64,000 nucleotides of DNA from the NCBI RefSeq assembly GCF_029714205.1, contig NZ_CP121648.1, positions 3,552,001 to 3,616,000 on the forward strand. The letters are read 5' to 3'. How positions within the stretch are numbered: the stretch's first letter is position 1; every line of letters starts with the position of its first letter. The notes under the pieces are model-generated. The model saw nothing but the letters and a program-made list of their open reading frames with translations, did no database searches and was not told the DNA's origin. Positions 1 through 64,000 of this stretch are shown here, in pieces. Made by a program: the position numbers and the translations under genes. The stretch is from Methylobacterium sp. CB376 (GTDB taxonomy: Bacteria > Pseudomonadota > Alphaproteobacteria > Rhizobiales > Beijerinckiaceae).

Positions 1-221
1 TGCCTCCGATGAGCGGAGCACCGTCCGGGGACGATTCACCGCGCCATGCGTGCCGCGTCGCAGACGACGAAAACGAAAGCGCTGACGGCGGTCATCGCCG
101 GCTGAAGCCTCGCGTCGTCCTCGGATCCCTCCCCGTCCGCGGCGGACGGAGGCCGGGCTCCTTCGAGCGAGGCCCGATCACGATCTCCGGGGAGGGTCGT
201 CGCCAAGCTGGAGTGAGTGAG

Positions 222-1256
222 ATGGGTTACAAGGTCGCCGTCGTGGGAGCCACCGGCAATGTCGGCCGGGAGATGCTGGACATCCTGGCGGAGCGCGCCT
301 TCCCGGCCGATACGGTCGTGGCGCTGGCCTCGCGCCGCAGCCTGGGCCAGGAGGTCTCCTTCGGCGACAGGACGCTGAAGGTCCAGGCCCTCGACCAGTA
401 CGACTTCTCCGACACGGACATCTGCCTGATGTCGGCGGGCGGCGAGACCTCGAAGGAATGGTCGCCGCGGATCGGCGCGCAGGGCTGCGTGGTGATCGAT
501 AATTCCTCGGCCTTCCGCTACGATTCCGACGTGCCGCTGATCGTGCCGGAGGTGAACGCGGACGCGGTCGTCGGCTTCTCGAAGAAGAACATCATCGCCA
601 ACCCGAACTGCTCGACCGCGCAGCTCGTGGTGGCGCTGAAGCCGCTGCACGACGCCGCCACCATCAAGCGCGTCGTCGTCGCCACCTACCAGTCGGTCTC
701 CGGCGCCGGCAAGGACGCCATGGACGAGCTGTTCAACCAGACCCGCGCCGTCTTCACGGCCGGCGAGGTCAAGGTCCAGAAGTTCACCAAGCGGATCGCC
801 TTCAACGTCATCCCCCACATCGACGTCTTCATGGAGGACGGCTCCACCAAGGAGGAGTGGAAGATGGTGGCCGAGACCAAGAAGATGCTGGATCCCAAGA
901 TCAAGCTGACGGCGACCTGCGTGCGGGTGCCGGTGTTCATCGGCCATTCGGAGGCGGTGAACGTGGAGTTCGAGCGGCCGATCAGCGCCGAGGAGGCGCG
1001 CGAGATCCTGCGCTCGGCGCCCGGCGTGCTGGTCGACGACAAGCGCGAGCCGGGCGGCTACATCACGCCCCACGAGGCGGCGGGCGAGGACGCGACCTAC
1101 GTGTCGCGCATCCGCGAGGACATCACGGTCGAGAACGGCCTGTCCTTCTGGTGCGTCTCCGACAACCTGCGCAAGGGCGCGGCGCTGAACACGGTCCAGA
1201 TCGCCGAGGTGCTGATCAACCGCAAGCTGATCAGCCCGAAGAACAAGGCGGCCTGA
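222..1256 (+). CDS. asd: Aspartate-semialdehyde dehydrogenase
   Basis: Cytosolic enzyme that reduces aspartyl phosphate to aspartate semialdehyde with NADPH, the branch point to lysine/diaminopimelate, threonine and methionine. The 344-residue protein has the usual family length. The N-terminal nucleotide-binding motif GATGNVG is at residues 9-15, the catalytic cysteine is C130 in NPNCSTAQ, and the substrate arginine and base histidine are R235 and H242 in RVPVFIGHSE. The frame stays open upstream to position 9, but homology begins at the ATG at 222, which follows a GGAGTGAGTGAG ribosome binding site. A strong terminator follows, so it is probably transcribed alone. Positions 1-221 show no supported gene. 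Confidence 0.96.
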   Translation: MGYKVAVVGATGNVGREMLDILAERAFPADTVVALASRRSLGQEVSFGDRTLKVQALDQYDFSDTDICLMSAGGETSKEWSPRIGAQGCVVIDNSSAFRYDSDVPLIVPEVNADAVVGFSKKNIIANPNCSTAQLVVALKPLHDAATIKRVVVATYQSVSGAGKDAMDELFNQTRAVFTAGEVKVQKFTKRIAFNVIPHIDVFMEDGSTKEEWKMVAETKKMLDPKIKLTATCVRVPVFIGHSEAVNVEFERPISAEEAREILRSAPGVLVDDKREPGGYITPHEAAGEDATYVSRIREDITVENGLSFWCVSDNLRKGAALNTVQIAEVLINRKLISPKNKAA

Positions 1257-1274
1257 GGGCCCCCGGCCGGATCC

Positions 1275-1314
1275 GCGGCCGCGCCGGCGAGGTGCTCCGG
1301 CGCGGCCGCCTTTT
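1275..1314 (+). terminator. Rho-independent terminator after asd
   Basis: A perfect 13-bp stem (1275-1287 pairing with 1297-1309) with a 9-base loop is followed by C and TTTT. It lies 18 bases after the asd stop and before the aldehyde dehydrogenase start, so it should separate the two genes. Confidence 0.85.
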
Positions 1315-1336
1315 GCCCCCAGCCCCGGACACCCGC

Positions 1337-2857
1337 ATGGCCCCGACCGTCCTCTCCATCCGCGACGACCTCCTCGCCGTGCTGGAGCGGCTCGGCGTCC
1401 CGGCCTCCTTCGCCAGGACGGGCCTGCCGGTCCGCTCGCCCATCGACGGGCTGGTGATCGGCCACCTGCCCGAGACCCGGGAGGCCGGGCCGGCCATCGC
1501 GGCGGCCGCGGAGGCCTTCCCGGCCTGGCGCAGGGTGCCGGCGCCCCGCCGCGGCGAGCTGGTGCGGCTCCTCGGCGAGGAGTTGCGGGCCGCCAAGGCC
1601 GATCTCGGCCGGCTCGTCACCCTGGAGGCCGGCAAGATCCTCTCCGAGGGCCTCGGCGAGGTCCAGGAGATGATCGACATCTGCGACTTCGCGGTCGGCC
1701 TCTCGCGCCAGCTCCACGGCCTCACCATCGCGACCGAGCGCCCGGACCACCGCATGATGGAGGTCTGGCACCCGCTCGGGCCCTGCGGGGTGATCACGGC
1801 CTTCAACTTCCCGGTGGCGGTCTGGTCCTGGAACGCGGCGCTCGCCCTGGTCTGCGGCGATCCGGTGGTCTGGAAGCCCTCGGAGAAGACGCCGCTCACG
1901 GCCCTGGCCGTACAGGCCATCGCCGGGCGCGCGCTCGCGCGCTTCGGGCCCGAGGCGCCCCCCGGGCTGCTCTCGGTGCTGATCGGCGGGCGGGCCCTGG
2001 GCGAGGCGCTGGTGGCCGATCCGCGCATCCCCCTCGTCTCGGCCACCGGCTCGACCGCGATGGGGCGTCGGGTGGCGCCGATCCTGGCCGCGCGCTTCGC
2101 GCGCGCCATCCTGGAACTCGGCGGCAACAACGCCGCGATCATCGCGCCCTCGGCGGATCTCGACCTCGCGCTGCGGGCCGTCGCCTTCGCGGCGATGGGC
2201 ACGGCCGGCCAGCGCTGCACCACGCTGCGGCGCCTCTTCGTGCACGAGAGCGTCGCCGGGAGCTTCCTGCCGCGGCTGCGGCAGGCCTACGCCTCGGTGC
2301 GGATCGGCGACCCTCGCGACCCGGCGACGCTGGTCGGCCCGCTGATCGACGTCGCGGCGGCCGAGGCCATGGCCCGCGCCCTCGACGAGGCCCGCGCCCT
2401 CGGCGCCGCGATCCATGGCGGGCAGCGCCTGACCGACATCCGCGGCGAGGAGGCGGCCTATCTCCGCCCGGCCCTGGTCGAGATGCAGGCGCAGGCCGGC
2501 CCGATGCTGCGCGAGACCTTCGCGCCGATCCTCTACGTGGTGCCCTACCGCGACCTCGCCGCGGCGATCGCGGCCCAGAACGCGGTGGCGGCGGGCCTCT
2601 CCTCCTCGATCTTCACCCGCGACCTCGGGGAGGCCGAGACCTTCCTGTCGGCGGCCGGGTCCGATTGCGGCATCGCCAACGTCAATATCGGCCCCTCGGG
2701 CGCCGAGATCGGCGGGGCCTTCGGCGGCGAGAAGGAGACGGGCGGCGGGCGCGAGGCCGGCTCGGATGCCTGGAAGGCCTACATGCGGCGGGCGACGAAC
2801 ACGATCAATTACGGCCGCGCCCTGCCCCTCGCCCAGGGCGTCAGCTTCGATCTCTGA
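1337..2857 (+). CDS. amaB: Aldehyde dehydrogenase, ALDH7 (antiquitin/AmaB) family
   Basis: NAD(P)-dependent aldehyde dehydrogenase of 506 residues. The catalytic cysteine is C294 (GQRCTT), the general base is E260 (LELGGNN) and N157 lies in FNFPVAV. The C-terminal block with GGEKETGGGREAG and SDAWKAYMRR is diagnostic of the ALDH7/antiquitin group, which oxidises alpha-aminoadipic semialdehyde (piperideine-6-carboxylate) in lysine catabolism. That substrate is inferred from the family. The ATG at 1337 is chosen because family homology starts there, although the frame is open further upstream inside asd. No other lysine-degradation gene is adjacent. Confidence 0.9.
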   Translation: MAPTVLSIRDDLLAVLERLGVPASFARTGLPVRSPIDGLVIGHLPETREAGPAIAAAAEAFPAWRRVPAPRRGELVRLLGEELRAAKADLGRLVTLEAGKILSEGLGEVQEMIDICDFAVGLSRQLHGLTIATERPDHRMMEVWHPLGPCGVITAFNFPVAVWSWNAALALVCGDPVVWKPSEKTPLTALAVQAIAGRALARFGPEAPPGLLSVLIGGRALGEALVADPRIPLVSATGSTAMGRRVAPILAARFARAILELGGNNAAIIAPSADLDLALRAVAFAAMGTAGQRCTTLRRLFVHESVAGSFLPRLRQAYASVRIGDPRDPATLVGPLIDVAAAEAMARALDEARALGAAIHGGQRLTDIRGEEAAYLRPALVEMQAQAGPMLRETFAPILYVVPYRDLAAAIAAQNAVAAGLSSSIFTRDLGEAETFLSAAGSDCGIANVNIGPSGAEIGGAFGGEKETGGGREAGSDAWKAYMRRATNTINYGRALPLAQGVSFDL

Positions 2858-2873
2858 TCCCGACGGCCCTGTC

Positions 2874-2975
2874 TCATGACCGTCGGTTCGGTTCCCGAAT
2901 GTTCGTCACGCCACCGGCTTGCGTCGACGATTCATGATGGTCGACGGCCCGATGCGGCAGCATCCTGGGCCGCCG
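2874..2975. repeat. Dispersed intergenic repeat, family D, copy 1
   Basis: About 100 bp sharing ordered blocks with copies at 16983 and 30947: an ATGACC-type start, GGTTCGGTTCCCG here versus GGTTCCGTTCTCG in the others, and GTCGACGGCCCG followed by AGCATCC. It lies in the 270-bp gap between the aldehyde dehydrogenase and the convergent M20 gene. Read on the minus strand, all three copies give related peptides, which shows common ancestry, not coding function. Confidence 0.6.
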
Positions 2976-3127
2976 GGGCGAGGCGCATCCGCTCTCGCCT
3001 CCTCCAAGCGGAATTGCCCCATGCAATTCTGCTCGGTCTCTTGGTCTCGCATCGTGTTTCGCCGACGCGGTCCTTCGGTTCGCCGCCGCACCGCTGAGCC
3101 CTTCGGCCCCGGCCGGCGGAATGAGGC

Positions 3128-4294
3128 TCAGGCCGGCATCGCCCGCTCGATCAGCCGCGCCCACAGGGACACGCCGTAGGGCGTGGCGGCATCGTTGAAA
3201 TCGTAGGCCGGGTGGTGCAGGCCGGGCCCGTCGCCGGTGCCGAGGAAGATGTAGGCGCCCGGCCGCTCCTCCAGCATGTAGGAGAAGTCCTCCGCCCCCA
3301 TCATCGGGTCGACGGCGCGGTTCACCCCGGCCTCGCCCGCGACCTCCTCGGCCACGTCGGCCATGAAGGCGGCCTGATCCGGGTGGTTGTCGGTCACCGG
3401 GTAGCCCCGCACGTAGTGGGTCGTGGCGCGCGCCCCGAAGGCCTCGGCGATCCCGGCCGCGAGCGCGCCGATCCGCGCCTCGCACAGCGCCCGCACCGGC
3501 TCGGCGAGGCAGCGCACCGTCCCGTTCAGCACCGCCGTCTGCGGGATGACGTTGAAGGCGTCGCCCGCCCGCACGGTCGTCACCGACACCACCGCGGAGG
3601 CGATCGGGTCGGCGTTGCGCGCCACAACCGATTGCAGGGCCGTGATGATCTGGGCGGCGACCACCACCGTGTCGATGCAATCGTGCGGCGCGGCCGCGTG
3701 GCCGCCGCGCCCCTCGATCGTGATCGTGAAGCGGTCCGCCGCCGCCATGATCGGCCCGGGCCGGATCGCGAAGGAGCCGAGGGGCAGTCCCGGCTTATTG
3801 TGCAGCCCGTAGACCTCCTGGATGCCGAAGCGCTCCATGAGGCCGTCCTTCACCATGGCGGCGCCGCCCCCGCCGCCCTCCTCCGCCGGCTGGAAGATCA
3901 CCACCGCCGTGCCGTCGAAGTTGCGGGTCTCGGCGAGGTACCGGGCCGCGCCGAGCAGCATCGCGGTGTGGCCGTCATGGCCGCAGGCGTGCATCGTGCC
4001 GGGCACGGTCGAGCGGTAGGGCAGCTGGGTCGCCTCCTCGATCGGCAGCGCGTCCATGTCGGCGCGCAGCCCGATCGTGCGGCCGGACTCGGCCCTGCGG
4101 CCCCGGATGAGGCCGACGACGCCGGTCTTGCCGAGCCCGGTCACCACCTCGTCGCAGCCGAAGGCGCGCAGCTTCTCGGCGACGATGCCGGCGGTGCGGT
4201 CCACCGCGTAGAGGAGTTCCGGGTGCTGGTGGAAGTCGCGGCGCCAGCCCGTGATCTCGTCGGCGAGGGCGGAAACGCGGTTGATGACGGGCAT
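3128..4294 (-). CDS. M20-family amidohydrolase (hippurate hydrolase-like)
   Basis: Metal-dependent amidohydrolase of 388 residues in the peptidase M20D/hippurate hydrolase/IAA-amino-acid hydrolase group, which cleaves N-acyl amino acids. Visible metal and catalytic residues are C104, H106 and H109 in the HACGHDGHTAM block, the EE pair at 138-139 in FQPAEEGGGGG, and MMGAEDFSYM near the C-terminus. The ATG at 4294 begins MPVINRV; the longer open frame upstream has no homology. It is convergent with the upstream dehydrogenase and divergent from the epimerase-like gene. The natural substrate cannot be told from sequence. Confidence 0.9.
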   Translation of the reverse strand: MPVINRVSALADEITGWRRDFHQHPELLYAVDRTAGIVAEKLRAFGCDEVVTGLGKTGVVGLIRGRRAESGRTIGLRADMDALPIEEATQLPYRSTVPGTMHACGHDGHTAMLLGAARYLAETRNFDGTAVVIFQPAEEGGGGGAAMVKDGLMERFGIQEVYGLHNKPGLPLGSFAIRPGPIMAAADRFTITIEGRGGHAAAPHDCIDTVVVAAQIITALQSVVARNADPIASAVVSVTTVRAGDAFNVIPQTAVLNGTVRCLAEPVRALCEARIGALAAGIAEAFGARATTHYVRGYPVTDNHPDQAAFMADVAEEVAGEAGVNRAVDPMMGAEDFSYMLEERPGAYIFLGTGDGPGLHHPAYDFNDAATPYGVSLWARLIERAMPA

Positions 4295-4500
4295 GGCGGA
4301 CTCTGGGGTGAGCGGGGATGGGCCGCCGCACAGCAAGCCCCGGGCCAGGGAGCAGGTCAACTCCGGCGCGCATTGCGCCCTGCGCATGGCCGGCCGCGCG
4401 GCCCGCCCGGCGACCCGCGCCCGGTGCAAGCTGGACCCTGGCCGGGGCGGTGGTCTAACTCTGCGCCGCGGCCCGGGCGCGGCCGCCCGGGGAGATCGCG

Positions 4501-5379
4501 ATGAGTGAGACGGTGGAGATCCGCAGCGGCGACACCCGCGCCCGCATCGCCCTCGACGGCGCCGAGCCGGTCTCCTGGCAGGTGGCGGGCCGCGAATGCC
4601 TGTGGGGCGGCGACCCCGCGCACTGGAACCGCCACGCCCCCTGGCTCTTCCCGGTCGTCGGCGCCTCGGCGGAGGGGCAGGTGACGGTCGCGGGCCGCGC
4701 CTACCCGATGGGGCAGCACGGCTTCGCCCGCGACAGCCGCTTCACCCTGGTCGAGCAGGGTCCCGACCACGTCCGCCTGCGGCTCGAGGAGAGCGAGGCG
4801 ACGCTGGCGCGCTACCCGTTCCGGTTCCGGCTCGAGATCACGGCGCGCCTGCGCCCGGGCGAACTCGCCCTCGCCTGCGAGGTCGCCAATCCGGGCGAGG
4901 AGCCCCTCCCCTACGCCCTCGGCTTCCACCCGGCCTTCCCGTGGCCCTTCGCGGGCGGCGCGCGCCGGGCGGGGGGCGGCTACGCGGTGCAGTTCGAGCG
5001 GGCCGAGACGCCCGCCGTGCCGGAGGTCGGCCCGGGCGGGCTGCTGCGGCGCGAGCGGCGCCCGGTGCCGCTCGACGGCGACCTCCTGGCGCTCGATCCG
5101 GAGACCTTCACGGAGGCCCTGGTCTTCCTCGCCGCGCGCAGCCGCTGGATGCGCTTCGTCGCCCCCTCCGGCGCCGCGATCCGGCTCGAGGCGGAGGATT
5201 TCCCGCACCTCGCCGTCTGGACGCGGCCGAGTGCCCCCTTCCTCTCCCTCGAATGCTGGACCGGCCACGCGGATTGGGTCGGGTTCTCGGGCGAACTCGC
5301 CGAGCGCGACTCGCAGCGCCTGCTCGCCCCGGGCGCGCAGGCGCGGCACGGGGTGGTGCTGGCCTTCGAGCCGGGCTGA
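4501..5379 (+). CDS. Aldose 1-epimerase family protein
   Basis: A 292-residue protein of the galactose-mutarotase-like fold, in the divergent LacX/YphB-type group rather than classical GalM. The WLFPVVG block, MGQHGFARDS, the FHPAFPWPF block and a late LECWTGHADW segment are the family's sugar-pocket stretches. The predicted role is interconversion of alpha and beta anomers of a hexose. The ATG at 4501 is preceded by GGGGAGATCGCG. It sits alone between a divergent M20 gene and xerC. Sugar specificity is unknown. Confidence 0.82.
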   Translation: MSETVEIRSGDTRARIALDGAEPVSWQVAGRECLWGGDPAHWNRHAPWLFPVVGASAEGQVTVAGRAYPMGQHGFARDSRFTLVEQGPDHVRLRLEESEATLARYPFRFRLEITARLRPGELALACEVANPGEEPLPYALGFHPAFPWPFAGGARRAGGGYAVQFERAETPAVPEVGPGGLLRRERRPVPLDGDLLALDPETFTEALVFLAARSRWMRFVAPSGAAIRLEAEDFPHLAVWTRPSAPFLSLECWTGHADWVGFSGELAERDSQRLLAPGAQARHGVVLAFEPG

Positions 5380-5492
5380 GGGCGGGCGCAACCCGCGGTG
5401 GATGGCGGGCGCGTCGTCAACGGAGCCTCAACGGCTGACGGGTCTGCTGGGGCGGCCGCCCCGGCGGGGCGGCGCCACGAGGGACCCGCGCC

Positions 5493-6455
5493 GTGCTCCA
5501 GACCACGCCCCCCGACCTCCTCCCCGGCGCCGCGGACGTGCGGGAGGCGGTCGCCTCCTGGCTGACCCTGCTCGCGCGCGAGCGCCGCTTCTCGCCCAAC
5601 ACCGTCGAGGCCTATGCGCGGGACCTGCGCCAGTTCCTGGCCCACCGCGCGCGGGCGGGAACCCAGCCCGACATCCCGTCCCTCGTCGCCCTCAAGCCGC
5701 GCGACCTGCGCGCCTTCATGGCCGCGCGCCGGGCCGAGGGGATCGGCGGGCGCAGCCTGATGCGGGCGCTCGCGTCCCTGCGCTCCTTCGCCCGCCACCT
5801 GGAGCGGGAGGGGCACGGCACGGTCTCGGCCCTCTCCGCCGTGCGCTCGCCCAAGGTGGAGCGGCGGCTGCCACGGCCCCTCCCGGTCGCCGCCGCCGTG
5901 GCGCTGGCAAGCCCCGACATCCGGGCCGGCGAGGATCGCCCCGACTGGGTGCTCGCCCGCGACGCGGCGGTGCTCGCGCTGCTCTACGGGGCGGGTCTGC
6001 GCATCGGCGAGGCGCTGGGCCTGCGGCGCAAGGATGCGCCGGTCGGCGGCCTCGACACGCTCACCATCGTGGGCAAGGGGCAGAAGACCCGCATGGTGCC
6101 GGTGATCGCCCCGGTCCAGGCCGCCCTGGCCGAGTACCTCGCCGCCTGCCCCTACGCGCTCGCGCCGGACGGCCCGCTCTTCGTCGGGCAGAAGGGCGGC
6201 CCGCTCTCGCCCCGCGTGGTGCAGCTCGCGGTCGCGTCCCTGCGCGGCGCCCTCGGCCTGCCCGACAGCGCGACGCCCCACGCCCTGCGCCACTCCTTCG
6301 CCACGCATCTCCTGGCGCGGCAGGGGGACCTGCGCGCGATCCAGGACCTGCTCGGCCACGCCTCGCTGGCCACCACGCAGATCTACACCAAGGTCGATTC
6401 CGCCCGCCTGATGAGCGCCTTCGAGGCGGCGCATCCGCGGGCCGGGCGGATGTGA
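5493..6455 (+). CDS. xerC: Tyrosine recombinase XerC
   Basis: Site-specific recombinase that, with XerD, resolves chromosome dimers at dif during division. In the 320 residues the N-terminal SAM-like core-binding domain (about 15-110) is followed by the catalytic domain with R170, K195, H263, R266, H289 and nucleophile Y298 (QIYTKVD), so the active site is complete. Translation starts with GTG at 5493 behind a GAGGGA ribosome binding site. The length and complete core fit a housekeeping XerC better than a phage or integron integrase. The stop codon lies inside the palindrome that starts at 6452. Confidence 0.93.
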   Translation: MLQTTPPDLLPGAADVREAVASWLTLLARERRFSPNTVEAYARDLRQFLAHRARAGTQPDIPSLVALKPRDLRAFMAARRAEGIGGRSLMRALASLRSFARHLEREGHGTVSALSAVRSPKVERRLPRPLPVAAAVALASPDIRAGEDRPDWVLARDAAVLALLYGAGLRIGEALGLRRKDAPVGGLDTLTIVGKGQKTRMVPVIAPVQAALAEYLAACPYALAPDGPLFVGQKGGPLSPRVVQLAVASLRGALGLPDSATPHALRHSFATHLLARQGDLRAIQDLLGHASLATTQIYTKVDSARLMSAFEAAHPRAGRM

Positions 6456-6620
6456 TCCGGGATCCGCTTGATCGAAGCGGATCCCGGATCACAAGCCTGC
6501 GCGGCGCCTGAGCGAAGCCCACATCCGCCATCCCGAAGGGATCAAGCGGATCCCGAGCCCGCGCGGCGCCTGAGCGAAGCCCACATCCGCCATCCCGAAG
6601 GGATCAAGCGGATGTGGGAT
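6452..6620. repeat. Palindromic dispersed repeat, family R, copy A, with 62-bp tandem duplication
   Basis: It starts with a perfect inverted repeat (arms GTGATCCGGGATCCGCTT, 6452-6469 and 6475-6492, 5-base loop) that includes the xerC stop codon. Two tandem copies of a 62-bp unit follow (from 6500 and 6562), each containing GCGGCGCCTGAGCG, CCCACATCCGCCATCCC and GGGATCAAGCGGAT. Related copies lie at 24169-24298 (inverted) and 38602-38792. The hairpin could end xerC transcription, but there is no T-run. Confidence 0.8.
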
Positions 6621-6649
6621 GAGCGGGGCCGGGCGCCGCCCGGACCCGC

Positions 6650-8245
6650 TCAGGCCCCGGCCGCGTCCCGCGGGCGCGCCGCGCCGTCCGGATCCTGCCC
6701 GGCCATCATCAGCCCGAGCCGCGTCAGGTCGAGGCGCTCGGACTCGAGCGCCGGTGACAGGCGGGAGCGCACCATCACGGCGATCCGGTCGCTCAGCGCG
6801 AGGAGTTCGTCGAGATCCTCCGAGATCAGCACGATGCCGGCCCCGCGCAGCCGCGCGTCGAGGAGGCGGCGGTGCACCTCCGCCACGGCCCCGACGTCGA
6901 GGCCCCGGGTCGGCTGGGCGGCGACGATCAGGCCCGGCGCGCCGTCGAGGGCGCGGGCCAGGATCGCCTTCTGCATGTTGCCGCCCGAGAGGAGCCGGAT
7001 CGGCGCGTCCGGGCCCGGGCAGCGGATGTCGTAGTCGCGGATCGCGGCCTCTGCGCGCGCCCGGATCGCGGGAAAGCGCAGCAGTCCCGCCCGCTGGAAG
7101 CGGGTGCGGATCCCCTCCGCCGCGATGGTCTCGGCCACCGACATCGTCGCCACCACGCCCTCGTGGTGGCGGTCCTCCGGGATGCGGCCGATGCCGAGGG
7201 CCACGGCCTGCTTCGGCGCGAAGCGGCGGAGCACCTGCCCGTTCACGCGCACCGTGCCGGCGCTCGGCCGGGCGAGCCCGAACAGGAGCCGGGCCAGGGC
7301 GGCCTGGCCGTTGCCCGCCACCCCGGCGATGCCGAGGATCTCGCCCTCGCGCAGGGACAGGCTCGCCCCGTCGAGGCGGTTGCGGGCATCCGGCCCGGCG
7401 ACGCTCACGCCGTCGAGGGCCAGCACCTCGCGGCCGGGGGCCCGCGCCTGCCGGCGCGAGGCCGGCACGGCCCGGCCGACCATCAGCTCGGCGAGGACCG
7501 CCCGGTCGGCGCCGGCGGTCGGGCGCTCGGCCACCTTGCGCCCGCCGCGCAGCACCGCGACGCGGTCGCTCCCGCCCAGCACCTCGCCGAGCTTGTGCGA
7601 GATGAAGGCGACGGCGAGCCCCTGCCCGGCGAGCGCCCGCAGGGTCGCGAACAGGCCCTCGCTCTCGGCCGGGGTGAGCACCGCGGTCGGCTCGTCGAGG
7701 ATCAGCACGCGCGCGTCGCGGTAGAGCGCCTTCAGGATCTCGACCCGCTGGCGCTCGCCGACCGCGAGCCGCGCGACCGGCACGTCGAGGTCGACGCCGA
7801 GGCCCGAGCGCCGCATCAGCCCGTCCAGGCGGCGGCGCGCGGCGGCGACGCGGCGGCCGGGGCGCCAGAGCGGCTCGGTGCCGAGCGTGACGTTCTCGAA
7901 CCCGGTCAGCGCCTCGGCCAGGGCGAAGTGCTGGTGCACCATGCCGATTCCCGCCGCGAGCGCCGCCCGCGGCCGGCCGGGCGGGAGCGCGACGAGGCGG
8001 CCGTCCGGGCCGGCGACGCGCACGCTCCCCGCATCGGCCGTGTAATGGCCGAACAGGATGCTCATCAGCGTCGTCTTGCCGGCGCCGTTCTCGCCGAGGA
8101 GCGCCAGGATCTCCCCTTGCCTCAGGTCGAGGTCGATGGCGTCGTTGGCGACGAGCGATCCGAAGCGCTTGGTGATCCCGCGCAATTCCAGCACGACCCG
8201 CCCGGACCCGTCAGGCCCGGGACGGGAGGGGGCTCGGCCGCTCAC
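6650..8245 (-). CDS. ABC transporter ATP-binding protein (BMP-type nucleoside/sugar uptake)
   Basis: Cytoplasmic ATPase with two fused nucleotide-binding domains (531 residues), like those of sugar and BMP/nucleoside importers. Domain 1 has Walker A GENGAGKT (51-58), a degenerate signature VGERQRVEIL and Walker B LILDEPTAVL. Domain 2 has a degenerate Walker A (GVAGNGQAA) and LSGGNMQKAIL, the asymmetry usual in this family. The GTG start at 8245 lies one base after the TGA of the upstream binding-protein gene, so translation is probably coupled. The two permease genes expected in such an operon are absent: downstream is a repeat and then xerC on the other strand. Confidence 0.9.
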   Translation of the reverse strand: MSGRAPSRPGPDGSGRVVLELRGITKRFGSLVANDAIDLDLRQGEILALLGENGAGKTTLMSILFGHYTADAGSVRVAGPDGRLVALPPGRPRAALAAGIGMVHQHFALAEALTGFENVTLGTEPLWRPGRRVAAARRRLDGLMRRSGLGVDLDVPVARLAVGERQRVEILKALYRDARVLILDEPTAVLTPAESEGLFATLRALAGQGLAVAFISHKLGEVLGGSDRVAVLRGGRKVAERPTAGADRAVLAELMVGRAVPASRRQARAPGREVLALDGVSVAGPDARNRLDGASLSLREGEILGIAGVAGNGQAALARLLFGLARPSAGTVRVNGQVLRRFAPKQAVALGIGRIPEDRHHEGVVATMSVAETIAAEGIRTRFQRAGLLRFPAIRARAEAAIRDYDIRCPGPDAPIRLLSGGNMQKAILARALDGAPGLIVAAQPTRGLDVGAVAEVHRRLLDARLRGAGIVLISEDLDELLALSDRIAVMVRSRLSPALESERLDLTRLGLMMAGQDPDGAARPRDAAGA

Positions 8246-8246
8246 C

Positions 8247-9254
8247 TCAGGCGCTGGATTTCGGCTCGGAATCGTTCACCGCCACCGTGAAGGAACCGCC
8301 GCGGATCTCCTTCTCCTTGGCGAGGACGAGATCGATCACCGGCTGCGGCACCAGCTTCGGATCGAGGGGGGCGAGCGAGCAGCCGCCCTTGGCCATGTGG
8401 CTCCAGGGGCCGTAATCCTCCGCCGTGAAGCTGCCCTCGATGACCTTGGCGACGGCGCGGTCGATCGTCGGCTCCATGTGCCAGAGGGCCGAGGCGATCA
8501 CCGTGCCCGGGTATTGCGCGGCCGTGTCGATGACGTTGCCGATCGCCTTGACGCCGCGCTCCTTGGCGGCGTCGGAGACGCCGAAGCGCTCCGCGTAGAG
8601 CACGTCGGCCCTGCGCTCGATCATGGCGAAGGCGGTCTCCTTCGCCTTGGGCGGGTCGTACCAGGAATTGATGAAGGAGACCAGGAACTTGACGTCCGGA
8701 TTGACGGACCGGGCGCCGGCCATGAAGGCGTGCATCAGCCGGTTCACCTCCGGGATGGCGTAGCCGCCGACCATGCCGATGATGTTGGTCCTCGTCTCCT
8801 TCCCGGCCACGATCCCGGTCAGGTACGAGGCGTCCTGGATGTAGTTGTCGAAGACCGAGAGGTTGGGCGCCTGCGCCGGGAAGGACGAGCCCATCAGGAA
8901 GGCGGTGGACTTGTAGTCGGCGGCGATCCGGCGCGCCGGCCGCTCCAGGCCGAAGGCCTCGCCGATGATCAGGTCCTTCCTGCCCTCCGCGTATTCGCGC
9001 AGGACGCGCTCGGCATCGGTGTTGGCGACGTTCTCGGAATACGCGTAGGTGATGTCGCCGCGCGCCTGCGCCGCCTTGAGGGCGAGGTGGATGCGGCTGA
9101 TCCATTGCTGCTCGATCGGCACCGAGGCGACGAGGGCGACGGCGATGGGCTTCGCCTTCGCGGCGCGGGCGCCGCCGCATCCGAGCCCCGCGAGGGCCGC
9201 CCCGCCCGCCGCCAGCAGCGTGCGCCGGCTCAGCTGTCGTCCCGGGTCCGTCAT
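8247..9254 (-). CDS. BMP-family ABC transporter substrate-binding protein
   Basis: Periplasmic binding protein of 335 residues in the basic membrane protein (PnrA/BmpA) family, whose characterised members bind nucleosides. The N-terminus carries a twin-arginine export signal (SRRTLL, then an Ala/Gly-rich stretch ending near GLGCGGARA), so Tat export is likely; the cysteine does not make a convincing lipobox. The mature protein starts near KPIAVALVASVP and has the family's WISRIHLAL and GMVGGYAIPEV stretches. The ATG at 9254 has a strong GGGGAGGAGGACC ribosome binding site. It is the first gene of a two-gene unit with the ATPase. Confidence 0.9.
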   Translation of the reverse strand: MTDPGRQLSRRTLLAAGGAALAGLGCGGARAAKAKPIAVALVASVPIEQQWISRIHLALKAAQARGDITYAYSENVANTDAERVLREYAEGRKDLIIGEAFGLERPARRIAADYKSTAFLMGSSFPAQAPNLSVFDNYIQDASYLTGIVAGKETRTNIIGMVGGYAIPEVNRLMHAFMAGARSVNPDVKFLVSFINSWYDPPKAKETAFAMIERRADVLYAERFGVSDAAKERGVKAIGNVIDTAAQYPGTVIASALWHMEPTIDRAVAKVIEGSFTAEDYGPWSHMAKGGCSLAPLDPKLVPQPVIDLVLAKEKEIRGGSFTVAVNDSEPKSSA

Positions 9255-9409
9255 GGTCCTCCTCCCCGAAAGCCCGGGCAGGCGACCATGGCGGGCGGCG
9301 CGGCGCAAGCCGTTTCGGCAGGCAATCCTGACCGGTTTGCGCTCAGCGGCCGAGGCTGACGCGTCCGTCTCCCCGCCACCGGCCCGGCGGCCTCTCCGGC
9401 GGATGGGGC

Positions 9410-12004
9410 TCAGGCCGTCACGGTGAAGCAGGTCCCCAGGCAGGGCTCGACCTCGATCCGCGCGTTGATCTGCTCCAGCATCGCCCGCACGAGCTTCATG
9501 CCGAGGCCGGTGCCGCGGGCCGGGGCCTCGGCCCAGCCCGTCGGCAGTCCGCGCCCCTCGTCGCGCACCGAGAGGCGCACGCGGCCCTCCGCCTGGGAGG
9601 CGACGCTCACGGAGACCCGCCCGCCCTCCGCGCCGTCATAGGCGTACTTGAAGGCGTTGGTGACGAGTTCGGTGGCGATCAGCGAGAGGGCCACCGCCTT
9701 GCGGTAGGGCACCATCAGGCCCTGCTCGGCATCGAGTTCCAGCGTGTGGCGATCCCCGGCCATGGCCGAGAGGTCCGCGCACAGGTTCTCGATGGTCTGC
9801 CCGAGATCGACCTCGTCCACGCTCTCCGTCTGGTAGAGGCTGTCATGCACGCGGGCGACGCTCATCACCCGCCCCATCGTCTCCGAGAAGGCCTGCTGGG
9901 CCGCCGGATCCTTCACCTGGCGCCGCTGCATGTGCAGGAAGGCCGAGACGATCTGCAGCGAGTTCTTGACCCGGTGGTCGATCTCCTTGGCGAGCAGGTC
10001 CTTCTCGGCGAGCAGCGCCTCCTTCTCGGCGAGCAGGCCGGTGAGTTCGGCGATCTTGCGCCGCTGGCGCAGCACCACCCCCTCCACCGCCTGGGCCAGC
10101 GCCTCGGCCATGCCGACCTGCCACTCGGCGAAGGGCTCGGCGGCGCCGCGCCGCTCCTCCACCCAGCGCTCGAAGGAGCGGCGCGGCAGCATCGTGGCGG
10201 TGCCGGCGGCGGCGAGGACGGGCTTGCGCGGGTCGCCGCCCCAGGTGACCGTGCTCGACACCTCCGGCCGAAACCAGAGCAGGAGATGATCGCGGGCCGG
10301 ATCGACGAAGGCCGCGAGCAAGCCGCTCGCGATCTCCGCGTAGGGCCGGGTCGGCGGGTGCTCCGCCGCGAACTCCGTGGCCGCGTAGCTCGACCGTTCG
10401 GCCGGCAGGCGCGCGCGCAGATGCGCCGCGATGGCCAGGATCGCCGCGTCCGGGGGCGCGGCGCCGAGCCGGCGCACGGCGCCCTGCGCGACGATGGCCG
10501 CCCCGGTCGCGCCGAAGAGGTCGAGGAGCGTCGTCTCGCCGGAGGTGAGCGCCGTGAGCACGTCGTCCGAGCGGGCGAGCGCGCGCACGAGCCGGCTCTC
10601 GGCCGCCAGATGCGCCTGCTGCTCGCGCCGGAGACGGCGGCTCTCCAATTCGTGCAGCCGCAGCGCCAGGGCGTCGGTCAGCAGGCCCGCGGCGGCGCGC
10701 GTCTCGGGGGCGACGTAGTGCGGCTTGCGGTGATGCCCGATCATCAGGCCCCAGAGCCGGCCCTCGAGCAGGATCGAGACCGACATGGAGCCGTTCACCC
10801 CGAGATTGCGCTGGTACTCCAGGTGGATCGGCGACAGGCTGCGGCTCTGCGCGAAGGTCAGGTCGATCGGCCCCGGCGCGTCCGGGCCCGCCAGCAGCGG
10901 GACCGGCACGTAGTCGCGGTCGATGACGAAGCGGCTCTTCGCCCGCGCGTAGAGGGCGCGTGCCTGGGCCGGGATGTCGGAGGCGGGGAAGTGCAGCCCG
11001 AGGAGCGAGCGGTCCCAGGCGGGATCCCGCGCCTCCGCGATGGCCTCGCCGTTCCAGTCCGCGTCGAAGCGGTAAATCAGGATGCAGTCGAAGCCGGTGA
11101 GGCGCCGCGCCTCCCGGGCGGCGACGCGGGCCGCCTCGGCCAGCGTCTCGGCCGCCCGCAGGTGACCGATCGCCTCCTCGACCTCGGCGAGGCTCGCCGC
11201 CGCGAAATCCGCCGGATCGGCCGGCACCCGTTCGAGCTCGACGATCACCCGCGCCCCGCTGCGATGCGCCAGCACCTCGTGCGGGGCACCCCCGGGCGCC
11301 AGGGCCGTGCGCCAGCGCAGGATCCGCCCCGCCTCCCAGGCGGAGGCGGCGGCCGCGCGGATCGCCGCGACGAGCGGGTCCGGCAGCAGTCCGGCGAGCG
11401 GGCGGCCGAGCGGCGCGGCGCCGAGGGTCTCGGCCGCATTGGCGCTGCAGGCGGCCACGGTCAGGGTCGCCGCGTCGCAGGCGAGCAGGACGGCGTGCGG
11501 CTGGATCGCGCCGGGGACGTGGATCGGCTCCCGCGCGCAGAGATCGGGATCGATCGGCTCCGCCCGGACGCGCTGGTCGACCGCGACGCGGACCGCCTCA
11601 CGGGCCTCCGAGACGGTGACCTGCCCGACGGGCCGCGTCACGATCCAGTAGCGGCCGGGCGTCGCCGAGCCGCGCAGGGCGACGCGGACCCGCAGCGGCT
11701 GCGGATCGAAGCCGTAGGCGAAGGAGAACACCTCGTCGAGGACGCCCCGCCGCACCCCCTCGCGGAAGCGGCCGTAGAAGGCGGGCAGGCGCGTGCAGGG
11801 CGCGACGTCGCGGAAGAAGTTGCGGCCGACGACGCGCTCCGCCGACCGGCCCGAGAACACGCTCTCGGCCCGGTTGTAGAGGAGGATCGTCCCGTCGGAA
11901 TCGACCTGGACGACGCCCAGGTCGAGGGCGTCGATCTCCCCGGTCGAGAGGGCGTCGAGCCGCGCGGCTTCCGCGGCCAGCGCGCGGTCGGACATCGTGT
12001 TCAT
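9410..12004 (-). CDS. Hybrid photoreceptor histidine kinase: PYP + bacteriophytochrome + HisKA_2
   Basis: 864-residue soluble light sensor kinase resembling Ppr of purple bacteria. Residues 1-127 match photoactive yellow protein: Y43, E47, S51, R53 and C70 in DVAPCT align with Hhal PYP Y42, E46, T50, R52 and the p-coumarate cysteine C69. Next is a phytochrome photosensory core: C156 in DLCAREPIH (the biliverdin cysteine position), PAS, GAF with PASDIPAQAR (about 340-349) and a PHY domain with PRRSF in the tongue (about 608). The end is a HisKA_2 domain with H677 (KEIDHRVKN) and an ATPase domain with DEGRGLP and GTGLGMKLV. The ATG at 12004 is used; a GTG just before is possible. No chromophore gene or partner regulator is adjacent. 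Confidence 0.93.
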   Translation of the reverse strand: MNTMSDRALAAEAARLDALSTGEIDALDLGVVQVDSDGTILLYNRAESVFSGRSAERVVGRNFFRDVAPCTRLPAFYGRFREGVRRGVLDEVFSFAYGFDPQPLRVRVALRGSATPGRYWIVTRPVGQVTVSEAREAVRVAVDQRVRAEPIDPDLCAREPIHVPGAIQPHAVLLACDAATLTVAACSANAAETLGAAPLGRPLAGLLPDPLVAAIRAAAASAWEAGRILRWRTALAPGGAPHEVLAHRSGARVIVELERVPADPADFAAASLAEVEEAIGHLRAAETLAEAARVAAREARRLTGFDCILIYRFDADWNGEAIAEARDPAWDRSLLGLHFPASDIPAQARALYARAKSRFVIDRDYVPVPLLAGPDAPGPIDLTFAQSRSLSPIHLEYQRNLGVNGSMSVSILLEGRLWGLMIGHHRKPHYVAPETRAAAGLLTDALALRLHELESRRLRREQQAHLAAESRLVRALARSDDVLTALTSGETTLLDLFGATGAAIVAQGAVRRLGAAPPDAAILAIAAHLRARLPAERSSYAATEFAAEHPPTRPYAEIASGLLAAFVDPARDHLLLWFRPEVSSTVTWGGDPRKPVLAAAGTATMLPRRSFERWVEERRGAAEPFAEWQVGMAEALAQAVEGVVLRQRRKIAELTGLLAEKEALLAEKDLLAKEIDHRVKNSLQIVSAFLHMQRRQVKDPAAQQAFSETMGRVMSVARVHDSLYQTESVDEVDLGQTIENLCADLSAMAGDRHTLELDAEQGLMVPYRKAVALSLIATELVTNAFKYAYDGAEGGRVSVSVASQAEGRVRLSVRDEGRGLPTGWAEAPARGTGLGMKLVRAMLEQINARIEVEPCLGTCFTVTA

Positions 12005-12201
12005 CACAGCGGTCTAATCTTATCGGCTTAAGCTGAAGCCGAAAAGTGCCGGGCTGACGCCGCGCCCGGCCGCGCGACGGGGCGGGCCTCGCCAGGGACG
12101 ATCCGTCGCGACCGCCCACCCTGCCGCCGCTCCCCCCGCATCGCGCCGCCCCGTGCTCCTCGACCGCCAGGAAGCGCGGGCGATTGCGATTGGTTCCGCG
12201 G

Positions 12202-12867
12202 TCAGCCGCCCGCCGGTTCGGCGAGGAGCCCCGCCACGAAGGCGTCGAGCCCGACCTGCCGGGTGCGGCGCAGGCGCTCGGCGCTGAGGATCGCCTCCAG
12301 GGTCTTGAAGGAGCGGTCGAGGTCGTCGTTGACGAGGACGTAGTCGTATTCCGACCAGCGCTCGATCTCGCTGCGGGCATTGCGCAGGCGCCGCTCGATC
12401 GTCTCGCGGGAATCCTCGGCCCGGCGCTCCAGGCGGCGGCGCAGCTCCGCCATGCTGGGCGGCAGGATGAAGATCGTCACCACGTCGTCGCGCAGCTTGG
12501 CGCGCACCTGCCGCGTGCCCTGGTAATCGATGTCGAAGATCATGTCGCGGCCGGCCGCGAGCGCCCGCTCGACCGGGCGGCGCGGCGTTCCGTAGAAATT
12601 GCCGTGCACCTCGGCCCATTCGAGCATGTCGTCGCGCTCGCGCAGCTGCTCGAAGGTCTCCCGGTCGATGAAGCGGTAGTGCTGGCCGTCGATCTCGGAG
12701 GGCCGCCGGGCCCTGGTCGTCACCGAGACCGAGAGCTCGAGCCCCCATTCGGGCTGCTGGGCGAGGGCGCGGGTCAGCGTCGTCTTGCCCGCCCCCGAGG
12801 GCGAGGACAGGATCAGGACCAGACCGCGCCGCGACACCGGCGTCTGCGACCCCACGCTCATCTGCAC
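12202..12867 (-). CDS. gmk: Guanylate kinase
   Basis: Converts GMP to GDP with ATP in the cytosol, needed for nucleotide and (p)ppGpp supply. Visible features are the P-loop SSPSGAGKTT (about 21-30), the GMP-binding stretch SVTTRARRPSEIDGQHYRF and NFYGTPRRPVE, and a total of about 220 residues, normal for the family. The ORF opens GTG CAG ATG: the GTG at 12867 has GGGAGA at good spacing, the ATG at 12861 is the alternative. It is the last gene of the yicC-gmk end of the fab/mltG cluster. Confidence 0.95.
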   Translation of the reverse strand: MQMSVGSQTPVSRRGLVLILSSPSGAGKTTLTRALAQQPEWGLELSVSVTTRARRPSEIDGQHYRFIDRETFEQLRERDDMLEWAEVHGNFYGTPRRPVERALAAGRDMIFDIDYQGTRQVRAKLRDDVVTIFILPPSMAELRRRLERRAEDSRETIERRLRNARSEIERWSEYDYVLVNDDLDRSFKTLEAILSAERLRRTRQVGLDAFVAGLLAEPAGG

Positions 12868-12936
12868 TCGATTCTCCCGGGCCTCGTCGCGCCAGCTTAC
12901 CGTTCGACCGTTAAGGACCCGCGGCGGCCGGGCCCG

Positions 12937-13812
12937 CTACTCGACGTTCTGCACCTGCTCGCGGAATTGCTCAACGACGGCCTTGAGGTCGAGGCCGATG
13001 CGCGAGAGCGCCACGTCGTTGGCCTTGGCGCAGAGCGTGTTGGCCTCGCGGCCGAATTCCTGGGCCAGGAAGTCGAGCCGCCGCCCGACCGCCCCGCCGG
13101 CCTCCAGCAGGGTGCGGGCCGCCGCCACGTGGGTGCGCAGGCGGTCGATCTCCTCGCGCACGTCGGCCCGCGAGGCGAGCAGCACCGCCTCCTGGTGCAG
13201 GCGCGCCGCGTCGAAGGCGGAGAGCTCCATCAGCGCGGCGATCTGGGCCGCGAGCTTGGCGCGGATCGCCTCGGGCTGGCGCGCCGGGCAGGCATCGGCC
13301 GCATCCGCCAGGGCGGCGATGGTCGCGAGCTGCTCGGCGATGAGGCCGGCGAGCGCCCGGCCCTCCTCGGCCCGCATGCCCGCCAGCGCCTCCGCGAGGC
13401 GTGCGCCCGCCGCCGAGAGGTCGCTCTGCAGGGCGCCCGCATCCTCGCGCACCTCCTCGGATTCGATGACGCCGCGCACCTGCAGCAGCCCGTCCAGGGT
13501 CGCGGGCGCGACGCCCTCCGGCCGCGGCAGCCGGGCCACCGCCTCGATCAGGGAGGCGAGCAGCGCCTCGTTGACGCGCACGCGCGGCGCGGACTCGGCG
13601 CGCGAGAGCGTCAGGGCGAGCTGGCACTGGCCGCGGGCGAGGCGCCTCTGCAGGCGGCCCCGCACCTCCTCGCCGAGGGCCTCGAAGCCCGGGGGCACCC
13701 GCACCCGCACGTCGAGGCCGCGGCCGTTGACGCTCCTGACCTCCCAGGCCCAGTGGACCGGGCCGGTCACGCCCGCCTCGCGGGCGAAGCCCGTCATGCT
13801 CGCGATCGCCAT
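12937..13812 (-). CDS. yicC: YicC/YloC-family endoribonuclease
   Basis: A 291-residue member of the YicC family, whose E. coli homologue is an endoribonuclease affecting small-RNA turnover. It opens with the family hallmark SMTGFAR, followed by WEVRSVNGRGLDVRVRVP, and ends with the conserved block GRRLDFLAQEFGREANTLCAKA. The length matches the family. It lies 13 bases after mltG and about 70 bases before gmk, the usual yicC-gmk order. The function is assigned by homology. Confidence 0.92.
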   Translation of the reverse strand: MAIASMTGFAREAGVTGPVHWAWEVRSVNGRGLDVRVRVPPGFEALGEEVRGRLQRRLARGQCQLALTLSRAESAPRVRVNEALLASLIEAVARLPRPEGVAPATLDGLLQVRGVIESEEVREDAGALQSDLSAAGARLAEALAGMRAEEGRALAGLIAEQLATIAALADAADACPARQPEAIRAKLAAQIAALMELSAFDAARLHQEAVLLASRADVREEIDRLRTHVAAARTLLEAGGAVGRRLDFLAQEFGREANTLCAKANDVALSRIGLDLKAVVEQFREQVQNVE

Positions 13813-13825
13813 CGCTCCGGCCTCG

Positions 13826-15189
13826 TCAGGGATTGCGCAGGACCGGAACGGTCTTGGGATAGGTCAGGTCGTAGGTCTTGTTGCGCAGAGGATCGCGCGC
13901 CGTCCCCTCCGAGGCGTCGAAGCCCCGCGGCTTCGCGTTGGGATCGGCCGCGTCGTAGGCCAGGGGTGCCGCGCCGAGCCCCCGCGTGGCGGGCAGCGCG
14001 GAGGGATCGGCCGCCGGCGGCTCGACCTTGTCGACGGAGGTGGCCGCGGCCGGGTCGGTCGCGGCCTTCGCCTTCTCGGCCGCCCGCCAGCGGGCGACGT
14101 TGCGATTGTGCGCGTCGAGGCTCTCGGCGAAGGCGTGGCCCCCGGTGCCGTCGGCCACGAAGTAGAGCTCCCGGGTGCGCGACGGGTTCGCCACCGCCTC
14201 CAGGGCGGCGCGGCCCGGATTGGCGATCGGCCCGGGCGGCAGGCCCTCGATCACGTAGGTGTTGTAGGGGTCGGGCGCTCGATCTCCGAGCGCAGGATGC
14301 CCCGCCCGAGGGTGCCGCGCCCGCCGACCAGCCCGTACACGATGGTCGGGTCGGATTGCAGCTTCATGCGCTTCTGCAGGCGGTTGACGAAGACGCCGGC
14401 GACCCGCGGGCGCTCGTCGGCCCGGCCCGTCTCCTTCTCGACGATCGACGCGAGGGTCACCAGTTCCTGGGGCGTCTTGACCGGGATGTCGGGCGAGCGC
14501 CGGGCCCAGACCTGGTTCAGCACCTCGCGCTGCTTGGCGCGCATCAGGTTGATGATCTTCTGGCGGCTGTCGCCGCGCTCGAACTTGTAGGTGTCGGGCA
14601 GGAGCGAGCCCTCGGGCGGGACCTCGCCGATCTCGCCGGTGAGTATGTCGTTGTCGTTGAGCCGGGCGACGATCTGCTCGCTGGTGAGCCCTTCCGGGAA
14701 GGTCACGGCGTGCTGGACGGGACGGCCCTGGACCAGGGTGTCGATCACGTCATCGATGCTGGCATGGGCCCTGAAGTTGAACTCGCCGGCCTTGAGCGGC
14801 TGCTTGCGGGCGAAGCGGGCCGTCAGCTCGAACAGGGCCGGGTGGTCGATCACGCCCTCGCGGGCGAGCAGCGCCGCCATCTCGCCGACGCTGGAGCGCG
14901 GCGGCACCACCACCACCTTGTCGTTGGCGAGCGGGCCGGCCTCATTGACCTGGCGGTTGAGCACGACGAGCCCGAGCATCGCCCCGAGCCCCAGGATGGC
15001 GAAGAGCGTGAGGAAGCCGCTGATCGCCGAGAGCAGGCCGCCGCGCTCGCGCGGGGGCGGCTCCGGCGGGGGCGGCGCCGCGGTCGGCTTGATCGCCTCG
15101 CTGGGGCTGCGGGGGGCGAGACGGCTCGGCGGGGCCGGCTGATCCGGCGCGCTCGGCGGGGGCGCGTCGGTCTTTCGGGTACGGAACAT
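13826..15189 (-). pseudogene. mltG: Endolytic murein transglycosylase MltG, reading frame broken by a 1-base deletion
   Basis: Inner-membrane transglycosylase that cuts nascent glycan strands. The N-terminal part (15189 to about 14271) has a proline-rich cytoplasmic segment, one membrane segment (about 55-77), a LysM-like region and the catalytic E251 in SIVEKETG. It runs through SEIERPTP and then falls out of frame to a stop near 14251. The missing sequence ([22 protein letters not shown] and on) continues in the next frame to 13826. The break maps to a run of four G on the plus strand (14267-14270); one more base there restores a 454-residue protein. It is either a sequencing/assembly error or a real truncation after the active site. 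Confidence 0.88.
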
Positions 15190-15931
15190 GGCGGTCCTGT
15201 TGTGGCGGTCCCCGAGGCGGGACGCGCGCGTGGCCGGCCCGCGGGTCCGGGACCGCCCGACCCTACCAGCCTTTATGGCGAAATGGAGCCGGTCCCGCCC
15301 GGCGCGGATGGGCGCGCCGCGCGATCCGGACTGCAACGCCCGGTTGGCCGGGTGCCCGCGCGACCGGATCGGCTTGATTGCGGCGGCGCTTCGCTGCGCC
15401 CGTTCGAGCGAGACCCCCGACGCGTCGCGCCGCCGGACGCCGAACCGGCCGGCATCCCGGCTCGGGGGCGCTCGCGGCCTCCTTCGCCGCAATGGCCACC
15501 GGGTCGTCAGCTCCGATGACCGTCACAGAATGAACCGTCCGACTGACCCCGGGCACATCCGATCAGGTGCAGTGCGGGCGCGCGGCGCAAGAGAGACGGA
15601 GATGCGAGAGAGACAGGACGTGCCACGCATTCGCAATTCATGAAGCGTCGAAGAGAAGCCGGTCAAGAATGCGACCAGATGGACAATACTGCGTCATCAA
15701 TATTGATAAATGCCATGCGAATCCGCTGATCACATGATCACCGTGCAATTGCACGACTGGAAATACATTCCTAGAAAAAGCAGTTTATCATTAAAGAGAA
15801 AATACATTGCAATTGATTCACGCATTTCGATCTCGTAAGCAGAGCGGCGATCCGAAGCTGTTGCCGCTTCTGGTCGCCATGAGCAGCGCTTCGATTCGTG
15901 AGAAATCCGGCATAGTCTGCAGGAGGACAGA
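15190..15931. other. Intergenic stretch leading into AT-rich island
   Basis: No gene is supported here. The mltG-proximal half is GC-rich; from about 15640 the composition turns clearly AT-rich. Two short palindromic features stand out: TGATCA twice (15727-15732 and 15735-15740) and CGTGCAATTGCACG (15742-15755), possible regulator sites for the gene at 15932. An 87-codon frame on the minus strand (15730-15993) overlaps the start of that gene and looks fortuitous. Confidence 0.5.
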
Positions 15932-16771
15932 ATGACGACGGGAATCAGAGGCTTGAGCAATCGCTCCGACACGGGAGTGTCTTTCGTAAACACTGAAAAC
16001 TCACGAGATGATCGCTATATCCATCCAAATACAAAAGATTATAGTGTCTATGCCTGGATCTCACAGCACCGCGAACGCCCATTGGTTGTACAAACCAAAA
16101 AAGGCACGCTCAAGATTTGGGATAGTGACTGGAAGATATACGGAAATTGGAACGGGCAATCCGATTTTACCCTGATACCGGATGCGAAGAATACGCAGGA
16201 TTATTTTATAAACGTCGACGAGTCGGGAGATATCTATTTATCCATCGGCGAAGGCACGAAGAACCGCTACCTTCAGGTCACGGCGATCAAGTGCATCAAA
16301 CCGTCCGAGCCGGTGGCGAGCGGCCCGCCGGCCTTCTTCCTGGCCGTCCTGGGCGGCGCCGCCGCTCTCGCCGTGACCGTCGGCACCGCAGGAACGGGTG
16401 CGATCGTGCTCTCCGTGGCAGGAGGCGCCATCGGCGGCCTGGCCGGCGCCGCCTCGATCTATCCGGAATTGAACAAGATCTTCGACGGGCTTCCCGACGA
16501 TGTCTTCCTGAGCGTGAACGGCAACAAGGTCTGGCCTCAAAACCAGAATTGCGTCAGCATGAAATCGCAAGAGAGAAAAGAAGTCAATATGATGTTCCAA
16601 ATGACGGACGAGATGAAGCTTGAAATCTACGATTGGGACGTGATTCGCAATGATGTATTAGGCTCGCGCACTTTCCATAAAAGCAGGCCAGAAGATATTG
16701 GTGGCTTCATCATGTTCGGCAACAACGAAGGAGCATTGTATGAGGTCGAATGTGCGATCGTTTATGCCTAG
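15932..16771 (+). CDS. Unrecognised protein with a glycine-rich hydrophobic core and C2-like end
   Basis: I do not recognise this 279-residue protein. The ATG at 15932 has an excellent ribosome binding site (AGGAGGACAG). Residues about 1-125 are polar, aromatic and beta-rich (KIWDSDWKIYGNWNG, YLSIGEGTKNRYLQV). Residues about 130-175 form a long Gly/Ala hydrophobic stretch with glycine-zipper spacing (GGAIGGLAGAAS), suited to membrane insertion. The C-terminal about 90 residues start DDVFLSVNGNKVWP and contain LEIYDWDVIRNDVLG, which resembles a C2 domain calcium-binding loop. No signal peptide is seen. Codon use and AT content differ from all neighbours, and the gene sits between fabF and mltG, which suggests transfer. 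A pore-forming or membrane-lesion function is speculation. Confidence 0.75.
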   Translation: MTTGIRGLSNRSDTGVSFVNTENSRDDRYIHPNTKDYSVYAWISQHRERPLVVQTKKGTLKIWDSDWKIYGNWNGQSDFTLIPDAKNTQDYFINVDESGDIYLSIGEGTKNRYLQVTAIKCIKPSEPVASGPPAFFLAVLGGAAALAVTVGTAGTGAIVLSVAGGAIGGLAGAASIYPELNKIFDGLPDDVFLSVNGNKVWPQNQNCVSMKSQERKEVNMMFQMTDEMKLEIYDWDVIRNDVLGSRTFHKSRPEDIGGFIMFGNNEGALYEVECAIVYA

Positions 16772-16930
16772 AGCATTTTCGACGAAGTGGACGCCGATTC
16801 GGCGTAGGCAACGCGGCGAAATCAACACACCAAAGCAGGGTCCCGCTGCAACTTGATCGAACCCTGCTCTCGAGCATCTCACGCTGACGTGAATGCCGGT
16901 TCGTCGGAAATGCGGTGAATCAAGGACCGA
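16771..16930. repeat. Two degenerate copies of a GAGCAT...CGGTTCG...TCAA intergenic element
   Basis: Two similar stretches (about 16773-16828 and 16874-16929) share the order GAGCAT, GTGNANGCCGNTTCG, GCGNNGAANTCAA. Similar elements are common between genes in this order (recalled family knowledge, not searched). They lie directly after the AT-rich gene. Confidence 0.45.
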
Positions 16931-16968
16931 GAGCCGCGCCCGATGGCGACGCGATCGGGCGCGGCTCC
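16931..16968. terminator. Strong GC hairpin downstream of the AT-rich gene
   Basis: Fourteen-base perfect arms (GAGCCGCGCCCGAT and its complement) enclose GGCGACGCG. There is no T-run on either side, so it is only a possible factor-assisted terminator for the plus-strand gene or for fabF transcripts from the other side. Confidence 0.45.
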
Positions 16969-16982
16969 AGGCTGGCGCATGG

Positions 16983-17080
16983 TCATGTCCCATGACCCCC
17001 GGTTCCGTTCTCGCATTGTCGTCGCGCGATCGGCGTGTCTCGAGATTTCGAGAGGGTCGACGGCCCGGTGCGTGAGCATC
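16983..17080. repeat. Dispersed intergenic repeat, family D, copy 2
   Basis: Shares GGTTCCGTTCTCG exactly with copy 3 (30947) and GTCGACGGCCCG with copy 1 (2874), in the same order and spacing. It lies between the AT-rich gene and fabF and may mark one edge of the inserted segment. Confidence 0.65.
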
Positions 17081-17334
17081 CCGGCCGTTGGTCTTCTCTC
17101 GGTCTTTCTGGCCTTCGGCGCTTCGTTCCGATTTGGGCCGAAGCGGGGTGATCCGGATTGCCGGCGATCGGTTCGGCGCGAGATCCGGGCAGGGCCGCAT
17201 CGCCTGTCCGGTGTCCGCCCGCTTGCCGGGCCCGGTTCGTCGCGGTCCGCACGGAACCCTCGATCGCCGTGCCGGGACCAGGTCCCTGCCGTGAGGACCG
17301 GGCGGGACCCGCGGTCCGGGAGCCCGCGCCGCCG

Positions 17335-18594
<1,260 letters not shown>

Positions 18595-18673
18595 CGCGTT
18601 ATCCCAAACCCGTCTCAAACCGCATTCCGCCCGGCCGCCGCACGGCCGAGCCGCTCGATCCCGCGTCCGACCC

Positions 18674-18910
18674 TCAGCCGGAGTTCTTCTCCAGGAACTT
18701 GATCGCGTCGCCGACCGTCTGGATCGTCTCGGCCGCGTCGTCCGGGATCTCGACGTTGAACTCTTCCTCGAACGCCATCACCAGCTCGACCGTGTCGAGG
18801 CTGTCGGCCCCGAGATCGTCGATGAAGTTCGCGTTCTCGGTCACCTTCTCGGCCTCCACGCCGAGGTGCTCGACAACGATCTTCTTCACCCGGTCCGCGA
18901 TATCGCTCAT
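18674..18910 (-). CDS. acpP: Acyl carrier protein
   Basis: A 78-residue acidic carrier that holds growing acyl chains on a 4'-phosphopantetheine arm. The attachment serine is S37 in [18 protein letters not shown], and the fold is the standard four-helix bundle. The ATG at 18910 starts MSDIADRV, the usual N-terminus. It lies between fabG (235-bp gap, probably with its own promoter) and fabF. Confidence 0.97.
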
Positions 18911-18987
18911 CTGATGGTCCTCGGTTCTTCTCGTGGTGAGGGAGGCGCCGCTGCTGGCGAGCCGGTGCTCCCCGGGAAGCTGGTGGT

Positions 18988-19008
18988 GCGGCCGGTTTTG
19001 CCGGCCGC
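18988..19008. promoter_or_regulatory. GC hairpin in the fabG-acpP intergenic region
   Basis: A perfect 8-bp stem (GCGGCCGG/CCGGCCGC) with loop TTTTG lies in the 235-bp gap upstream of acpP. A processing or attenuation site could explain why acpP is usually expressed far above fabG, but this is inference. Confidence 0.35.
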
Positions 19009-19145
19009 GCGGTGTGATGGGAAGCCGCACGCGGCCGGACCGCTCAATCCCCTTGTGCGGCCGGCCGGGTGCTTAACACAGGGCTTCCGCCCTGGCGAGG
19101 GCCGGTTCAGCGCCGGTTCAGGCACCCGGGCGGCGTGCTGCGCGC

Positions 19146-19886
19146 TCAGATCATGGCCATCCCGCCGTTCACGTGCAGGGTGTGGCCGGTGACGTAACCC
19201 GCCTCGTCGGAGGCGAGGAAGACCGCCGCCGCCGCGACCTCGCCGCCCTCGCCGAGCCGCCCCATCGGGACGGTGGCCAGGATGGCCTCGCGCTGCTTCG
19301 CGTTGAGCGCGTCGGTCATCGGCGAGGCGATGAAGCCCGGCGCGATGCAGTTCACCGTGATCTTGCGGCTCGCCACCTCGGCGGCCAGGGCCTTGGTCAG
19401 GCCGACGAGGCCGGCCTTGGCGGCGGCGTAGTTGCCCTGGCCGGCATTGCCGGTCGAGCCCACCACCGAGCCGATATTGACGATGCGGCCGGAGCGGCGG
19501 CGCATCATGCCCTTCACGGCCGCCCGCGACAGGCGGAACGCCGCCGTGAGGTTGACCGCGATGACGCTGTCCCACTCCTCGTCCTTCATGCGCAGGAAGA
19601 GGTTGTCGCGGGTGATGCCGGCATTGTTGACGAGGATGTCGAGCCCGCCGAGCGCCGCTTCCGCCGCCGGCACCAGCGCCTCGACGGCGGCGGTGTCGGA
19701 GAGGTCGGCCGGGACGACGTGGACGCGCGCGCCGCCGAGTTCCGCCGCCAGCGCGTCGAGCGCCTCGCGGCGGGTGCCGGAGATCGCCACCTGCGCCCCC
19801 TGCGCGTGGAAGGCCCGCGCGATGGCGCCGCCGAGGCCGCCGGTGGCGCCGGTGACGAGGGCCTTGCGGCCGGTGAGGTCGAACAT
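19146..19886 (-). CDS. fabG: 3-oxoacyl-ACP reductase
   Basis: Short-chain dehydrogenase that reduces 3-oxoacyl-ACP with NADPH. The 246 residues show the nucleotide motif GATGGLGGAIA (13-23), NNAG at 87-90, and the catalytic S140, Y153 and K157. The C-terminal GYVTGHTLHVNGGMAM is typical of FabG. It follows fabD by 16 bases and precedes acpP, so its place in the fatty acid cluster supports FabG over other SDR enzymes. Confidence 0.95.
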   Translation of the reverse strand: MFDLTGRKALVTGATGGLGGAIARAFHAQGAQVAISGTRREALDALAAELGGARVHVVPADLSDTAAVEALVPAAEAALGGLDILVNNAGITRDNLFLRMKDEEWDSVIAVNLTAAFRLSRAAVKGMMRRRSGRIVNIGSVVGSTGNAGQGNYAAAKAGLVGLTKALAAEVASRKITVNCIAPGFIASPMTDALNAKQREAILATVPMGRLGEGGEVAAAAVFLASDEAGYVTGHTLHVNGGMAMI

Positions 19887-19902
19887 GCTCGTGAGGCCCC
19901 GC

Positions 19903-20838
19903 TCAGAGGGTGAAGGCGTCGATGTCGGCCGGCGCGCCGATCGCGACCGCGCCGGCGCCCGGCGCGATGCGCTTCACGAGGCCGGTCAGGACCTTGCCGG
20001 AGCCGACCTCGCAGAAGGCGTCCACGCCGGACGCCGCCATGGCGGCGACGCATTCGCGCCAGCGCACCGTCCCGGTCACCTGCCGGACCAGCGCGTCGCG
20101 GATCGCGGCGGGCTCGCGGATCGGCGCGGCCAGGATGTTGGCCACGACCGGCACCTTGGCGGCGCCGAGCTGAACTTGGTCGAGGGCCGCCCGCATCGTC
20201 TCGGCGGCGGGACTCATCAGGCGGCAATGGAAGGGGGCGGAGACGTTCAGCATCACGGCGCGCTTGGCGCCGCGCGCCTGCGCCAGGGCGACCGCCCGCT
20301 CGACCGCCGCCACGTGGCCGGAGACCACGACCTGGCCGGCGCCGTTGTCGTTGGCGACGTCGCAGACCTCGCCCTGCTCGGCCTCGCCGGCGATCTCCTC
20401 GACGGTCTCGATCGGCAGGCCCAGCAGCGCCGCCATCGCCCCGGTGCCGACCGGGACCGCCCGCTGCATCGCCTCCCCGCGCAGGCGCAGCAGCCGCGCC
20501 GTGTCGGCGACCGAGAGGGCGCCCGCCGCCGCGAGCGCGCTGTACTCGCCGAGCGAGTGGCCGGCCACGAACGCCACGTCGCGGGCGAGGTCGAGCCCGC
20601 GCTCGGCCTCCAGCACCCGCAGCACCGCGAGGCTCGCGGCCATCAAAGCCGGCTGGGCGTTGGCCGTCAGGGTCAGTTCCTCGGCCGGCCCCTCGAACAT
20701 CAGGCGCGACAGGCTCTGTCCGAGCGCCTCGTCGACCTCGGCGAAGACCGCCCGGGCCGCCGCGTGGCTCTGGCCGAGCGCCGCGCCCATGCCGACGGCT
20801 TGGCTGCCCTGTCCGGGAAAGATGAAGGCGCGCGACAC
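19903..20838 (-). CDS. fabD: Malonyl-CoA:ACP transacylase
   Basis: Loads malonyl groups onto ACP. The 311-residue protein begins with the FabD signature FPGQGSQAVGMG. The catalytic serine is S95 in GHSLGEYSA and the histidine is in APFHCRLM (about 206). The family N-terminus (SRAFIFPGQ) fixes the start at the GTG at 20838, with AGGA about 11 bases upstream. It is the first gene of fabD-fabG-acpP-fabF. Confidence 0.95.
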   Translation of the reverse strand: MSRAFIFPGQGSQAVGMGAALGQSHAAARAVFAEVDEALGQSLSRLMFEGPAEELTLTANAQPALMAASLAVLRVLEAERGLDLARDVAFVAGHSLGEYSALAAAGALSVADTARLLRLRGEAMQRAVPVGTGAMAALLGLPIETVEEIAGEAEQGEVCDVANDNGAGQVVVSGHVAAVERAVALAQARGAKRAVMLNVSAPFHCRLMSPAAETMRAALDQVQLGAAKVPVVANILAAPIREPAAIRDALVRQVTGTVRWRECVAAMAASGVDAFCEVGSGKVLTGLVKRIAPGAGAVAIGAPADIDAFTL

Positions 20839-20935
20839 GGCTGCGGGTTCCTGCCCTGGGTTGGTTCTTCGATTGGGGCGCGGCACTCGCACCGCTTGGC
20901 CCGCCAGTCAAGCGCGGCCGGAGAGGTTCCTCGTC

Positions 20936-21826
20936 TCAGGCGGCGATGAGGCCGAAATGCAGGGCGACCAGGAGACCGAGCCCGAGGGCGATGCGGTAGA
21001 GCACGAAGGGCCAGGCCGAGAAGCGCTCGAGCACGCGCATCAGCAGCCAGATCGCCGCGAAGGCCGAGACGCTCGCCACCGCGAGCCCGACCGCGAGCAC
21101 GCTCCAGCCCGCGGCGCTGAGCCCGGCCTTGTGCAGGATCCAGATCTCGCGCAGGCCCGCGAGCAGGATTGCCGGCAGCCCGAGGATGAAGGAGATGCGC
21201 GCCGCGTCGGCCCGCTGGAAGCCGAGCATGAGGGCGCCGGTGAGGGTCGATCCCGAGCGCGAGACCCCCGGGACGAGGGCGCCGACCTGGGCGAGGCCGA
21301 CCGCCAGCATGTCGCGCAGCTTCGCCGAGCCCGCCGGCCGCACGTGGCGGGCCGCCGCCTCCGCCAGGGCGAGCAGCAGGCCCATGACCACGCAGGCCCA
21401 GGCGATGACCGGCAGGGTGCGCAGCGGCGAGTTGCAGGCGTTCAGCACCGGCGACAGCAGCACGCCCGCGATCACGATCGGGACCGTGGCGAGGGCGATG
21501 CCGACCGCGAAGCGGAAGTCGGGGCTGTAATAATCCTTGCGGATCACCGCCGTGACCGAGCCGACGGCGATCTCGCGCACGTCGCGCCAGTAGTAGCTCA
21601 CCACGGCCGCCAGCGCCGCGAGCTGCATCGCGGCCGAGAAGGCCGAGCCCGGATCCTGCCAGCCGAGGAGCCCCGGCACCACGCGCATATGCGCGGTCGA
21701 GGAGATCGGCAGGAGTTCGGTCAGACCCTGCACGACCCCGAGCACGGCCACCCGGACATAGCCGAGGGAGACGAAACCGGTATCGATGCCCTGCACGCAG
21801 GCATCCGTCGCGCCATTGGCCACCAT
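20936..21826 (-). CDS. uppP: Undecaprenyl-diphosphatase
   Basis: Multi-pass inner-membrane phosphatase that recycles the lipid carrier of peptidoglycan synthesis. The 296-residue protein has both active-site motifs: TELLPISSTAHM near the N-terminus and PGVSRSGST in the middle, with about eight hydrophobic segments. The ATG at 21826 is preceded by AGGAGAACG. It lies upstream of fabD in the same direction but 97 bases away, and has its own ribosome binding site. Confidence 0.95.
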   Translation of the reverse strand: MVANGATDACVQGIDTGFVSLGYVRVAVLGVVQGLTELLPISSTAHMRVVPGLLGWQDPGSAFSAAMQLAALAAVVSYYWRDVREIAVGSVTAVIRKDYYSPDFRFAVGIALATVPIVIAGVLLSPVLNACNSPLRTLPVIAWACVVMGLLLALAEAAARHVRPAGSAKLRDMLAVGLAQVGALVPGVSRSGSTLTGALMLGFQRADAARISFILGLPAILLAGLREIWILHKAGLSAAGWSVLAVGLAVASVSAFAAIWLLMRVLERFSAWPFVLYRIALGLGLLVALHFGLIAA

Positions 21827-21874
21827 CGTTCTCCTGTCGCTGCCGCCGCGCGGGCGCCCCCTCGCGGGTGCAAT

Positions 21875-21964
21875 CCCCTTGCGGGCGCAAGCCCGCCCCG
21901 CAGGCCCCTTGCGGGCGCAAGCCCGCCCCGCAGGCCCCTTGCGGGCGCAAGCCCGCCCCGCGGG
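21875..21964. repeat. Three tandem 30-bp repeats, each with a GCAA-loop hairpin
   Basis: Units at 21875-21904, 21905-21934 and 21935-21964 are identical except for the last bases of unit 3. Each holds GCGGGC-GCAA-GCCCGC, a 6-bp stem with a GNRA-type tetraloop. They sit in the divergent gap upstream of uppP. There are no spacers, so this is not a CRISPR array. Confidence 0.85.
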
Positions 21965-22084
21965 AGAAAACCCGCCCCGGGCGGCGCCTTTGACGCGCGC
22001 AAAGTGTCCGGCTGAAGGCAGGCCCGACCCGTGGCGGCGGCGCCGCGCTTCGGCTATGCGCGGACCGCCGACACGGAACCGCCC

Positions 22085-22783
22085 ATGCACCGCCACCTCG
22101 TCCACACCCGCGCCCTCGACTTCTGGCTCGCGCGGGGCGCGATCGGGGTCGTGGCCGCGCTCCAATTCCTCGTCGTCAACGACCTCACCATCGGGCCGCG
22201 CTGGCTCGCCCCCGGCCTCGAACTGGCGCTGCTGCTGCCGCTCTCGGCCGCGACGGCCTGGAACCAGCGCCGGGCCAGCCGGGCGACGACGGACGCCCAC
22301 TGGCAGATCGTGGCCCGGCACCGCCGCCTGATCCGCCGCACCGCGCTGGTGCTGACCGTCCTCGTCACCATCATGAACACCGCCGCGCTGGTGGCGCTCG
22401 TGCGCGCGCTCCTGGCCGGCAAGGCCGGCACCGCCCCGACCCTCCTGCTCGACGCCCTCAACATCTGGTCGACGAACGTCATCATCTTCGCGCTCTGGTA
22501 CTGGGCCTCGGACCGCGGCGGCCCGGCCCTGCGCAGCTTCCGCACCGAGCGGGGCGCCGATTTCCTGTTCCCCCAGATGACGATCGAGAAGGCCGGGGAG
22601 ACCGGCTTCGTGCCGGGCTTCGTCGATTACCTGTTCCTCTCCTTCACCAACGCGACCGCCTTCTCCCCCACCGACACGCTGCCGCTCACGCAGCGGGCCA
22701 AGCTCCTGATGATGGCGGAGGCGTCGATCTCGCTCCTCACCGTCGCGCTCGTGGCCGCGCGGGCGGTGAACATCCTGTCCTGA
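22085..22783 (+). CDS. Membrane protein with potassium-channel-like last hairpin
   Basis: A 232-residue integral membrane protein, family unnamed. Hydrophobic segments lie near residues 15-30, 38-55, 82-105, 118-137 and 205-230. The end, DYLFLSFTNATAFSPTD followed by LPLTQRAKLLMMAEASIS and a final helix, has the layout of a two-helix ion-channel pore (pore helix, filter, LTP-type turn, inner helix), but the selectivity filter TVGYGD is replaced by TAFSPTD. It is therefore unlikely to be a K+-selective channel. The ATG at 22085 (MHRHLVHTRALDFW) is preferred over upstream codons. Its 3' end overlaps the tail of the convergent LpxC-like gene. Confidence 0.75.
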   Translation: MHRHLVHTRALDFWLARGAIGVVAALQFLVVNDLTIGPRWLAPGLELALLLPLSAATAWNQRRASRATTDAHWQIVARHRRLIRRTALVLTVLVTIMNTAALVALVRALLAGKAGTAPTLLLDALNIWSTNVIIFALWYWASDRGGPALRSFRTERGADFLFPQMTIEKAGETGFVPGFVDYLFLSFTNATAFSPTDTLPLTQRAKLLMMAEASISLLTVALVAARAVNILS

Positions 22784-23973
22784 CGCGCCGGCGGGGAGCG
22801 CCGCGGGGCTTTCCCCGGCGGGATGCCCGGGCCTCGCTCAGGCCGCGCTCGCGCGGGGGCTGCCGGGGCCGGCTCCAGCCGCCAGAGCTCGGGCCGGGCC
22901 ATCAGCTCGGCCACGAAGGCGAAGGTCAGGGCGTGGGTCGGGCAATTGGCGACGATCCGCGCGCGCAGGGGCCGCCCGGCGAGCGCGAGGTCGCCGAGGA
23001 GGTCGAGCACGCGGTGGCGCACCGGCTCGTCCGGGAAGCGGGCGCCGCCGAGGATGCGTCCGCCCAGCACCACGGCGACCCGCCCCGGCCGGGCGCCGCG
23101 CAGCAGCGGCTCCGGCGCGGTGACGATCATCCGGGACAGGGTCCAGGGCGAGATCGGGTGCTGGCACTCGGGCCGGGGCTCGGCGGGAGTGGGGCCGGTG
23201 CAGCCGGTGACGGTCTGGCTGTGGAACGAGCGCAGCCAGAGCCGGTGCCGCAGGTCCGGCGGCAGCAGGCGCGTGGCCAGCCGGCTGCGCAGGGCGGCCC
23301 GCCAGAGCACCGAGGCGTTGCCGAAGCTGCGGCTCGGCGCGATGGCGCTCCGGAAGGTCTCGGGATCGATCGCGCCCGACCAGCGCAGGACGCCGAAGCC
23401 GGGCATGCGGTCGGTGCTGACATCGACGCAGCAGCGGTCGCAGGGCTCCCCCCGCACGAAGCCGTGCGCGTCGCTGACCTCGAACGGCGCCAGCAGGGCG
23501 ATGGCGTGGCGGGCGGCGGCCTGACGGCGCAGCCCGGCCCGCCCGATCAGGCCGCACCAGGGGCCGGCCGAGCCGTCGAGGATCGGGATCTCCCCGCCCG
23601 CCACCGTGACGGCGGCGTTGTCGATGCCGCAGCTCGCGAGGCTCGCCATCAGGTGCTCGACGGTGCGCAGCCGACCCCCGGCCCCGAGATCGAGCGCGGT
23701 GCTCATCCGGCTCGGCACCCGCACGCGCCACGTCGCCGGGGTGAAATCCGCCGCCTGACGCAGCGTTCGGAACCGGATGCCGAAATCGGGGGGCGCCGGC
23801 TCCACGATCACCCGGCACGTCCTCCCCGTGTGGAGCCCCGGGCCTACGACCTCGAAAGGTGCGGCGAGTGTCGCCTGATCTTCCCCGGACGCGGCACGTC
23901 CGTGCCCGCACCAATCCTTCCCACGCCCCTCTCGCACGTGCCGGCCCGCCTCGCCCCCGATCCCGCCTCCCAT
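22627..23973 (-). CDS. Divergent LpxC-like UDP-3-O-acyl-N-acetylglucosamine deacetylase
   Basis: Zinc deacetylase homologue of the lipid A pathway. Core residues about 32-366 carry the LpxC motifs: VGPGLHTG, TVEHL (base E106 and ligand H107), PILDGSAGPW, a SRSFGN stretch matching the RTFG loop, RHRVLDLLGDL (ligands H320, D324) and CPTHALTF (H348). The lysine that usually follows the second histidine is R321 here, and the middle is poorly conserved. After residue 366 an 82-residue low-complexity tail continues antisense to the end of the convergent membrane protein gene, to 22627. LpxC is usually about 300 residues. The start (ATG at 23973) is uncertain. It is probably a paralogue; the canonical lpxC usually lies by ftsZ. 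Confidence 0.75.
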   Translation of the reverse strand: MGGGIGGEAGRHVREGRGKDWCGHGRAASGEDQATLAAPFEVVGPGLHTGRTCRVIVEPAPPDFGIRFRTLRQAADFTPATWRVRVPSRMSTALDLGAGGRLRTVEHLMASLASCGIDNAAVTVAGGEIPILDGSAGPWCGLIGRAGLRRQAAARHAIALLAPFEVSDAHGFVRGEPCDRCCVDVSTDRMPGFGVLRWSGAIDPETFRSAIAPSRSFGNASVLWRAALRSRLATRLLPPDLRHRLWLRSFHSQTVTGCTGPTPAEPRPECQHPISPWTLSRMIVTAPEPLLRGARPGRVAVVLGGRILGGARFPDEPVRHRVLDLLGDLALAGRPLRARIVANCPTHALTFAFVAELMARPELWRLEPAPAAPARARPERGPGIPPGKAPRRSPPARQDRMFTARAATSATVRSEIDASAIIRSLARCVSGSVSVGEKAVALVKERNR

Positions 23974-24168
23974 CGCGCCGGATAGCGGCGTCGGTCAAGT
24001 CGCAAGCAGACCAAAAAGGGGGCGTGGCGGATCTGGTCTGTGGCTCGACTGTGCGGGTGGAGGGCGGGAGGCTGGTTTCATTTCCCCTATCGTTGCCGGC
24101 CGAACGGTCTGACGAGGAAGACGACGTCGCCGCACGATCGGGACGAGCCGCCCACCATGCATGAAAGT

Positions 24169-24298
24169 GCCGGTCATCCGCCATCCGGTCGATGGCTTCG
24201 CCATCTCCCGTTTCGGCCATGCGGATGTCGGCGTCGCTCGGGCGCCGCGCGGGCTCGTGATCCGGGATCCGCTTCGATCAAGCCGATCCCGGATCAGC
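24169..24298. repeat. Palindromic dispersed repeat, family R, copy B (inverted)
   Basis: Read on the minus strand it matches copy C block by block: palindrome (24257-24298), GCGCGGCGCCCGAGCG, GCCGACATCCGCATGGCCG, GGGAGATGGCGAAGCCATC, CCGGATGGCGGATGACC. It lies between the LpxC-like gene and the small-RNA candidate. Confidence 0.8.
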
Positions 24299-24371
24299 CG
24301 AGGCGCTTGCACAATTATTCGCAAGTCGGGTTGTGGAGGGCTGCCGGCCGCGGCCAAGACCCGCGCAGCAA

Positions 24372-24458
24372 CAAAAAAGGCCGCCCTTGCGGAACGGCCC
24401 GAAGTCTAGGGAGGAAACGCCCACAGGGGCGGCGTGGTCACGACGCCATCGTGACGAC
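24372..24458 (-). ncRNA. Small RNA candidate with anti-Shine-Dalgarno stretch and Rho-independent terminator
   Basis: On the minus strand: a stem-loop GTCACGA/TCGTGAC (24455-24437), a stem-loop CGCCC-CTGT-GGGCG (about 24432-24418), the single-stranded stretch TTTCCTCCCTAGACTTC (24417-24401), and a terminator (GGCCG...CGGCC stem, 24399-24379) followed by six T (24378-24373). The CCTCCC stretch is complementary to ribosome binding sites. A similar segment recurs in rhizobial small RNAs of the suhB/anti-SD type (recalled, not searched). The 5' end is not mapped; a TTGCAG box lies upstream. Overlapping short frames show no coding signal. Confidence 0.65.
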
Positions 24459-24747
24459 GCATGTCTTGCATCGCATGGTGCGGCGCACGCTGCAATCATC
24501 CGAATGGGTGGTGCGGCGGAACGCTGCAAGAGGGGAACTTTCCGCTGGGTCTCCGGCGCTCGGCACGACGCGATCCCGGCGGAAGGCGGCTCCCGGGGAA
24601 CCGGATCCGGAGGTCCGGCGGCCCGCGAGGGCGGGTTCCACCGACGTCACCATCGGGCCCGCCGGACAGGCGCGGCCCGCCGGACAGGCGCGGCCCGCCG
24701 GACAGGCGCAGGCCCGCCGGACAGGCGGGCCCCTCATGCCGGTCCGC
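24459..24747. repeat. Intergenic stretch with four tandem 18-bp repeats
   Basis: Positions 24657-24729 hold four near-identical units of GCCCGCCGGACAGGCGCG. The remainder (24459-24656) has no supported gene. The array lies just past the stop of the minus-strand small gene at 24748. Confidence 0.8.
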
Positions 24748-25005
24748 TCAGCCGAGGATGGCGAGGAGCACCGCCGTGCGCACGGCGAGGTGGCGGGCGG
24801 TGCGGCTCACCTCGGCGTCGTAGGCGACCATGTGGGCCCAGGGATGATCGAGGACGGCCGCGGCGATGTCGAGGATGACCCCGTCGGCGATGGTGCGGGG
24901 TCCCGGCGCCGGCGCGGCGAGGAAGTCCGAGACGGCGGCGTCGATCTGGTCACGGGTGATGAGGTCCGCCTTGCACAGGTCGGAGAGGGTGGGGGGTGTC
25001 GGCAT
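24748..25005 (-). CDS. Hypothetical 85-residue protein
   Basis: Not recognised. It opens MPTPPTLSDLCKADLITRD and is mostly helical with alternating hydrophobic and charged residues (DQIDAAVSDFLAA, RTARHLAVRTAVLLAILG). No signal peptide or clear membrane segment. The ATG at 25005 is chosen; a GTG three codons earlier is possible. GC use in third positions is strong, consistent with coding, but no homologue is known to me. Confidence 0.5.
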   Translation of the reverse strand: MPTPPTLSDLCKADLITRDQIDAAVSDFLAAPAPGPRTIADGVILDIAAAVLDHPWAHMVAYDAEVSRTARHLAVRTAVLLAILG

Positions 25006-25102
25006 CCCGCCCACATAGCGCGTCCGTACGGCCGAGCTATGCGCCCGCGGGCGGCCGGCCCTGCGGGAAGGGCTCTTCCCGGCCGCCGCGGGGCGGCGCG
25101 CC

Positions 25103-25183
25103 TCACTCGGCCAGGAAGGCGACGAGCGAGAAGAGCCCCGCGATGGCGAGGTTCGCGGCAGCCAGGATCGTCAGAAGCAGCAT
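25103..25183 (-). CDS. Candidate 26-residue hydrophobic peptide
   Basis: A mini-gene from ATG 25183 to a TGA at 25103 encodes an almost wholly hydrophobic peptide (MLLLTILAAANLAIAGLFSL plus VAFLAE), enough for one membrane helix. GGGGGGA lies seven bases upstream as a ribosome binding site. It follows thiC in the same direction. Small membrane peptides of this kind exist, but nothing beyond composition and the ribosome binding site supports this one. Confidence 0.35.
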   Translation of the reverse strand: MLLLTILAAANLAIAGLFSLVAFLAE

Positions 25184-25317
25184 CGGAGCATCCCCCCGGT
25201 CATCGACCTTCGCCGGAAGAACGCGCACGCCCAAGCTAGGGTTTCCGCGCCGGATGCCGGCGCCACGCCGTCGCGGCGCCGGATGCGGGCGCCGCCGCGT
25301 CGCGGCGCCCGCCGCGC

Positions 25318-27356
<2,039 letters not shown>

Positions 27357-27499
27357 CGGAACGCCCGAACTGTCTGCGCCGCCGACGGGTTTGTCAATTG
27401 CGCGCGATCCGCCGCAGCGCGCGGCCCTCGCCCGCCCGCCGGGCACATCCCAGATCGGGGCGGCGCGAGGGGCCGGGGGCGGCGAGCGGGGAGGACGGG

Positions 27500-27868
27500 G
27501 TGGGACGGCGAGGCCGGCGCTGGCGGGGCGACGATCCGGCGACGCCGGGCGCCTCCGCCCCCGCGACATGCCCCCTCTGCGAGCGGCCGATCCCGCCCGG
27601 CGCGCGCCAGAGCCGCCACCACCTCACGCCGAAGCTCAAGGGCGGCACCCACGGGCGGACCGTGCAGCTGCACCAGATCTGCCACTCGGCGATCCACGCC
27701 CGCTACAGCGAGGCCGAGATCGCCCGCCGGCTCGCCGACGTGGAGAGCCTGCGCGCCGATCCGGAGATCGCCCGCTTCCTCGCCTGGGTGCGCACCAAGC
27801 CCGACGATTTCCACGCGGCGACGCGGCTGACGCGCGCGCGGCGCGCCACGAAGCGCGAGCCCCGTTAA
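27500..27868 (+). CDS. Small HNH endonuclease-domain protein
   Basis: A 122-residue protein with a zinc-knuckle/HNH core: CPLCERPIPPG, then QSRHHLTPKLKGGTHG, LHQICHSAIHARYSEAE and a C-terminal helical tail LRADPEIARFLAWVRTKPDDF. Small stand-alone proteins of this kind are widespread in alphaproteobacteria with unknown roles. The GTG at 27500 is chosen because a GAGGAC ribosome binding site precedes it and homology starts about residue 20; the frame is open upstream to 27398. It is divergent from thiC. Confidence 0.78.
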   Translation: MGRRGRRWRGDDPATPGASAPATCPLCERPIPPGARQSRHHLTPKLKGGTHGRTVQLHQICHSAIHARYSEAEIARRLADVESLRADPEIARFLAWVRTKPDDFHAATRLTRARRATKREPR

Positions 27869-27925
27869 CCTGCCGTCAAGGCTTTCCCGCGCTCGGTCCG
27901 CGCCGAGACGCGGCCTTTACCGCCG

Positions 27926-29056
27926 ATGGGCTCAACTCGGCGGCGAAGACAGCCAGGAGGCCCCGATGTCCGCCCCTCCCCCGCCGCGCCGTCCCGCCTC
28001 GCCTGGGTCGACGTCGCCAAGGGCATCTGCATCCTCCTCGTGGTGATGATGCACGCGACCCTCGGCACCGGCGAGGCGATGGGCGGCGAGGGCTTCCTCC
28101 ACCCGGTCGTGGCCTTCGCCAAGCCGTTCCGGATCCCGGACTTCTTCCTGCTCTCGGGCCTCTTCGTCGGGCGCGTCCTCGACCGGGACTGGCGCCTGTT
28201 CGCGGACCGGCGCGTCGTGCACTTCGCCTATTTCTACGGATTGTGGACGCTGATCCAGTCGGCCGCGAAGTACGGCCAGATCACCGCGGGGGCGGGCCCC
28301 GGGGCCTTCCTGCTCCACCTCGCGCACGCCCTCGTCGAGCCCTACTCGACGCTGTGGTTCATCTACCTGCTGGCGCTGTTCTCGGTCGCGACCAAGCTCC
28401 TGCGGCGGGTGCCGTGGCCGGTCCTGCTCGGCGCGGCGGCCGCGCTGGAGATCCTGCCGATCGAGACCGGCTGGCTGGCGGTGGACGAGTTCTGCGCGCG
28501 CTACGTCTACTTCCTCGGAGGCGCGCTGTTCGCCGAGCGGATCTTCGCCCTGGCCGACTTCGCCCGCCGCCGCCCGGCCCCGGCCCTGGCGGGGCTGGCG
28601 GCCTGGGCGCTCCTCGACGGCGTCCTCGCCTTCACACCCTCCGGGCTGGCCGGGCATCCGACGCTCGCGAGCCTGCCGGTGGTGGGTCTGCTGCTCGGGG
28701 CGGCCGGGGCGCTCGCCATCGTCGCGGCGGCGGCCCTCCTCACCCGGGCCGGCGGCCCGGTCACGGCGGCGCTCCGGCACTGCGGCGAGCGCTCGATCGT
28801 GATCTACCTCGCCTTCTTCCTGCCGATGGCGGCGACCCGCATCCTGATCGCGAGGACCGGGGTGATCGCGGATGTCGGCCTCGCCTCGCTGGCGGTGACG
28901 GTCGCGGCCGCGAGCGTGCCGCTCCTCATCGCGCGCGCGGTGCGGCACACGCCCCTGCGCGTGCTGTTCGTGCGGCCCCGGGCGTTCCGGATCGTGCCGG
29001 ACCGCCCGGAAGCGGACGGCCCGGCGGGCGCGATCGGCTCCCTGCGCGGCGCCTGA
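27926..29056 (+). CDS. Acyltransferase-3 family membrane protein
   Basis: Multi-pass membrane protein of 376 residues in the acyltransferase-3 (OafA/fucose O-acetylase-like) family, which usually O-acylates cell-surface sugars. The N-terminal motif WVDVAKGICILLVVMMHAT contains the conserved D and H of the family, followed by PDFFLLSGLFVGR and about nine further hydrophobic segments. The ATG at 27926 is the only good start; its ribosome binding site is weak. The acceptor is unknown and no polysaccharide cluster is adjacent. Confidence 0.82.
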   Translation: MGSTRRRRQPGGPDVRPSPAAPSRLAWVDVAKGICILLVVMMHATLGTGEAMGGEGFLHPVVAFAKPFRIPDFFLLSGLFVGRVLDRDWRLFADRRVVHFAYFYGLWTLIQSAAKYGQITAGAGPGAFLLHLAHALVEPYSTLWFIYLLALFSVATKLLRRVPWPVLLGAAAALEILPIETGWLAVDEFCARYVYFLGGALFAERIFALADFARRRPAPALAGLAAWALLDGVLAFTPSGLAGHPTLASLPVVGLLLGAAGALAIVAAAALLTRAGGPVTAALRHCGERSIVIYLAFFLPMAATRILIARTGVIADVGLASLAVTVAAASVPLLIARAVRHTPLRVLFVRPRAFRIVPDRPEADGPAGAIGSLRGA

Positions 29057-29085
29057 CCCCGGCCGCCGGGGCGGTCGGGGGCCCG

Positions 29086-29544
29086 TCAGCCCCCCGCCAG
29101 CATCCCCTTCACGAGCCCGCTCGCCCTGGCGAAGTCCATCCGTCCGGCATATTTCGCCTTCAGGGCGCCGATCACCCTGCCCATGTCCTTGGGGCCGGCG
29201 GCGCCGGTCTCGGCGATGGCGGCCTCGATCGCGGCCCGGGTCTCGGCCTCGTCCATCTGCTGGGGCAGGAAGGTGGCGATGATCGCCGCCTCGGCCCGCT
29301 CGGCGGAGGCGAGTTCCGGGCGCTCGCCCTGCTCGTAGAGCGCGGCGGATTCGTTGCGCTGCTTGATCATCTTCTGCAGCACGGCGAGGATCTCCTCGTC
29401 GGCGAGCGGCCCCTTGCCGAGACCGCGGGCCTCGATGTCCTTGTCCTTGAGGGCGGCCTGGATGAGGCGGACGGTGGCGAGCTTCGCCTTGTCGCCGGCC
29501 TTCATGGCCTCCTTCATCTCGGCGGTGAGGCGCTCGCGCAGCAT
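29086..29544 (-). CDS. GatB/YqeY domain-containing protein
   Basis: A 152-residue protein consisting of a YqeY domain, the helical tail domain related to GatB of the tRNA amidotransferase. It opens MLRERLTAEMKEAMKAGDK and includes LATVRLIQAALKDKDIEAR, the conserved LPQQMDE and a final GRVIGALKAKYAGRMD. Stand-alone YqeY proteins may aid tRNA-dependent amidation, which is not proven. The ATG at 29544 matches family starts. It is divergent from carA, a common arrangement in this group. Confidence 0.9.
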   Translation of the reverse strand: MLRERLTAEMKEAMKAGDKAKLATVRLIQAALKDKDIEARGLGKGPLADEEILAVLQKMIKQRNESAALYEQGERPELASAERAEAAIIATFLPQQMDEAETRAAIEAAIAETGAAGPKDMGRVIGALKAKYAGRMDFARASGLVKGMLAGG

Positions 29545-29709
29545 GGTGGTCGGATCTCCGTTTGGAACGAGGAACTTGAGCCGCCGGCGCGGGATCCCCA
29601 CATTGACCGGGCGAGGGGGCGCCCCTTAAAGACGCCCTGCCGGACACTTCCCGCGCGCGCCACCCCCCGGGCGGTCGGCCGTCCGCGCGACATAAGCGAG
29701 ATCACGATC

Positions 29710-30927
29710 ATGCTGCAAGACGACGCCGCGGGCGCCCCCGCGTCCTCCGACGGCTGGGCCGAGCCCGTCGCCACCGCCCTGCTGGTGCTGGCGGACGGCA
29801 CCATCCTCGAAGGCTTCGGCATCGGGGCGACCGGCGAGGCGGCGGGCGAGGTCTGCTTCAACACCGCCATGACCGGCTACCAGGAGATCCTGACCGATCC
29901 CTCCTACGCGGGCCAGATCGTCACCTTCACCTTCCCGCATATCGGCAATGTCGGCACCAACGACGAGGACCTGGAGAGCCTGGAGCAGGCCCCGGCCTCG
30001 GGCGTGCGCGGCGCGGTGATCGCCGCCGCGGTGACGAACCCGTCGAACTGGCGCTCGTCCGACCACCTCGACGGCTGGCTGCGGGCCCGCGGCATCATCG
30101 GCATCACCGGCGTCGACACGCGGGCGCTCACCGCGCTGATCCGCGAGCGCGGCATGCCGAACGCCGTCATCGCCCACGACCCGCAGGGGCGCTTCGACCG
30201 CGAGGGCCTGAGGGCCAGGGCGCGGGACCTGCCCTCCATGGAGGGGCTCGACCTGGTCCCGCCGGTGACGAGCCGCGCCACCGCCGCCTGGGGCGAGACC
30301 GTGTGGGAGCGCGGCCAGGGCTACGGCCGGAAGGCGCCCGGCGAGGGCCTGCGGGTCGTGGCGATCGATTACGGGGTCAAGCGCAACATCCTGCGGCTGC
30401 TCACCCGGGCGGGCTGCGACGTCACCGTGGTGCCGGCCACCGCGACGGCCGAGGACATCCTGGCCTTGAAGCCCGACGGGGTCTTCCTGTCGAACGGCCC
30501 GGGCGACCCGGCCGCGACCGGCGCGTATGCGGTGCCGGTGATCCGCCAGCTCCTCGACCGCAAGGTGCCGACCTTCGGCATCTGCCTCGGCCACCAGCTG
30601 ATGGGCCTCGCCCTCGGCGGCAGGACCGTGAAGATGGGCCAGGGTCACCACGGCGCGAACCACCCGGTGAAGGACAAGACCACCGGCAAGGTCGAGATCG
30701 TGTCGATGAATCACGGATTCGCGGTCGATCCGCAGAGCCTGCCCGGCACGGCGGTCGAGACGCACGTCTCGCTGTTCGACGGCTCGAATTGCGGGCTCGC
30801 GCTCACCGACCGCCCGGCCTTCTCGGTGCAGTACCACCCGGAGGCCTCGCCGGGACCGCGCGACAGCCACTACCTCTTCGACCGCTTCGTCTCGCTGATC
30901 CGCCAGGCGAAGGGCGGCAACGCCTGA
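29710..30927 (+). CDS. carA: Carbamoyl-phosphate synthase small subunit
   Basis: Glutaminase subunit that feeds ammonia to CarB for arginine and pyrimidine synthesis. The 405 residues have the N-terminal CPSase domain (FNTAMTGYQEILTDPSY) and a class I amidotransferase domain with nucleophile C292 (FGICLGHQLM) and the late histidine/glutamate in QYHPEASPGP. The ATG at 29710 gives a slightly long N-terminus before the conserved ALLVLADGT. carB is not adjacent; a repeat and an epimerase follow. Confidence 0.96.
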   Translation: MLQDDAAGAPASSDGWAEPVATALLVLADGTILEGFGIGATGEAAGEVCFNTAMTGYQEILTDPSYAGQIVTFTFPHIGNVGTNDEDLESLEQAPASGVRGAVIAAAVTNPSNWRSSDHLDGWLRARGIIGITGVDTRALTALIRERGMPNAVIAHDPQGRFDREGLRARARDLPSMEGLDLVPPVTSRATAAWGETVWERGQGYGRKAPGEGLRVVAIDYGVKRNILRLLTRAGCDVTVVPATATAEDILALKPDGVFLSNGPGDPAATGAYAVPVIRQLLDRKVPTFGICLGHQLMGLALGGRTVKMGQGHHGANHPVKDKTTGKVEIVSMNHGFAVDPQSLPGTAVETHVSLFDGSNCGLALTDRPAFSVQYHPEASPGPRDSHYLFDRFVSLIRQAKGGNA

Positions 30928-30946
30928 CCGGCGGGCCGCGGCGCCG

Positions 30947-31065
30947 CCATGCCGACGGTCATTTCCGATGGCCGTTGGTTCCGTTCTCGACGTGCCGCCA
31001 CGCTATTCGCTCGTGTCGACCCTTCGAGAGGCTCGAAGGCCCGCGGCGTCAGCGTCCGGGCCGTT
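30947..31065. repeat. Dispersed intergenic repeat, family D, copy 3
   Basis: Contains GGTTCCGTTCTCG and the CGAGAGG-TCGA-GGCCCG block in the same order as copies 1 and 2. The minus-strand epimerase gene ends inside it: its stop codon (31003-31005) and last residues lie in the repeat. Confidence 0.65.
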
Positions 31066-32055
31066 CGCATGATACGCCCGGTACCAGTCCACGAAGGCGG
31101 CGACGCCCTCGCGCAGGGGCGTCGCGGGCGCGTAGCCGATGAGGTCGCGCAGCAGGCCGGTCTCGGCCTGGGTGAGCGGCACGTCGCCGGGCGGCAGGTC
31201 GCGCAGCAGGCGCGTCGCCCGCCGCCCCAGCGCCGCCTCCAGGCCGTCCAGCAGGTCCGAGACGGTGGCGGGGTTGCCGCCCCCGATATTCACCACCCGG
31301 AAGGGCGCGACGGGGCTGAGCGAGTCGGATTCCGAGACCGGCGCGCCTCCCGGCGGCCGGTCGATCAGCCGCACGATGCTCTCGATCAGGTCGTCGATGT
31401 AGGTGAAGTCGCGCGCGGCCCGGCCGTGGTCGAACACCTCGACCGGCTCGCCCGCCAGGATCCGCTTCGTGAAGACGAACACGGCCATGTCCGGACGGCC
31501 CCACGGCCCGTAGACCGTGAAGAACCGGAAGGCGGTGGTCGGGATCCGCCACAGATGCGCGTAGGCATGCGCCATGGATTCTCCCGCCACCTTGGAGGCG
31601 GCGTAGAGGCTGACCGGCCGCGCCACCGGGTCGGTCTCGCGGAAGGGGACGCGGTCGTTGCCGCCGTAGACCGAGGAGGTCGAGGCGAGGAGCGCGTGGC
31701 GCACCGGATGCGCCCGCAGGCCCTCCAGCACCTCGAAGGTGCCCACCACGTTGGCGGCGACGTAGCTCGCCGGGTTCTCGAGGCTGTAGCGCACGCCCGC
31801 CTGGGCGGCGAGGTGGACGAGGATGTCGGGCCTCGCCTGGTCCATCACGCGGGCGAAGAAGCCGGGCTCCTCCAGGAGGCCGACGTGGTTGGCAAAGCCC
31901 GGCCCTTCGAGGGCGCGCAGCCGCGCCCGCTTCAGGCCGACGTCGTAATAGTCGGTGAGGCCGTCGATCCCGGTGACGCGGTGTCCGTCGGCGAGGAGGC
32001 GCCGGGCGAGGTGGAATCCGATGAAGCCGGCCGCCCCGGTCACGACACAATGCAT
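31003..32055 (-). CDS. NAD-dependent sugar-nucleotide epimerase (UDP-glucuronate 4-epimerase-like)
   Basis: Extended short-chain dehydrogenase of 350 residues. It has the NAD motif GAAGFIGFHLA (about 7-17), GIDGLTDYYDVGLKRARL, the HLAAQAGVRYSLENP signature of UDP-glucuronate 4-epimerases, catalytic S/T in STSSVYGG and the YxxxK pair in YAASK. The likely reaction is UDP-glucuronate to UDP-galacturonate for surface polysaccharide. The ATG at 32055 (MHCVVTGAAGF) is typical. The C-terminal residues, ending RVDTSE, are encoded by repeat D copy 3, so the 3' end has probably been reshaped. Confidence 0.9.
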   Translation of the reverse strand: MHCVVTGAAGFIGFHLARRLLADGHRVTGIDGLTDYYDVGLKRARLRALEGPGFANHVGLLEEPGFFARVMDQARPDILVHLAAQAGVRYSLENPASYVAANVVGTFEVLEGLRAHPVRHALLASTSSVYGGNDRVPFRETDPVARPVSLYAASKVAGESMAHAYAHLWRIPTTAFRFFTVYGPWGRPDMAVFVFTKRILAGEPVEVFDHGRAARDFTYIDDLIESIVRLIDRPPGGAPVSESDSLSPVAPFRVVNIGGGNPATVSDLLDGLEAALGRRATRLLRDLPPGDVPLTQAETGLLRDLIGYAPATPLREGVAAFVDWYRAYHANGPDADAAGLRASRRVDTSE

Positions 32056-32232
32056 CTCGACTGATCTCCGTGCGGCCCGGCGCACCTTGCGCGCGGCGCC
32101 GCATTCGTCAACGCTCCGGGCCCCGATCCCGCACCCGGCTCGCCCGCCCGCCATCCTCCCGCTCTTCAGCCCCGCGCAAGCCTGCGGTCCTATCCCACGA
32201 CCATCGGCGACTGTCCCGGGGGAGCGAGGATC

Positions 32233-33105
32233 GTGGGTGTACTGATCGGCTTGGTCATCGCGCTCGGGGCGATGATCGGCGGGTTCCTCGCCGAGGGCGG
32301 GCACCTCGCGGTGATCTGGCAGCCCTGGGAATTCGTCATCATCGGCGGAATGGCGATCGGCACCTTCGTGATCGCCAACCCGATGAAGACGGTGGTCGAT
32401 TCGGGCAAGGGCCTGCTCGAGGCGGTCACCGACCGGGTGCCCAAGCGCAAGGATTACCTCTCGCTCCTCGGCCTGCTCCACGCCCTCATGCGCGAGCTCA
32501 AGGCCAAGCCGCGCAACGAGGTCGAGCCGCACCTCGACGACCCGGCGAACTCGTCGATCTTCAAGAACTATCCCGACATCCTGAAGAACCTCGAACTGAC
32601 GATGTTCATCTGCGACTACGCCCGGCTGATCCTGATCGGCAACGCGCGGCCGCACGAGATCGAGGCGCTGATGGACGAGGAGATCGGCACCCACAAGCGG
32701 GACGCGCTCAAGCCCTACGCCTCGATCAGCACGGTCGCGGAGGCGCTCCCGGCCCTCGGCATCGTGGCGGCGGTGCTCGGCATCGTGAACGCCATGGGCG
32801 CCCTGGACCAGCCGCCGCACGTGCTGGGCCACCTGATCGGCGCCGCGCTGATCGGCACGCTCGGCGGCATCACGCTCTCCTACGGCATCCTCGCGCCCCT
32901 CGCCAGCAAGGTGAAGATGGTGCGCGACAAGCAGACGAGGGTCTACGTCATCGTGAAGCAGAGCCTCATCGCCTACATGAACGGCGCCCTGCCGCAGATC
33001 GCGGTCGAGCACGGCCGCAAGGGCATCTCGCTCGCGGACCGCCCGACCATCGACGAGGTCGAGACCGCCACCGTGGGCGGCGGCCAGCAGCGCGAGGCGG
33101 CCTGA
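32233..33105 (+). CDS. motA: Flagellar motor stator protein MotA
   Basis: Inner-membrane stator subunit forming the proton channel with MotB. The 290-residue protein has four hydrophobic segments, a large cytoplasmic loop with the charged stretch CDYARLILIGNARPHEIEALMDEEI that contacts FliG, and conserved prolines in ALPALGIVAAVLGIV. Translation starts with GTG at 32233. It heads a plus-strand operon; fliM follows after two bases. Confidence 0.95.
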   Translation: MGVLIGLVIALGAMIGGFLAEGGHLAVIWQPWEFVIIGGMAIGTFVIANPMKTVVDSGKGLLEAVTDRVPKRKDYLSLLGLLHALMRELKAKPRNEVEPHLDDPANSSIFKNYPDILKNLELTMFICDYARLILIGNARPHEIEALMDEEIGTHKRDALKPYASISTVAEALPALGIVAAVLGIVNAMGALDQPPHVLGHLIGAALIGTLGGITLSYGILAPLASKVKMVRDKQTRVYVIVKQSLIAYMNGALPQIAVEHGRKGISLADRPTIDEVETATVGGGQQREAA

Positions 33106-33107
33106 CC

Positions 33108-34019
33108 ATGATGGACGTCCGCGACCGCCTGCTCGACGCCTCCGGCCTGTCCCCGGACAGGCTGCCGATGCTCAACGTCATCTTCGACCGGCTGGCCACC
33201 GCCTGCGCCGACAACCTCAAGCACCTCGCCGTCTCGCCGATCTTCTACTCGCTGATGAGCGTCGAGAGCGGCCTGTTCGGCGACCTGCTCGAGCCCTACG
33301 AGGCCAACGCGGTGGTCGGCATCTTCTACTCGCCGCAATGGGACGGGCACCTCCTGGTCGGGCTCGACCGCGACTTCGTCTTCACCATGGTGGAGGTGCT
33401 GCTCGGGGCCGACGGCTCGGAGCCGCCCGTCGAGGAGGCGCGCAACTTCTCCAGCATCGAGTTGCGCATCGCCCAGATGACCTTCGAGCAGATCGGCAAG
33501 GCGCTCGAAGCCGCCTTCGCGCTGGTCTCGGTGGCGACGCTGAAGCTGGAGCGGACCGAGACGCGCATGGACTTCGCCATCATCGGCCGGCGCTCGAACA
33601 AGGCGGTGGCGGCGAAATTCCTGCTTCAGGCACTCAACCGGGGCGGCGAAATGTTCCTCATCATCCCGCAGGCGGTGCTCAACCCGATGCGCCAGAGCCT
33701 GTCCAAGGTCCTCACCGGCGAATCGACCAGCCGGGACCCACGCTGGGAGAAGCAGATCTCGACCGAGGTCCGCAAGACGGAGGTCACGCTGCGGGCGGTG
33801 CTGGAGGAGCGCACCCTGACGCTCGGCGAGATCGCCGACCTGAAGGTCGGCCAGGTCCTCACCTTGGACGCGACGCCGCGCAGCCGGGTGAAACTCCAAG
33901 GCAACGATCAGGCGCTCTTCTGGTGCCAGGTCGGCCAGGCGAACGGCGCCTACGTGCTGCGCGTCGAAGACCAGATCGATCAGGATAAGGAATTCATGGA
34001 TGGCGTCCTCGCTCGTTGA
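33108..34019 (+). CDS. fliM: Flagellar motor switch protein FliM
   Basis: C-ring switch component of 303 residues with a CheC-like middle domain (ESGLFGDLLEPYEANAVVG to EEARNFSSIELRIAQMTFEQ) and a SpoA C-terminal domain (TLGEIADLKVGQVLTLD, then LWCQV-like end). The short EIDALL-type N-terminal motif that binds phosphorylated CheY in enterics is not evident; the protein begins MMDVRDRLLDASGL. The ATG at 33108 follows motA directly. The last 20 bases overlap the next gene. Confidence 0.92.
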   Translation: MMDVRDRLLDASGLSPDRLPMLNVIFDRLATACADNLKHLAVSPIFYSLMSVESGLFGDLLEPYEANAVVGIFYSPQWDGHLLVGLDRDFVFTMVEVLLGADGSEPPVEEARNFSSIELRIAQMTFEQIGKALEAAFALVSVATLKLERTETRMDFAIIGRRSNKAVAAKFLLQALNRGGEMFLIIPQAVLNPMRQSLSKVLTGESTSRDPRWEKQISTEVRKTEVTLRAVLEERTLTLGEIADLKVGQVLTLDATPRSRVKLQGNDQALFWCQVGQANGAYVLRVEDQIDQDKEFMDGVLAR

Positions 34020-34380
34020 CGGCGTCCTGCTCGGCGCCCTCGTGCTCACCTGCCTGTGCGTCGTGCCGATGTACCTCAAGCTCAAGCGCCTCGACCGCGT
34101 CCAGGCCGAGTACGGGCGCGCCTTCGCGCAGACGAGCCAGGCCCTCACCCAGGCGGGCGAGGCTTTGCGCGGCTTCACCGGCGAGGGCCGGGAGATTCTG
34201 GAGGCGCTCTCGGCCAAGATCGACGAGGCCCGCCGCACCCTCGCCGACCTCGATGCCCGGCAGCGCCCCCCTCCCCTCAAGACCTTCGCCAAGACCGCCG
34301 CCAAGACCGCCGCCCGGCGCCCTGACGGACGCCGCGCCGCCCCCGACCCCACGCCCCCGCCGCGAGACCCGTTCCGATGA
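34000..34380 (+). CDS. Flagellar-cluster protein, DUF6468-like
   Basis: A 126-residue protein with one N-terminal membrane segment (GVLLGALVLTCLCVVPMYLKL), a predicted coiled coil (about 35-85, LDRVQAEYGRAFAQTSQALTQ and on) and a basic, proline-rich tail. This layout and position between fliM and fliN match the DUF6468 protein of Rhizobiales flagellar operons, function unknown. It overlaps fliM by 20 bases and fliN by 4 (ATGA), so translation is coupled. Confidence 0.78.
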   Translation: MASSLVDGVLLGALVLTCLCVVPMYLKLKRLDRVQAEYGRAFAQTSQALTQAGEALRGFTGEGREILEALSAKIDEARRTLADLDARQRPPPLKTFAKTAAKTAARRPDGRRAAPDPTPPPRDPFR

Positions 34381-34754
34381 GCAAGAACCCGTTCGACGAC
34401 GCCCCCGACCTGTCGGCGAGCCACGCCGAGGCCCTGTTCGGCACGGCCGCCACCATGGCGCCGCCCCGGGCGGAGGAGACGGTCGGCGCCGGCCGCAACC
34501 TCGACTCGGTGCTGCGCATCCCGGTCCTGATCCAGGTCGTCCTCGGCTCGGCCACGATGCCGGTCGCCAACCTGATGAAGCTCGGCCGCGGGGCCATCGT
34601 CCCCCTCGACCACCGGGTCGGCGAGCCCGTCGACATCATGGTCAACGGCCGGGTGATCGCCCGCGGCGAGGTCGTGGTGGTCGAGGAGGACAATTCCCGC
34701 TTCGGCGTCTCGCTGACCGAGATCGTCGGGCCCAGCAGCAACGAAGCCGCGTAA
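34377..34754 (+). CDS. fliN: Flagellar motor switch protein FliN
   Basis: C-ring component of 125 residues. The C-terminal SpoA domain (about 40-118) holds LDSVLRIPVLIQVVLGSATMP, NLMKLGRGAIVPLD, GEPVDIMVNGRVIARGEVVVV and DNSRFGVSLTEIV, all typical of FliN. The N-terminal 40 residues are variable. It starts at the ATGA overlap with the DUF6468 gene and precedes fliG by 15 bases. Confidence 0.94.
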   Translation: MSKNPFDDAPDLSASHAEALFGTAATMAPPRAEETVGAGRNLDSVLRIPVLIQVVLGSATMPVANLMKLGRGAIVPLDHRVGEPVDIMVNGRVIARGEVVVVEEDNSRFGVSLTEIVGPSSNEAA

Positions 34755-34769
34755 GGCGGAGAGGGCGGG

Positions 34770-35807
34770 ATGACGGCGGCACCCCTGGCGGTTCGAGGCG
34801 GCGCGCCGCGCCGCCTGCGTGCGGTGGACGAGGTCGCGACGCTGCTGCTCGCCATGGGCAAGCCGGCGGCCGGCCGCCTCCTCAAGTACTTCGACGAGGA
34901 CGAGATCAAGCTCATCACCCGGGCGGCGGTGAAGCTCGGCCCCGTCAGCGCCGACACCCTGGAAGGCCTCGTCGACGCGTTCGTGTCCGAATTCTCGCAG
35001 GGCGCGAACCTGCTCGGCACCGTGCAGGAGGTGGAGAAGCTCCTCAGCGGCCTGCTTCCCCCCGAGCAGATCGCCGACATCCTCGCCGAGGTGCGCGGCA
35101 ACAACTCGAAGCGCTCGGTCTGGGAGCGGCTGTCGGGCGTGTCCGAGACCGTGCTGGCGAGCTACCTCGTCAAGGAGCACCCGCAGACGGCGGCCCTGAT
35201 CCTGTCCAAGATCAAGCCGGCGGCCGCCGCCAAGGTGATGACCCACCTGCCCCAGCCGCTGCGCAACGGATTGATGCGGCGGATGCTCGCCTTCAAGCCG
35301 ATCGTCGACGACACGCTGCGCTCGATCGAGAAGATCATCAACGACGACCTGATGGTGAACTTCGCGCGCAACGCCGGCGCCGACACCCACGCCAAGATCG
35401 CCGACATCATCAACAAGATGGAGCGCGAGCACATGGACGACGTGCTGTCGAGCCTGTCGGAGTCGCGGCCGAAATCCGCCGAGATCCTCAAGGGCCTGCT
35501 GTTCACCTTCGAGGACATCGTCAAGCTGGCGCCGCGGTCGCGGACCGCCCTGTTCGACGCGGTGCCGAACGACCGCCTCGTCCTCTCCCTCAAGGGCACG
35601 CCGGCCGATTTCCGCGACACGGTGCTCTCCTCGCTCTCGGCCCGCGTGCGCCGCATGATCGAGCACGAACTCAACGGCGGCGAGCCAGCGGCCCAGCGCG
35701 ACGTCCTCGACGCCCGCCGCGCCATCACGGACCTCGCCCTCGACATGGCCGGGCGCGGCGAGATCGAGATCAACGGCGAGGGCGAGGATGACACCTTCAT
35801 CCGCTGA
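34770..35807 (+). CDS. fliG: Flagellar motor switch protein FliG
   Basis: Torque-generating C-ring protein that binds FliF through its N-domain, FliM through its middle and MotA through its C-domain. The 345 residues include VATLLLAMGKPAAGRLLKYFD, the middle EHPQTAALILSKIKPAAAAKV motif and a C-terminal charged helix around VPNDRLVLSLKGTPADFRD. The length is normal. It is part of motA-fliM-DUF6468-fliN-fliG-flhB. Confidence 0.95.
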   Translation: MTAAPLAVRGGAPRRLRAVDEVATLLLAMGKPAAGRLLKYFDEDEIKLITRAAVKLGPVSADTLEGLVDAFVSEFSQGANLLGTVQEVEKLLSGLLPPEQIADILAEVRGNNSKRSVWERLSGVSETVLASYLVKEHPQTAALILSKIKPAAAAKVMTHLPQPLRNGLMRRMLAFKPIVDDTLRSIEKIINDDLMVNFARNAGADTHAKIADIINKMEREHMDDVLSSLSESRPKSAEILKGLLFTFEDIVKLAPRSRTALFDAVPNDRLVLSLKGTPADFRDTVLSSLSARVRRMIEHELNGGEPAAQRDVLDARRAITDLALDMAGRGEIEINGEGEDDTFIR

Positions 35808-35865
35808 CGGCCGCACCGTTCGCCCGCCCCCTCCCCCGACCCGCGGCGCGGGAGCGTGACGCCGC

Positions 35866-36930
35866 ATGGCCGACGAGACCGATCAGGAGAGCAAGACCGA
35901 GAGCCCGACCGAGCGCCGCGTCCGCGAGGCGATCGAGAAGGGCGACGTTCCGGTCTCTCGGGAGGCGTCGGTGCTCGCCTCGGTGATCGGCCTGCTGATC
36001 GCCCTGACCCTGTTCGTGCGCGGGCAGGCGGCCACGCTCGCCCGCGAGTTCGTGCCCCTGATCGATCAGCCCCGGGGCTTCACCCTGGAGAATGCGCGCG
36101 ACGCCACGCTGCTGCTGCAGAGCGTCGCCATCGCCGCCGGCCGCTTCCTGCTGCCGGTCCTGGCCATCCTGGCGGTCTGCGGGCTCGCCGCCTCCATGCT
36201 GCAGAACCTGCCCCGCTTCGTCGGCGACCGCATCCAGCCGAAATGGTCGCGGGTCTCGCCCGCCTCCGGCTGGAGCCGCATCTTCGGCCGCTCGGGCCAG
36301 GTCGAGTTCCTGAAATCGCTCTTTAAGTTCCTCACGATCACTGTGGTCTCCCTGCTGCTGCTGCGCTCCGAGCGGCACAAAGTGCTGAACGCCATGACCG
36401 TCGATCCGAGCCAGGTACCGGAACTGATCCTGTCGATGGCGATCCGCCTCGTCTCGGCGGTCAGCATCGCCACGATCGTCCTCGTCGCCGCCGACCTGAT
36501 CTGGGCCCGGCTGCGCTGGCAGCGCTCGCTGCGGATGTCCCGCCAGGAGACCAAGGACGAGCACAAGCAGATCGAGGGCGATCCGCTGGTCAAGGCCCGC
36601 CTGCGCTCGCTGGCGCAGGACCGCACCCGCAAGCGGATGCTGGCGGCGGTGCCGCGCGCGACCGTGGTGATCGCCAACCCGACCCACTTCGCGGTGGCCC
36701 TGCGCTACGAGCGCGACGAGAACCCCGCCCCGCTGGTCGTTGCCAAGGGGCAGGACCTGATCGCCCTCAAGATCCGCGAGATCGCCGAGGCCAACGGCAT
36801 CCCGGTGATCGAAGACAAGCCTCTGGCAAGATCGCTCTATGATAGTGTGCAAGTGGATCAGTTGATCCCGGCTGAGTTTTACCGCGCTGTGGCTCAGATC
36901 CTGTTCTATGTGTTCGCGAGGTCGCGATGA
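35866..36930 (+). CDS. flhB: Flagellar export gate protein FlhB
   Basis: Membrane component of the flagellar type III export gate that controls the switch from hook to filament export. The 354 residues begin with the charged KTESPTERRVREAIEKGD stretch, have four membrane segments (about 30-50, 85-105, 145-165, 185-210) and a cytoplasmic autocleavage motif NPTH at 271-274. The start at 35866 is 58 bases after fliG. Its TGA overlaps the next start (ATGA). Confidence 0.95.
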   Translation: MADETDQESKTESPTERRVREAIEKGDVPVSREASVLASVIGLLIALTLFVRGQAATLAREFVPLIDQPRGFTLENARDATLLLQSVAIAAGRFLLPVLAILAVCGLAASMLQNLPRFVGDRIQPKWSRVSPASGWSRIFGRSGQVEFLKSLFKFLTITVVSLLLLRSERHKVLNAMTVDPSQVPELILSMAIRLVSAVSIATIVLVAADLIWARLRWQRSLRMSRQETKDEHKQIEGDPLVKARLRSLAQDRTRKRMLAAVPRATVVIANPTHFAVALRYERDENPAPLVVAKGQDLIALKIREIAEANGIPVIEDKPLARSLYDSVQVDQLIPAEFYRAVAQILFYVFARSR

Positions 36931-37373
36931 TGGCCCAAGCCTCTGACATGCCTGCCGGGATGCCGGCCGCGGCCAGCCTGCTCCAGGCGGCGGAGTGCAT
37001 CTTCGCGCACGAGATCCGCGACTTCATCGCCGAGTTCTGCCTGCTCGACGGCGGCGTGCTGATCGGCTGGGTGCGCGACGACCGCCACGGCAACATCGCC
37101 GACCTCGTCGCCTCCTCGGCCGAGCCGTTCTTCAAGGAATCCACCCTCACCTACGCCGACGCGGCCGACGTGAGCTTCTCCTGGGGCCGCTCGCCCACCG
37201 TCGTCCTCGACATGGAGTTCGGCAGCGAGGCGATGACGGTCTTCTTCAAGCTCGTCCTCGACGGCACCTACGTGGGCGTGGCGATCGACCGGATCCTGGC
37301 CGGCCCGGGCCTCGGCCTCGACCTGGAGCGCTTCGCCGAGGTGCTGACCCGGGCGCGGCTCGCGCCCGCCTGA
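36927..37373 (+). CDS. Hypothetical protein coupled to flhB
   Basis: A 148-residue soluble protein I cannot name. It has no signal or membrane segment and looks like a compact alpha/beta domain (CIFAHEIRDFIAEFCLLDGG, then GVLIGWVRDDRHGNIADLV, LEFGSEAMTVFFKLVLD-like strands and a final helix). Its ATG overlaps the flhB stop by four bases, so it is co-translated with flagellar genes. A role in flagellar assembly or regulation is inferred only from position. Seven codons into it lies another in-frame ATG. Confidence 0.7.
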   Translation: MMAQASDMPAGMPAAASLLQAAECIFAHEIRDFIAEFCLLDGGVLIGWVRDDRHGNIADLVASSAEPFFKESTLTYADAADVSFSWGRSPTVVLDMEFGSEAMTVFFKLVLDGTYVGVAIDRILAGPGLGLDLERFAEVLTRARLAPA

Positions 37374-37613
37374 GCCCAGGGGCGATGCCCCTGTGGCAGC
37401 TTTGCCCCGTTGTTGCATCGCTGCCATTGACCGAATCACCCACCCCGGACATGATCGTTCAAGAAGGGTTTGCAGCCTCCTTCGACCGACCATTTCCCCG
37501 CCGGAGAAGTTCTCGCCGTGGCCGCCCCAAGGGGGCCGGGCCCGCGTGCCGAGCTGCCGCCGGGACATGGACGGAGGATGACTGCCGAAAACGATGCACC
37601 GGGTCCCCGATCC

Positions 37614-38288
37614 ATGTACATTTTCGTCGATGACCGGCCGACGGTGACGAGCGGCTACGCGGCGAGTTTCGAGCGGGAGGGCGTTTCGTCCCTCGGGCTG
37701 ATGGGCGAGGAGTTCAAGAACTGGTTCAGCGCCGCCTCGGCCTGCGACCTCGACGCCATCCAGGGCTTCCTGCTCGGGGATTTCGCCGACCGCATGGCCT
37801 GCGCGAGCCTGATCCGGCGGCAGTCCCGCGCGCCGATCATCGCGCTGAGCGACGTGAGGACCCTCGAGACGACCCTGCAGCTCTTCACCGCGGGCATCGA
37901 CGACGTGCTCGGCAAGCCGGTGCACGTCCGGGAGATCCTGGCCCGCTCCGAGGCGATCTGGCGCCGGGTCAACGGCGAGACGCAGCCGGCCGGCGAGCAG
38001 GGCGAGCGCCTGAAGGTGCATTTCGACGGGCGCGACCCTGAGGTCGACGGCGAGACCCTGCCCCTGCCCCGGCGCGAGCGCAGCATCCTCGAGTACCTCG
38101 TCCGCAACCGCGGCCGCCGCCTGACGAAGGCGCAGATCTTCAACGCGATCTACGGCGTCTACAGCAACGAGGTCGAGGAGAGCGTGGTCGAGGGCCACGT
38201 CAGCAAGCTGCGCAAGAAGCTCCGGGAGCGGCTCGGCTACGACCCGATCGAGGCCAAGCGCTACATCGGCTACACGTTCGTCGGCTGA
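37614..38288 (+). CDS. ftcR: Flagellar transcriptional regulator FtcR/Rem-type
   Basis: OmpR-like regulator of 224 residues, matching FtcR (Brucella) and Rem (Sinorhizobium), the master activators of flagellar genes. An atypical receiver domain (IFVDDRP, SAPIIALSD-like strand, VLGKP with the conserved lysine) is followed by a winged helix (LPLPRRERSILEYLVRNRGRRLTKAQIFNAIYG to RYIGYTFVG). The phospho-acceptor aspartate is not obvious. The start MYIFVDDRP at 37614 is chosen by family; an ATG at 37578 is alternative but its GGAGG abuts the codon. It stands 240 bases after the operon and may have its own promoter. Confidence 0.85.
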   Translation: MYIFVDDRPTVTSGYAASFEREGVSSLGLMGEEFKNWFSAASACDLDAIQGFLLGDFADRMACASLIRRQSRAPIIALSDVRTLETTLQLFTAGIDDVLGKPVHVREILARSEAIWRRVNGETQPAGEQGERLKVHFDGRDPEVDGETLPLPRRERSILEYLVRNRGRRLTKAQIFNAIYGVYSNEVEESVVEGHVSKLRKKLRERLGYDPIEAKRYIGYTFVG

Positions 38289-38601
38289 GCGCGGCCCCGC
38301 GCGAAGGGGTCTCGCCTGATCGGTTCAGCGCCGCGATCCGGCAAGGCCGACATCGGCTGCCCGGGCTCTGGCCGCGCGGGTCCGGCCTGGGGAGGGGAGC
38401 CTGGGGACCCCGGATGGGTGATGACGGCATCGGCGGGTTTTCATGCCGGCCCGATCACCGGGAAGCCGCGCGACGCCGATCCCGCGCCGATCCGACCGGA
38501 AGCCCCGGAAGTCGAGGTGACCGCCAAGCTCCGTCCGATTCTGCGCGGATCAGGCGGAAACCCCATCACGCGCCGTGCGGTCCGCGTGCTTGGCGCCCGC
38601 G
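38289..38601. other. Intergenic stretch without a recognised gene
   Basis: About 310 bp between ftcR and repeat R copy C. Short overlapping frames on both strands show no plausible start signal or protein-like composition. Nothing regulatory stands out. Confidence 0.5.
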
Positions 38602-38792
38602 GTGATCCGGGACCAGCTTGACCCAAGCGGATCCCGGATCACGCGCCTGCGCGGCGCCTGAGCGCGGCGCCTGAGCGCGGCGCCTGAGCGCGGCGCCTGA
38701 GCGCGGCGCCTGAGCGCGGCGCCTGGGCGAAGCCGACATCCGCATGGCCGAAATGGGAGATGGCGAAGCCATCAACCGGATGGCGTATGACG
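38602..38792. repeat. Palindromic dispersed repeat, family R, copy C, with 13-bp unit repeated six times
   Basis: Starts with an imperfect version of the family palindrome (38602-38642), then five exact tandem copies of CGGCGCCTGAGCG and a sixth variant (38652-38729), then GCCGACATCCGCATGGCCG, GGGAGATGGCGAAGCCATC and CCGGATGGCG as in copy B. Copies A and B carry the 13-bp unit only once per element. Confidence 0.88.
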
Positions 38793-38880
38793 GACCGCGT
38801 CCGCCAGCACCCCGGTCCCGGTCCTCCGGGCTCGCCGCGCGTGAGGGGAGCGCGCCGCTCGCGGGCGCGCCGGGCGGGCC

Positions 38881-39435
38881 CTACTGGCAGAAGGCCCGCG
38901 CCTGAGGCGTCCAGGTGCCGAAGCCGGTCGCCACCATGTTGGTGATGACTTGGCAGACATACTGCTTCTGGGCGGGGTTGTTGTTCGGGCCGGCGTGATA
39001 GCGCGCCACCGCGAGCGTCCAGGTGCCCTCGCGGGCCTTCAGCTCCTTGAGGAACCGCGTCGCGTATTCGACATTCGCTTTCGGATCCAGCATCGCCTCG
39101 ACGGAGCCGAACTTGGCCCCGTGGAAGTGATGGTTGATCTGCATGCAGCCGAGATCGATCAGCCGGGCGCCGCGGCGCCGGGCCTCGTCGAACTTGGCGC
39201 GCACGTCCGCGACGCTGCTGCCGAAATACGGCTTCCCCTCGATGTTCATGGCGAAGGGCTGCAGCGAGCCGCGCTTGCCGCTCTCGGTGAGCCCCACCGC
39301 GTAGAGCATGCCGAGCGGCACGCCGTGCCGCGTCGCCGCCTGCGCCATCTCGCGCTCGCAGACATTGGCGGCGACCGGCCCGGCGCTAGAGATAAACGCC
39401 GCTGCGGCCAGAATTGGACTGCGAACCCGTCTCAT
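38881..39435 (-). CDS. Periplasmic lytic transglycosylase of the flagellar cluster
   Basis: A 184-residue exported SLT-domain protein. A signal peptide (RSPILAAAAFISSAGPVAA) is followed by CEREMAQAATRHGVPLGMLYAVGLTESG, where the E of GLTESG is the catalytic glutamate, then DLGCMQINHHFHG and VARYHAGPNNNP. In Rhizobiales a transglycosylase gene follows fliK and probably opens peptidoglycan for the flagellar rod. The ATG at 39435 gives a proper signal peptide; it overlaps the end of fliK by 50 bases. Confidence 0.88.
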   Translation of the reverse strand: MRRVRSPILAAAAFISSAGPVAANVCEREMAQAATRHGVPLGMLYAVGLTESGKRGSLQPFAMNIEGKPYFGSSVADVRAKFDEARRRGARLIDLGCMQINHHFHGAKFGSVEAMLDPKANVEYATRFLKELKAREGTWTLAVARYHAGPNNNPAQKQYVCQVITNMVATGFGTWTPQARAFCQ

Positions 39436-41398
39436 CCTGCGTGTTCCCTCGCGCTCCGGCGCGCTGGTCGGCACCCGCCTCCTGGCGGCGGGCCGGGTGG
39501 TCGGACCCGTCGGCGAAGGAAGGCTGTCCGCCGCCCGGCGCGCCGAACCCTCCGCTCCCTGCCGGGGACGCGAAGCCCTGCGGGCCGCTGCCCCGGGAAT
39601 CCGCCGCCTGGATGCCGATGCTGTCGGGCCGGTATCCGGCCTCCCGCAGCAGTCCGGCGAGGAGGTCCGCATCCTTGCGCAGCATCTCCGCCGTCTCGGC
39701 ACGGCTGGTCTTGAGACTCATGTCGAGCTGCCCGTCGCGCAGGCGCATCGTCACCGTGACCGAGCCGAGATCGGCCGGTCTCAGCTGGAGCGTCAGGATG
39801 CGCAGCGGTCCGGCCGCCATCGCGGTGCTCGGTCCGCCCTGCGCGTCGAGAGAGGCCACGAGGTGCGGCAGCGTGGCGGAGGGCAGGGCGCCCGAGGGCG
39901 GCGCGCCCGGAGGAGGTGCGGATGACGGCCTCGCGGCCGCACCGGCCGCATTCACCGGCAGGGCGAGCGCCCCCGGATCGCCCGCGTCGCCCGGGCGCGG
40001 CGCCTCGGCCGGGAACCCGGCAGCCGTCATTCCCGCGACAGGTTCGGCGGCCACCGTCGGCGTCCCGGCATGCGCGCGGATCGGCGCACGGGCCTCCTGG
40101 CGCCCGCCCTCGGCGGCCGCCGGCGCGACAGGACCGGCCTTGGCCGGCCCCGGCGCGTCCGTGCCGCCGAACCCGTCCCCTGCCCGATCGCCGACGGCCC
40201 GGTTCTCGCCCGCGGCGCCGGAGTCGCGGCCGGCCCGACCGCCGGGCCCGAGGGGCCGCGGCGCGATCCCCGCGCGGGCCGACGGGCCCGCCACCGGCTG
40301 CGACGCGGCGGGCGCGGAAGCTGCCGGCCGCGCGCCCGCGTCGCCCGCCGGAGCCGACGCGAGGGCGGCCTGCGGCGACGAGGAGGATCCCGCCGCCTGC
40401 CTGCTCGCGGGCAGCTCGGGGACCGGCGCCGCGGAGGCCAGGAGGGCGGCCGAGCCGGCCGCATCCGGCCGGGGCGCCGTCGCGGGCGCTGCCGCATCGC
40501 GGGCGGGTGCGGAGGAATCCTGGACCCGGTTCGGCCACCCGGTCGTCGCGGTGGCGCTCGGCGTGGCGAGGGCCCTCGCCGGCCCCCCTGCGGCCCAGGT
40601 CGGGTCGGTCGAAGGCGCGTCCGCGCGCTGCGGGCGCGACGGCCCGCTCGCCGCCCCGGTCGGACCGGAGGGCCGCGGGGCGCCCACGCCGGCGCGTCCG
40701 CCCGCGGCACCGGACGCAGCGAGGGCGTCGGGCCGGAGCAGGCGCGGCGCGGCCTCCCCGGCCGGAGGCGGCTCGGCCTCCTGGGTGAGGGCGGCGAGCG
40801 CCGCGACGGGATCCCCGCCGGCCTCGGGCCCGGCCGCCAGCAGCTGCGGCATGACCGGGTTGAAGTGGGTTTCCTGCGCCAGGACCGTCGCAGGCGGCAG
40901 GACGGTCGCGACCGGCGCCGGCCCGGTGCCGGGCGCGAGCAGCGCCGGAGGCTGAGCGGGGACCGCCGGCGCAGCCGTCTGATCCGCGGCGGCGACCGAG
41001 GCGGACGCGCCGAACGCGCCGAGCTGGGCCGCGAGGGCGGCCACGGCTTCCTGCGCGAGCGCGGCGGTGAGGGCATTCGCGACATCCGGCCGCTCCGGCG
41101 CCGTCGCGGGTGCGGGGCCCGGGGCCTCGGTCGAGGCGGCGCCGTCCCCCTCGCCGGCCGCCAGCGCGCTGAGGCGCTGCAGGAGCGCGGCGGCCCGTTC
41201 CTGCTTCGGCGGCGCCGGCGCGATGAGGGCGGCCGGGCCCCGGGCCGGCGCGTCGCGGCGCTCGTCCAGGGCATCGAGCACCGTGTCGAAGCTGTCCTGG
41301 CCGGAGGGGGCCCGGCCATCCCCGTCCGAGGATCCCCGGCCGGACGTCGCGTCGACGGCGATCCGGATCAGGCCGTGGAGGCTGTCGAGGGCGTTCAT
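39386..41398 (-). CDS. fliK: Flagellar hook-length control protein FliK
   Basis: Exported ruler protein that sets hook length and triggers the FlhB switch. The 670-residue protein is mostly an Ala/Pro/Gly-rich low-complexity ruler, longer than the enteric about 400. The C-terminal Flg_hook domain (about 545-620) has LRILTLQLRPADLGSVTVTM, RDGQLDMSLKTSRAETAEML and LAGLLREAGYRPDSIGIQ. The ATG at 41398 overlaps the motC stop (ATGA). The reading frame stays open far upstream through motC and motB; that extension is not coding. Confidence 0.88.
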   Translation of the reverse strand: MNALDSLHGLIRIAVDATSGRGSSDGDGRAPSGQDSFDTVLDALDERRDAPARGPAALIAPAPPKQERAAALLQRLSALAAGEGDGAASTEAPGPAPATAPERPDVANALTAALAQEAVAALAAQLGAFGASASVAAADQTAAPAVPAQPPALLAPGTGPAPVATVLPPATVLAQETHFNPVMPQLLAAGPEAGGDPVAALAALTQEAEPPPAGEAAPRLLRPDALAASGAAGGRAGVGAPRPSGPTGAASGPSRPQRADAPSTDPTWAAGGPARALATPSATATTGWPNRVQDSSAPARDAAAPATAPRPDAAGSAALLASAAPVPELPASRQAAGSSSSPQAALASAPAGDAGARPAASAPAASQPVAGPSARAGIAPRPLGPGGRAGRDSGAAGENRAVGDRAGDGFGGTDAPGPAKAGPVAPAAAEGGRQEARAPIRAHAGTPTVAAEPVAGMTAAGFPAEAPRPGDAGDPGALALPVNAAGAAARPSSAPPPGAPPSGALPSATLPHLVASLDAQGGPSTAMAAGPLRILTLQLRPADLGSVTVTMRLRDGQLDMSLKTSRAETAEMLRKDADLLAGLLREAGYRPDSIGIQAADSRGSGPQGFASPAGSGGFGAPGGGQPSFADGSDHPARRQEAGADQRAGARGNTQDETGSQSNSGRSGVYL

Positions 41399-42733
41399 GG
41401 GCGCGTCCTCCGCATCATGTCGTCGATCTGTTCGATCGCCTCCTGGGCGCGGGCGATCGTCTTGGCCTGGGGGACGGGCCGCTTGCCGTCGGCGGCCTCC
41501 TCGGGAGGAGTCGCGGGAGCGGGCGGCAGGTCGCGGCGGATCTGCGCCGCCGTCGACAGGGCGGCGTCGAGCAGACCGGCATCCGCGCTCGGCAGGGCCG
41601 CGCGGTCCAGGCTGCGCAGCACCGCGTAGGCGCCGTCGAACCCGTCCGGCGTGGCGATCGCGGCCGCCGCCCGGTAGAGCCGGGCCTGGGCCGCCCTCAC
41701 GCTGCCGGCCTCGACCAGGGCCGCCGCGCGGTTGGCGGCGAAGACCGCGGCCCGCATCTCCCCCTGCTCCACCGCCGCCCGGGCGACGAGCAGGTAGAGG
41801 TCGCCCCGCCCCTCGGGCTCGATCTCGGCCAGCATCGCTTCCAGGCGCCCGATCCGGACCGGGTCGTCGCCGTATTTGAGGCGGGTGAGCGCCGCGGCGA
41901 AGCGCTGGCGGAAATTGCCCGCGTAGACCGAGTGCCGGAAGCGCCGCAGGTACTGGATCGAGAGCGCCTCGAAGCGCGGGATGTTGCCCGCCTGGGCGAG
42001 GACGAACACCTCGCGGCGCAGCGCCCCCTCCTCCACCAGCGTGCCCGGGGCGAGCAGCCGGGCGAGATCGAGGAGCCGGAGGGCCTGATCGGGATTCTCG
42101 CGCACCACCAGGGCGGATTGCGCGAGGGCGACCTGGCCGCCGAGGCTGGCCGGAAGGGTCTGCGCGTCGAGCTTGGTGAGCACCGTGCGGGCGTCCCTCT
42201 CGCGCCCCTCCAGGAAGGCGAGGGCTCCCTGCAGGAGCGGCGCCTCGGAATCCGGCAGGCTGCCGGCCTCGATCACGCGCCGGAGCACGCCCGGCCCGCC
42301 GCCGGCGAGCGCGAAGGTCACGGCGGCCTGCACGTTGGCGGGCTTGCCCCAGGTCTCCGGTTCGAGCCCGATCAGGCGCTGCTCGATATGCGCGATGAGC
42401 TGGCGCTGGGCGAGGTGGGCCTGGGTGCCGCCGCGGGCGATGCGGTCCTGAAGGAGCTGCAGCGTGCGCACGAGCTCGACCGACAGGCTGCGCGGCGCGA
42501 CCGGCAGCGGCGCGACGACCGCCGCGGCGGCGGAACCGCCGTGCCCGCCACCGCCGCCCGCCGCCGGAGGGCTCGCCGCGTGGCCGGAACCGGCCGCGCC
42601 CTCGGCCTTGCCGTCGCCGTGGCCGCCCGCCCCGCCCCCCCCTCGCCCGCGCGGCGCCGGCGAGGACCAGGCCGCAGAGCAGGGCCAGCGCGACGGGCCG
42701 CCCGAGGGCGCGCGGGACCCTCTGGCCCGTCAC
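41395..42733 (-). pseudogene. motC: Chemotaxis/motility protein MotC, frame broken in an 8-base C run
   Basis: Periplasmic protein that positions MotB in Rhizobiales. The GTG at 42733 overlaps the motB stop (GTGA) and encodes a good signal peptide (RPVALALLCGLVLAGAARA). The mature protein (PLPVAPRSLSVELVRTLQ, then a helical repeat region to 41395) is in the neighbouring frame. The shift maps to eight C at 42635-42642; removing one joins the frames through a Gly/Ala/His-rich linker into about 445 residues, the family length. It is a sequencing error, a real mutation or a reversible slippage site. The stop overlaps fliK (ATGA). Confidence 0.8.
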
Positions 42734-44070
42734 TCGGGCTTCTCCCGCAGCAGGATCTCGATGCGCCGGTTCTCGGCGGCCATCGGATCGGAGGGATTGC
42801 GCGGCTGCCGGTCGGCGTGGCCCTCGATCCGGACGATGCGGCGCTCCGCGACGCCGCCGCGGATCAGCATGTAGGCCGCCATCTGCGCCCGGGCGCTCGA
42901 CAGGCGCCAGTTGTCGTAGCTCTCCGACTTGAACGGGCGCGCATCCGTGTGGCCGCGCAGGACGATCTGGCCCGGCCGGCTGCTCAGCACCTTGGCGATG
43001 CGCTCCAGGGCCTTGACCACCTTCGCCTGCGGCTCGGCCGAACCGACGTTGAACATGCTGAAATTGAGCTCGTCCGTGATGCTGATGAGCGTGCCTTCGC
43101 CGGTGCGGCGCACCTCGACCTTCGGGGCCGGTGCTCCGGTCGCGAGGGGCTGGACCGCCTTCAGGACCTCCGCCTTGAGCTCGGCCAGGGCGGCGTTCTC
43201 GCCCGGCTCCGCGGCCTTGGCGTCGACCGGCGCGACGGCCGCGGGCTTGACCTCCGCGGGCTTGGCCTCCGCGGGCTTGGCCTCCGCAGGCTTGGCCTCC
43301 GCAGGCTTGGCCTCGGCGGGTTTGGCCTCGGCGGGTTTGGCCTCGGCGGGTTTGGCCTCGGTCCGCTCCGGCTTCGCGCCCGGCGGCTTGAGCAGGTCGG
43401 CGATCTCCTTCGGCACCAGGTCCAGCCCCGTCCGACCCTCGCGCGCCGCATTCGGCAGCGCCGCCCTGGCATCGACGCGGCTGGGGGTCTTCGCCACGGT
43501 GTTGATCGGGCCGGGCGTCTCGCTGCGCGCCTGCGGCAGCGGGGCGACCTGCCAGTAGAGCGGGTCGAAGGGGTCGCGGGCCGCCTCGCCGCCGGTCACG
43601 CCCGGCTTGCCCTCCTGGACGGTGACCGCGTCGGCCGAGGAGGCGTCGCCGGGCCGCTCCGCATCGGCCTCGGCGGCGAGCTTCGCCAGGACCGCGTAGG
43701 GATCCTGGAACAGGGCCGCCTCCTTGGCGCGGCTGGCGGAGCCGCTCGTCGAGGAATCCTTGCCCTTGCCCTCGCCGCCCTTGCTCTCGCCGGTCTTGCC
43801 GGGCTCGCCGCTGTCGCTCGGCGCGTTGGTCGGATCGCGCAGCCCCTTCTTCTCGGGGGACATCTCGGCGAGGCGGATCGGGTTGAAGTAGTCGGCGATC
43901 GCGCTCTTCGTCTCCTTGCTGGTCGAGTTGACCAGCCACAGCACCAGGAAGAGCGACATCATGGCGGTCATGAAGTCGGCGAGCGCGATCTTCCAGGCGG
44001 CGCTGTGATGGCCGTCCTCGTCGTCGCCGCGGCGACGGACGATGATGATCTCGTGGGCCTCGTCCGCCAT
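42730..44070 (-). CDS. motB: Flagellar motor stator protein MotB
   Basis: Stator subunit that anchors MotA to peptidoglycan. The 446-residue protein has a single N-terminal membrane helix with the proton-binding D32 (LADFMTAMMSLFLVLWLV), a very long linker and a C-terminal OmpA/peptidoglycan-binding domain (LNFSMFNVGSAEPQ, GHTDARPFKSESYDNWRLS, MAAENRRIEILL). The linker carries seven tandem AKPAE pentapeptides (DNA about 43243-43357). It starts one base after the fliH-like gene and ends in a GTGA overlap with motC. Confidence 0.94.
   Translation of the reverse strand: MADEAHEIIIVRRRGDDEDGHHSAAWKIALADFMTAMMSLFLVLWLVNSTSKETKSAIADYFNPIRLAEMSPEKKGLRDPTNAPSDSGEPGKTGESKGGEGKGKDSSTSGSASRAKEAALFQDPYAVLAKLAAEADAERPGDASSADAVTVQEGKPGVTGGEAARDPFDPLYWQVAPLPQARSETPGPINTVAKTPSRVDARAALPNAAREGRTGLDLVPKEIADLLKPPGAKPERTEAKPAEAKPAEAKPAEAKPAEAKPAEAKPAEAKPAEVKPAAVAPVDAKAAEPGENAALAELKAEVLKAVQPLATGAPAPKVEVRRTGEGTLISITDELNFSMFNVGSAEPQAKVVKALERIAKVLSSRPGQIVLRGHTDARPFKSESYDNWRLSSARAQMAAYMLIRGGVAERRIVRIEGHADRQPRNPSDPMAAENRRIEILLREKPE
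43243..43357 (-). repeat. 15-bp tandem repeats encoding AKPAE pentapeptides in motB
   Basis: Seven consecutive units of about 15 bp (GCCTCSGCGGGCTTG-type on the plus strand) encode AKPAE repeats in the MotB linker. The units are near-identical, so copy number could change by slippage without a frameshift. Confidence 0.85.
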
Positions 44071-44071
44071 C

Positions 44072-44734
44072 TCAGGCCTCCGTCACCGCCGCCGAGAGCA
44101 GGCCGGTCCAGGCGGCGAGCTGCGACTCGATCACCGCGTCCTCCGCCGTCACGGTCACGTCCGCCCCCTGCGCGGGCGCGAAGGCGATCCCCTGCGCCTG
44201 CGGGCCGAGCGCCGCCGCGAGCGCGTCGAGCAGGTCCTGCGGGCCGCTCACCCGGACGGCCGGCTTGGCGGCATCCGCGAGGAGCCGCGCGATCGCGTCG
44301 CGCAACTCGGCGACGGCGCGGGCGCGCACCGCCTCGCCGAGAACCGGCAGGAGCAGGTGGGCCAGGCGCGCGGCCAGCCGGGCCTCGATCTCGCCCGTCG
44401 CCCGGATCAGCGCCGCCGCGAGGACCTGGCCCTCCTCCTCGGCCCAGGCCCGGCGGGATTCGCGCATCTGCGCGTCGGCGACGGCCTGGGATTCGGCGAG
44501 GGCGGCGTCCAGGGCGGCGGCGGTCTCGGCCGCCGCCTGGGCCCGGCCGAGCCTCCGGCCGCGCTCCTCGGCCTCCCGCAGCAGGGCCTCGCGGTCCTCC
44601 GCCGGGGGCGGGGGCGGGGGCGGCTCCGCCGAGCGGCGCGCGGAGCGCAGCAGGACGGCGAGGGGCTCGGCCTCGGCGGCGGCGGAGGTCTCCGCCGAGA
44701 AATCGGGCAGGTAGCGGGCGAAGATCGCGGTCAT
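44072..44734 (-). CDS. fliH: FliH-like flagellar export stator protein
   Basis: A 220-residue protein with a short N-terminal motif (MTAIFARYLPDF), a polyproline stretch, a long Ala/Glu/Arg-rich coiled coil (about 45-115) and a C-terminal globular part (ADAAKPAVRVSGPQDLLDAL and on), the layout of FliH/YscL-type stators of the export ATPase. Sequence identity in this family is low, so the name rests largely on architecture and its place between fliF and motB. Its ATG overlaps the fliF stop by one base. Confidence 0.72.
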   Translation of the reverse strand: MTAIFARYLPDFSAETSAAAEAEPLAVLLRSARRSAEPPPPPPPAEDREALLREAEERGRRLGRAQAAAETAAALDAALAESQAVADAQMRESRRAWAEEEGQVLAAALIRATGEIEARLAARLAHLLLPVLGEAVRARAVAELRDAIARLLADAAKPAVRVSGPQDLLDALAAALGPQAQGIAFAPAQGADVTVTAEDAVIESQLAAWTGLLSAAVTEA

Positions 44735-46452
44735 CAGGCCGGCTCCTCACGCATCAGCCAGCGCTTGAGGATGTTGGCGGCCTGCTCCTCGTCGAACTCG
44801 ATCATCTGCTCCAGCTTCTTCTGCGGCGAGGAGTTCATGCGGTTGGTGAGATCGTCGATCAGGCTCGCCATGACGGGCGGGCCGAGCTGCGCGGGCCCCG
44901 GCGTGCCGCCCGCGGCCGCGAGGGCCGCCGCCTCCGGCGAGCCTTCGAGCAGGCCCGCGGCGGCACTCCCGGCCTCGGCGCCCGGCAGCGCCGGCACCGC
45001 GCCTGCCGCGCCCTCGGCCGCGAGGGCCGCGATCTCCTGCTCGGCCGCCGGGACTTCCAGGATGGCCCGGAGGGCCGGGCGCAGGCCGAACCAGATCAGC
45101 AGGGAGGCGACGACCAGGATGGTGGCGGCGTTGATCAGCGTCGCCGACTGGCGCATCAGCACCTCGGTCAGGCTGAGCGGCGGCACCGGCTCGAGGGGCG
45201 CCCCGTCGTTGACGAAGCCCACCGCCGCGACCTTGACGTGGTCGCCGCGCTCCTTGCTGAAGCCGGCCGCCGAGGCGACGAGCTGCTCGATCTCGCCGAT
45301 CTGCTGGTCGATCGCGGCGGGCGGCGCGTTGGGGCCGGCGAGCGAGGACAGGCGAGACTTGTTCACCAGCACCGCCACCGAGATCTGCTTGATCCCGTAG
45401 CCGTCGCTCACCGTCTGGATGGTCTTCGAGGAGATCTCGTAATTGGTGAGGTCCTCGCGCTTCTGGGTCTCGGTGCTCGACGTGTCGTTCCCGTCCGAGC
45501 GCGTGCGCTGGTCGGGCAGGTTCTGCTGGGCCGTGGTCGGCCGCTGCGAGGAGCGGTTCTGCGAGTTCTCGGTCTCCCGCGTCGCCTTGACGGAGCGCTC
45601 GACCCGCTGGTCGGGGTTGAAGATCGTCTCGTTGGTGCTCGTCTTGTCGGTGTTGAGCCGGGCCGCGACGCTGACCTCGAAATTGCCGACGCCCAGATAG
45701 GGCGTCAGGGTGCGGCGGATGTTGTCCTGGATCTCGCGGTTCACGAGCTTCTCCAGGTTCGCCATCTTGCCGGTCGGGGCGTTGCCGACGTCGTCGCCGG
45801 AGAGGAGCAGCGTCCCGTCGGTGCCGATCACGGTGACGCGCTCGGGCTTCATGCCCGGGATCGCCGAGGCGACGAGGTGGCGGATCGCCTGGGCGCCGCT
45901 GCCGTCGTCGGCCGGCTCGGTGCGCACCACCACCGAGGCGGAGGGCGGCTGCTGCTCGCGCCGGAACGAGCCGCGATCCGGCAGCACGATGTGGACCCGC
46001 GCCGCCTTCACGCCCTTCATGGTCTGGATGGTGCGGGCGATCTCGCCCTCCAGGGCGCGCACCCGCGTCACCTCCTGCATGAAGGAGGTGAGGCCGAGGG
46101 AGCCGAGGTCGTTGAACAGCTCGTAGCCGGATTTCGAGCTCTGCGGCAGGCCCTTCTCGGCGAGCAGCATGCGCGCCTGGGCGGTGTGCCCGTAGGGGAC
46201 CAGCACGGCGGTGCCGTCGGTGCTGACGTCGAAGGGGATGTTGGCGTCCTTCAGCACCGAGCCGATGCGGCCGACATCGTCGCGGCTCAATCCCCCGTAG
46301 AGGGTCTCCTGGGCGGGGCGGCTGAGGTAATAGGCGCCGAGCCCGACCGCGAGGAACACCGTCAGCCCGATGATGCCGAGCGCCGCGAGGCGCCGGGCGC
46401 CGAGCTCGATGATGTTGTTCCAGAGCCTCTCGGCCTGTTCGCGACCTGACAT
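44734..46452 (-). CDS. fliF: Flagellar MS-ring protein FliF
   Basis: Forms the membrane ring on which the flagellum is built. The 572-residue protein has an N-terminal membrane helix (about 20-44), the YscJ/FliF ring domain (LYGGLSRDDVGRIGSVLKD, VARTIQTMKGVKAARVHI-like), a long linker, a second helix (about 450-475) and a C-terminal FliG-binding tail (QMIEFDEEQAANILKRWL). The ATG at 46452 is the first start of a tight minus-strand operon fliF-fliH-motB-motC-fliK-lytic transglycosylase. Confidence 0.94.
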   Translation of the reverse strand: MSGREQAERLWNNIIELGARRLAALGIIGLTVFLAVGLGAYYLSRPAQETLYGGLSRDDVGRIGSVLKDANIPFDVSTDGTAVLVPYGHTAQARMLLAEKGLPQSSKSGYELFNDLGSLGLTSFMQEVTRVRALEGEIARTIQTMKGVKAARVHIVLPDRGSFRREQQPPSASVVVRTEPADDGSGAQAIRHLVASAIPGMKPERVTVIGTDGTLLLSGDDVGNAPTGKMANLEKLVNREIQDNIRRTLTPYLGVGNFEVSVAARLNTDKTSTNETIFNPDQRVERSVKATRETENSQNRSSQRPTTAQQNLPDQRTRSDGNDTSSTETQKREDLTNYEISSKTIQTVSDGYGIKQISVAVLVNKSRLSSLAGPNAPPAAIDQQIGEIEQLVASAAGFSKERGDHVKVAAVGFVNDGAPLEPVPPLSLTEVLMRQSATLINAATILVVASLLIWFGLRPALRAILEVPAAEQEIAALAAEGAAGAVPALPGAEAGSAAAGLLEGSPEAAALAAAGGTPGPAQLGPPVMASLIDDLTNRMNSSPQKKLEQMIEFDEEQAANILKRWLMREEPA

Positions 46453-46805
46453 CGATGAACCGCCCTCGGGGTGAGACGATGGGAGCCTGATCGCGCCCCA
46501 TGTTGGGGGTCAGCCTTGTGCGGAGGTTGCGCGGATCCCCCGGCGGCAGAGGGCGGCCGGCGGGTGCGCCCCGCCGGGGCTTGCCACGGCCCTGCGGGGC
46601 TTGCCACGACGCCCTGCGGGGCTTGCCGCTGGGCTTGCCGCGGGGCCCTGCGGGGCTTGCCGCGGGCCTGCGGGGCCCGCCGCGCGGGTGCGCGCTCGGG
46701 CCTCGCGTGACGCGCGCGCGCCCTCGTGCTATGGCGCCGCCCCGAACACCCTCCCTCCCCCGATCAGGCCTGCTCGCGCTCCTCCCGCCGCGGGGCGGGC
46801 GAGCG
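46453..46805. repeat. Divergent fliF-rimO gap with degenerate CCTGCGGGGCTTGCC repeats
   Basis: No gene is supported in this 350-bp gap. Positions about 46570-46680 hold five or six degenerate tandem units of CCTGCGGGGCTTGCC(A/G)CG. Promoters for both fliF and rimO should lie here, but no clear -35/-10 pair was found. Confidence 0.65.
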
Positions 46806-48131
46806 ATGCATCCCCTGATGAGTGCTGCCCCCAAGATCTCCTTCGTGTCGCTCGGCTGCCCGAAGGCCCTCGTCGATTCCGAGCGGATCCTCACGCACCT
46901 GCGCGCGGAGGGGTACGAACTCGCCCGCAAGCACGACGGCGCCGACGTCGTCATCGTCAACACCTGCGGCTTCCTCGATTCCGCCAAGGCGGAATCCCTG
47001 CAGGCGATCGGCGAGGCGATGGCCGAGAACGGCCGGGTGATCGTCACCGGCTGCATGGGGGCGCAGCCCGAGGAGATCCGCGAGCGCTACCCGAACCTGC
47101 TCGCGGTCACCGGCCCGCAGGCCTACGAATCCGTGGTCGCGGCCGTGCACGAGGCGGTGCCGCCCGCGCACGATCCCTACCTCGACCTCGTGCCGCCCCA
47201 GGGCGTGAAGCTGACGCCGCGCCACTACGCCTACCTGAAGATTTCCGAGGGCTGCAACAACCGCTGCACGTTCTGCATCATCCCGTCCCTGCGCGGCGAC
47301 CTCGTCAGCCGCCCGGCCGGCGACGTGCTGCGCGAGGCCGAGAAGCTGGTGAAGGCGGGCGTCAAGGAACTCCTCGTCATCTCCCAGGACACCAGCGCCT
47401 ACGGGGTCGACCTGCGCTACGCGGCGAGCCCCTGGCGCGACGGCGAGGTGCGGGCGCGCTTCGTCGACCTCGCCCGGGCCCTCGGCGAGCTCGGCGTCTG
47501 GGTGCGCCTGCACTACGTCTATCCCTACCCGCACGTGGACGAGGTCATCCCGCTCATGGCGGAGGGCAAGGTGCTGCCCTACCTCGACATGCCGCTCCAG
47601 CACGCGAGCCCCTCGGTGCTGCGGCGCATGCGCCGCCCCGCCAACCAGGAGAAGATGCTGGAGCGCATCCGCGGCTGGCGCTCGGTCTGCCCCGACCTCG
47701 CCATCCGCTCGACCTTCATCGTCGGCTTCCCGGGCGAGACCGAGGCCGAGTTCGAGGAGCTGCTGTCCTGGCTCGCCGAGGCGAAGCTGGAGCGGGTCGG
47801 CTGCTTCCCCTACGAGCCGGTCCGGGGCGCCGCCGCGAACGAGGTCGCGCCCCCGGTCCCCGACGAGGTCAAGGCGGAGCGCTACCGCCGCTTCATGGAG
47901 GCCCAGGCCGCCGTGTCGCTGCGGCTGCAGAGGGCCAAGGTCGGCAAGCGCCTGCCGGTGATCATCGACGAGGCCGGGCCGACCGTCGCCAGGGGCCGCT
48001 CCAAATCCGACGCGCCGGAGATCGACGGCAGCGTCCACGTCGCCTCCCGGCGCCCGGTGCGGGCGGGCGACATCGTCACGGTGAAGATCGAGCGCGCCGA
48101 CACCTACGACCTGCACGGGATCGCGGTCTGA
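46806..48131 (+). CDS. rimO: Ribosomal protein S12 methylthiotransferase
   Basis: Radical-SAM enzyme with two iron-sulphur clusters that adds methylthio to Asp of ribosomal protein S12. The 441 residues show the MTTase N-domain ([34 protein letters not shown]), the radical-SAM CX3CX2C motif [17 protein letters not shown] and a C-terminal TRAM domain ([15 protein letters not shown]). These features separate RimO from MiaB. The ATG at 46806 is used; a second in-frame ATG at 46818 is also plausible. Confidence 0.95.
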
Positions 48132-48151
48132 GCCGCGAGAACCGCGGCGGC

Positions 48152-48784
48152 TCAGCCGCCGATCGCCGCGAGGGACACCCGCGCGACACCCGCGCGCGCC
48201 ATCGCCTCCCAGGCGCGCGCGAGCGAGCCCGCCTGATCGATCCCCCGGCAGGCCTCCTCGACGACCACGGCCTCGAACCCGGCCGCCCGCGCGTCGAGGG
48301 CGCTCCAGCCGACGCAGAAATCCGTGGCGAGCCCGCACAGCACGACCCGCGCGAGGCCGCGCTCGCGCAGGTAGCCCGCGAGCCCGGTCGTCGTGCGCCG
48401 GTCCGCCTCAAGGAAGGCCGAGTAGCTGTCGATGCCGGGCCGGTAGCCCTTGCGGATCACCAGTTCGGCCCCGGCGAGATCGAGCCCGTCCGCCAGCGCC
48501 GCGCCGGGCGTGCCCATGACGCAATGGTCCGGCCACAGCACCTGCGGGCCGTAGGCGAGGTCCAGGCTCTCGAAGGGCGCGCGGCCCGGGTGGCTCGACG
48601 CGAAGGAGGCGTGGCCGGGCGGGTGCCAGTCCTGGGTGAGGACGACGTGCCGGAAACGCCGTCCGAGGTCGTTGATCGGCCCGAGCACCGCGTCCCCGTC
48701 CGGCACCGCGAGGGCGCCGCCGGGGAGGAAGTCGCGCTGGACGTCCACCACCAGGAGGACGTCGGTCTCGGCCGGAACGATCAC
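48152..48784 (-). CDS. pncA: Nicotinamidase
   Basis: Hydrolyses nicotinamide to nicotinate for NAD salvage. The 210-residue isochorismatase-fold protein has the triad aspartate D14 (VVDVQRDFLPGGAL), lysine in LVIRKGYRPGIDSYS and nucleophile cysteine in GLATDFCVGWSA, plus metal ligands in LTQDWHPPGHASF. The start overlaps the end of the quinone oxidoreductase gene by four bases, so the two are co-translated. It converges with rimO, 20 bases apart. Confidence 0.94.
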   Translation of the reverse strand: MIVPAETDVLLVVDVQRDFLPGGALAVPDGDAVLGPINDLGRRFRHVVLTQDWHPPGHASFASSHPGRAPFESLDLAYGPQVLWPDHCVMGTPGAALADGLDLAGAELVIRKGYRPGIDSYSAFLEADRRTTTGLAGYLRERGLARVVLCGLATDFCVGWSALDARAAGFEAVVVEEACRGIDQAGSLARAWEAMARAGVARVSLAAIGG

Positions 48785-49755
48785 GGGATCAGCACGGTGG
48801 CGCCGGTGGTCTGGCGGCCGGCGAGGTCGCGGTGGACCTGCGCGGCCTCGGCCAGCGGCACCCGGCTGTGGACCGGGATCCTCACCGCGCCGCTCCCGAC
48901 GACCCCGAACAGGTCATCCGCCATCGCCTCCAGGCTCGCCCGCTCGGCCACGTGCGTGAACAGCGTCGGCCGGGTGGCGTAGAGCGAGCCCTTGGGCCCG
49001 AGCAGCCCGATGTTGAAATTCTCGATCACGCCCGAGGCGTTGCCGAAGCTCACGAACATGCCGAAGGGCCGCAGGCAGTCGAGGGAGGCCGGGTAGGTCG
49101 CCTGGCCGACGCCGTCGTAGACCACCGCGCAGCCCTTGCCGCCGGTGATCTCCTTGACCCGGGCCGCGAAATCCTCGTCGCGGTAGAGGATGACGTGGTC
49201 GCAGCCGTGCTGCTTGGCGAGTTCCGCCTTGTCCCGGGAGCCCACCGTGCCGATCACCGTCGCGCCGAGATGCTTGGCCCATTGCGTGGCGATGAGGCCG
49301 ACGCCGCCCGCCGCGGCGTGGAACAGGATCGTGTCGCCGGGCTGCACCCGATAGGTCTTGCGCAGCAGGTACTGGGCGGTGAGCCCCTTGAGCATCATGG
49401 CGGCGGCCGTGGCGTCGTCGATGCCGTCCGGCACCTTGACGGCCATCCGGGCCTCGATCACCGCCTCCTGCGCGTAGGTCTGCGCGGCCGAGCCGTAGGC
49501 GACCCGGTCGCCGACCGCGAGGCCGGCGACGCCCTCGCCCACCGCCACCACCTCGCCGGTCCCCTCGTTGCCGGGGGTGAAGGGCAGCTGCGGCGCCTTG
49601 TAGAGGCCGGAGCGGAAGTAGATGTCGATGAAGTTGACGCCCACCGCCCGCTGCCGCACGCGGATCTGGCCCGGGCCGGGCGCCGGGAGGTCGACCTCCT
49701 CGTAGCGCATCACCTCGGGGCCGCCATATTCGTGCACCCGGATCGCCTTCGGCAT
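48781..49755 (-). CDS. qor: Quinone oxidoreductase (zinc-independent MDR family)
   Basis: NADPH-dependent quinone reductase of 324 residues in the medium-chain dehydrogenase family. Visible signatures are VNFIDIYFRSGLYK, TPGNEGTGEVVAVGEGV, the nucleotide-binding AAAGGVGLIATQWAKHLGA and a C-terminal HRDLAGRQTTGATVL typical of Qor. No zinc-ligand cysteines are present. It is the first gene of a pair with pncA. Confidence 0.92.
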   Translation of the reverse strand: MPKAIRVHEYGGPEVMRYEEVDLPAPGPGQIRVRQRAVGVNFIDIYFRSGLYKAPQLPFTPGNEGTGEVVAVGEGVAGLAVGDRVAYGSAAQTYAQEAVIEARMAVKVPDGIDDATAAAMMLKGLTAQYLLRKTYRVQPGDTILFHAAAGGVGLIATQWAKHLGATVIGTVGSRDKAELAKQHGCDHVILYRDEDFAARVKEITGGKGCAVVYDGVGQATYPASLDCLRPFGMFVSFGNASGVIENFNIGLLGPKGSLYATRPTLFTHVAERASLEAMADDLFGVVGSGAVRIPVHSRVPLAEAAQVHRDLAGRQTTGATVLIP

Positions 49756-49876
49756 CGGATCCTCCCGCCCTCGTCTCTCGAGCCGGGCGGATCATAGGTG
49801 CCGCGACGGTTTCGGCAATGGCGCCGGGCGCGGACCGCCCCCATCTTGCCCGCAAGTCATCCTGGGGAGTGTCGGC

Positions 49877-51085
49877 GTGGGCGAGGCAGAGAATCCCGAC
49901 TTCGAGGTCGCCGTGGTGGGGGCGGGCGCGGCCGGCCTGGCCGCGGCCCTCGCCCTGTCCCGCGACGGGCTGCGCACCGCCCTCCTCGGCCGGCACGCCC
50001 CGGTGGCGGACGGGCGCACCGTCGCGCTGCTCGACGGGTCGGTGCGCTTCCTCGGGGCGCTGGGAGCCTGGGAGGCGATCGCGCCCTCCGCCGCCGCCCT
50101 GGCCGAACTGCACCTCATCGACGACACAGGCAGCCTGTTCCGACCGCCGCCGGCCCGCTTCGTCGCGGCGGAGATCGGCCTCGGCGCCTTCGGCTGGAAC
50201 GTCGAGAGCGCGCGCCTGGTCGAGGCCCTGCGCGCCTGCGCCCGCGCGGCGCCGGGCCTGACCCTGATCGAGGAGGACGTGGCCGGCGCCGCGCCGGCAG
50301 GCGGGGCCGCGACCGTCACGCTCGAAGGGGGGGCGCAGGTGCGGGCCCGGCTCGTCGTCGCCGCGGACGGCGCCCGCTCGCCCCTGCGCGAGGCGGCCGG
50401 GATCCCGGTGCGGCGCTGGGACTACCCGCAGGCGGCGCTCACCACCATCCTGTCCCACGCCCGCGACCACCGCGAGATCTCGACCGAGTTCCACACCCGG
50501 CAGGGGCCCTTCACCCTGGTGCCGCTCCCGGGCGGGCGCCGGTCGAGCCTGGTCTGGGTGACGGCGGCCGAGAAGGCGGAGCGGCTGCGCGGCCTCGACG
50601 ACGCGGCCCTCGCCGCCGCCGTGGAGCGGCGGGCCCAGGCCCTGCTCGGCCGCATGGCGATCGACGGGCCGCGCGGGGTCGTGCCGATGCGGGGCCTCCT
50701 CGCGACGCGCCCGGTCGCGCCCCGCCTCGCCCTGGTCGGCGAGGCCGCCCACGTCTTCCCGCCGATCGGCGCGCAGGGCCTGAATCTCGGGCTGCGCGAC
50801 GCCGCGGCCCTGCGCGACCTGCTGGTCGAGGCGCGGCAGGGCGGCGCGGATCCCGGCGGCGAGGCGCTGCTCGGGCGCTTCGCCCGCGGCCGGGCGCTCG
50901 ATGCCCGCCTGCGCAGCGGCGCCGTCGACGCCCTCAACCGCAGCCTGCTCTCGGGCCTGCTCCCGGCCGACCTCCTGCGCGGCGCCGGACTCCTCGCCCT
51001 CTCGACCATCGCCCCCCTGCGCCGCGCGGTGATGCGCGAGGGCATCCTGCCCCGCTTCGGCACGCCCCGGCTGATGCGGGCCTGA
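49877..51085 (+). CDS. UbiH/UbiF-family FAD-dependent hydroxylase
   Basis: Flavoprotein monooxygenase of 402 residues in the family that hydroxylates ubiquinone precursors. It has the FAD motif VVGAGAAGLAAALAL (about 13-27), ADGARSPLREAAGI and LALVGEAAHVFPPIGAQGLNLGLRDAAAL, where the final block is the UbiH hallmark. Translation starts with GTG at 49877 behind GGGGAGTGTCG. Ubiquinone synthesis is the family expectation; which ring position it acts on is unknown. It is divergent from qor. Confidence 0.88.
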   Translation: MGEAENPDFEVAVVGAGAAGLAAALALSRDGLRTALLGRHAPVADGRTVALLDGSVRFLGALGAWEAIAPSAAALAELHLIDDTGSLFRPPPARFVAAEIGLGAFGWNVESARLVEALRACARAAPGLTLIEEDVAGAAPAGGAATVTLEGGAQVRARLVVAADGARSPLREAAGIPVRRWDYPQAALTTILSHARDHREISTEFHTRQGPFTLVPLPGGRRSSLVWVTAAEKAERLRGLDDAALAAAVERRAQALLGRMAIDGPRGVVPMRGLLATRPVAPRLALVGEAAHVFPPIGAQGLNLGLRDAAALRDLLVEARQGGADPGGEALLGRFARGRALDARLRSGAVDALNRSLLSGLLPADLLRGAGLLALSTIAPLRRAVMREGILPRFGTPRLMRA

Positions 51086-51368
51086 CGCCGCCCCCTCCGC
51101 TCCTTGCCCCCCGCTCCTTGCCGCCGCGCCTTGCCGCTCGCTCCATGCCCCGCCGCGAGCGCCCTGCGCGGCCGGGCCGGGCGCCCGCCAGGACGGCCCG
51201 GCCGGCACGGGTGAGCCGGCAAAAAATCCCGCGCCGAAAGTCTAGGACGGAGCGATGAAACCCCTGTCGTTGAGAATCGATTGATAGATCCGGCGCAGAC
51301 TGGTTTCCAGTAATGCCCGCTTGGCACGGGTTCCGCAGGGCAAGCGGACGTCACGGGAGTCGAACGTC

Positions 51369-52427
51369 ATGATGTGGGACGGCCTGGGTCTCTTTTCGGC
51401 AGGGCCGACCCGTCGCCTCGCGGATGCGGGCGGCGGGGGCGGGGGCGCGAGCCTCTCGGACGAGCCGCCCCGGCCCGGGCCCCGCCCCCGCCGCCCCAAG
51501 CTCGGCCTCGCCCTCGGAGGCGGCGCCGCCCGGGGCTGGTCGCATATCGGCGTGATCGAAGCTCTGGAGGAAGCGGGATTCGGGATCGACGTGGTGGCGG
51601 GCTGCTCGATCGGCGCCGCCGTCGGGGCCTGCTACGCGGGCGGCAAGCTCGCCGCCCTCAAGGAGTTCGCCCTCTCGCTGACGAAGCGCCGGGTGATGGG
51701 CCTGCTCGACTTCCACCTGAGCGGCTCCGGCCTCATCGCGGGCGAGCGGCTGCGCCAGTTGCTGGAGCGCGACCTCGGCGGGCAATGCATCGAGGCCCTG
51801 CCCGTCACCTTCGCGACCGTCGCGACCGAACTCGGCAGCGGCCACGAGATCTGGCTCACCCGCGGCGGCGTCGTCGAGGCGGTGCGCGCCTCCTACGCGC
51901 TCCCGGGCATCTTCGACCCGGTCAAGGTCGGCGGCCGCTGGCTGATGGACGGGGCGCTCGTGAACCCGGTGCCGGTGACGGTGGCCCGCGCCCTGGGCGC
52001 GGACGTCGTCCTGTGCGTGAACCTCAACGGCGACATCCGCATCCGCGGGACCGTGATCCAGGCGCATGGCGGCGACGCGAGCGTGGTCGAGGCGGCCGCG
52101 AACGAGGCTGTGGAGACCCTGACCGAGGCGCCGCGCCGCTGGCCGCGGCTGCGCGCCCAGCGCGCGCCCAAGCCCCGGCTCGACCCCGGCATGCCGGGGG
52201 GCATCGCCAGCGTGATGGTGGACGCCTTCAACATCACGCAGGACCGGATTTCGCGCTCGCGCCTCGCGGGCGACCCGCCCGACGTGATGATCAACCCGAA
52301 GCTCGCCCAGATGGGCCTGTTCGAGTTCCACCGGGCCGAGGAGTGCATCGAGCTCGGGCGTCAGGCCGCCCGCAAGATGCTCCCGGAGATCCGCGAAGTC
52401 GTGGCCGCCGCGGCCCTTCCGGGCTGA
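51369..52427 (+). CDS. Patatin-like phospholipase (RssA-type)
   Basis: Serine hydrolase of 352 residues. The patatin domain begins with LGLALGGGAARGWSHIGVI (oxyanion glycines), has the nucleophile in GCSIG and the dyad aspartate in MDGALVNPVPV. The N-terminal 45 residues are low-complexity Gly/Pro/Arg. No signal peptide; the bacterial RssA-type members are cytoplasmic or membrane-associated. The ATG at 51369 has GGGAG nine bases upstream. A nine-codon mini-ORF with a strong ribosome binding site (51255) lies in the leader. Confidence 0.88.
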   Translation: MMWDGLGLFSAGPTRRLADAGGGGGGASLSDEPPRPGPRPRRPKLGLALGGGAARGWSHIGVIEALEEAGFGIDVVAGCSIGAAVGACYAGGKLAALKEFALSLTKRRVMGLLDFHLSGSGLIAGERLRQLLERDLGGQCIEALPVTFATVATELGSGHEIWLTRGGVVEAVRASYALPGIFDPVKVGGRWLMDGALVNPVPVTVARALGADVVLCVNLNGDIRIRGTVIQAHGGDASVVEAAANEAVETLTEAPRRWPRLRAQRAPKPRLDPGMPGGIASVMVDAFNITQDRISRSRLAGDPPDVMINPKLAQMGLFEFHRAEECIELGRQAARKMLPEIREVVAAAALPG

Positions 52428-52501
52428 CGGCCGCCCGCCGCGGCCCTCCCGGGCCGCCCGCCGGACGCGCTTCCGGCGCGGCGGCCGGCGCGGCGCGGGC
52501 G

Positions 52502-52933
52502 TCAGGCGGTGGCGATGTATTCCCGCAGGGCCTGCTGCTCGGCCTCGACCAGGGCGATGCGGTGCTTCACGACGTCGCCGATCGAGACGAGGCCGACGAG
52601 GCGGTCCTCCTCCACGACCGGAACGTGGCGGAAGCGCCCGTCCGTCATCAGCTCCATGACCTCCTCGATGGCGGTGCCGCGGGTGCAGGTGACGACGCGC
52701 CCGGTCATGTGGCGCGAGATGGAGTGATCGAGCGCCTCCGCGCCGTGGCGGGCGACCGCCCGGATGATGTCGCGCTCCGAGATGATGCCCAGCACCGAGA
52801 GGCCGGCATCGCTCACCACGAGGGCGCCGATGCCCTTCTCGGCGAGCAGGGTCGCCGCCTCGGAGAGCGTGCGGTGGGGCTGCACCGTCACCACGGTGCG
52901 CCCCTTCTGGGACAGGATACGCGCAACGGTCAT
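52502..52933 (-). CDS. CBS-domain pair protein
   Basis: A 143-residue protein made of two CBS motifs (about 8-60 and 75-130) with ISERDIIRAVARHGA and LVGLVSIGDVVKHRIALVE, the typical ends of each motif. Such Bateman modules bind adenosyl nucleotides and sense energy state. The ATG at 52933 is preceded by a strong GAGGAGGAAGCG site. It is converging with the patatin gene and follows the rhomboid gene in the same direction. Confidence 0.92.
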   Translation of the reverse strand: MTVARILSQKGRTVVTVQPHRTLSEAATLLAEKGIGALVVSDAGLSVLGIISERDIIRAVARHGAEALDHSISRHMTGRVVTCTRGTAIEEVMELMTDGRFRHVPVVEEDRLVGLVSIGDVVKHRIALVEAEQQALREYIATA

Positions 52934-53075
52934 CGCTTCCTCCTCGTCCGGATCCGGCCTTCCCTCGCCGCCTCGCCGGGCGGCCGGGCCGGATTGTCGT
53001 TCCACCCCGAGTGTGTGGTCAGCCGCGTCACCTTGCAACCTCGACTTCCCGACAGGCCGCGCTCCTCCGCAGCGT

Positions 53076-53897
53076 TCAGCGGCGCCGGGGCTCCAGCAGC
53101 GGCAGCAGGACGAAGCCGGCCAGGAACCCGCCGAGATGCGCGTCCCAGGCGACGCTCGCGTCGCTGATGCCGAGGGGCACCGCGAGCAGGCCGAAGAGCA
53201 GGTTGGTGACGAACCAGATCACGAGGAACAGGGCGGCGGCGCGGTTGCGCAGGAGTTCCGGGATGGTCTGCAGACGGGACGGGACCGGGCGCTGCCAGGG
53301 CAGCAGCCCCGGCGCCGCGCCCGCATCGGGCACGGGCTGGAAGACGAAGCGGGTCGCGGCCGCCATCAGCCCGGAGACGCCCGCCGAGGCGCCGACGAGG
53401 GGCAGCGAACTGAGCGGATCGAGCAGCACGTGCAGCGCCCCGCCCGCGACCGTCGCGGCGAGCGCGATGGCGCAGAAGCGCCACGCGCCGCAGCGCCGCG
53501 CCACCGGGGTGCCGAAGGCCGCCAGCCAGAGGCCGTTGAGGAGGACGTGCGCCCAGGAGCCGTGCAGCAGCCCGTAGGTCACGAAGGTCCAGGGCATCGC
53601 GGCGTTCTCGGCCACGATGTAGTTGGCGAAGGCCGCGCGCGCCTGCACCTCCAGGGGGCTGCCGGGCCAGGAGGCGGCGGCCCGCACCACCTCGTCCGCC
53701 CGGCCGGGATCGAGCGCGAGGGTCGCGCGGGCCGGCACCAGCGCGAGGTCGACGAGGAGCGTGATGTCCCAGGTGTCGGGGATCAGCACCCGGCCCGCCT
53801 GGATCAGGACGAGCAGGCCGACCGCGGCCGAGACCACGCCCGGCATGTTGAAGACCGGCACCCGGGGCGGGCGCGGCAGATCGGGGGTCGCATCCAT
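53076..53897 (-). CDS. Rhomboid-family intramembrane serine protease
   Basis: Multi-pass membrane protease of 273 residues. The catalytic serine is in GASAGVSGLMAA and the histidine in AHLGGFLAGF, near the end; TYGLLHGSWAHVLLNGLWLAAFG carries the conserved HxxxxHxxxN. About six to seven hydrophobic segments are visible, and a 20-residue proline-rich cytoplasmic head precedes the first. The ATG at 53897 is favoured. The substrate is unknown. Confidence 0.9.
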   Translation of the reverse strand: MDATPDLPRPPRVPVFNMPGVVSAAVGLLVLIQAGRVLIPDTWDITLLVDLALVPARATLALDPGRADEVVRAAASWPGSPLEVQARAAFANYIVAENAAMPWTFVTYGLLHGSWAHVLLNGLWLAAFGTPVARRCGAWRFCAIALAATVAGGALHVLLDPLSSLPLVGASAGVSGLMAAATRFVFQPVPDAGAAPGLLPWQRPVPSRLQTIPELLRNRAAALFLVIWFVTNLLFGLLAVPLGISDASVAWDAHLGGFLAGFVLLPLLEPRRR

Positions 53898-53930
53898 TCC
53901 GCTACCGTGACCGTCCGGCGGCGCCGCCGC

Positions 53931-53997
53931 AAGCCGGCGCGACGACGGAGCGCCGGACAAAAAGGGAAGCCGGCGCGACGGCGCGCCGGACAAAAAG
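53931..53997. repeat. Two direct copies of a CCGGCGCG...CGCGCCGG-ACAAAAAG element
   Basis: Copy 1 at 53931-53964 and copy 2 at 53967-53997 are nearly identical; copy 2 contains the perfect hairpin CCGGCGCG-ACGG-CGCGCCGG. Each ends in ACAAAAAG. They lie upstream of the rhomboid gene. Confidence 0.75.
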
Positions 53998-54023
53998 AAG
54001 GGAGAGCGTTGCCGCTCTCCCTT
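53992..54023 (-). terminator. Rho-independent terminator on the minus strand, no annotated gene upstream
   Basis: On the minus strand, an 11-bp perfect stem (AAGGGAGAGCG with its complement, 54023-53998, 4-base loop) is followed by CTTTTTG. No minus-strand gene feeds it: the next genes to the right are on the plus strand. It may end a small RNA. Confidence 0.7.
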
Positions 54024-54095
54024 GATCGGGGCGGTCGCGCGGGGAATACCCCGCGTGGACGATGTCCGGACCGTGACGACGCGGGCCGAATCGGC
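53992..54095 (-). ncRNA. Candidate small RNA ending at the terminator at 53992
   Basis: Just upstream of the terminator on the minus strand is a second perfect stem-loop (CGCGGGG-loop-CCCCGCG, 54055-54038), giving two consecutive hairpins ending in a T-run. The 5' end is arbitrary. The surrounding 53898-54362 gap shows no supported protein gene. Confidence 0.35.
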
Positions 54096-54362
54096 CCCCG
54101 CCCCTGCTGCGGCAACCCATAGGGCGAGGCAGGCCGCCGCGCCAGCCCCACGGCGCCCGTCCGCGTCGAAATTGTGGCAGCGCGCGCCCGAGATCACATC
54201 GGCGCGGCGTTAACCTTACGAGAACGTTGCGCTCCATCCCGCCTGAGGCGCGGCATAGGCTCTGCTCCATCGAATCAGGCCTGGCCGCGCCCGCCTCACG
54301 TCGCGCCAAGTCATCCCGAAGCCGACAGGGCCGGATCCGGGCCTGTGCCACGACGAGACACC

Positions 54363-54953
54363 ATGAAGCACCCGACCAGCGCCCTGCTCCACGCCTACTG
54401 GAACGGCCTGCGCGGCGCCCGCGCGGCGCCGGAGCGCGCCGAGATCGAGCCGGGGGAGATCCGCCACATCCTGGCCGACAGCCTGATCCTGGAGATCGAG
54501 CCGGCGCTGCAGCTGGCGACGATCCGCCTCGCCGGAACCCGCCTCTGCGCGCTGTTCGGGGGCGAGCTGCGCGGCCGGCGCTTCCAGAGCCTGTGGGGGC
54601 CCGGGGCGGCCTCCGATCCGTGGCGGCTCGTCGACGTGGTGGTGCAGGAGACGGTCGGGGTGGTGGTCGGCCTCGTCGGCACCACGGACGAGGGCGACGC
54701 GGTCGATCTCGAATTGCTGCTCCTGCCCCTGCGCCACCGCGGCAAGACCCAGGCGCGGGTGATCGGCTCCCTCTCGGCGGGGAAGTCGCCGAGCTGGCTC
54801 GGCCTGCGGCCGATCACGGCGCTGCGCACCGTCTCGCTGCGCGTCCTCACCGGGGCGGAGCGGCAGGACCCGGACCACCCGCCCGAGCCGGCCAACGACC
54901 ACGATCAGGCGCGCCGGCCGCGGCTCGTCCTGCATCGGGGCGGCCGTCACTGA
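54363..54953 (+). CDS. PAS-domain protein (PAS_5 type)
   Basis: A 196-residue soluble protein with one PAS domain of the alphaproteobacterial PAS_5 type: AEIEPGEIRHILADSLILEIE, then ATIRLAGTRLCALFGGELRGRRF with the conserved GT and GGELRG, and SLWGPGAASDPW. It has no output domain, and the C-terminus is short and charged. The ATG at 54363 is preceded by GACGAGACACC. The ligand and partner are unknown. The downstream PilZ protein is co-directional, 82 bases away. Confidence 0.82.
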   Translation: MKHPTSALLHAYWNGLRGARAAPERAEIEPGEIRHILADSLILEIEPALQLATIRLAGTRLCALFGGELRGRRFQSLWGPGAASDPWRLVDVVVQETVGVVVGLVGTTDEGDAVDLELLLLPLRHRGKTQARVIGSLSAGKSPSWLGLRPITALRTVSLRVLTGAERQDPDHPPEPANDHDQARRPRLVLHRGGRH

Positions 54954-55035
54954 CCGGGCTCCGGGCATTTCGTTAAGGTTTGGGGCTCACAAAAGCGAGG
55001 GTTCCAAGGCCGATTTCCCGCAGGTCACCTCGACC

Positions 55036-55665
55036 ATGAGCACCGTTGCGAGCCCGTCCGTCTCCCGTGCCCGGCTGCTCGCCGCGCAGGCGTCGGATCG
55101 GCGCCGCCACCACCGGGTGACCGTCTCGCTCCTGGGGCGGTACATGCTGTCCGACCGCCGGGAATATCCCTGCCAGACCGTGGACATCTCCCCGGGCGGG
55201 GTGCGGCTGGTCTGCGCCGTGACCGGCGAGGTCGGCGAGCGGACGGTGATCTACCTGGAGCATCTCGGCCGGATCGAGGGGACGATCGCGCGGGTGCTGC
55301 CGGACGGGTTCGCGGTGGCGATCAGCGCGACCGCGCACAAGCGGGAGAAGATCGCCTCGCAGCTGACCTGGCTGGCCAACCGCGCGAGTCTCGGCCTGCC
55401 GGAGGACCGGCGCCACGAGCGCGTGGTGCCGCGCCAGACCGCCGTCACGCTCCGGCTCGACACCGGGGTCGAGGTGCCCGCGCGCCTGATCGACGTGTCG
55501 CTGTCGGGGGCCGCCCTCGCCTGCGACCTGCCGCTCGCGATCGATTCCGCTCTCCTCGTCGGGCGCACGCCCTGCCGGGTGGTGCGCCAGTTCAGGGGCG
55601 GCATCGCGGTGGAGTTCCGCCTGCCGATCTCGCCCGACCGCTTCGACGAGAACCTCGTCCTCTAG
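55036..55665 (+). CDS. Double PilZ-domain protein
   Basis: A 209-residue protein with two PilZ domains. The first (about 20-100) has RRRHHRVTVSLLGRYML with RxxxR and VDISPGGVRL with DxSxxG. The second (about 122-200) has RRHERVVPRQTAVTL and IDVSLSGAAL. Both keep the c-di-GMP-binding arginines and the D/NxSxxG motif, so binding of cyclic di-GMP is likely. The target is unknown; the many motility genes in the window fit a role in motility control, but they are not adjacent. Confidence 0.87.
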   Translation: MSTVASPSVSRARLLAAQASDRRRHHRVTVSLLGRYMLSDRREYPCQTVDISPGGVRLVCAVTGEVGERTVIYLEHLGRIEGTIARVLPDGFAVAISATAHKREKIASQLTWLANRASLGLPEDRRHERVVPRQTAVTLRLDTGVEVPARLIDVSLSGAALACDLPLAIDSALLVGRTPCRVVRQFRGGIAVEFRLPISPDRFDENLVL

Positions 55666-55697
55666 GGTCTCAACCCATTCAAGATATTACGATTTCC

Positions 55698-55913
55698 GCC
55701 CGTCGCCGTGACGAGGTCATCGACGGACCGGGTCGAGACCCCGTGCATGTCGGCCTCCGGGATCACGGCCGTGAGCGCCTTCTCGGCCGTGCGGCGCGGC
55801 TCCAGGAAGCTCGGCAAGGAGCGGCCCTTGCGCACGGCTGCCCTTGCGCAGCGGCTGCCCTTGCGCAGCTTGGGGATCGCAAGCGCGATGCGCCCGGCCC
55901 GCGCCTCCCACGC
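55698..55913 (-). pseudogene. Remnant of an IS256-family transposase
   Basis: On the minus strand the frame reads EARAGRIALAIPKLRKGS, then after an in-frame duplication rich in CARA/RKG, SLPSFLEPRRTAEKALTAVI and MHGVSTRSVDDLVTATG. This matches the N-terminal region of Mutator/IS256 transposases (IPKLRxGSYFPSFLEPRRxxEKAL, VSTRxVDDLV). Only about 70 codons survive, with no catalytic DDE residues and no terminal repeats seen. The duplication comes from 17-bp tandem units of GCTGCCCTTGCGCA type at about 55833-55865. Confidence 0.75.
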
Positions 55914-55946
55914 CCGCTCGCGGGTCGCTGGTGCGGTGGGGGAGAC

Positions 55947-55974
55947 GCTGTCCGGACGATCACGTCCGGACAGC
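55947..55974. terminator. Perfect hairpin downstream of fhs
   Basis: Eleven-base arms (GCTGTCCGGAC/GTCCGGACAGC) around GATCAC, 71 bases past the fhs stop. There is no T-run, so termination there would need another factor; it could also be a leftover element end near the transposase remnant. Confidence 0.45.
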
Positions 55975-56009
55975 ACGTTCGCCCGACGGCCCGCCGCGAC
56001 GCAGAGACC

Positions 56010-56034
56010 GGCCCCGCCCGCGACGGGCGGGGCC
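56010..56034 (-). terminator. GC hairpin just after the fhs stop
   Basis: Eleven-base arms (GGCCCCGCCCG/CGGGCGGGGCC) with a 3-base loop start ten bases after the fhs stop codon on its strand. The following bases are only mildly T-rich (GGTCTCTG). Confidence 0.5.
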
Positions 56035-56044
56035 TGCCCCGGGC

Positions 56045-57766
56045 TCAGAACAGGCCCTCGATCTGCCCGTTCGCGTCGAGGTAGATGCCCTCGGAGGCCG
56101 GCACCTTGGGCAGGCCCGGCATGGTCATGATCTCCCCGCAGATCACCACCACGAAGCCGGCCCCGGCCGAGAGGCGCACGTCGCGCACCGCCACCACGTG
56201 GCCGCTCGGCGCCCCGATCAGGCCGGGATCGGTCGAGAACGAGTACTGGGTCTTGGCCATGCAGACCGGGAGCCTGCCGTAGCCGTCCTTCTCGAACTGG
56301 GCGAGCTTGGCGGCGGCCTTCGACTCGACCTGGATGTCCGCCGCCCCGTACAGCGTCTGGGCGATGGTGCGGATCTTGTCGGTGAGCTTGGCCTCTTCCG
56401 GGTAGACGAAGTTCGGGGTCGCGGGCGCGCCGCCCTCGGCGAGGGACACCACCGCCCGGGCGAGATCCTCCGCCCCCGCGCCGCCCTCCGCCCAGTGGCG
56501 GCAGGTGATCGCCTGGACGTCGAGCCTGTCGCGGCACAGGGCCTTGAGGGCGGCGTGCTCGGCCTCCGTGTCGGCGTGGAAGTGGTTCACCGCCACCACC
56601 ACCGGGAGTCCGAAGCGGCGCACGTTCTCGACGTGGCGCTGGAGGTTGGCGAAGCCCTTCTCCAGGGCCGCGACGTTCTCCCCGCCGAGCGCCTTCTTCT
56701 CGACGCCGCCGTGCATCTTGAGGGCCCGCACCGTGGCCACGATGACCACGGCGCTCGGCGACAGGCCGGTCTGGCGGCACTTGATGTCGATGAACTTCTC
56801 GGCGCCGAGATCGGCCCCGAACCCGGCCTCCGTGACCGCGTACTCGCCGAGGCGCAGGCCCGAGCGGGTCGCGATCACCGAGTTGCAGCCATGCGCGATG
56901 TTGGCGAAGGGGCCGCCATGGATCAGCGCCGGGCTCCCTTCCAGGGTCTGGACGAGGTTCGGCTGCAGCGCGTCCTTGAGCAGCACCGTCATGGCGCCCG
57001 TCGCCTTCAGGTCGGCGAGGGTCACGGGCTTGCGCTCGCGGCTCTCGGCGACGACGATCCGGCCGAGCCGCGCCTCCAGATCCGCGAGGTCGCGGGCGAG
57101 GCAGAACACCGCCATCACCTCGGAGGCGACCGTGATGTCGAACCCGTCCTCGCGCGGGTAGCCGTTGGCGACGCCGCCGAGCGACTGCACGATCGAGCGC
57201 AGCGACCGGTCGTTCATGTCGACGACGCGCCGCCAAGCGACCCGGCGCGGGTCGATGCCGAGTGCGTTGCCCCAGTAGATGTGGTTGTCGATCAGCGCCG
57301 CCGCGAGGCTGTGGGCCGAGGTGATGGCGTGGAAATCGCCCGTGAAGTGGAGGTTGATCGCCTCCATGGGCACGACCTGGGACCTGCCGCCGCCGGCCGC
57401 GCCGCCCTTCATGCCGAAGCAGGGGCCGAGCGAGGGCTCGCGCAGGCAGATCACCGTCCGCTTGCCGATCCGGTTCAGCGCGTCGCCGAGACCGACGGTG
57501 GTGGTGGTCTTGCCCTCGCCCGCGGGGGTCGGGCTGATCGCCGTCACCAGGACCAGCTTGCCCTCGGGCTTGGCCTCCAGCGAGGCGATGTGGGCATGGT
57601 CGATCTTGGCGATGTGCCGCCCGTAGGGGTGCAGGGCCTCGTCCGGGATGCCGAGCGTCTCGGCGATGGCGCTGATCGGCTGCAGGGTGGCCGCGCGGGC
57701 AATCTCGATGTCAGTCGGCATGGAACCCGAGTGTTGTTCTGGAGAAGTCGGCGTGGCGTTCGCCAT
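56045..57766 (-). CDS. fhs: Formate--tetrahydrofolate ligase
   Basis: ATP-dependent enzyme joining formate to tetrahydrofolate; as FtfL it links formate to assimilatory C1 metabolism in methylotrophs. The P-loop [18 protein letters not shown] is at about 80-97, followed by [32 protein letters not shown] and [14 protein letters not shown]. The ATG at 57766 has an AAGG site seven bases upstream and gives 573 residues. The family N-terminus ([13 protein letters not shown]) corresponds to the ATG at 57721, giving 558. It stands alone between the transposase remnant and an aminotransferase. It is strong support for a C1-using organism. Confidence 0.95.
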
Positions 57767-57900
57767 AGCGGCACCTTATGCTGCCGCGGTGACTTCGGGC
57801 CAGACTAAATCGGTTGATCACCCGCGTCAGAAATTTCTAACGCAGGCGCGGCAAACTTGGACTTTGGTCCGAGATCGCCCCCGCGCGGCGGGGGCGGGGC

Positions 57901-59256
57901 TCAGGCCACCGCCCGGATCACCCGGCCGAGCTTGTCCACGAGTTCCCCGATCTGGTCCTCGCCGATGACAAGGGGCGGGGTCACCGCGATGGTCTCGCCG
58001 GTGATGCGCACCATCAGGCCGAATTCCTGGAAGGCCCGGTCCATGGCCTCGAAGGCCCGCGCCCCGGCCGCGTCCGGGCGGGAGGCGAGGTCGATCGCGC
58101 CGACGAGGCCGAGGGCGCGGATGTCGAGCACGTTGGGCAGGTCGCGCAGGCTCATCAGGCCCTCGGCCAGCACCGGCTCCAGGCGCCGGGCCCGGGCGAA
58201 GAGATCCTCGTCGCGGTAGAGGTCGAGCGTCGCCAGCGCCGCCGCGCAGGCGAGCGGATGCGCCGAGTAGGTGTAGCCGTGGAACAGCTCGATGGTGCGC
58301 TCGGGCCCCTGCATGAAGGCGTCGTAGATGCCCTTGCGCACGAGGACGCCGCCCATCGGCACCGTGCCGGAATTCACCGCCTTGGCGAAGGTGATCATGT
58401 CCGGAACCACGCCGTAGCGCTCGGCCGCGAAGGCGTGGCCGAGCCGGCCGAAGCCCGAGATGACCTCGTCGAAGATCAGCAGGATGCCGTGCCGGTCGCA
58501 GATCTGCCGCAGGCGCTGCAGGTAGCCCTTGGGCGGCGGCAGCACGCCGGTCGAGCCGGCCATCGGCTCCACGATCACCGCCGCGATCGTCGAGGCGTCG
58601 TGCAGGGCCACGATCCGCTCCAGATCGTCGGCGAGATGCGCCCCCCATTCCGGCTCGCCCACCGTGAAGGCCTGGTGCTCGCGCGCGTAGGTGTGCGGCA
58701 GGTGGTCGACGCCCGCCAGCAGCGTGCCGAACATCCTGCGGTTGGTGACGATGCCGCCCACCGAGATGCCGCCGAAGCCGACGCCGTGATAGCCGCGCTC
58801 GCGGCCGATCAGGCGCGTGCGCCCCCCCTGCCCGCGGGCGTTCCAGTAGGCGAGCGCGACCTTGAGCGCGGTGTCGACCGCCTCCGAGCCCGAATTGCAG
58901 AAGAAGACGTGGTCGAGGTCGCCCGGCGCGAGGGCGGCGATGCGCGAGGCGAGCGCGAAGCCCCCGGCATGGCCGAACTGGAAGGCGGGGGAGAAGTCGA
59001 GTTCCGCCGCCTGCGCCTGGATCGCCGCCACGATCGGGTCGCGGTTGTGGCCGGCATTGCAGCACCACAGGCCGGCGACGCCGTCGAGGATCGCGCGTCC
59101 GTCCGGCGTGTAGTAGTGCATGTCCTTCGCGCGGGCGACCATGCGGGGCTTGCGCTTGAAGGCGCGGTTCGCCGTGAAGGGCAGCCACCAGGCGTCGAGG
59201 TCGTTCGGCGCCAGCGCGTCGTTCGCCGCTCTCAGGGTCGCCGCGTTCGTCGTCAT
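57901..59256 (-). CDS. Class III aminotransferase (omega-amino acid:pyruvate type)
   Basis: PLP enzyme of 451 residues in the beta-alanine/omega-amino acid:pyruvate transaminase group. It has WWLPFTANRAFK near the start, GLWCCNAGHNRDPI, the FCNSGSEAVDTALK phosphate-binding stretch, the PLP aspartate in LIFDEVISGFGRLGH and the PLP lysine in ITFAKAVNSG. The ATG at 59256 begins MTTNAATLRAAND. The substrate (beta-alanine, GABA or another omega-amine) is uncertain. No neighbouring pathway helps. Confidence 0.9.
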   Translation of the reverse strand: MTTNAATLRAANDALAPNDLDAWWLPFTANRAFKRKPRMVARAKDMHYYTPDGRAILDGVAGLWCCNAGHNRDPIVAAIQAQAAELDFSPAFQFGHAGGFALASRIAALAPGDLDHVFFCNSGSEAVDTALKVALAYWNARGQGGRTRLIGRERGYHGVGFGGISVGGIVTNRRMFGTLLAGVDHLPHTYAREHQAFTVGEPEWGAHLADDLERIVALHDASTIAAVIVEPMAGSTGVLPPPKGYLQRLRQICDRHGILLIFDEVISGFGRLGHAFAAERYGVVPDMITFAKAVNSGTVPMGGVLVRKGIYDAFMQGPERTIELFHGYTYSAHPLACAAALATLDLYRDEDLFARARRLEPVLAEGLMSLRDLPNVLDIRALGLVGAIDLASRPDAAGARAFEAMDRAFQEFGLMVRITGETIAVTPPLVIGEDQIGELVDKLGRVIRAVA

Positions 59257-59411
59257 CCACCTTCTCCCGCGTGTTCGCCCGGGACGCTACCAGGGGCGCC
59301 GCGGCGACGCAAAAGCCCTGCCGTTAAGCATCCGGGCCGATCCGCGGCGCGCGGTCAGGCGGCGTTGAGGTTTGGCGGCGAGGCTCGGCCCCGGGGATCT
59401 CGGAGGGCCGG

Positions 59412-59714
59412 ATGGGGTTTGTGCTGCGCGCCGGGCTGGTGATCGGCCTCATCGCCTACGCCTCGGCGCCCGACCGCCCGGAGCGGCCCGGCACCGCGGC
59501 GGCGGAGGCCGGAAAGCTCCTCGACGCCCTGCCTGCCGACCTGCGCGCCCGAGCCGCGCGCGAGGCGCAGGCCGGCCTCGCCCGCGCCGCCGGCGACCAG
59601 CTCCAGGCCCGCCTGCAGGCCCGGCCGCGCGAGGCGCCCCCGGCCCGCGACGAGCCGGCATCCCCCGTCCCGGTCCCCGCAGCGCCGCACCCGGCCCCGA
59701 TGCGGGCATACTGA
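59412..59714 (+). CDS. Small membrane-anchored hypothetical protein
   Basis: A 100-residue protein with an N-terminal hydrophobic helix (FVLRAGLVIGLIAYA), then a helical Ala/Arg-rich stretch and a Pro/Ala-rich tail. The ATG at 59412 has a good GGAGGGCCGG site. Small anchored proteins of this layout are common in this group, function unknown. It is divergent from the aminotransferase. Confidence 0.68.
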   Translation: MGFVLRAGLVIGLIAYASAPDRPERPGTAAAEAGKLLDALPADLRARAAREAQAGLARAAGDQLQARLQARPREAPPARDEPASPVPVPAAPHPAPMRAY

Positions 59715-59941
59715 TATATCAGCCGACTGCCAGATTTTCCTGGTTGTGGCCCGGCGCGGTTATGCCAAATACCAGATATACACTCGCCGGGCGTGCCCCA
59801 ACGGCGGTTTGCCGCCGTCGCTTGGCGAAGATCCTTACTTATGTCAGGGTAGATCCGAACCCGAAGGTCGTGAGGACGCGCTGCCGGGTCCGCCCGACCG
59901 GGTCGGAAAGCAGGCAGCCGCGGCCGACGGGCCTGGGTTGG

Positions 59942-60190
59942 ATGATCAAGCCGGTTTCCGTGCCCCGCTATTTCTTCGACGTGAAGGACTCGACGCTGAG
60001 CGTTCCCGACGAGGCCGGGCTGGAATGCCGCGACCTCGGCGACGCGCACCGGCAGGCCTGTGCCCTGATCGTCGACGCCATGACCGGCCCCGAACCCCTC
60101 GCCCTCGAATGGCAGAACTGGCGCGTCGAGGTGCGCGACGAGGCGCGCAGCCTCCTGTTCAGCGTGCCCTTCCCGGGCGAACGCGCCTGA
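59942..60190 (+). CDS. DUF6894 small protein
   Basis: An 82-residue protein. The opening PRYFFDVKDSTLSVPDEAGLE, then DLGDAHRQACALIVDAM and WRVEVRDEARSLLFSVPF match the DUF6894 family, abundant in Methylobacterium and relatives and of unknown function. Family members usually start MPRYFFD, so the GTG at 59960 is as likely as the ATG at 59942; neither has a strong ribosome binding site. The 227 bases upstream hold a 7-bp GCC hairpin (near 59800) and the palindrome CTGATATATCAG (59712). Confidence 0.8.
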   Translation: MIKPVSVPRYFFDVKDSTLSVPDEAGLECRDLGDAHRQACALIVDAMTGPEPLALEWQNWRVEVRDEARSLLFSVPFPGERA

Positions 60191-60228
60191 ATCCGGGGCA
60201 GAAACCCGTTCACCCTCTCGCAAAGGAT

Positions 60229-60254
60229 CGCAACTCGGCGAGTTGCGTTATACT
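60229..60254 (+). promoter_or_regulatory. Operator-like palindrome overlapping a promoter
   Basis: A perfect inverted repeat CGCAACTC-GGC-GAGTTGCG (60229-60247) is followed directly by a -10-like TATACT (60249-60254), 43 bases before the start at 60297. No clear -35 is seen. This is what a repressor or activator site would look like. Confidence 0.55.
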
Positions 60255-60296
60255 GTGGGGGAGTTATCTGGTGAGCGTGGGTTGCGTAGGTCGGGA

Positions 60297-60872
60297 ATGG
60301 CGTCAATGGGGGAAGCCGGGGAGCAGGTCGGCGACGAGACGGTGAGGAGCGCGCTCGACACGGTGCTGCGCACGCCGTGCTTCGCCCGCTCCCCGAAACT
60401 GGCGAGTTTCCTGCGCTTCGTGGTCGAGGAGGAACTGGCCGGGCGGGGCGCCGCCCTGAAGGCCTACACGATCGCGACCCGCGCCCTGGGCCGCGGCGGC
60501 GACTTCGACCCGAGCCTCGATCCGAGCGTGCGGGTCGAGGCGGGGCGCCTGCGCCGCACCCTCGAGGAGGCGCATGCCCTCGCCGGACCGGGTCTCGGGG
60601 TGCGGATCCGCATCCCGGTCGGGACCTACCGGCCGCAATTCGAGCCGGTCGACGTCCCCCGGCCGGTCCCGGCCGCGGAGCTCCCGGAGGAGGCGGTGCC
60701 GCCGCCCCGCCTGGTCATCGCCTTCAGCCCGCGCGGTCAGGCCGCGATCATCGCGCTGCTCTCCGGCATCCTGCTCCTGCTCTGCATCGAGGTCGGGCTG
60801 ATGCTCGGCGGGGCCGCCTCCCCGGACCGCGGCGCCGGGCGCGCGACGAGCCTCGCCGAGCGCCTGCGCTGA
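60297..60872 (+). CDS. Stand-alone adenylate-cyclase-type N-terminal domain with C-terminal membrane helix
   Basis: A 191-residue protein. Residues about 15-115 (LDTVLRTPCFARSPKLASFL, FVVEEELAGRGAALKAYTIA, RALGRGGDFDPSLDPSVRVE, AGRLRRTLEEAH, RIRIPVGTYRPQF) match the domain often found at the N-terminus of rhizobial adenylate cyclases and TPR proteins. Here no cyclase or TPR follows; instead there is one membrane helix (AAIIALLSGILLLLCIEVGLM, split by GI) near the C-terminus. The ATG at 60297 is chosen because the frame upstream is the promoter region. Function unknown. Confidence 0.75.
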   Translation: MASMGEAGEQVGDETVRSALDTVLRTPCFARSPKLASFLRFVVEEELAGRGAALKAYTIATRALGRGGDFDPSLDPSVRVEAGRLRRTLEEAHALAGPGLGVRIRIPVGTYRPQFEPVDVPRPVPAAELPEEAVPPPRLVIAFSPRGQAAIIALLSGILLLLCIEVGLMLGGAASPDRGAGRATSLAERLR

Positions 60873-60903
60873 CGCGGCCCGGTCACCGCGCGCCCGTCAG
60901 CGC

Positions 60904-61335
60904 TCAGGCTAGTTCATTTGGGCCGGTTCGTTTGGGCTGGTTCATCGCCCAGGTGACGCCGAAAGGGTCGCGCAGCTGGCCGTAGAGGTCGCCCCAGAAC
61001 ATCTCGGCGACCGGAGTCACCACCTCGGCCCCCGCGGCGACCGCCCGCTCCCACCAGGCGGCGATGTCGTCGACCGGCAGCAGGAGGTGGAAGCCCTGCG
61101 GGGCGCGCCAGGGATGGCCGTGCTCCGGATAGGGATCGCACAGCATCAGCGAGGCGCCGTGGAGATGCAGGTGCACGTGCATGGTGCGGCCCTTCTCGTC
61201 GGCGGGATGGGACGCGACGATCTCGGCCCCGAAGGCGCGCGCGTAGAACGAGGCGGCCGCCATCGCCCCCTCGACGGTCAGGTAGGCCACGATCCCGCCC
61301 TTCACGGCCGGGGCCGTCCTCTCTGGCGTGCTCAT
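60904..61335 (-). CDS. VOC-family (glyoxalase/PhnB-like) protein
   Basis: A 143-residue vicinal-oxygen-chelate protein of the PhnB-like group: GGIVAYLTVEGAMAAASFYARAFGAEIV, then MHVHLHLHGASLMLCDPYPE and AEMFWGDLYGQLRDPFGVTWAMN. The H/E metal positions of the fold are partly visible. The last residues include a short duplicated TTTGGGC-type stretch at the stop. Enzymatic role unknown. Confidence 0.88.
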   Translation of the reverse strand: MSTPERTAPAVKGGIVAYLTVEGAMAAASFYARAFGAEIVASHPADEKGRTMHVHLHLHGASLMLCDPYPEHGHPWRAPQGFHLLLPVDDIAAWWERAVAAGAEVVTPVAEMFWGDLYGQLRDPFGVTWAMNQPKRTGPNELA

Positions 61336-61405
61336 CGCTCCGGCCTCCTCCCGGGGGACGCGGCCCGGCGGCCTCCCCGCGCCCCGGCGGCGGGCGCCCG
61401 GCCCC

Positions 61406-62395
61406 TCACAGCGGCTTCTTCAGCATCCGGGCGAACAGCCCGACGATGCCCTCGCGGAACAGCAGCACGCAGATCACGAAGACGATGCCCTGGATGATCG
61501 TCACCCAGGCGCCGAACTGCGCGAGGTAGTTCTCCATCGCGACGATCACGAAGGCGCCGATGATCGGACCGAACACCGTGCCCATGCCGCCGACCAGCGT
61601 CATCAGCACCACCTCGCCCGACATCGACCAGTGCACGTCGGTGAGCGAGGCGAGCTGGAAGACGATGGCCTTGGTCGCGCCGGCGAGGCCCGCGAGCGTC
61701 GTCGAGAGCACGAAGACCGCGAGCTTGTACTGGCTCGCCCGGTAGCCGAGCGAGATCGCCCGGGGCTCGTTGTCCCGGATCGCCTTCAGCACCTGGCCGA
61801 AGGGCGAGTGGATGATGCGGTAGATCAGCAGCAGGCCGCCGAGGAAGATCAGCGCCACCAGCCCGTAGAGCACGCGGTCGTCCGCGAGGCTGACCACGCC
61901 GAACAGGCTGCCGCGGGGCACCGCCTGGATGCCGTCCTCGCCGCCGGTGAACTTCGCCTGGAGCGAGAAGAAGAACACCATCTGGGCGAGCGCCAGGGTG
62001 ATCATCGAGAAGTAGATGCCCTGGCGCCGGATCGCCAGCGCGCCGAAGACGAGGCCGAGCAGGGCCGCCGTCGCGGTTCCGGCCAGGATCGCGAGTTCCG
62101 GGGAGAGGCCCCAGACCTTGGCCCCGTAGGCGCAGACGTAGGAGGCCATGCCGAAATAGGCGGCGTGGCCGAACGACAGCAGGCCGCCGTACCCGAGCAG
62201 GAGGTTGAAGGCCAGCGCGAACAGCGCGAAGCACAGCACCTTCATCAGGAAGACCGGGTACAGGACGAGCGGCAGCAGCGCGAGCGCGACCGCGATGCCG
62301 ATGAACACGAGGCGGTGCAGCGCCTTGGCGTCCTTGCCCTCGGGGATGGCGGCGGGATTGGCGGCGTCGGACGCCGCGGCGGCGGAATGGGCCAT
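61406..62395 (-). CDS. livM: Branched-chain amino acid ABC permease LivM
   Basis: Inner-membrane permease of 329 residues with about eight to nine segments. The signature LLLGYGGLLSFGHAAYFGMASY, KAIRDNEPRAISLGYRASQYK and MSGEVVLMTLVGGMGTVFGPIIGAF are typical of LivM. A 30-residue Ala-rich head precedes the first helix. It follows livH by 41 bases. The two ATPase genes expected in this family are not in the window. Confidence 0.93.
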   Translation of the reverse strand: MAHSAAAASDAANPAAIPEGKDAKALHRLVFIGIAVALALLPLVLYPVFLMKVLCFALFALAFNLLLGYGGLLSFGHAAYFGMASYVCAYGAKVWGLSPELAILAGTATAALLGLVFGALAIRRQGIYFSMITLALAQMVFFFSLQAKFTGGEDGIQAVPRGSLFGVVSLADDRVLYGLVALIFLGGLLLIYRIIHSPFGQVLKAIRDNEPRAISLGYRASQYKLAVFVLSTTLAGLAGATKAIVFQLASLTDVHWSMSGEVVLMTLVGGMGTVFGPIIGAFVIVAMENYLAQFGAWVTIIQGIVFVICVLLFREGIVGLFARMLKKPL

Positions 62396-62436
62396 CTCAG
62401 GCGGTCCTCACGTGCGGATCAGCGGAGTGTAGGGCA

Positions 62437-63324
62437 TCAGGCCGTGCGCCCGAAGAGGCCGGCGGGTTTCACCAGCAGGACCAGCACCATGATGACGAAG
62501 ATCACGGTCGAGGACGCCTCCGGGTAGAACACCTTGGTGAGGCCCTCCACGAGGCCGAGGGCGAAGCCGGTCACGATCGAGCCGAGGATCGAGCCCATGC
62601 CGCCGATCACCACCACGGCGAAGACCACGATGATGATGTCGGCGCCCATGTTGGGGTTCACCGAGTAGACCGGCGCGGCGAGCACCCCCGCGAAGGCCGC
62701 GAGCGCCACGCCGAACCCGTAGGTGAGCGTGAGCAGCAGCGGCACGTTCACGCCGAAGGCCTGGACCAGGGTCGGGTTCTCGGTCGCGGCGCGCAGGTAG
62801 GCCCCGAGCTTGGTCTTCTCGATCACCAGCCAGGTGGCGATGCAGACGACGAGGGAGGCCACCACGACCCAGCCGCGGCAGTTCGGCAGGAACATGAAGG
62901 GGAGCCGCTGGCCGCCCGAGAGCTCCTGCGGGATCGCGTAGGGCAGGCCCGACACGCCGTACTCGTTGCGGAACAGCCCCTGGATGATCAGGGCGAGGCC
63001 GAAGGTCAGCAGCAGGCCGTAGAGGTGGTCGAGCTTGTAGAGCCGCGCGATCAGCAGGCGCTCCAGGATCACGCCGAACAGCCCGACCGCCAGGGGCGCC
63101 AGCAGCAGCGCCCACCAGTAGCCGATCCCGGCGTAGTTCAGCAGCATCCAGGCCACGAAGGCGCCCATCATGTACTGGGCGCCGTGCGTGAAGTTGATGA
63201 TGTTGAGGAGCCCGAAGATGATGGCGAGGCCGAGCGAGAGGATCGCGTAGAACGAGCCGTTGATGAGGCCGAGCAGGAGCTGGCCGAACAGCGCCTGCAT
63301 GGGAACGCCGAAGATCGTGGTCAT
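62437..63324 (-). CDS. livH: Branched-chain amino acid ABC permease LivH
   Basis: Inner-membrane permease of 295 residues with about eight segments: LLLGLINGSFYAILSLGLAII, FGLLNIINFTHGAQYMMGAF and the late GMGSILGSIVTGFALGLVEG are family hallmarks. The ATG at 63324 starts MTTIFGVPMQ. It lies 110 bases downstream of the binding-protein gene, so the order of transcription is livJ, livH, livM. The substrate may be branched-chain amino acids or amides. Confidence 0.93.
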   Translation of the reverse strand: MTTIFGVPMQALFGQLLLGLINGSFYAILSLGLAIIFGLLNIINFTHGAQYMMGAFVAWMLLNYAGIGYWWALLLAPLAVGLFGVILERLLIARLYKLDHLYGLLLTFGLALIIQGLFRNEYGVSGLPYAIPQELSGGQRLPFMFLPNCRGWVVVASLVVCIATWLVIEKTKLGAYLRAATENPTLVQAFGVNVPLLLTLTYGFGVALAAFAGVLAAPVYSVNPNMGADIIIVVFAVVVIGGMGSILGSIVTGFALGLVEGLTKVFYPEASSTVIFVIMVLVLLVKPAGLFGRTA

Positions 63325-63434
63325 GGGATCAGCGACTCGCGCGGGGGGAAGCCGGGAGGGCGGGGCCGGAGCGGCCCCGCCGGGTCAGGACGCGGGTCGG
63401 CGCTGGCCGACCGGGTCAGCTCCTGCCGACCGGG

Positions 63435-64000
63435 TCAGCTCTTGCCGACCAGCGGGCAGCCGCCCTCGCTCATCGGGCGGAACGCCTCGTTGCCGGGGAT
63501 CGTCGCGAGGGTCTTGTAGAGGTCCCACTCGCCCTTCGACTCGGCCGGCTTCTTGACCTCGAACAGGTACATGTCGTGGATCTTGCGGCCGTCCGCCCGG
63601 ATCGTGCCCTTGCCGAAGAGCGGGTCGTCGGTCGGGATCTCCTTCATCTTGGCGACCACCTGGCCGCCGTCCTTGGCCGATTTCAGCGCCTCGACCGCCT
63701 TGAGGTAGTGGATCACCCCCGCGTAGACGCCCGCCTGGACGGCGGTCGGCTTCTTGCCGCCGAAGGCCTTGGCGAAGCGGTCCGAGAAGGCCCGGGTCGC
63801 GTCGTTGAGGTCCCAGTAGAAGGGCTCGGTCAGGACCAGCCCCTGCGCAGTCTTCGGGGTCAGCGAGTGCACGTCGGAGGAGAAGATCAGCAGGCCGGCG
63901 ATCGCCTGGCCGCCCTCGGTGATGCCGAACTCGGCTGCCTGCTTGATGGCGTTGATCGTGTCGCCGCCCGCATTGGCGAGGCCGATGACCTTGGCGCCCG
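63435..64000 (-). CDS. Branched-chain amino acid type periplasmic binding protein, C-terminal part
   Basis: Partial gene; the N-terminus lies beyond the right edge. About 188 residues are visible, starting GAKVIGLANAGGDTINAIKQ, with LTEPFYWDLNDATRAFSDRF, PTAVQAGVYAGVIHYLKAV and DGRKIHDMYLFEVKKP. These match the LivJ-like (Peripla_BP_6) family. The stop codon lies within a short tandem repeat of CCGACCGGGTCAGCTC type (63390-63440). The type of ligand cannot be told from this half. Confidence 0.9.
   Translation of the reverse strand, partial: GAKVIGLANAGGDTINAIKQAAEFGITEGGQAIAGLLIFSSDVHSLTPKTAQGLVLTEPFYWDLNDATRAFSDRFAKAFGGKKPTAVQAGVYAGVIHYLKAVEALKSAKDGGQVVAKMKEIPTDDPLFGKGTIRADGRKIHDMYLFEVKKPAESKGEWDLYKTLATIPGNEAFRPMSEGGCPLVGKS

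Follow-up and report, generated by a model that had tools for sequence, protein, structure and literature searches.

Few natural receptors carry both blue-light and red-light chromophores, and the best-studied dual-chromophore receptor comes from a purple phototroph. To our knowledge, classical bacteriophytochromes such as DrBphP and Agp1 have no N-terminal PYP domain. In Ppr of R. centenum (Rhodocista centenaria; PMC2993699), a PYP domain is followed by a bilin-binding phytochrome core and a histidine kinase, an order that is also found in the protein analyzed in this study; the R. centenum protein comprises 884 aa with the kinase histidine at position 670, compared with 864 aa and position 677 here. 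Ppd proteins (PYP-phytochrome-GGDEF/EAL) likewise contain a PYP fused to a bacteriophytochrome (PMC9664959), but their output is a cyclic-di-GMP enzyme, whereas our protein ends in a histidine kinase. The closest described relatives, identical in architecture and from the same genus, are the methylobacterial Ppr proteins (Xing, Gumerov and Zhulin 2022, PMC9664959). Many of these lack C69, whereas the copy examined here keeps the equivalents of Y42, E46, R52 and C69.

The DNA analyzed here is a 64,000-nucleotide stretch of the genome of Methylobacterium sp. CB376, referred to as the window, and all features given below lie on its minus strand. The ppr gene (9410..12004) runs in one intact frame from the ATG at 12004 to the stop at 9410-9412 and encodes a PYP-bacteriophytochrome-histidine kinase of 864 aa plus stop, as judged from the open frame, its translation, its domains and its homologues. 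The preliminary description, which gave no strand, had placed PYP, a phytochrome core and a HisKA_2 kinase in a single frame; Pfam and NCBIfam domains were found accordingly, and the separation into different frames on resequencing that it had named as a refutation did not appear, the same one-frame protein (100% identical) being encoded in another genome record for the species. The best 119 other homologues were 55-79% identical and covered 83-100% of the length.

The PYP domain (residues 17-126, 11627..11956) contains Y43, E47, S51, R53 and C70. The C70 codon (11795..11797) specifies the expected p-coumaroyl thioester site; in alignment, C70 falls on the VAPCT cysteine of H. halophila PYP and of Ppr-PYP. 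The NCBIfam photo_yellow model TIGR02373 matched residues 16-124 with 117.2 bits (E 4.6e-34), which does not reach its curated cut-off of 143.05. This model was seeded by four PYP sequences (PMC9664959), and no genome among the family's 149 passed its cut-off; 33 of the 149 yielded some match, but the family-level search is weak outside the genus, where most matches with E values from 1e-5 to 1e-3 were short and resembled ordinary PAS domains. Pfam PAS also matched the N-terminal region (residues 24-84), and a phmmer comparison with R. centenum Ppr-PYP (1MZU) gave an E value of 6e-35, with 51% identity over 110 residues of the PYP part, the only part for which identity to this protein was compared.

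The phytochrome core consists of PAS_2 (residues 156-258, 11231..11539; PF08446, 69.8 bits), whose first residue, C156, occupies the biliverdin cysteine position; GAF (residues 288-448, 10661..11143; PF01590, 40.8 bits), with DIP at 343-345, H394, Y397 and H424; and PHY (residues 467-648, 10061..10606; PF00360, 138 bits), with the tongue motifs WGGDP and PRRSF. These are followed by the HisKA_2 dimerisation/phosphoacceptor domain (residues 674-747, 9764..9985; PF07568, 85.3 bits), in which H677 opens the HRxxN motif HRVKN (677-681) and which PF07536 also matches (33.7 bits), and by the catalytic HATPase_c domain (residues 771-863, 9416..9694; PF02518, 51.4 bits). All residues listed in the preliminary description (Y43, E47, R53, C70, C156 and H677) were verified in the translation, its DIP and PRxSF motifs are present as well, and the domain search that it had suggested matched both PYP (below the cut-off, as given above) and PHY. 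Two other models remained below their cut-offs, namely the BphP equivalog NF041576 (273 of 1040 bits, curated cut-off) and PhyK (111.5 bits vs 750).

Residues 148-648 matched a solved bacteriophytochrome with an E value of 3e-90; like the match of the PYP part to 1MZU, this lies far outside chance expectation. The PAS-GAF-PHY core is common to the DrBphP and Agp1 structures (32-35% identity in Foldseek alignments). In a set of 120 proteins that includes the one from the window, C156, D343, I344, P345, H394, Y397, H424, D591, R608 and S610 were identical throughout (120/120), as were the kinase positions H677, N783 and D815; W588 was kept in 119 and G831 in 117. A full-length AlphaFold2 model (42 sequences) had a mean pLDDT of 81.5, with residues 11-130 at 83-97 by block, and the first 50 rows listed by Foldseek for this model were phytochromes or phytochrome constructs. 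Without an alignment, a fold of the PYP stretch by itself had a pLDDT of 37. The VIA structure list covers residues 131-647 and is therefore no test of the PYP part; the PYP identity is drawn from the sequence matches and the full-length model. On this sequence evidence, we identify the gene product as a Ppr-type kinase in which PYP, PAS-GAF-PHY and HisKA_2-HATPase are fused and the known catalytic and chromophore-site residues are present, and the proposed likeness to Ppr of purple bacteria is supported.

A PYP-phytochrome homologue was detected in at least 89 of 111 genomes of the genus; eight candidates were scored per genome and the best matches listed, so that further copies are possible. 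The fusion had been called rare, which fails for this genus. Methylobacterial Ppr was already in print (PMC9664959), and the window protein belongs to this known family. New details, besides those on the locus and the chromophore supply given below, are that the pocket is kept or lost as a set across the genus and that the window copy belongs to the intact minority. The five residues Y/E/S/R/C were intact in 18 of 93 readable genus loci, and E47 and C70 were both missing in the other 75, all of which still keep the biliverdin cysteine and the kinase histidine. In the protein list, 24 of 118 had the intact set and 94 lacked both E and C. The intact pocket occurs in the full-length loci of 17 genomes (70-100% identity) and in one truncated copy (G205), and five further proteins outside the intact-pocket clade (55-58% identity) keep all five residues. 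A quick LG+G4 tree search with 96 of the 120 proteins (those sharing 93% identity or more with a retained protein were dropped) fits a single loss of the pocket within Methylobacterium; the midpoint root serves for drawing only, and two long branches (P0111 and P0120) are joined.

We compared the constraint on PYP between the two groups by Nei-Gojobori medians taken across all pairwise comparisons among 16 intact and among 75 degenerate loci; the window copy, which is identical to that of G194, and the truncated one of G205 were left out. The median omega was 0.24 in the intact clade (120 pairs) and 0.45 in the degenerate group (2769 pairs), the pairs being non-independent and pS partly saturated in the degenerate group, and the PYP/GAF pN ratio was 2.05 vs 3.18. 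PYP is more strongly constrained in the intact-pocket clade than in the degenerate group.

From the residues present, we infer dual-colour sensing by Ppr, as the preliminary description had done. C70 would bind p-coumarate and confer blue-light sensing, C156 would bind biliverdin and confer red/far-red sensing, and both chromophores would alter autophosphorylation at H677. The phosphate would then pass to a partner that is probably encoded elsewhere, because Ppr has no attached receiver domain and its direct neighbours are not regulators. Taken as a whole, a light-regulated histidine kinase of the Ppr type working in this manner is the best explanation and, in our judgment, a probable one. The phytochrome half might instead work alone in the cell, the intact pocket staying empty for want of p-coumarate made or activated by the organism, which would leave a red/far-red kinase whose PAS domain is idle. 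The 75 pocket-less loci indeed indicate that the remainder of the protein is maintained in the absence of the pocket, and the search for a chromophore pathway (see below) yielded neither a dedicated ligase above the cut-off, here or in the 111 genus genomes, nor a lyase assignable as TAL here. However, a never-filled pocket should decay, as in the sister lineages, whereas the five residues persist jointly in the 17 genomes, the G205 copy and the five outside proteins; we consider an idle PYP unlikely.

The locus differs from those of its relatives. The direct upstream neighbour of ppr, separated by a gap of ~0.2 kb, is the guanylate kinase gene gmk (12202..12867; PF00625, 160 bits), and the direct downstream neighbour encodes a BMP/PnrA-type ABC substrate-binding protein (8247..9308; PF02608, 126 bits). 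In intact-pocket relatives, a dihydrolipoyl dehydrogenase gene sits between gmk and ppr and a heme oxygenase gene lies directly downstream of ppr. Of the intact-pocket loci in other species, 14 could be tested on both sides, and all 14 have both genes. Published methylobacterial Ppr genes are also accompanied by these two genes; ppr is said to be always in one operon with the dehydrogenase gene, and a heme oxygenase gene to be always near PYP-phytochrome fusions (PMC9664959). The window copy, in contrast, is beside neither: the synteny comparison found no dihydrolipoyl dehydrogenase gene at its ppr locus, and the heme oxygenase gene is missing from the ppr locus in both records of the species. 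The printed generalisation is thus limited, as neither gene is always beside methylobacterial ppr; both are features of gene context and do not belong to the protein itself. The genome encodes one heme oxygenase, unlinked to ppr, which would presumably provide the biliverdin.

These observations also bear on a redox role, which Xing et al. suggested for a subset of methylobacterial Ppr proteins that carry Y42C/S50C and share their operon with a dihydrolipoyl dehydrogenase gene (PMC9664959). This suggestion was published for part of the degenerate group, and our genus survey includes pockets in which both positions are C. The window protein, however, has Y43 and S51 instead of two cysteines, and the dehydrogenase is missing from its locus; the best match in the rest of the genome is 30% identical, compared with 70-86% for the copies at other species' intact-pocket loci with the same query. 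A redox-sensing PYP is therefore very improbable here. An 18-bp palindrome just upstream of ppr (12024-12041) was also considered and dropped: its pattern did not recur ahead of ppr or ahead of the dehydrogenase gene in the 13 relatives compared, and among the matches listed their upstream DNA showed no promoter stretch that was convincingly shared.

With regard to the output of the light-regulated kinase, the general stress response, through PhyR or a single-domain regulator, would be the likeliest because of the HRxxN kinase type. In Sphingomonas, PhyR and SdrG are phosphorylated in vitro by Paks, which are HWE/HisKA_2 kinases with the HRxxN motif (PMC5898713). For this step only, motility through CheW is the alternative: the kinase domain of R. 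centenum Ppr binds CheW with a Kd of ~0.13 uM (PMC2993699), and FlhB-, FliF- and MotB-family genes lie within the same 64-kb window. The CheW and polyketide roles are those of R. centenum Ppr. HisKA_2 with HRxxN is the kinase type of the stress-response Paks, and we regard the CheW output as fairly unlikely.

We further searched for the supply of the blue chromophore. The model for the dedicated p-coumarate:CoA ligase (TIGR02372) has a cut-off of 334.7 bits; scoring all 40 candidates of the window genome gave 49.9 bits at best, and none of the 111 genus genomes passed (up to 15 candidates scored per genome). Eleven genomes scored 229-318 bits. The 18 intact-pocket genomes are not among these eleven, and the highest scores listed for them were 72.1 and 70.6 bits. 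Of the two PF00221 aromatic lyases encoded in the window genome, one lies ~0.9 kb from hutU, the other next to a StlD/DarB ketosynthase, and neither is assignable as TAL. A PF00221 lyase scoring 604-614 bits, the one near hutU in the window genome, is present in all 18 intact-pocket genomes; it initially suggested a TAL link to the pocket, but we take it for a probable HutH clade marker rather than support, because of its position near hutU and its presence in two genomes (G175 and G251) with no PYP-phytochrome among their listed matches. The second lyase (468 bits) was matched by eight NCBIfam lyase models, all below the cut-off, with phe_am_lyase the best; it has a counterpart in three other genomes (4/111 in all), and its substrate-pocket motif fits neither of what we take to be the TAL and PAL patterns.

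With no dedicated ligase above the cut-off, the window genome instead contains a hydroxycinnamate-lyase cluster, which points to plant p-coumarate as a possible source; the blue chromophore may come from it, presumably by way of a CoA ligase that does not belong to the dedicated PYP route. Hydroxycinnamoyl-CoA lyase NF006588 was above the cut-off in 4 of 111 genomes (G000, G194, G160 and G204), and since G160 and G204 carry a degenerate PYP, this enzyme does not track the pocket. The candidate supplier is the CoA ligase adjoining ech. All its NCBIfam matches were below the cut-off, its best solved relative is a 4-hydroxybutyrate ligase, and the Methylobacterium sequences among the best 120 of its 4946 relatives include P0122 (99%), AMS5 and JK268. 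At eight weaker ech-like places (seven in intact-pocket genomes, one in G175), no clear ligase-lyase pair was seen by eye. Lee et al. reportedly regarded the ech/vdh genes of strains 4-46 and WSM2598 as possible remnants; ech and vdh persist there without vanA. A speculative and rather improbable scenario is that plant p-coumarate is scavenged from soil or root litter and activated by a catabolic hydroxycinnamate CoA ligase without TAL/pCL, that blue light is reported only where plant phenolics are present, that the pocket decayed in the other, leaf-dwelling Methylobacterium groups mostly without hydroxycinnamate catabolism, and that p-coumarate is what the ech/vdh genes of 4-46 and WSM2598 are still used for.

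The chromophore pathway that was not found poses a concrete and testable puzzle. For biochemistry, the window Ppr offers a clean, intact candidate, and it comes from a plant-associated genus that can be cultured. Many of its relatives there have lost the blue pocket, which allows a comparison of related proteins that have or lack it. The preliminary description had assigned the sensor to a heterotrophic bacterium, which is incomplete, as the genome carries two photosynthetic reaction-centre genes (PF00124, 361 and 336 bits). The same genome also encodes a second phytochrome, of the classical bacteriophytochrome kind, with HisKA rather than HisKA_2.

We found ppr, which the preliminary description had placed at 9410..12004, to be one open frame of 864 residues on the minus strand of the window, from an ATG at 12004 to a stop at 9410-9412, and translation returned all of the residues claimed in that description (Y43, E47, R53, C70, C156 and H677). 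The proposed domain search detected each expected part: Pfam assigned PAS (residues 24-84), PAS_2 (156-258), GAF (288-448), PHY (467-648), HisKA_2 (674-747) and HATPase_c (771-863), and two NCBIfam models matched below their cut-offs, photo_yellow on residues 16-124 (117.2 bits, cut-off 143.05) and bacteriophytochrome BphP on residues 147-699 (273 bits, cut-off 1040). In the PDB, the PYP part was closest to the Ppr-PYP of R. centenum (1MZU, E 6e-35; 51% identity, 110 residues), with the H. halophila-type PYP ranking after it, and the phytochrome part matched one solved bacteriophytochrome with E 3e-90. Structural prediction, also proposed earlier, agreed: an AlphaFold2 model from a 42-sequence alignment had a mean pLDDT of 81.5, and the first 50 Foldseek rows listed were all phytochromes or phytochrome constructs. 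Judged by architecture and residues, the protein is a Ppr-type receptor kinase, a known kind of protein; it is 100% identical to a protein of Methylobacterium sp. WSM2598, and we take the window genome to belong to that species.

In the corresponding working model, blue light would isomerize p-coumarate on C70 and red/far-red light would isomerize biliverdin on C156, and both signals would reach the kinase via long helices predicted in the AlphaFold2 model (433-478 and 627-696). Architecture, residues and conservation rest here on the sequence, and we infer the light steps. With regard to output, the HisKA_2 domain with HRVKN fits, by analogy of type, the HRxxN kinases, which are described as feeding PhyR and SdrG in Sphingomonas (PMC5898713); the Ppr of R. 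centenum is described as binding CheW (PMC2993699). The genome also encodes a second phytochrome kinase, with HisKA.

We compared the pocket (positions 43, 47, 51, 53 and 70) across 94 loci, including the window's own and five that were second places in a genome. YESRC was present in 18 loci and one was a fragment lacking the domain; among the other 75, E47 and C70 were absent from all and R53 was kept in one. The 120 best homologues behaved likewise (domain in 118; YESRC in 24/118; neither E47 nor C70 in 94/118, three of these with R53), and the biliverdin cysteine, DIP, two GAF histidines and kinase histidine were conserved in 120/120. The PYP pocket is thus all or nothing across loci. Xing et al. 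reported E46 substitutions in <3% of PYP homologues (PMC9664959), which is hard to square with the present counts, the sequence sets being different. Among the papers listed in a search of mostly open-access literature, this was the one seen to deal with methylobacterial PYP-phytochromes.

In a tree computed from the part of the alignment that follows residue 150, all 15 Methylobacterium rows with an intact pocket formed one clade (SH-aLRT 98), next to a clade of 74 rows (SH-aLRT 99) comprising 73 degenerate rows and one without a scorable PYP. Five more intact rows (P0113, P0117-P0119, P0121) fell elsewhere, together with P0111 and P0120, two degenerate rows on long branches, and the label required two changes in total. 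If the root lies among these outer rows, the simplest reading would be that the ancestor had the intact pocket and that it was lost once, on the stem leading to the remaining Methylobacterium groups. From species names among the best 120 proteins, we equated the intact-pocket clade with group C (M. aquaticum, M. nodulans and others), which core-genome work describes as basal in the genus and mostly from soil or water, groups A, B and D being found on leaves (PMC9364378). The PYP/GAF ratio of pN was 2.05 in the intact clade (103 pairs) and 3.18 in the degenerate group (2594 pairs), indicating slower PYP change in the former. Because the median omega of PYP, over non-independent pairs, was below 1 in both groups (0.24 intact, 0.45 degenerate), the degenerate domain seems to be under relaxed constraint or to have taken on another role, and not to be dead.

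The gene order in the intact clade, on one strand, was yicC, gmk, dihydrolipoyl dehydrogenase, ppr and heme oxygenase, with both the dehydrogenase and the heme oxygenase at 14/18 intact loci. In two more (G153 and G205) the dehydrogenase was present and the other flank was masked and not readable for heme oxygenase. The remaining two, the window and G194, a second record of its species, had neither gene at the ppr locus; of the testable loci with an intact pocket, only those of the window's species had this stripped-down arrangement. There, yicC and gmk (about 0.2 kb away) lie upstream and two ABC transporter genes downstream, with about 0.1 kb between ppr and a BMP-type transporter gene; none of these neighbours is a regulator. 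Xing et al. stated that in methylobacteria ppr and the dehydrogenase always share an operon and that heme oxygenase is always near PYP-phytochrome genes (PMC9664959); neither statement holds for this species. Apart from the query itself (the L141 copy), intact-locus dehydrogenases were 70-86% identical to it, and a relative's gene scored 551.6 bits against NF004939; the best match elsewhere in the window genome was 30% identical. An 18-bp palindrome (12024-12041; CGGCTT and AAGCCG separated by 6 bases) lies a short way upstream of ppr and was not found in the searched stretches of 13 relatives.

Among the 75 degenerate loci, matches above 60 bits gave both genes at 55, the dehydrogenase only at 8, the heme oxygenase only at 2 and neither at 10, some of the 20 incomplete loci being contig ends. 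In seven of the 20 (G154, G173, G185, G203, G207, G224, G232), gmk followed ppr within 0.5 kb, and heme oxygenase was not seen in the stretch read. Nine degenerate copies (L182-L189 and L243, from genomes G161, G166, G231, G228, G165, G221 and G215), several of them second copies in their genome, had pockets mostly of the AALxG kind; dehydrogenase, heme oxygenase and gmk were not found near them.

The single heme oxygenase gene of the window genome was 36-40% identical to five ppr-linked ones, over most of the length of the latter, in one search direction, and the reverse comparison, in one case, gave 46% over a short stretch only; it is a different gene from the ppr-linked ones. Its only close copy found among the 111 genomes was in G194 (90% identical, the match being interrupted by a stop). 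It is plausible that this unlinked gene supplies biliverdin. The frame (L195 7881-8600, minus strand) closes with roughly five FAREAV-like units in tandem.

For p-coumarate, the dedicated ligase TIGR02372 reached at best 49.9 bits in the window genome (cut-off 334.7) and exceeded the cut-off in 0/111 genus genomes. The genome has two aromatic lyases, one near hutU and one, PAL-like, adjoining a StlD/DarB-family ketosynthase (L193 6484-9419, minus strand); a very long frame nearby resembles a polyketide synthase by eye, and the group is possibly a cluster for a natural product of the resorcinol or stilbene type. In an earlier paper, a second Methylobacterium lyase, itself uncharacterised, is described as grouping with cyanobacterial PAL (PMC2657906). 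A further cluster of the window genome contains a p-hydroxycinnamoyl-CoA hydratase/lyase that scored 468.5 bits (cut-off 276) and is 68% identical to a feruloyl-CoA hydratase/lyase of known structure (7XWC). Encoded with it are an acyl-CoA ligase of the ADP-forming type, an aldehyde dehydrogenase and a MarR-like regulator. Every NCBIfam match of the ligase was below cut-off, and its best solved relative was a 4-hydroxybutyrate-CoA ligase; the feruloyl-CoA ligase FerA of Sphingobium is of the ADP-forming type. Lee et al. reported ech and an adjoining vanillin dehydrogenase gene in strains 4-46 and WSM2598, with vanA missing, and suggested that they may be remnants; their main text contains no word starting with 'coumar' (PMC8963497). 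The hydratase/lyase does not follow the intact pocket, since it exceeded the cut-off in 4/111 genomes, two with degenerate PYP. p-Coumarate has no methoxy group and hence no need of vanA; therefore the cluster could still serve p-coumarate and so be a source of the blue chromophore, p-coumaroyl-CoA being the activated form that loads PYP. Because the lyase does not track the pocket and the putative stem loss is a single event, this source is one that we only infer.

A PYP-phytochrome locus was present in at least 89/111 Methylobacterium genomes, and none was among the matches listed for the other 22, including the 8.8-Mb G175; G175 and G251, both without it among the matches listed, carry the aromatic lyase that scores high in the intact-pocket clade. 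The named proteins among the best 120 were mostly from Methylobacterium or Methylorubrum, and one came from a Parafilimonas-labelled MAG; Paracraurococcus, Roseomonas and Microvirga homologues (55-57%) also fell within this set, and Sphingomonas lenta had one at 56%. In other genera of the family (L089-L094), frames of 130-238 aa matched the PYP model at 53-77 bits, all below cut-off, and are possible free-standing PYP-like proteins. The window genome (7.69 Mb, two contigs; window at G000:C1:3552001-3616000) has two reaction-centre genes. A 279-aa frame at 15932-16771 had no Pfam match; it lies between a frame mltG-like by eye and a beta-ketoacyl synthase gene, both of which are on the other strand. 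The window also carries, at 35866-46452, flagellar genes for FlhB, a MotB-like protein and FliF (Pfam).
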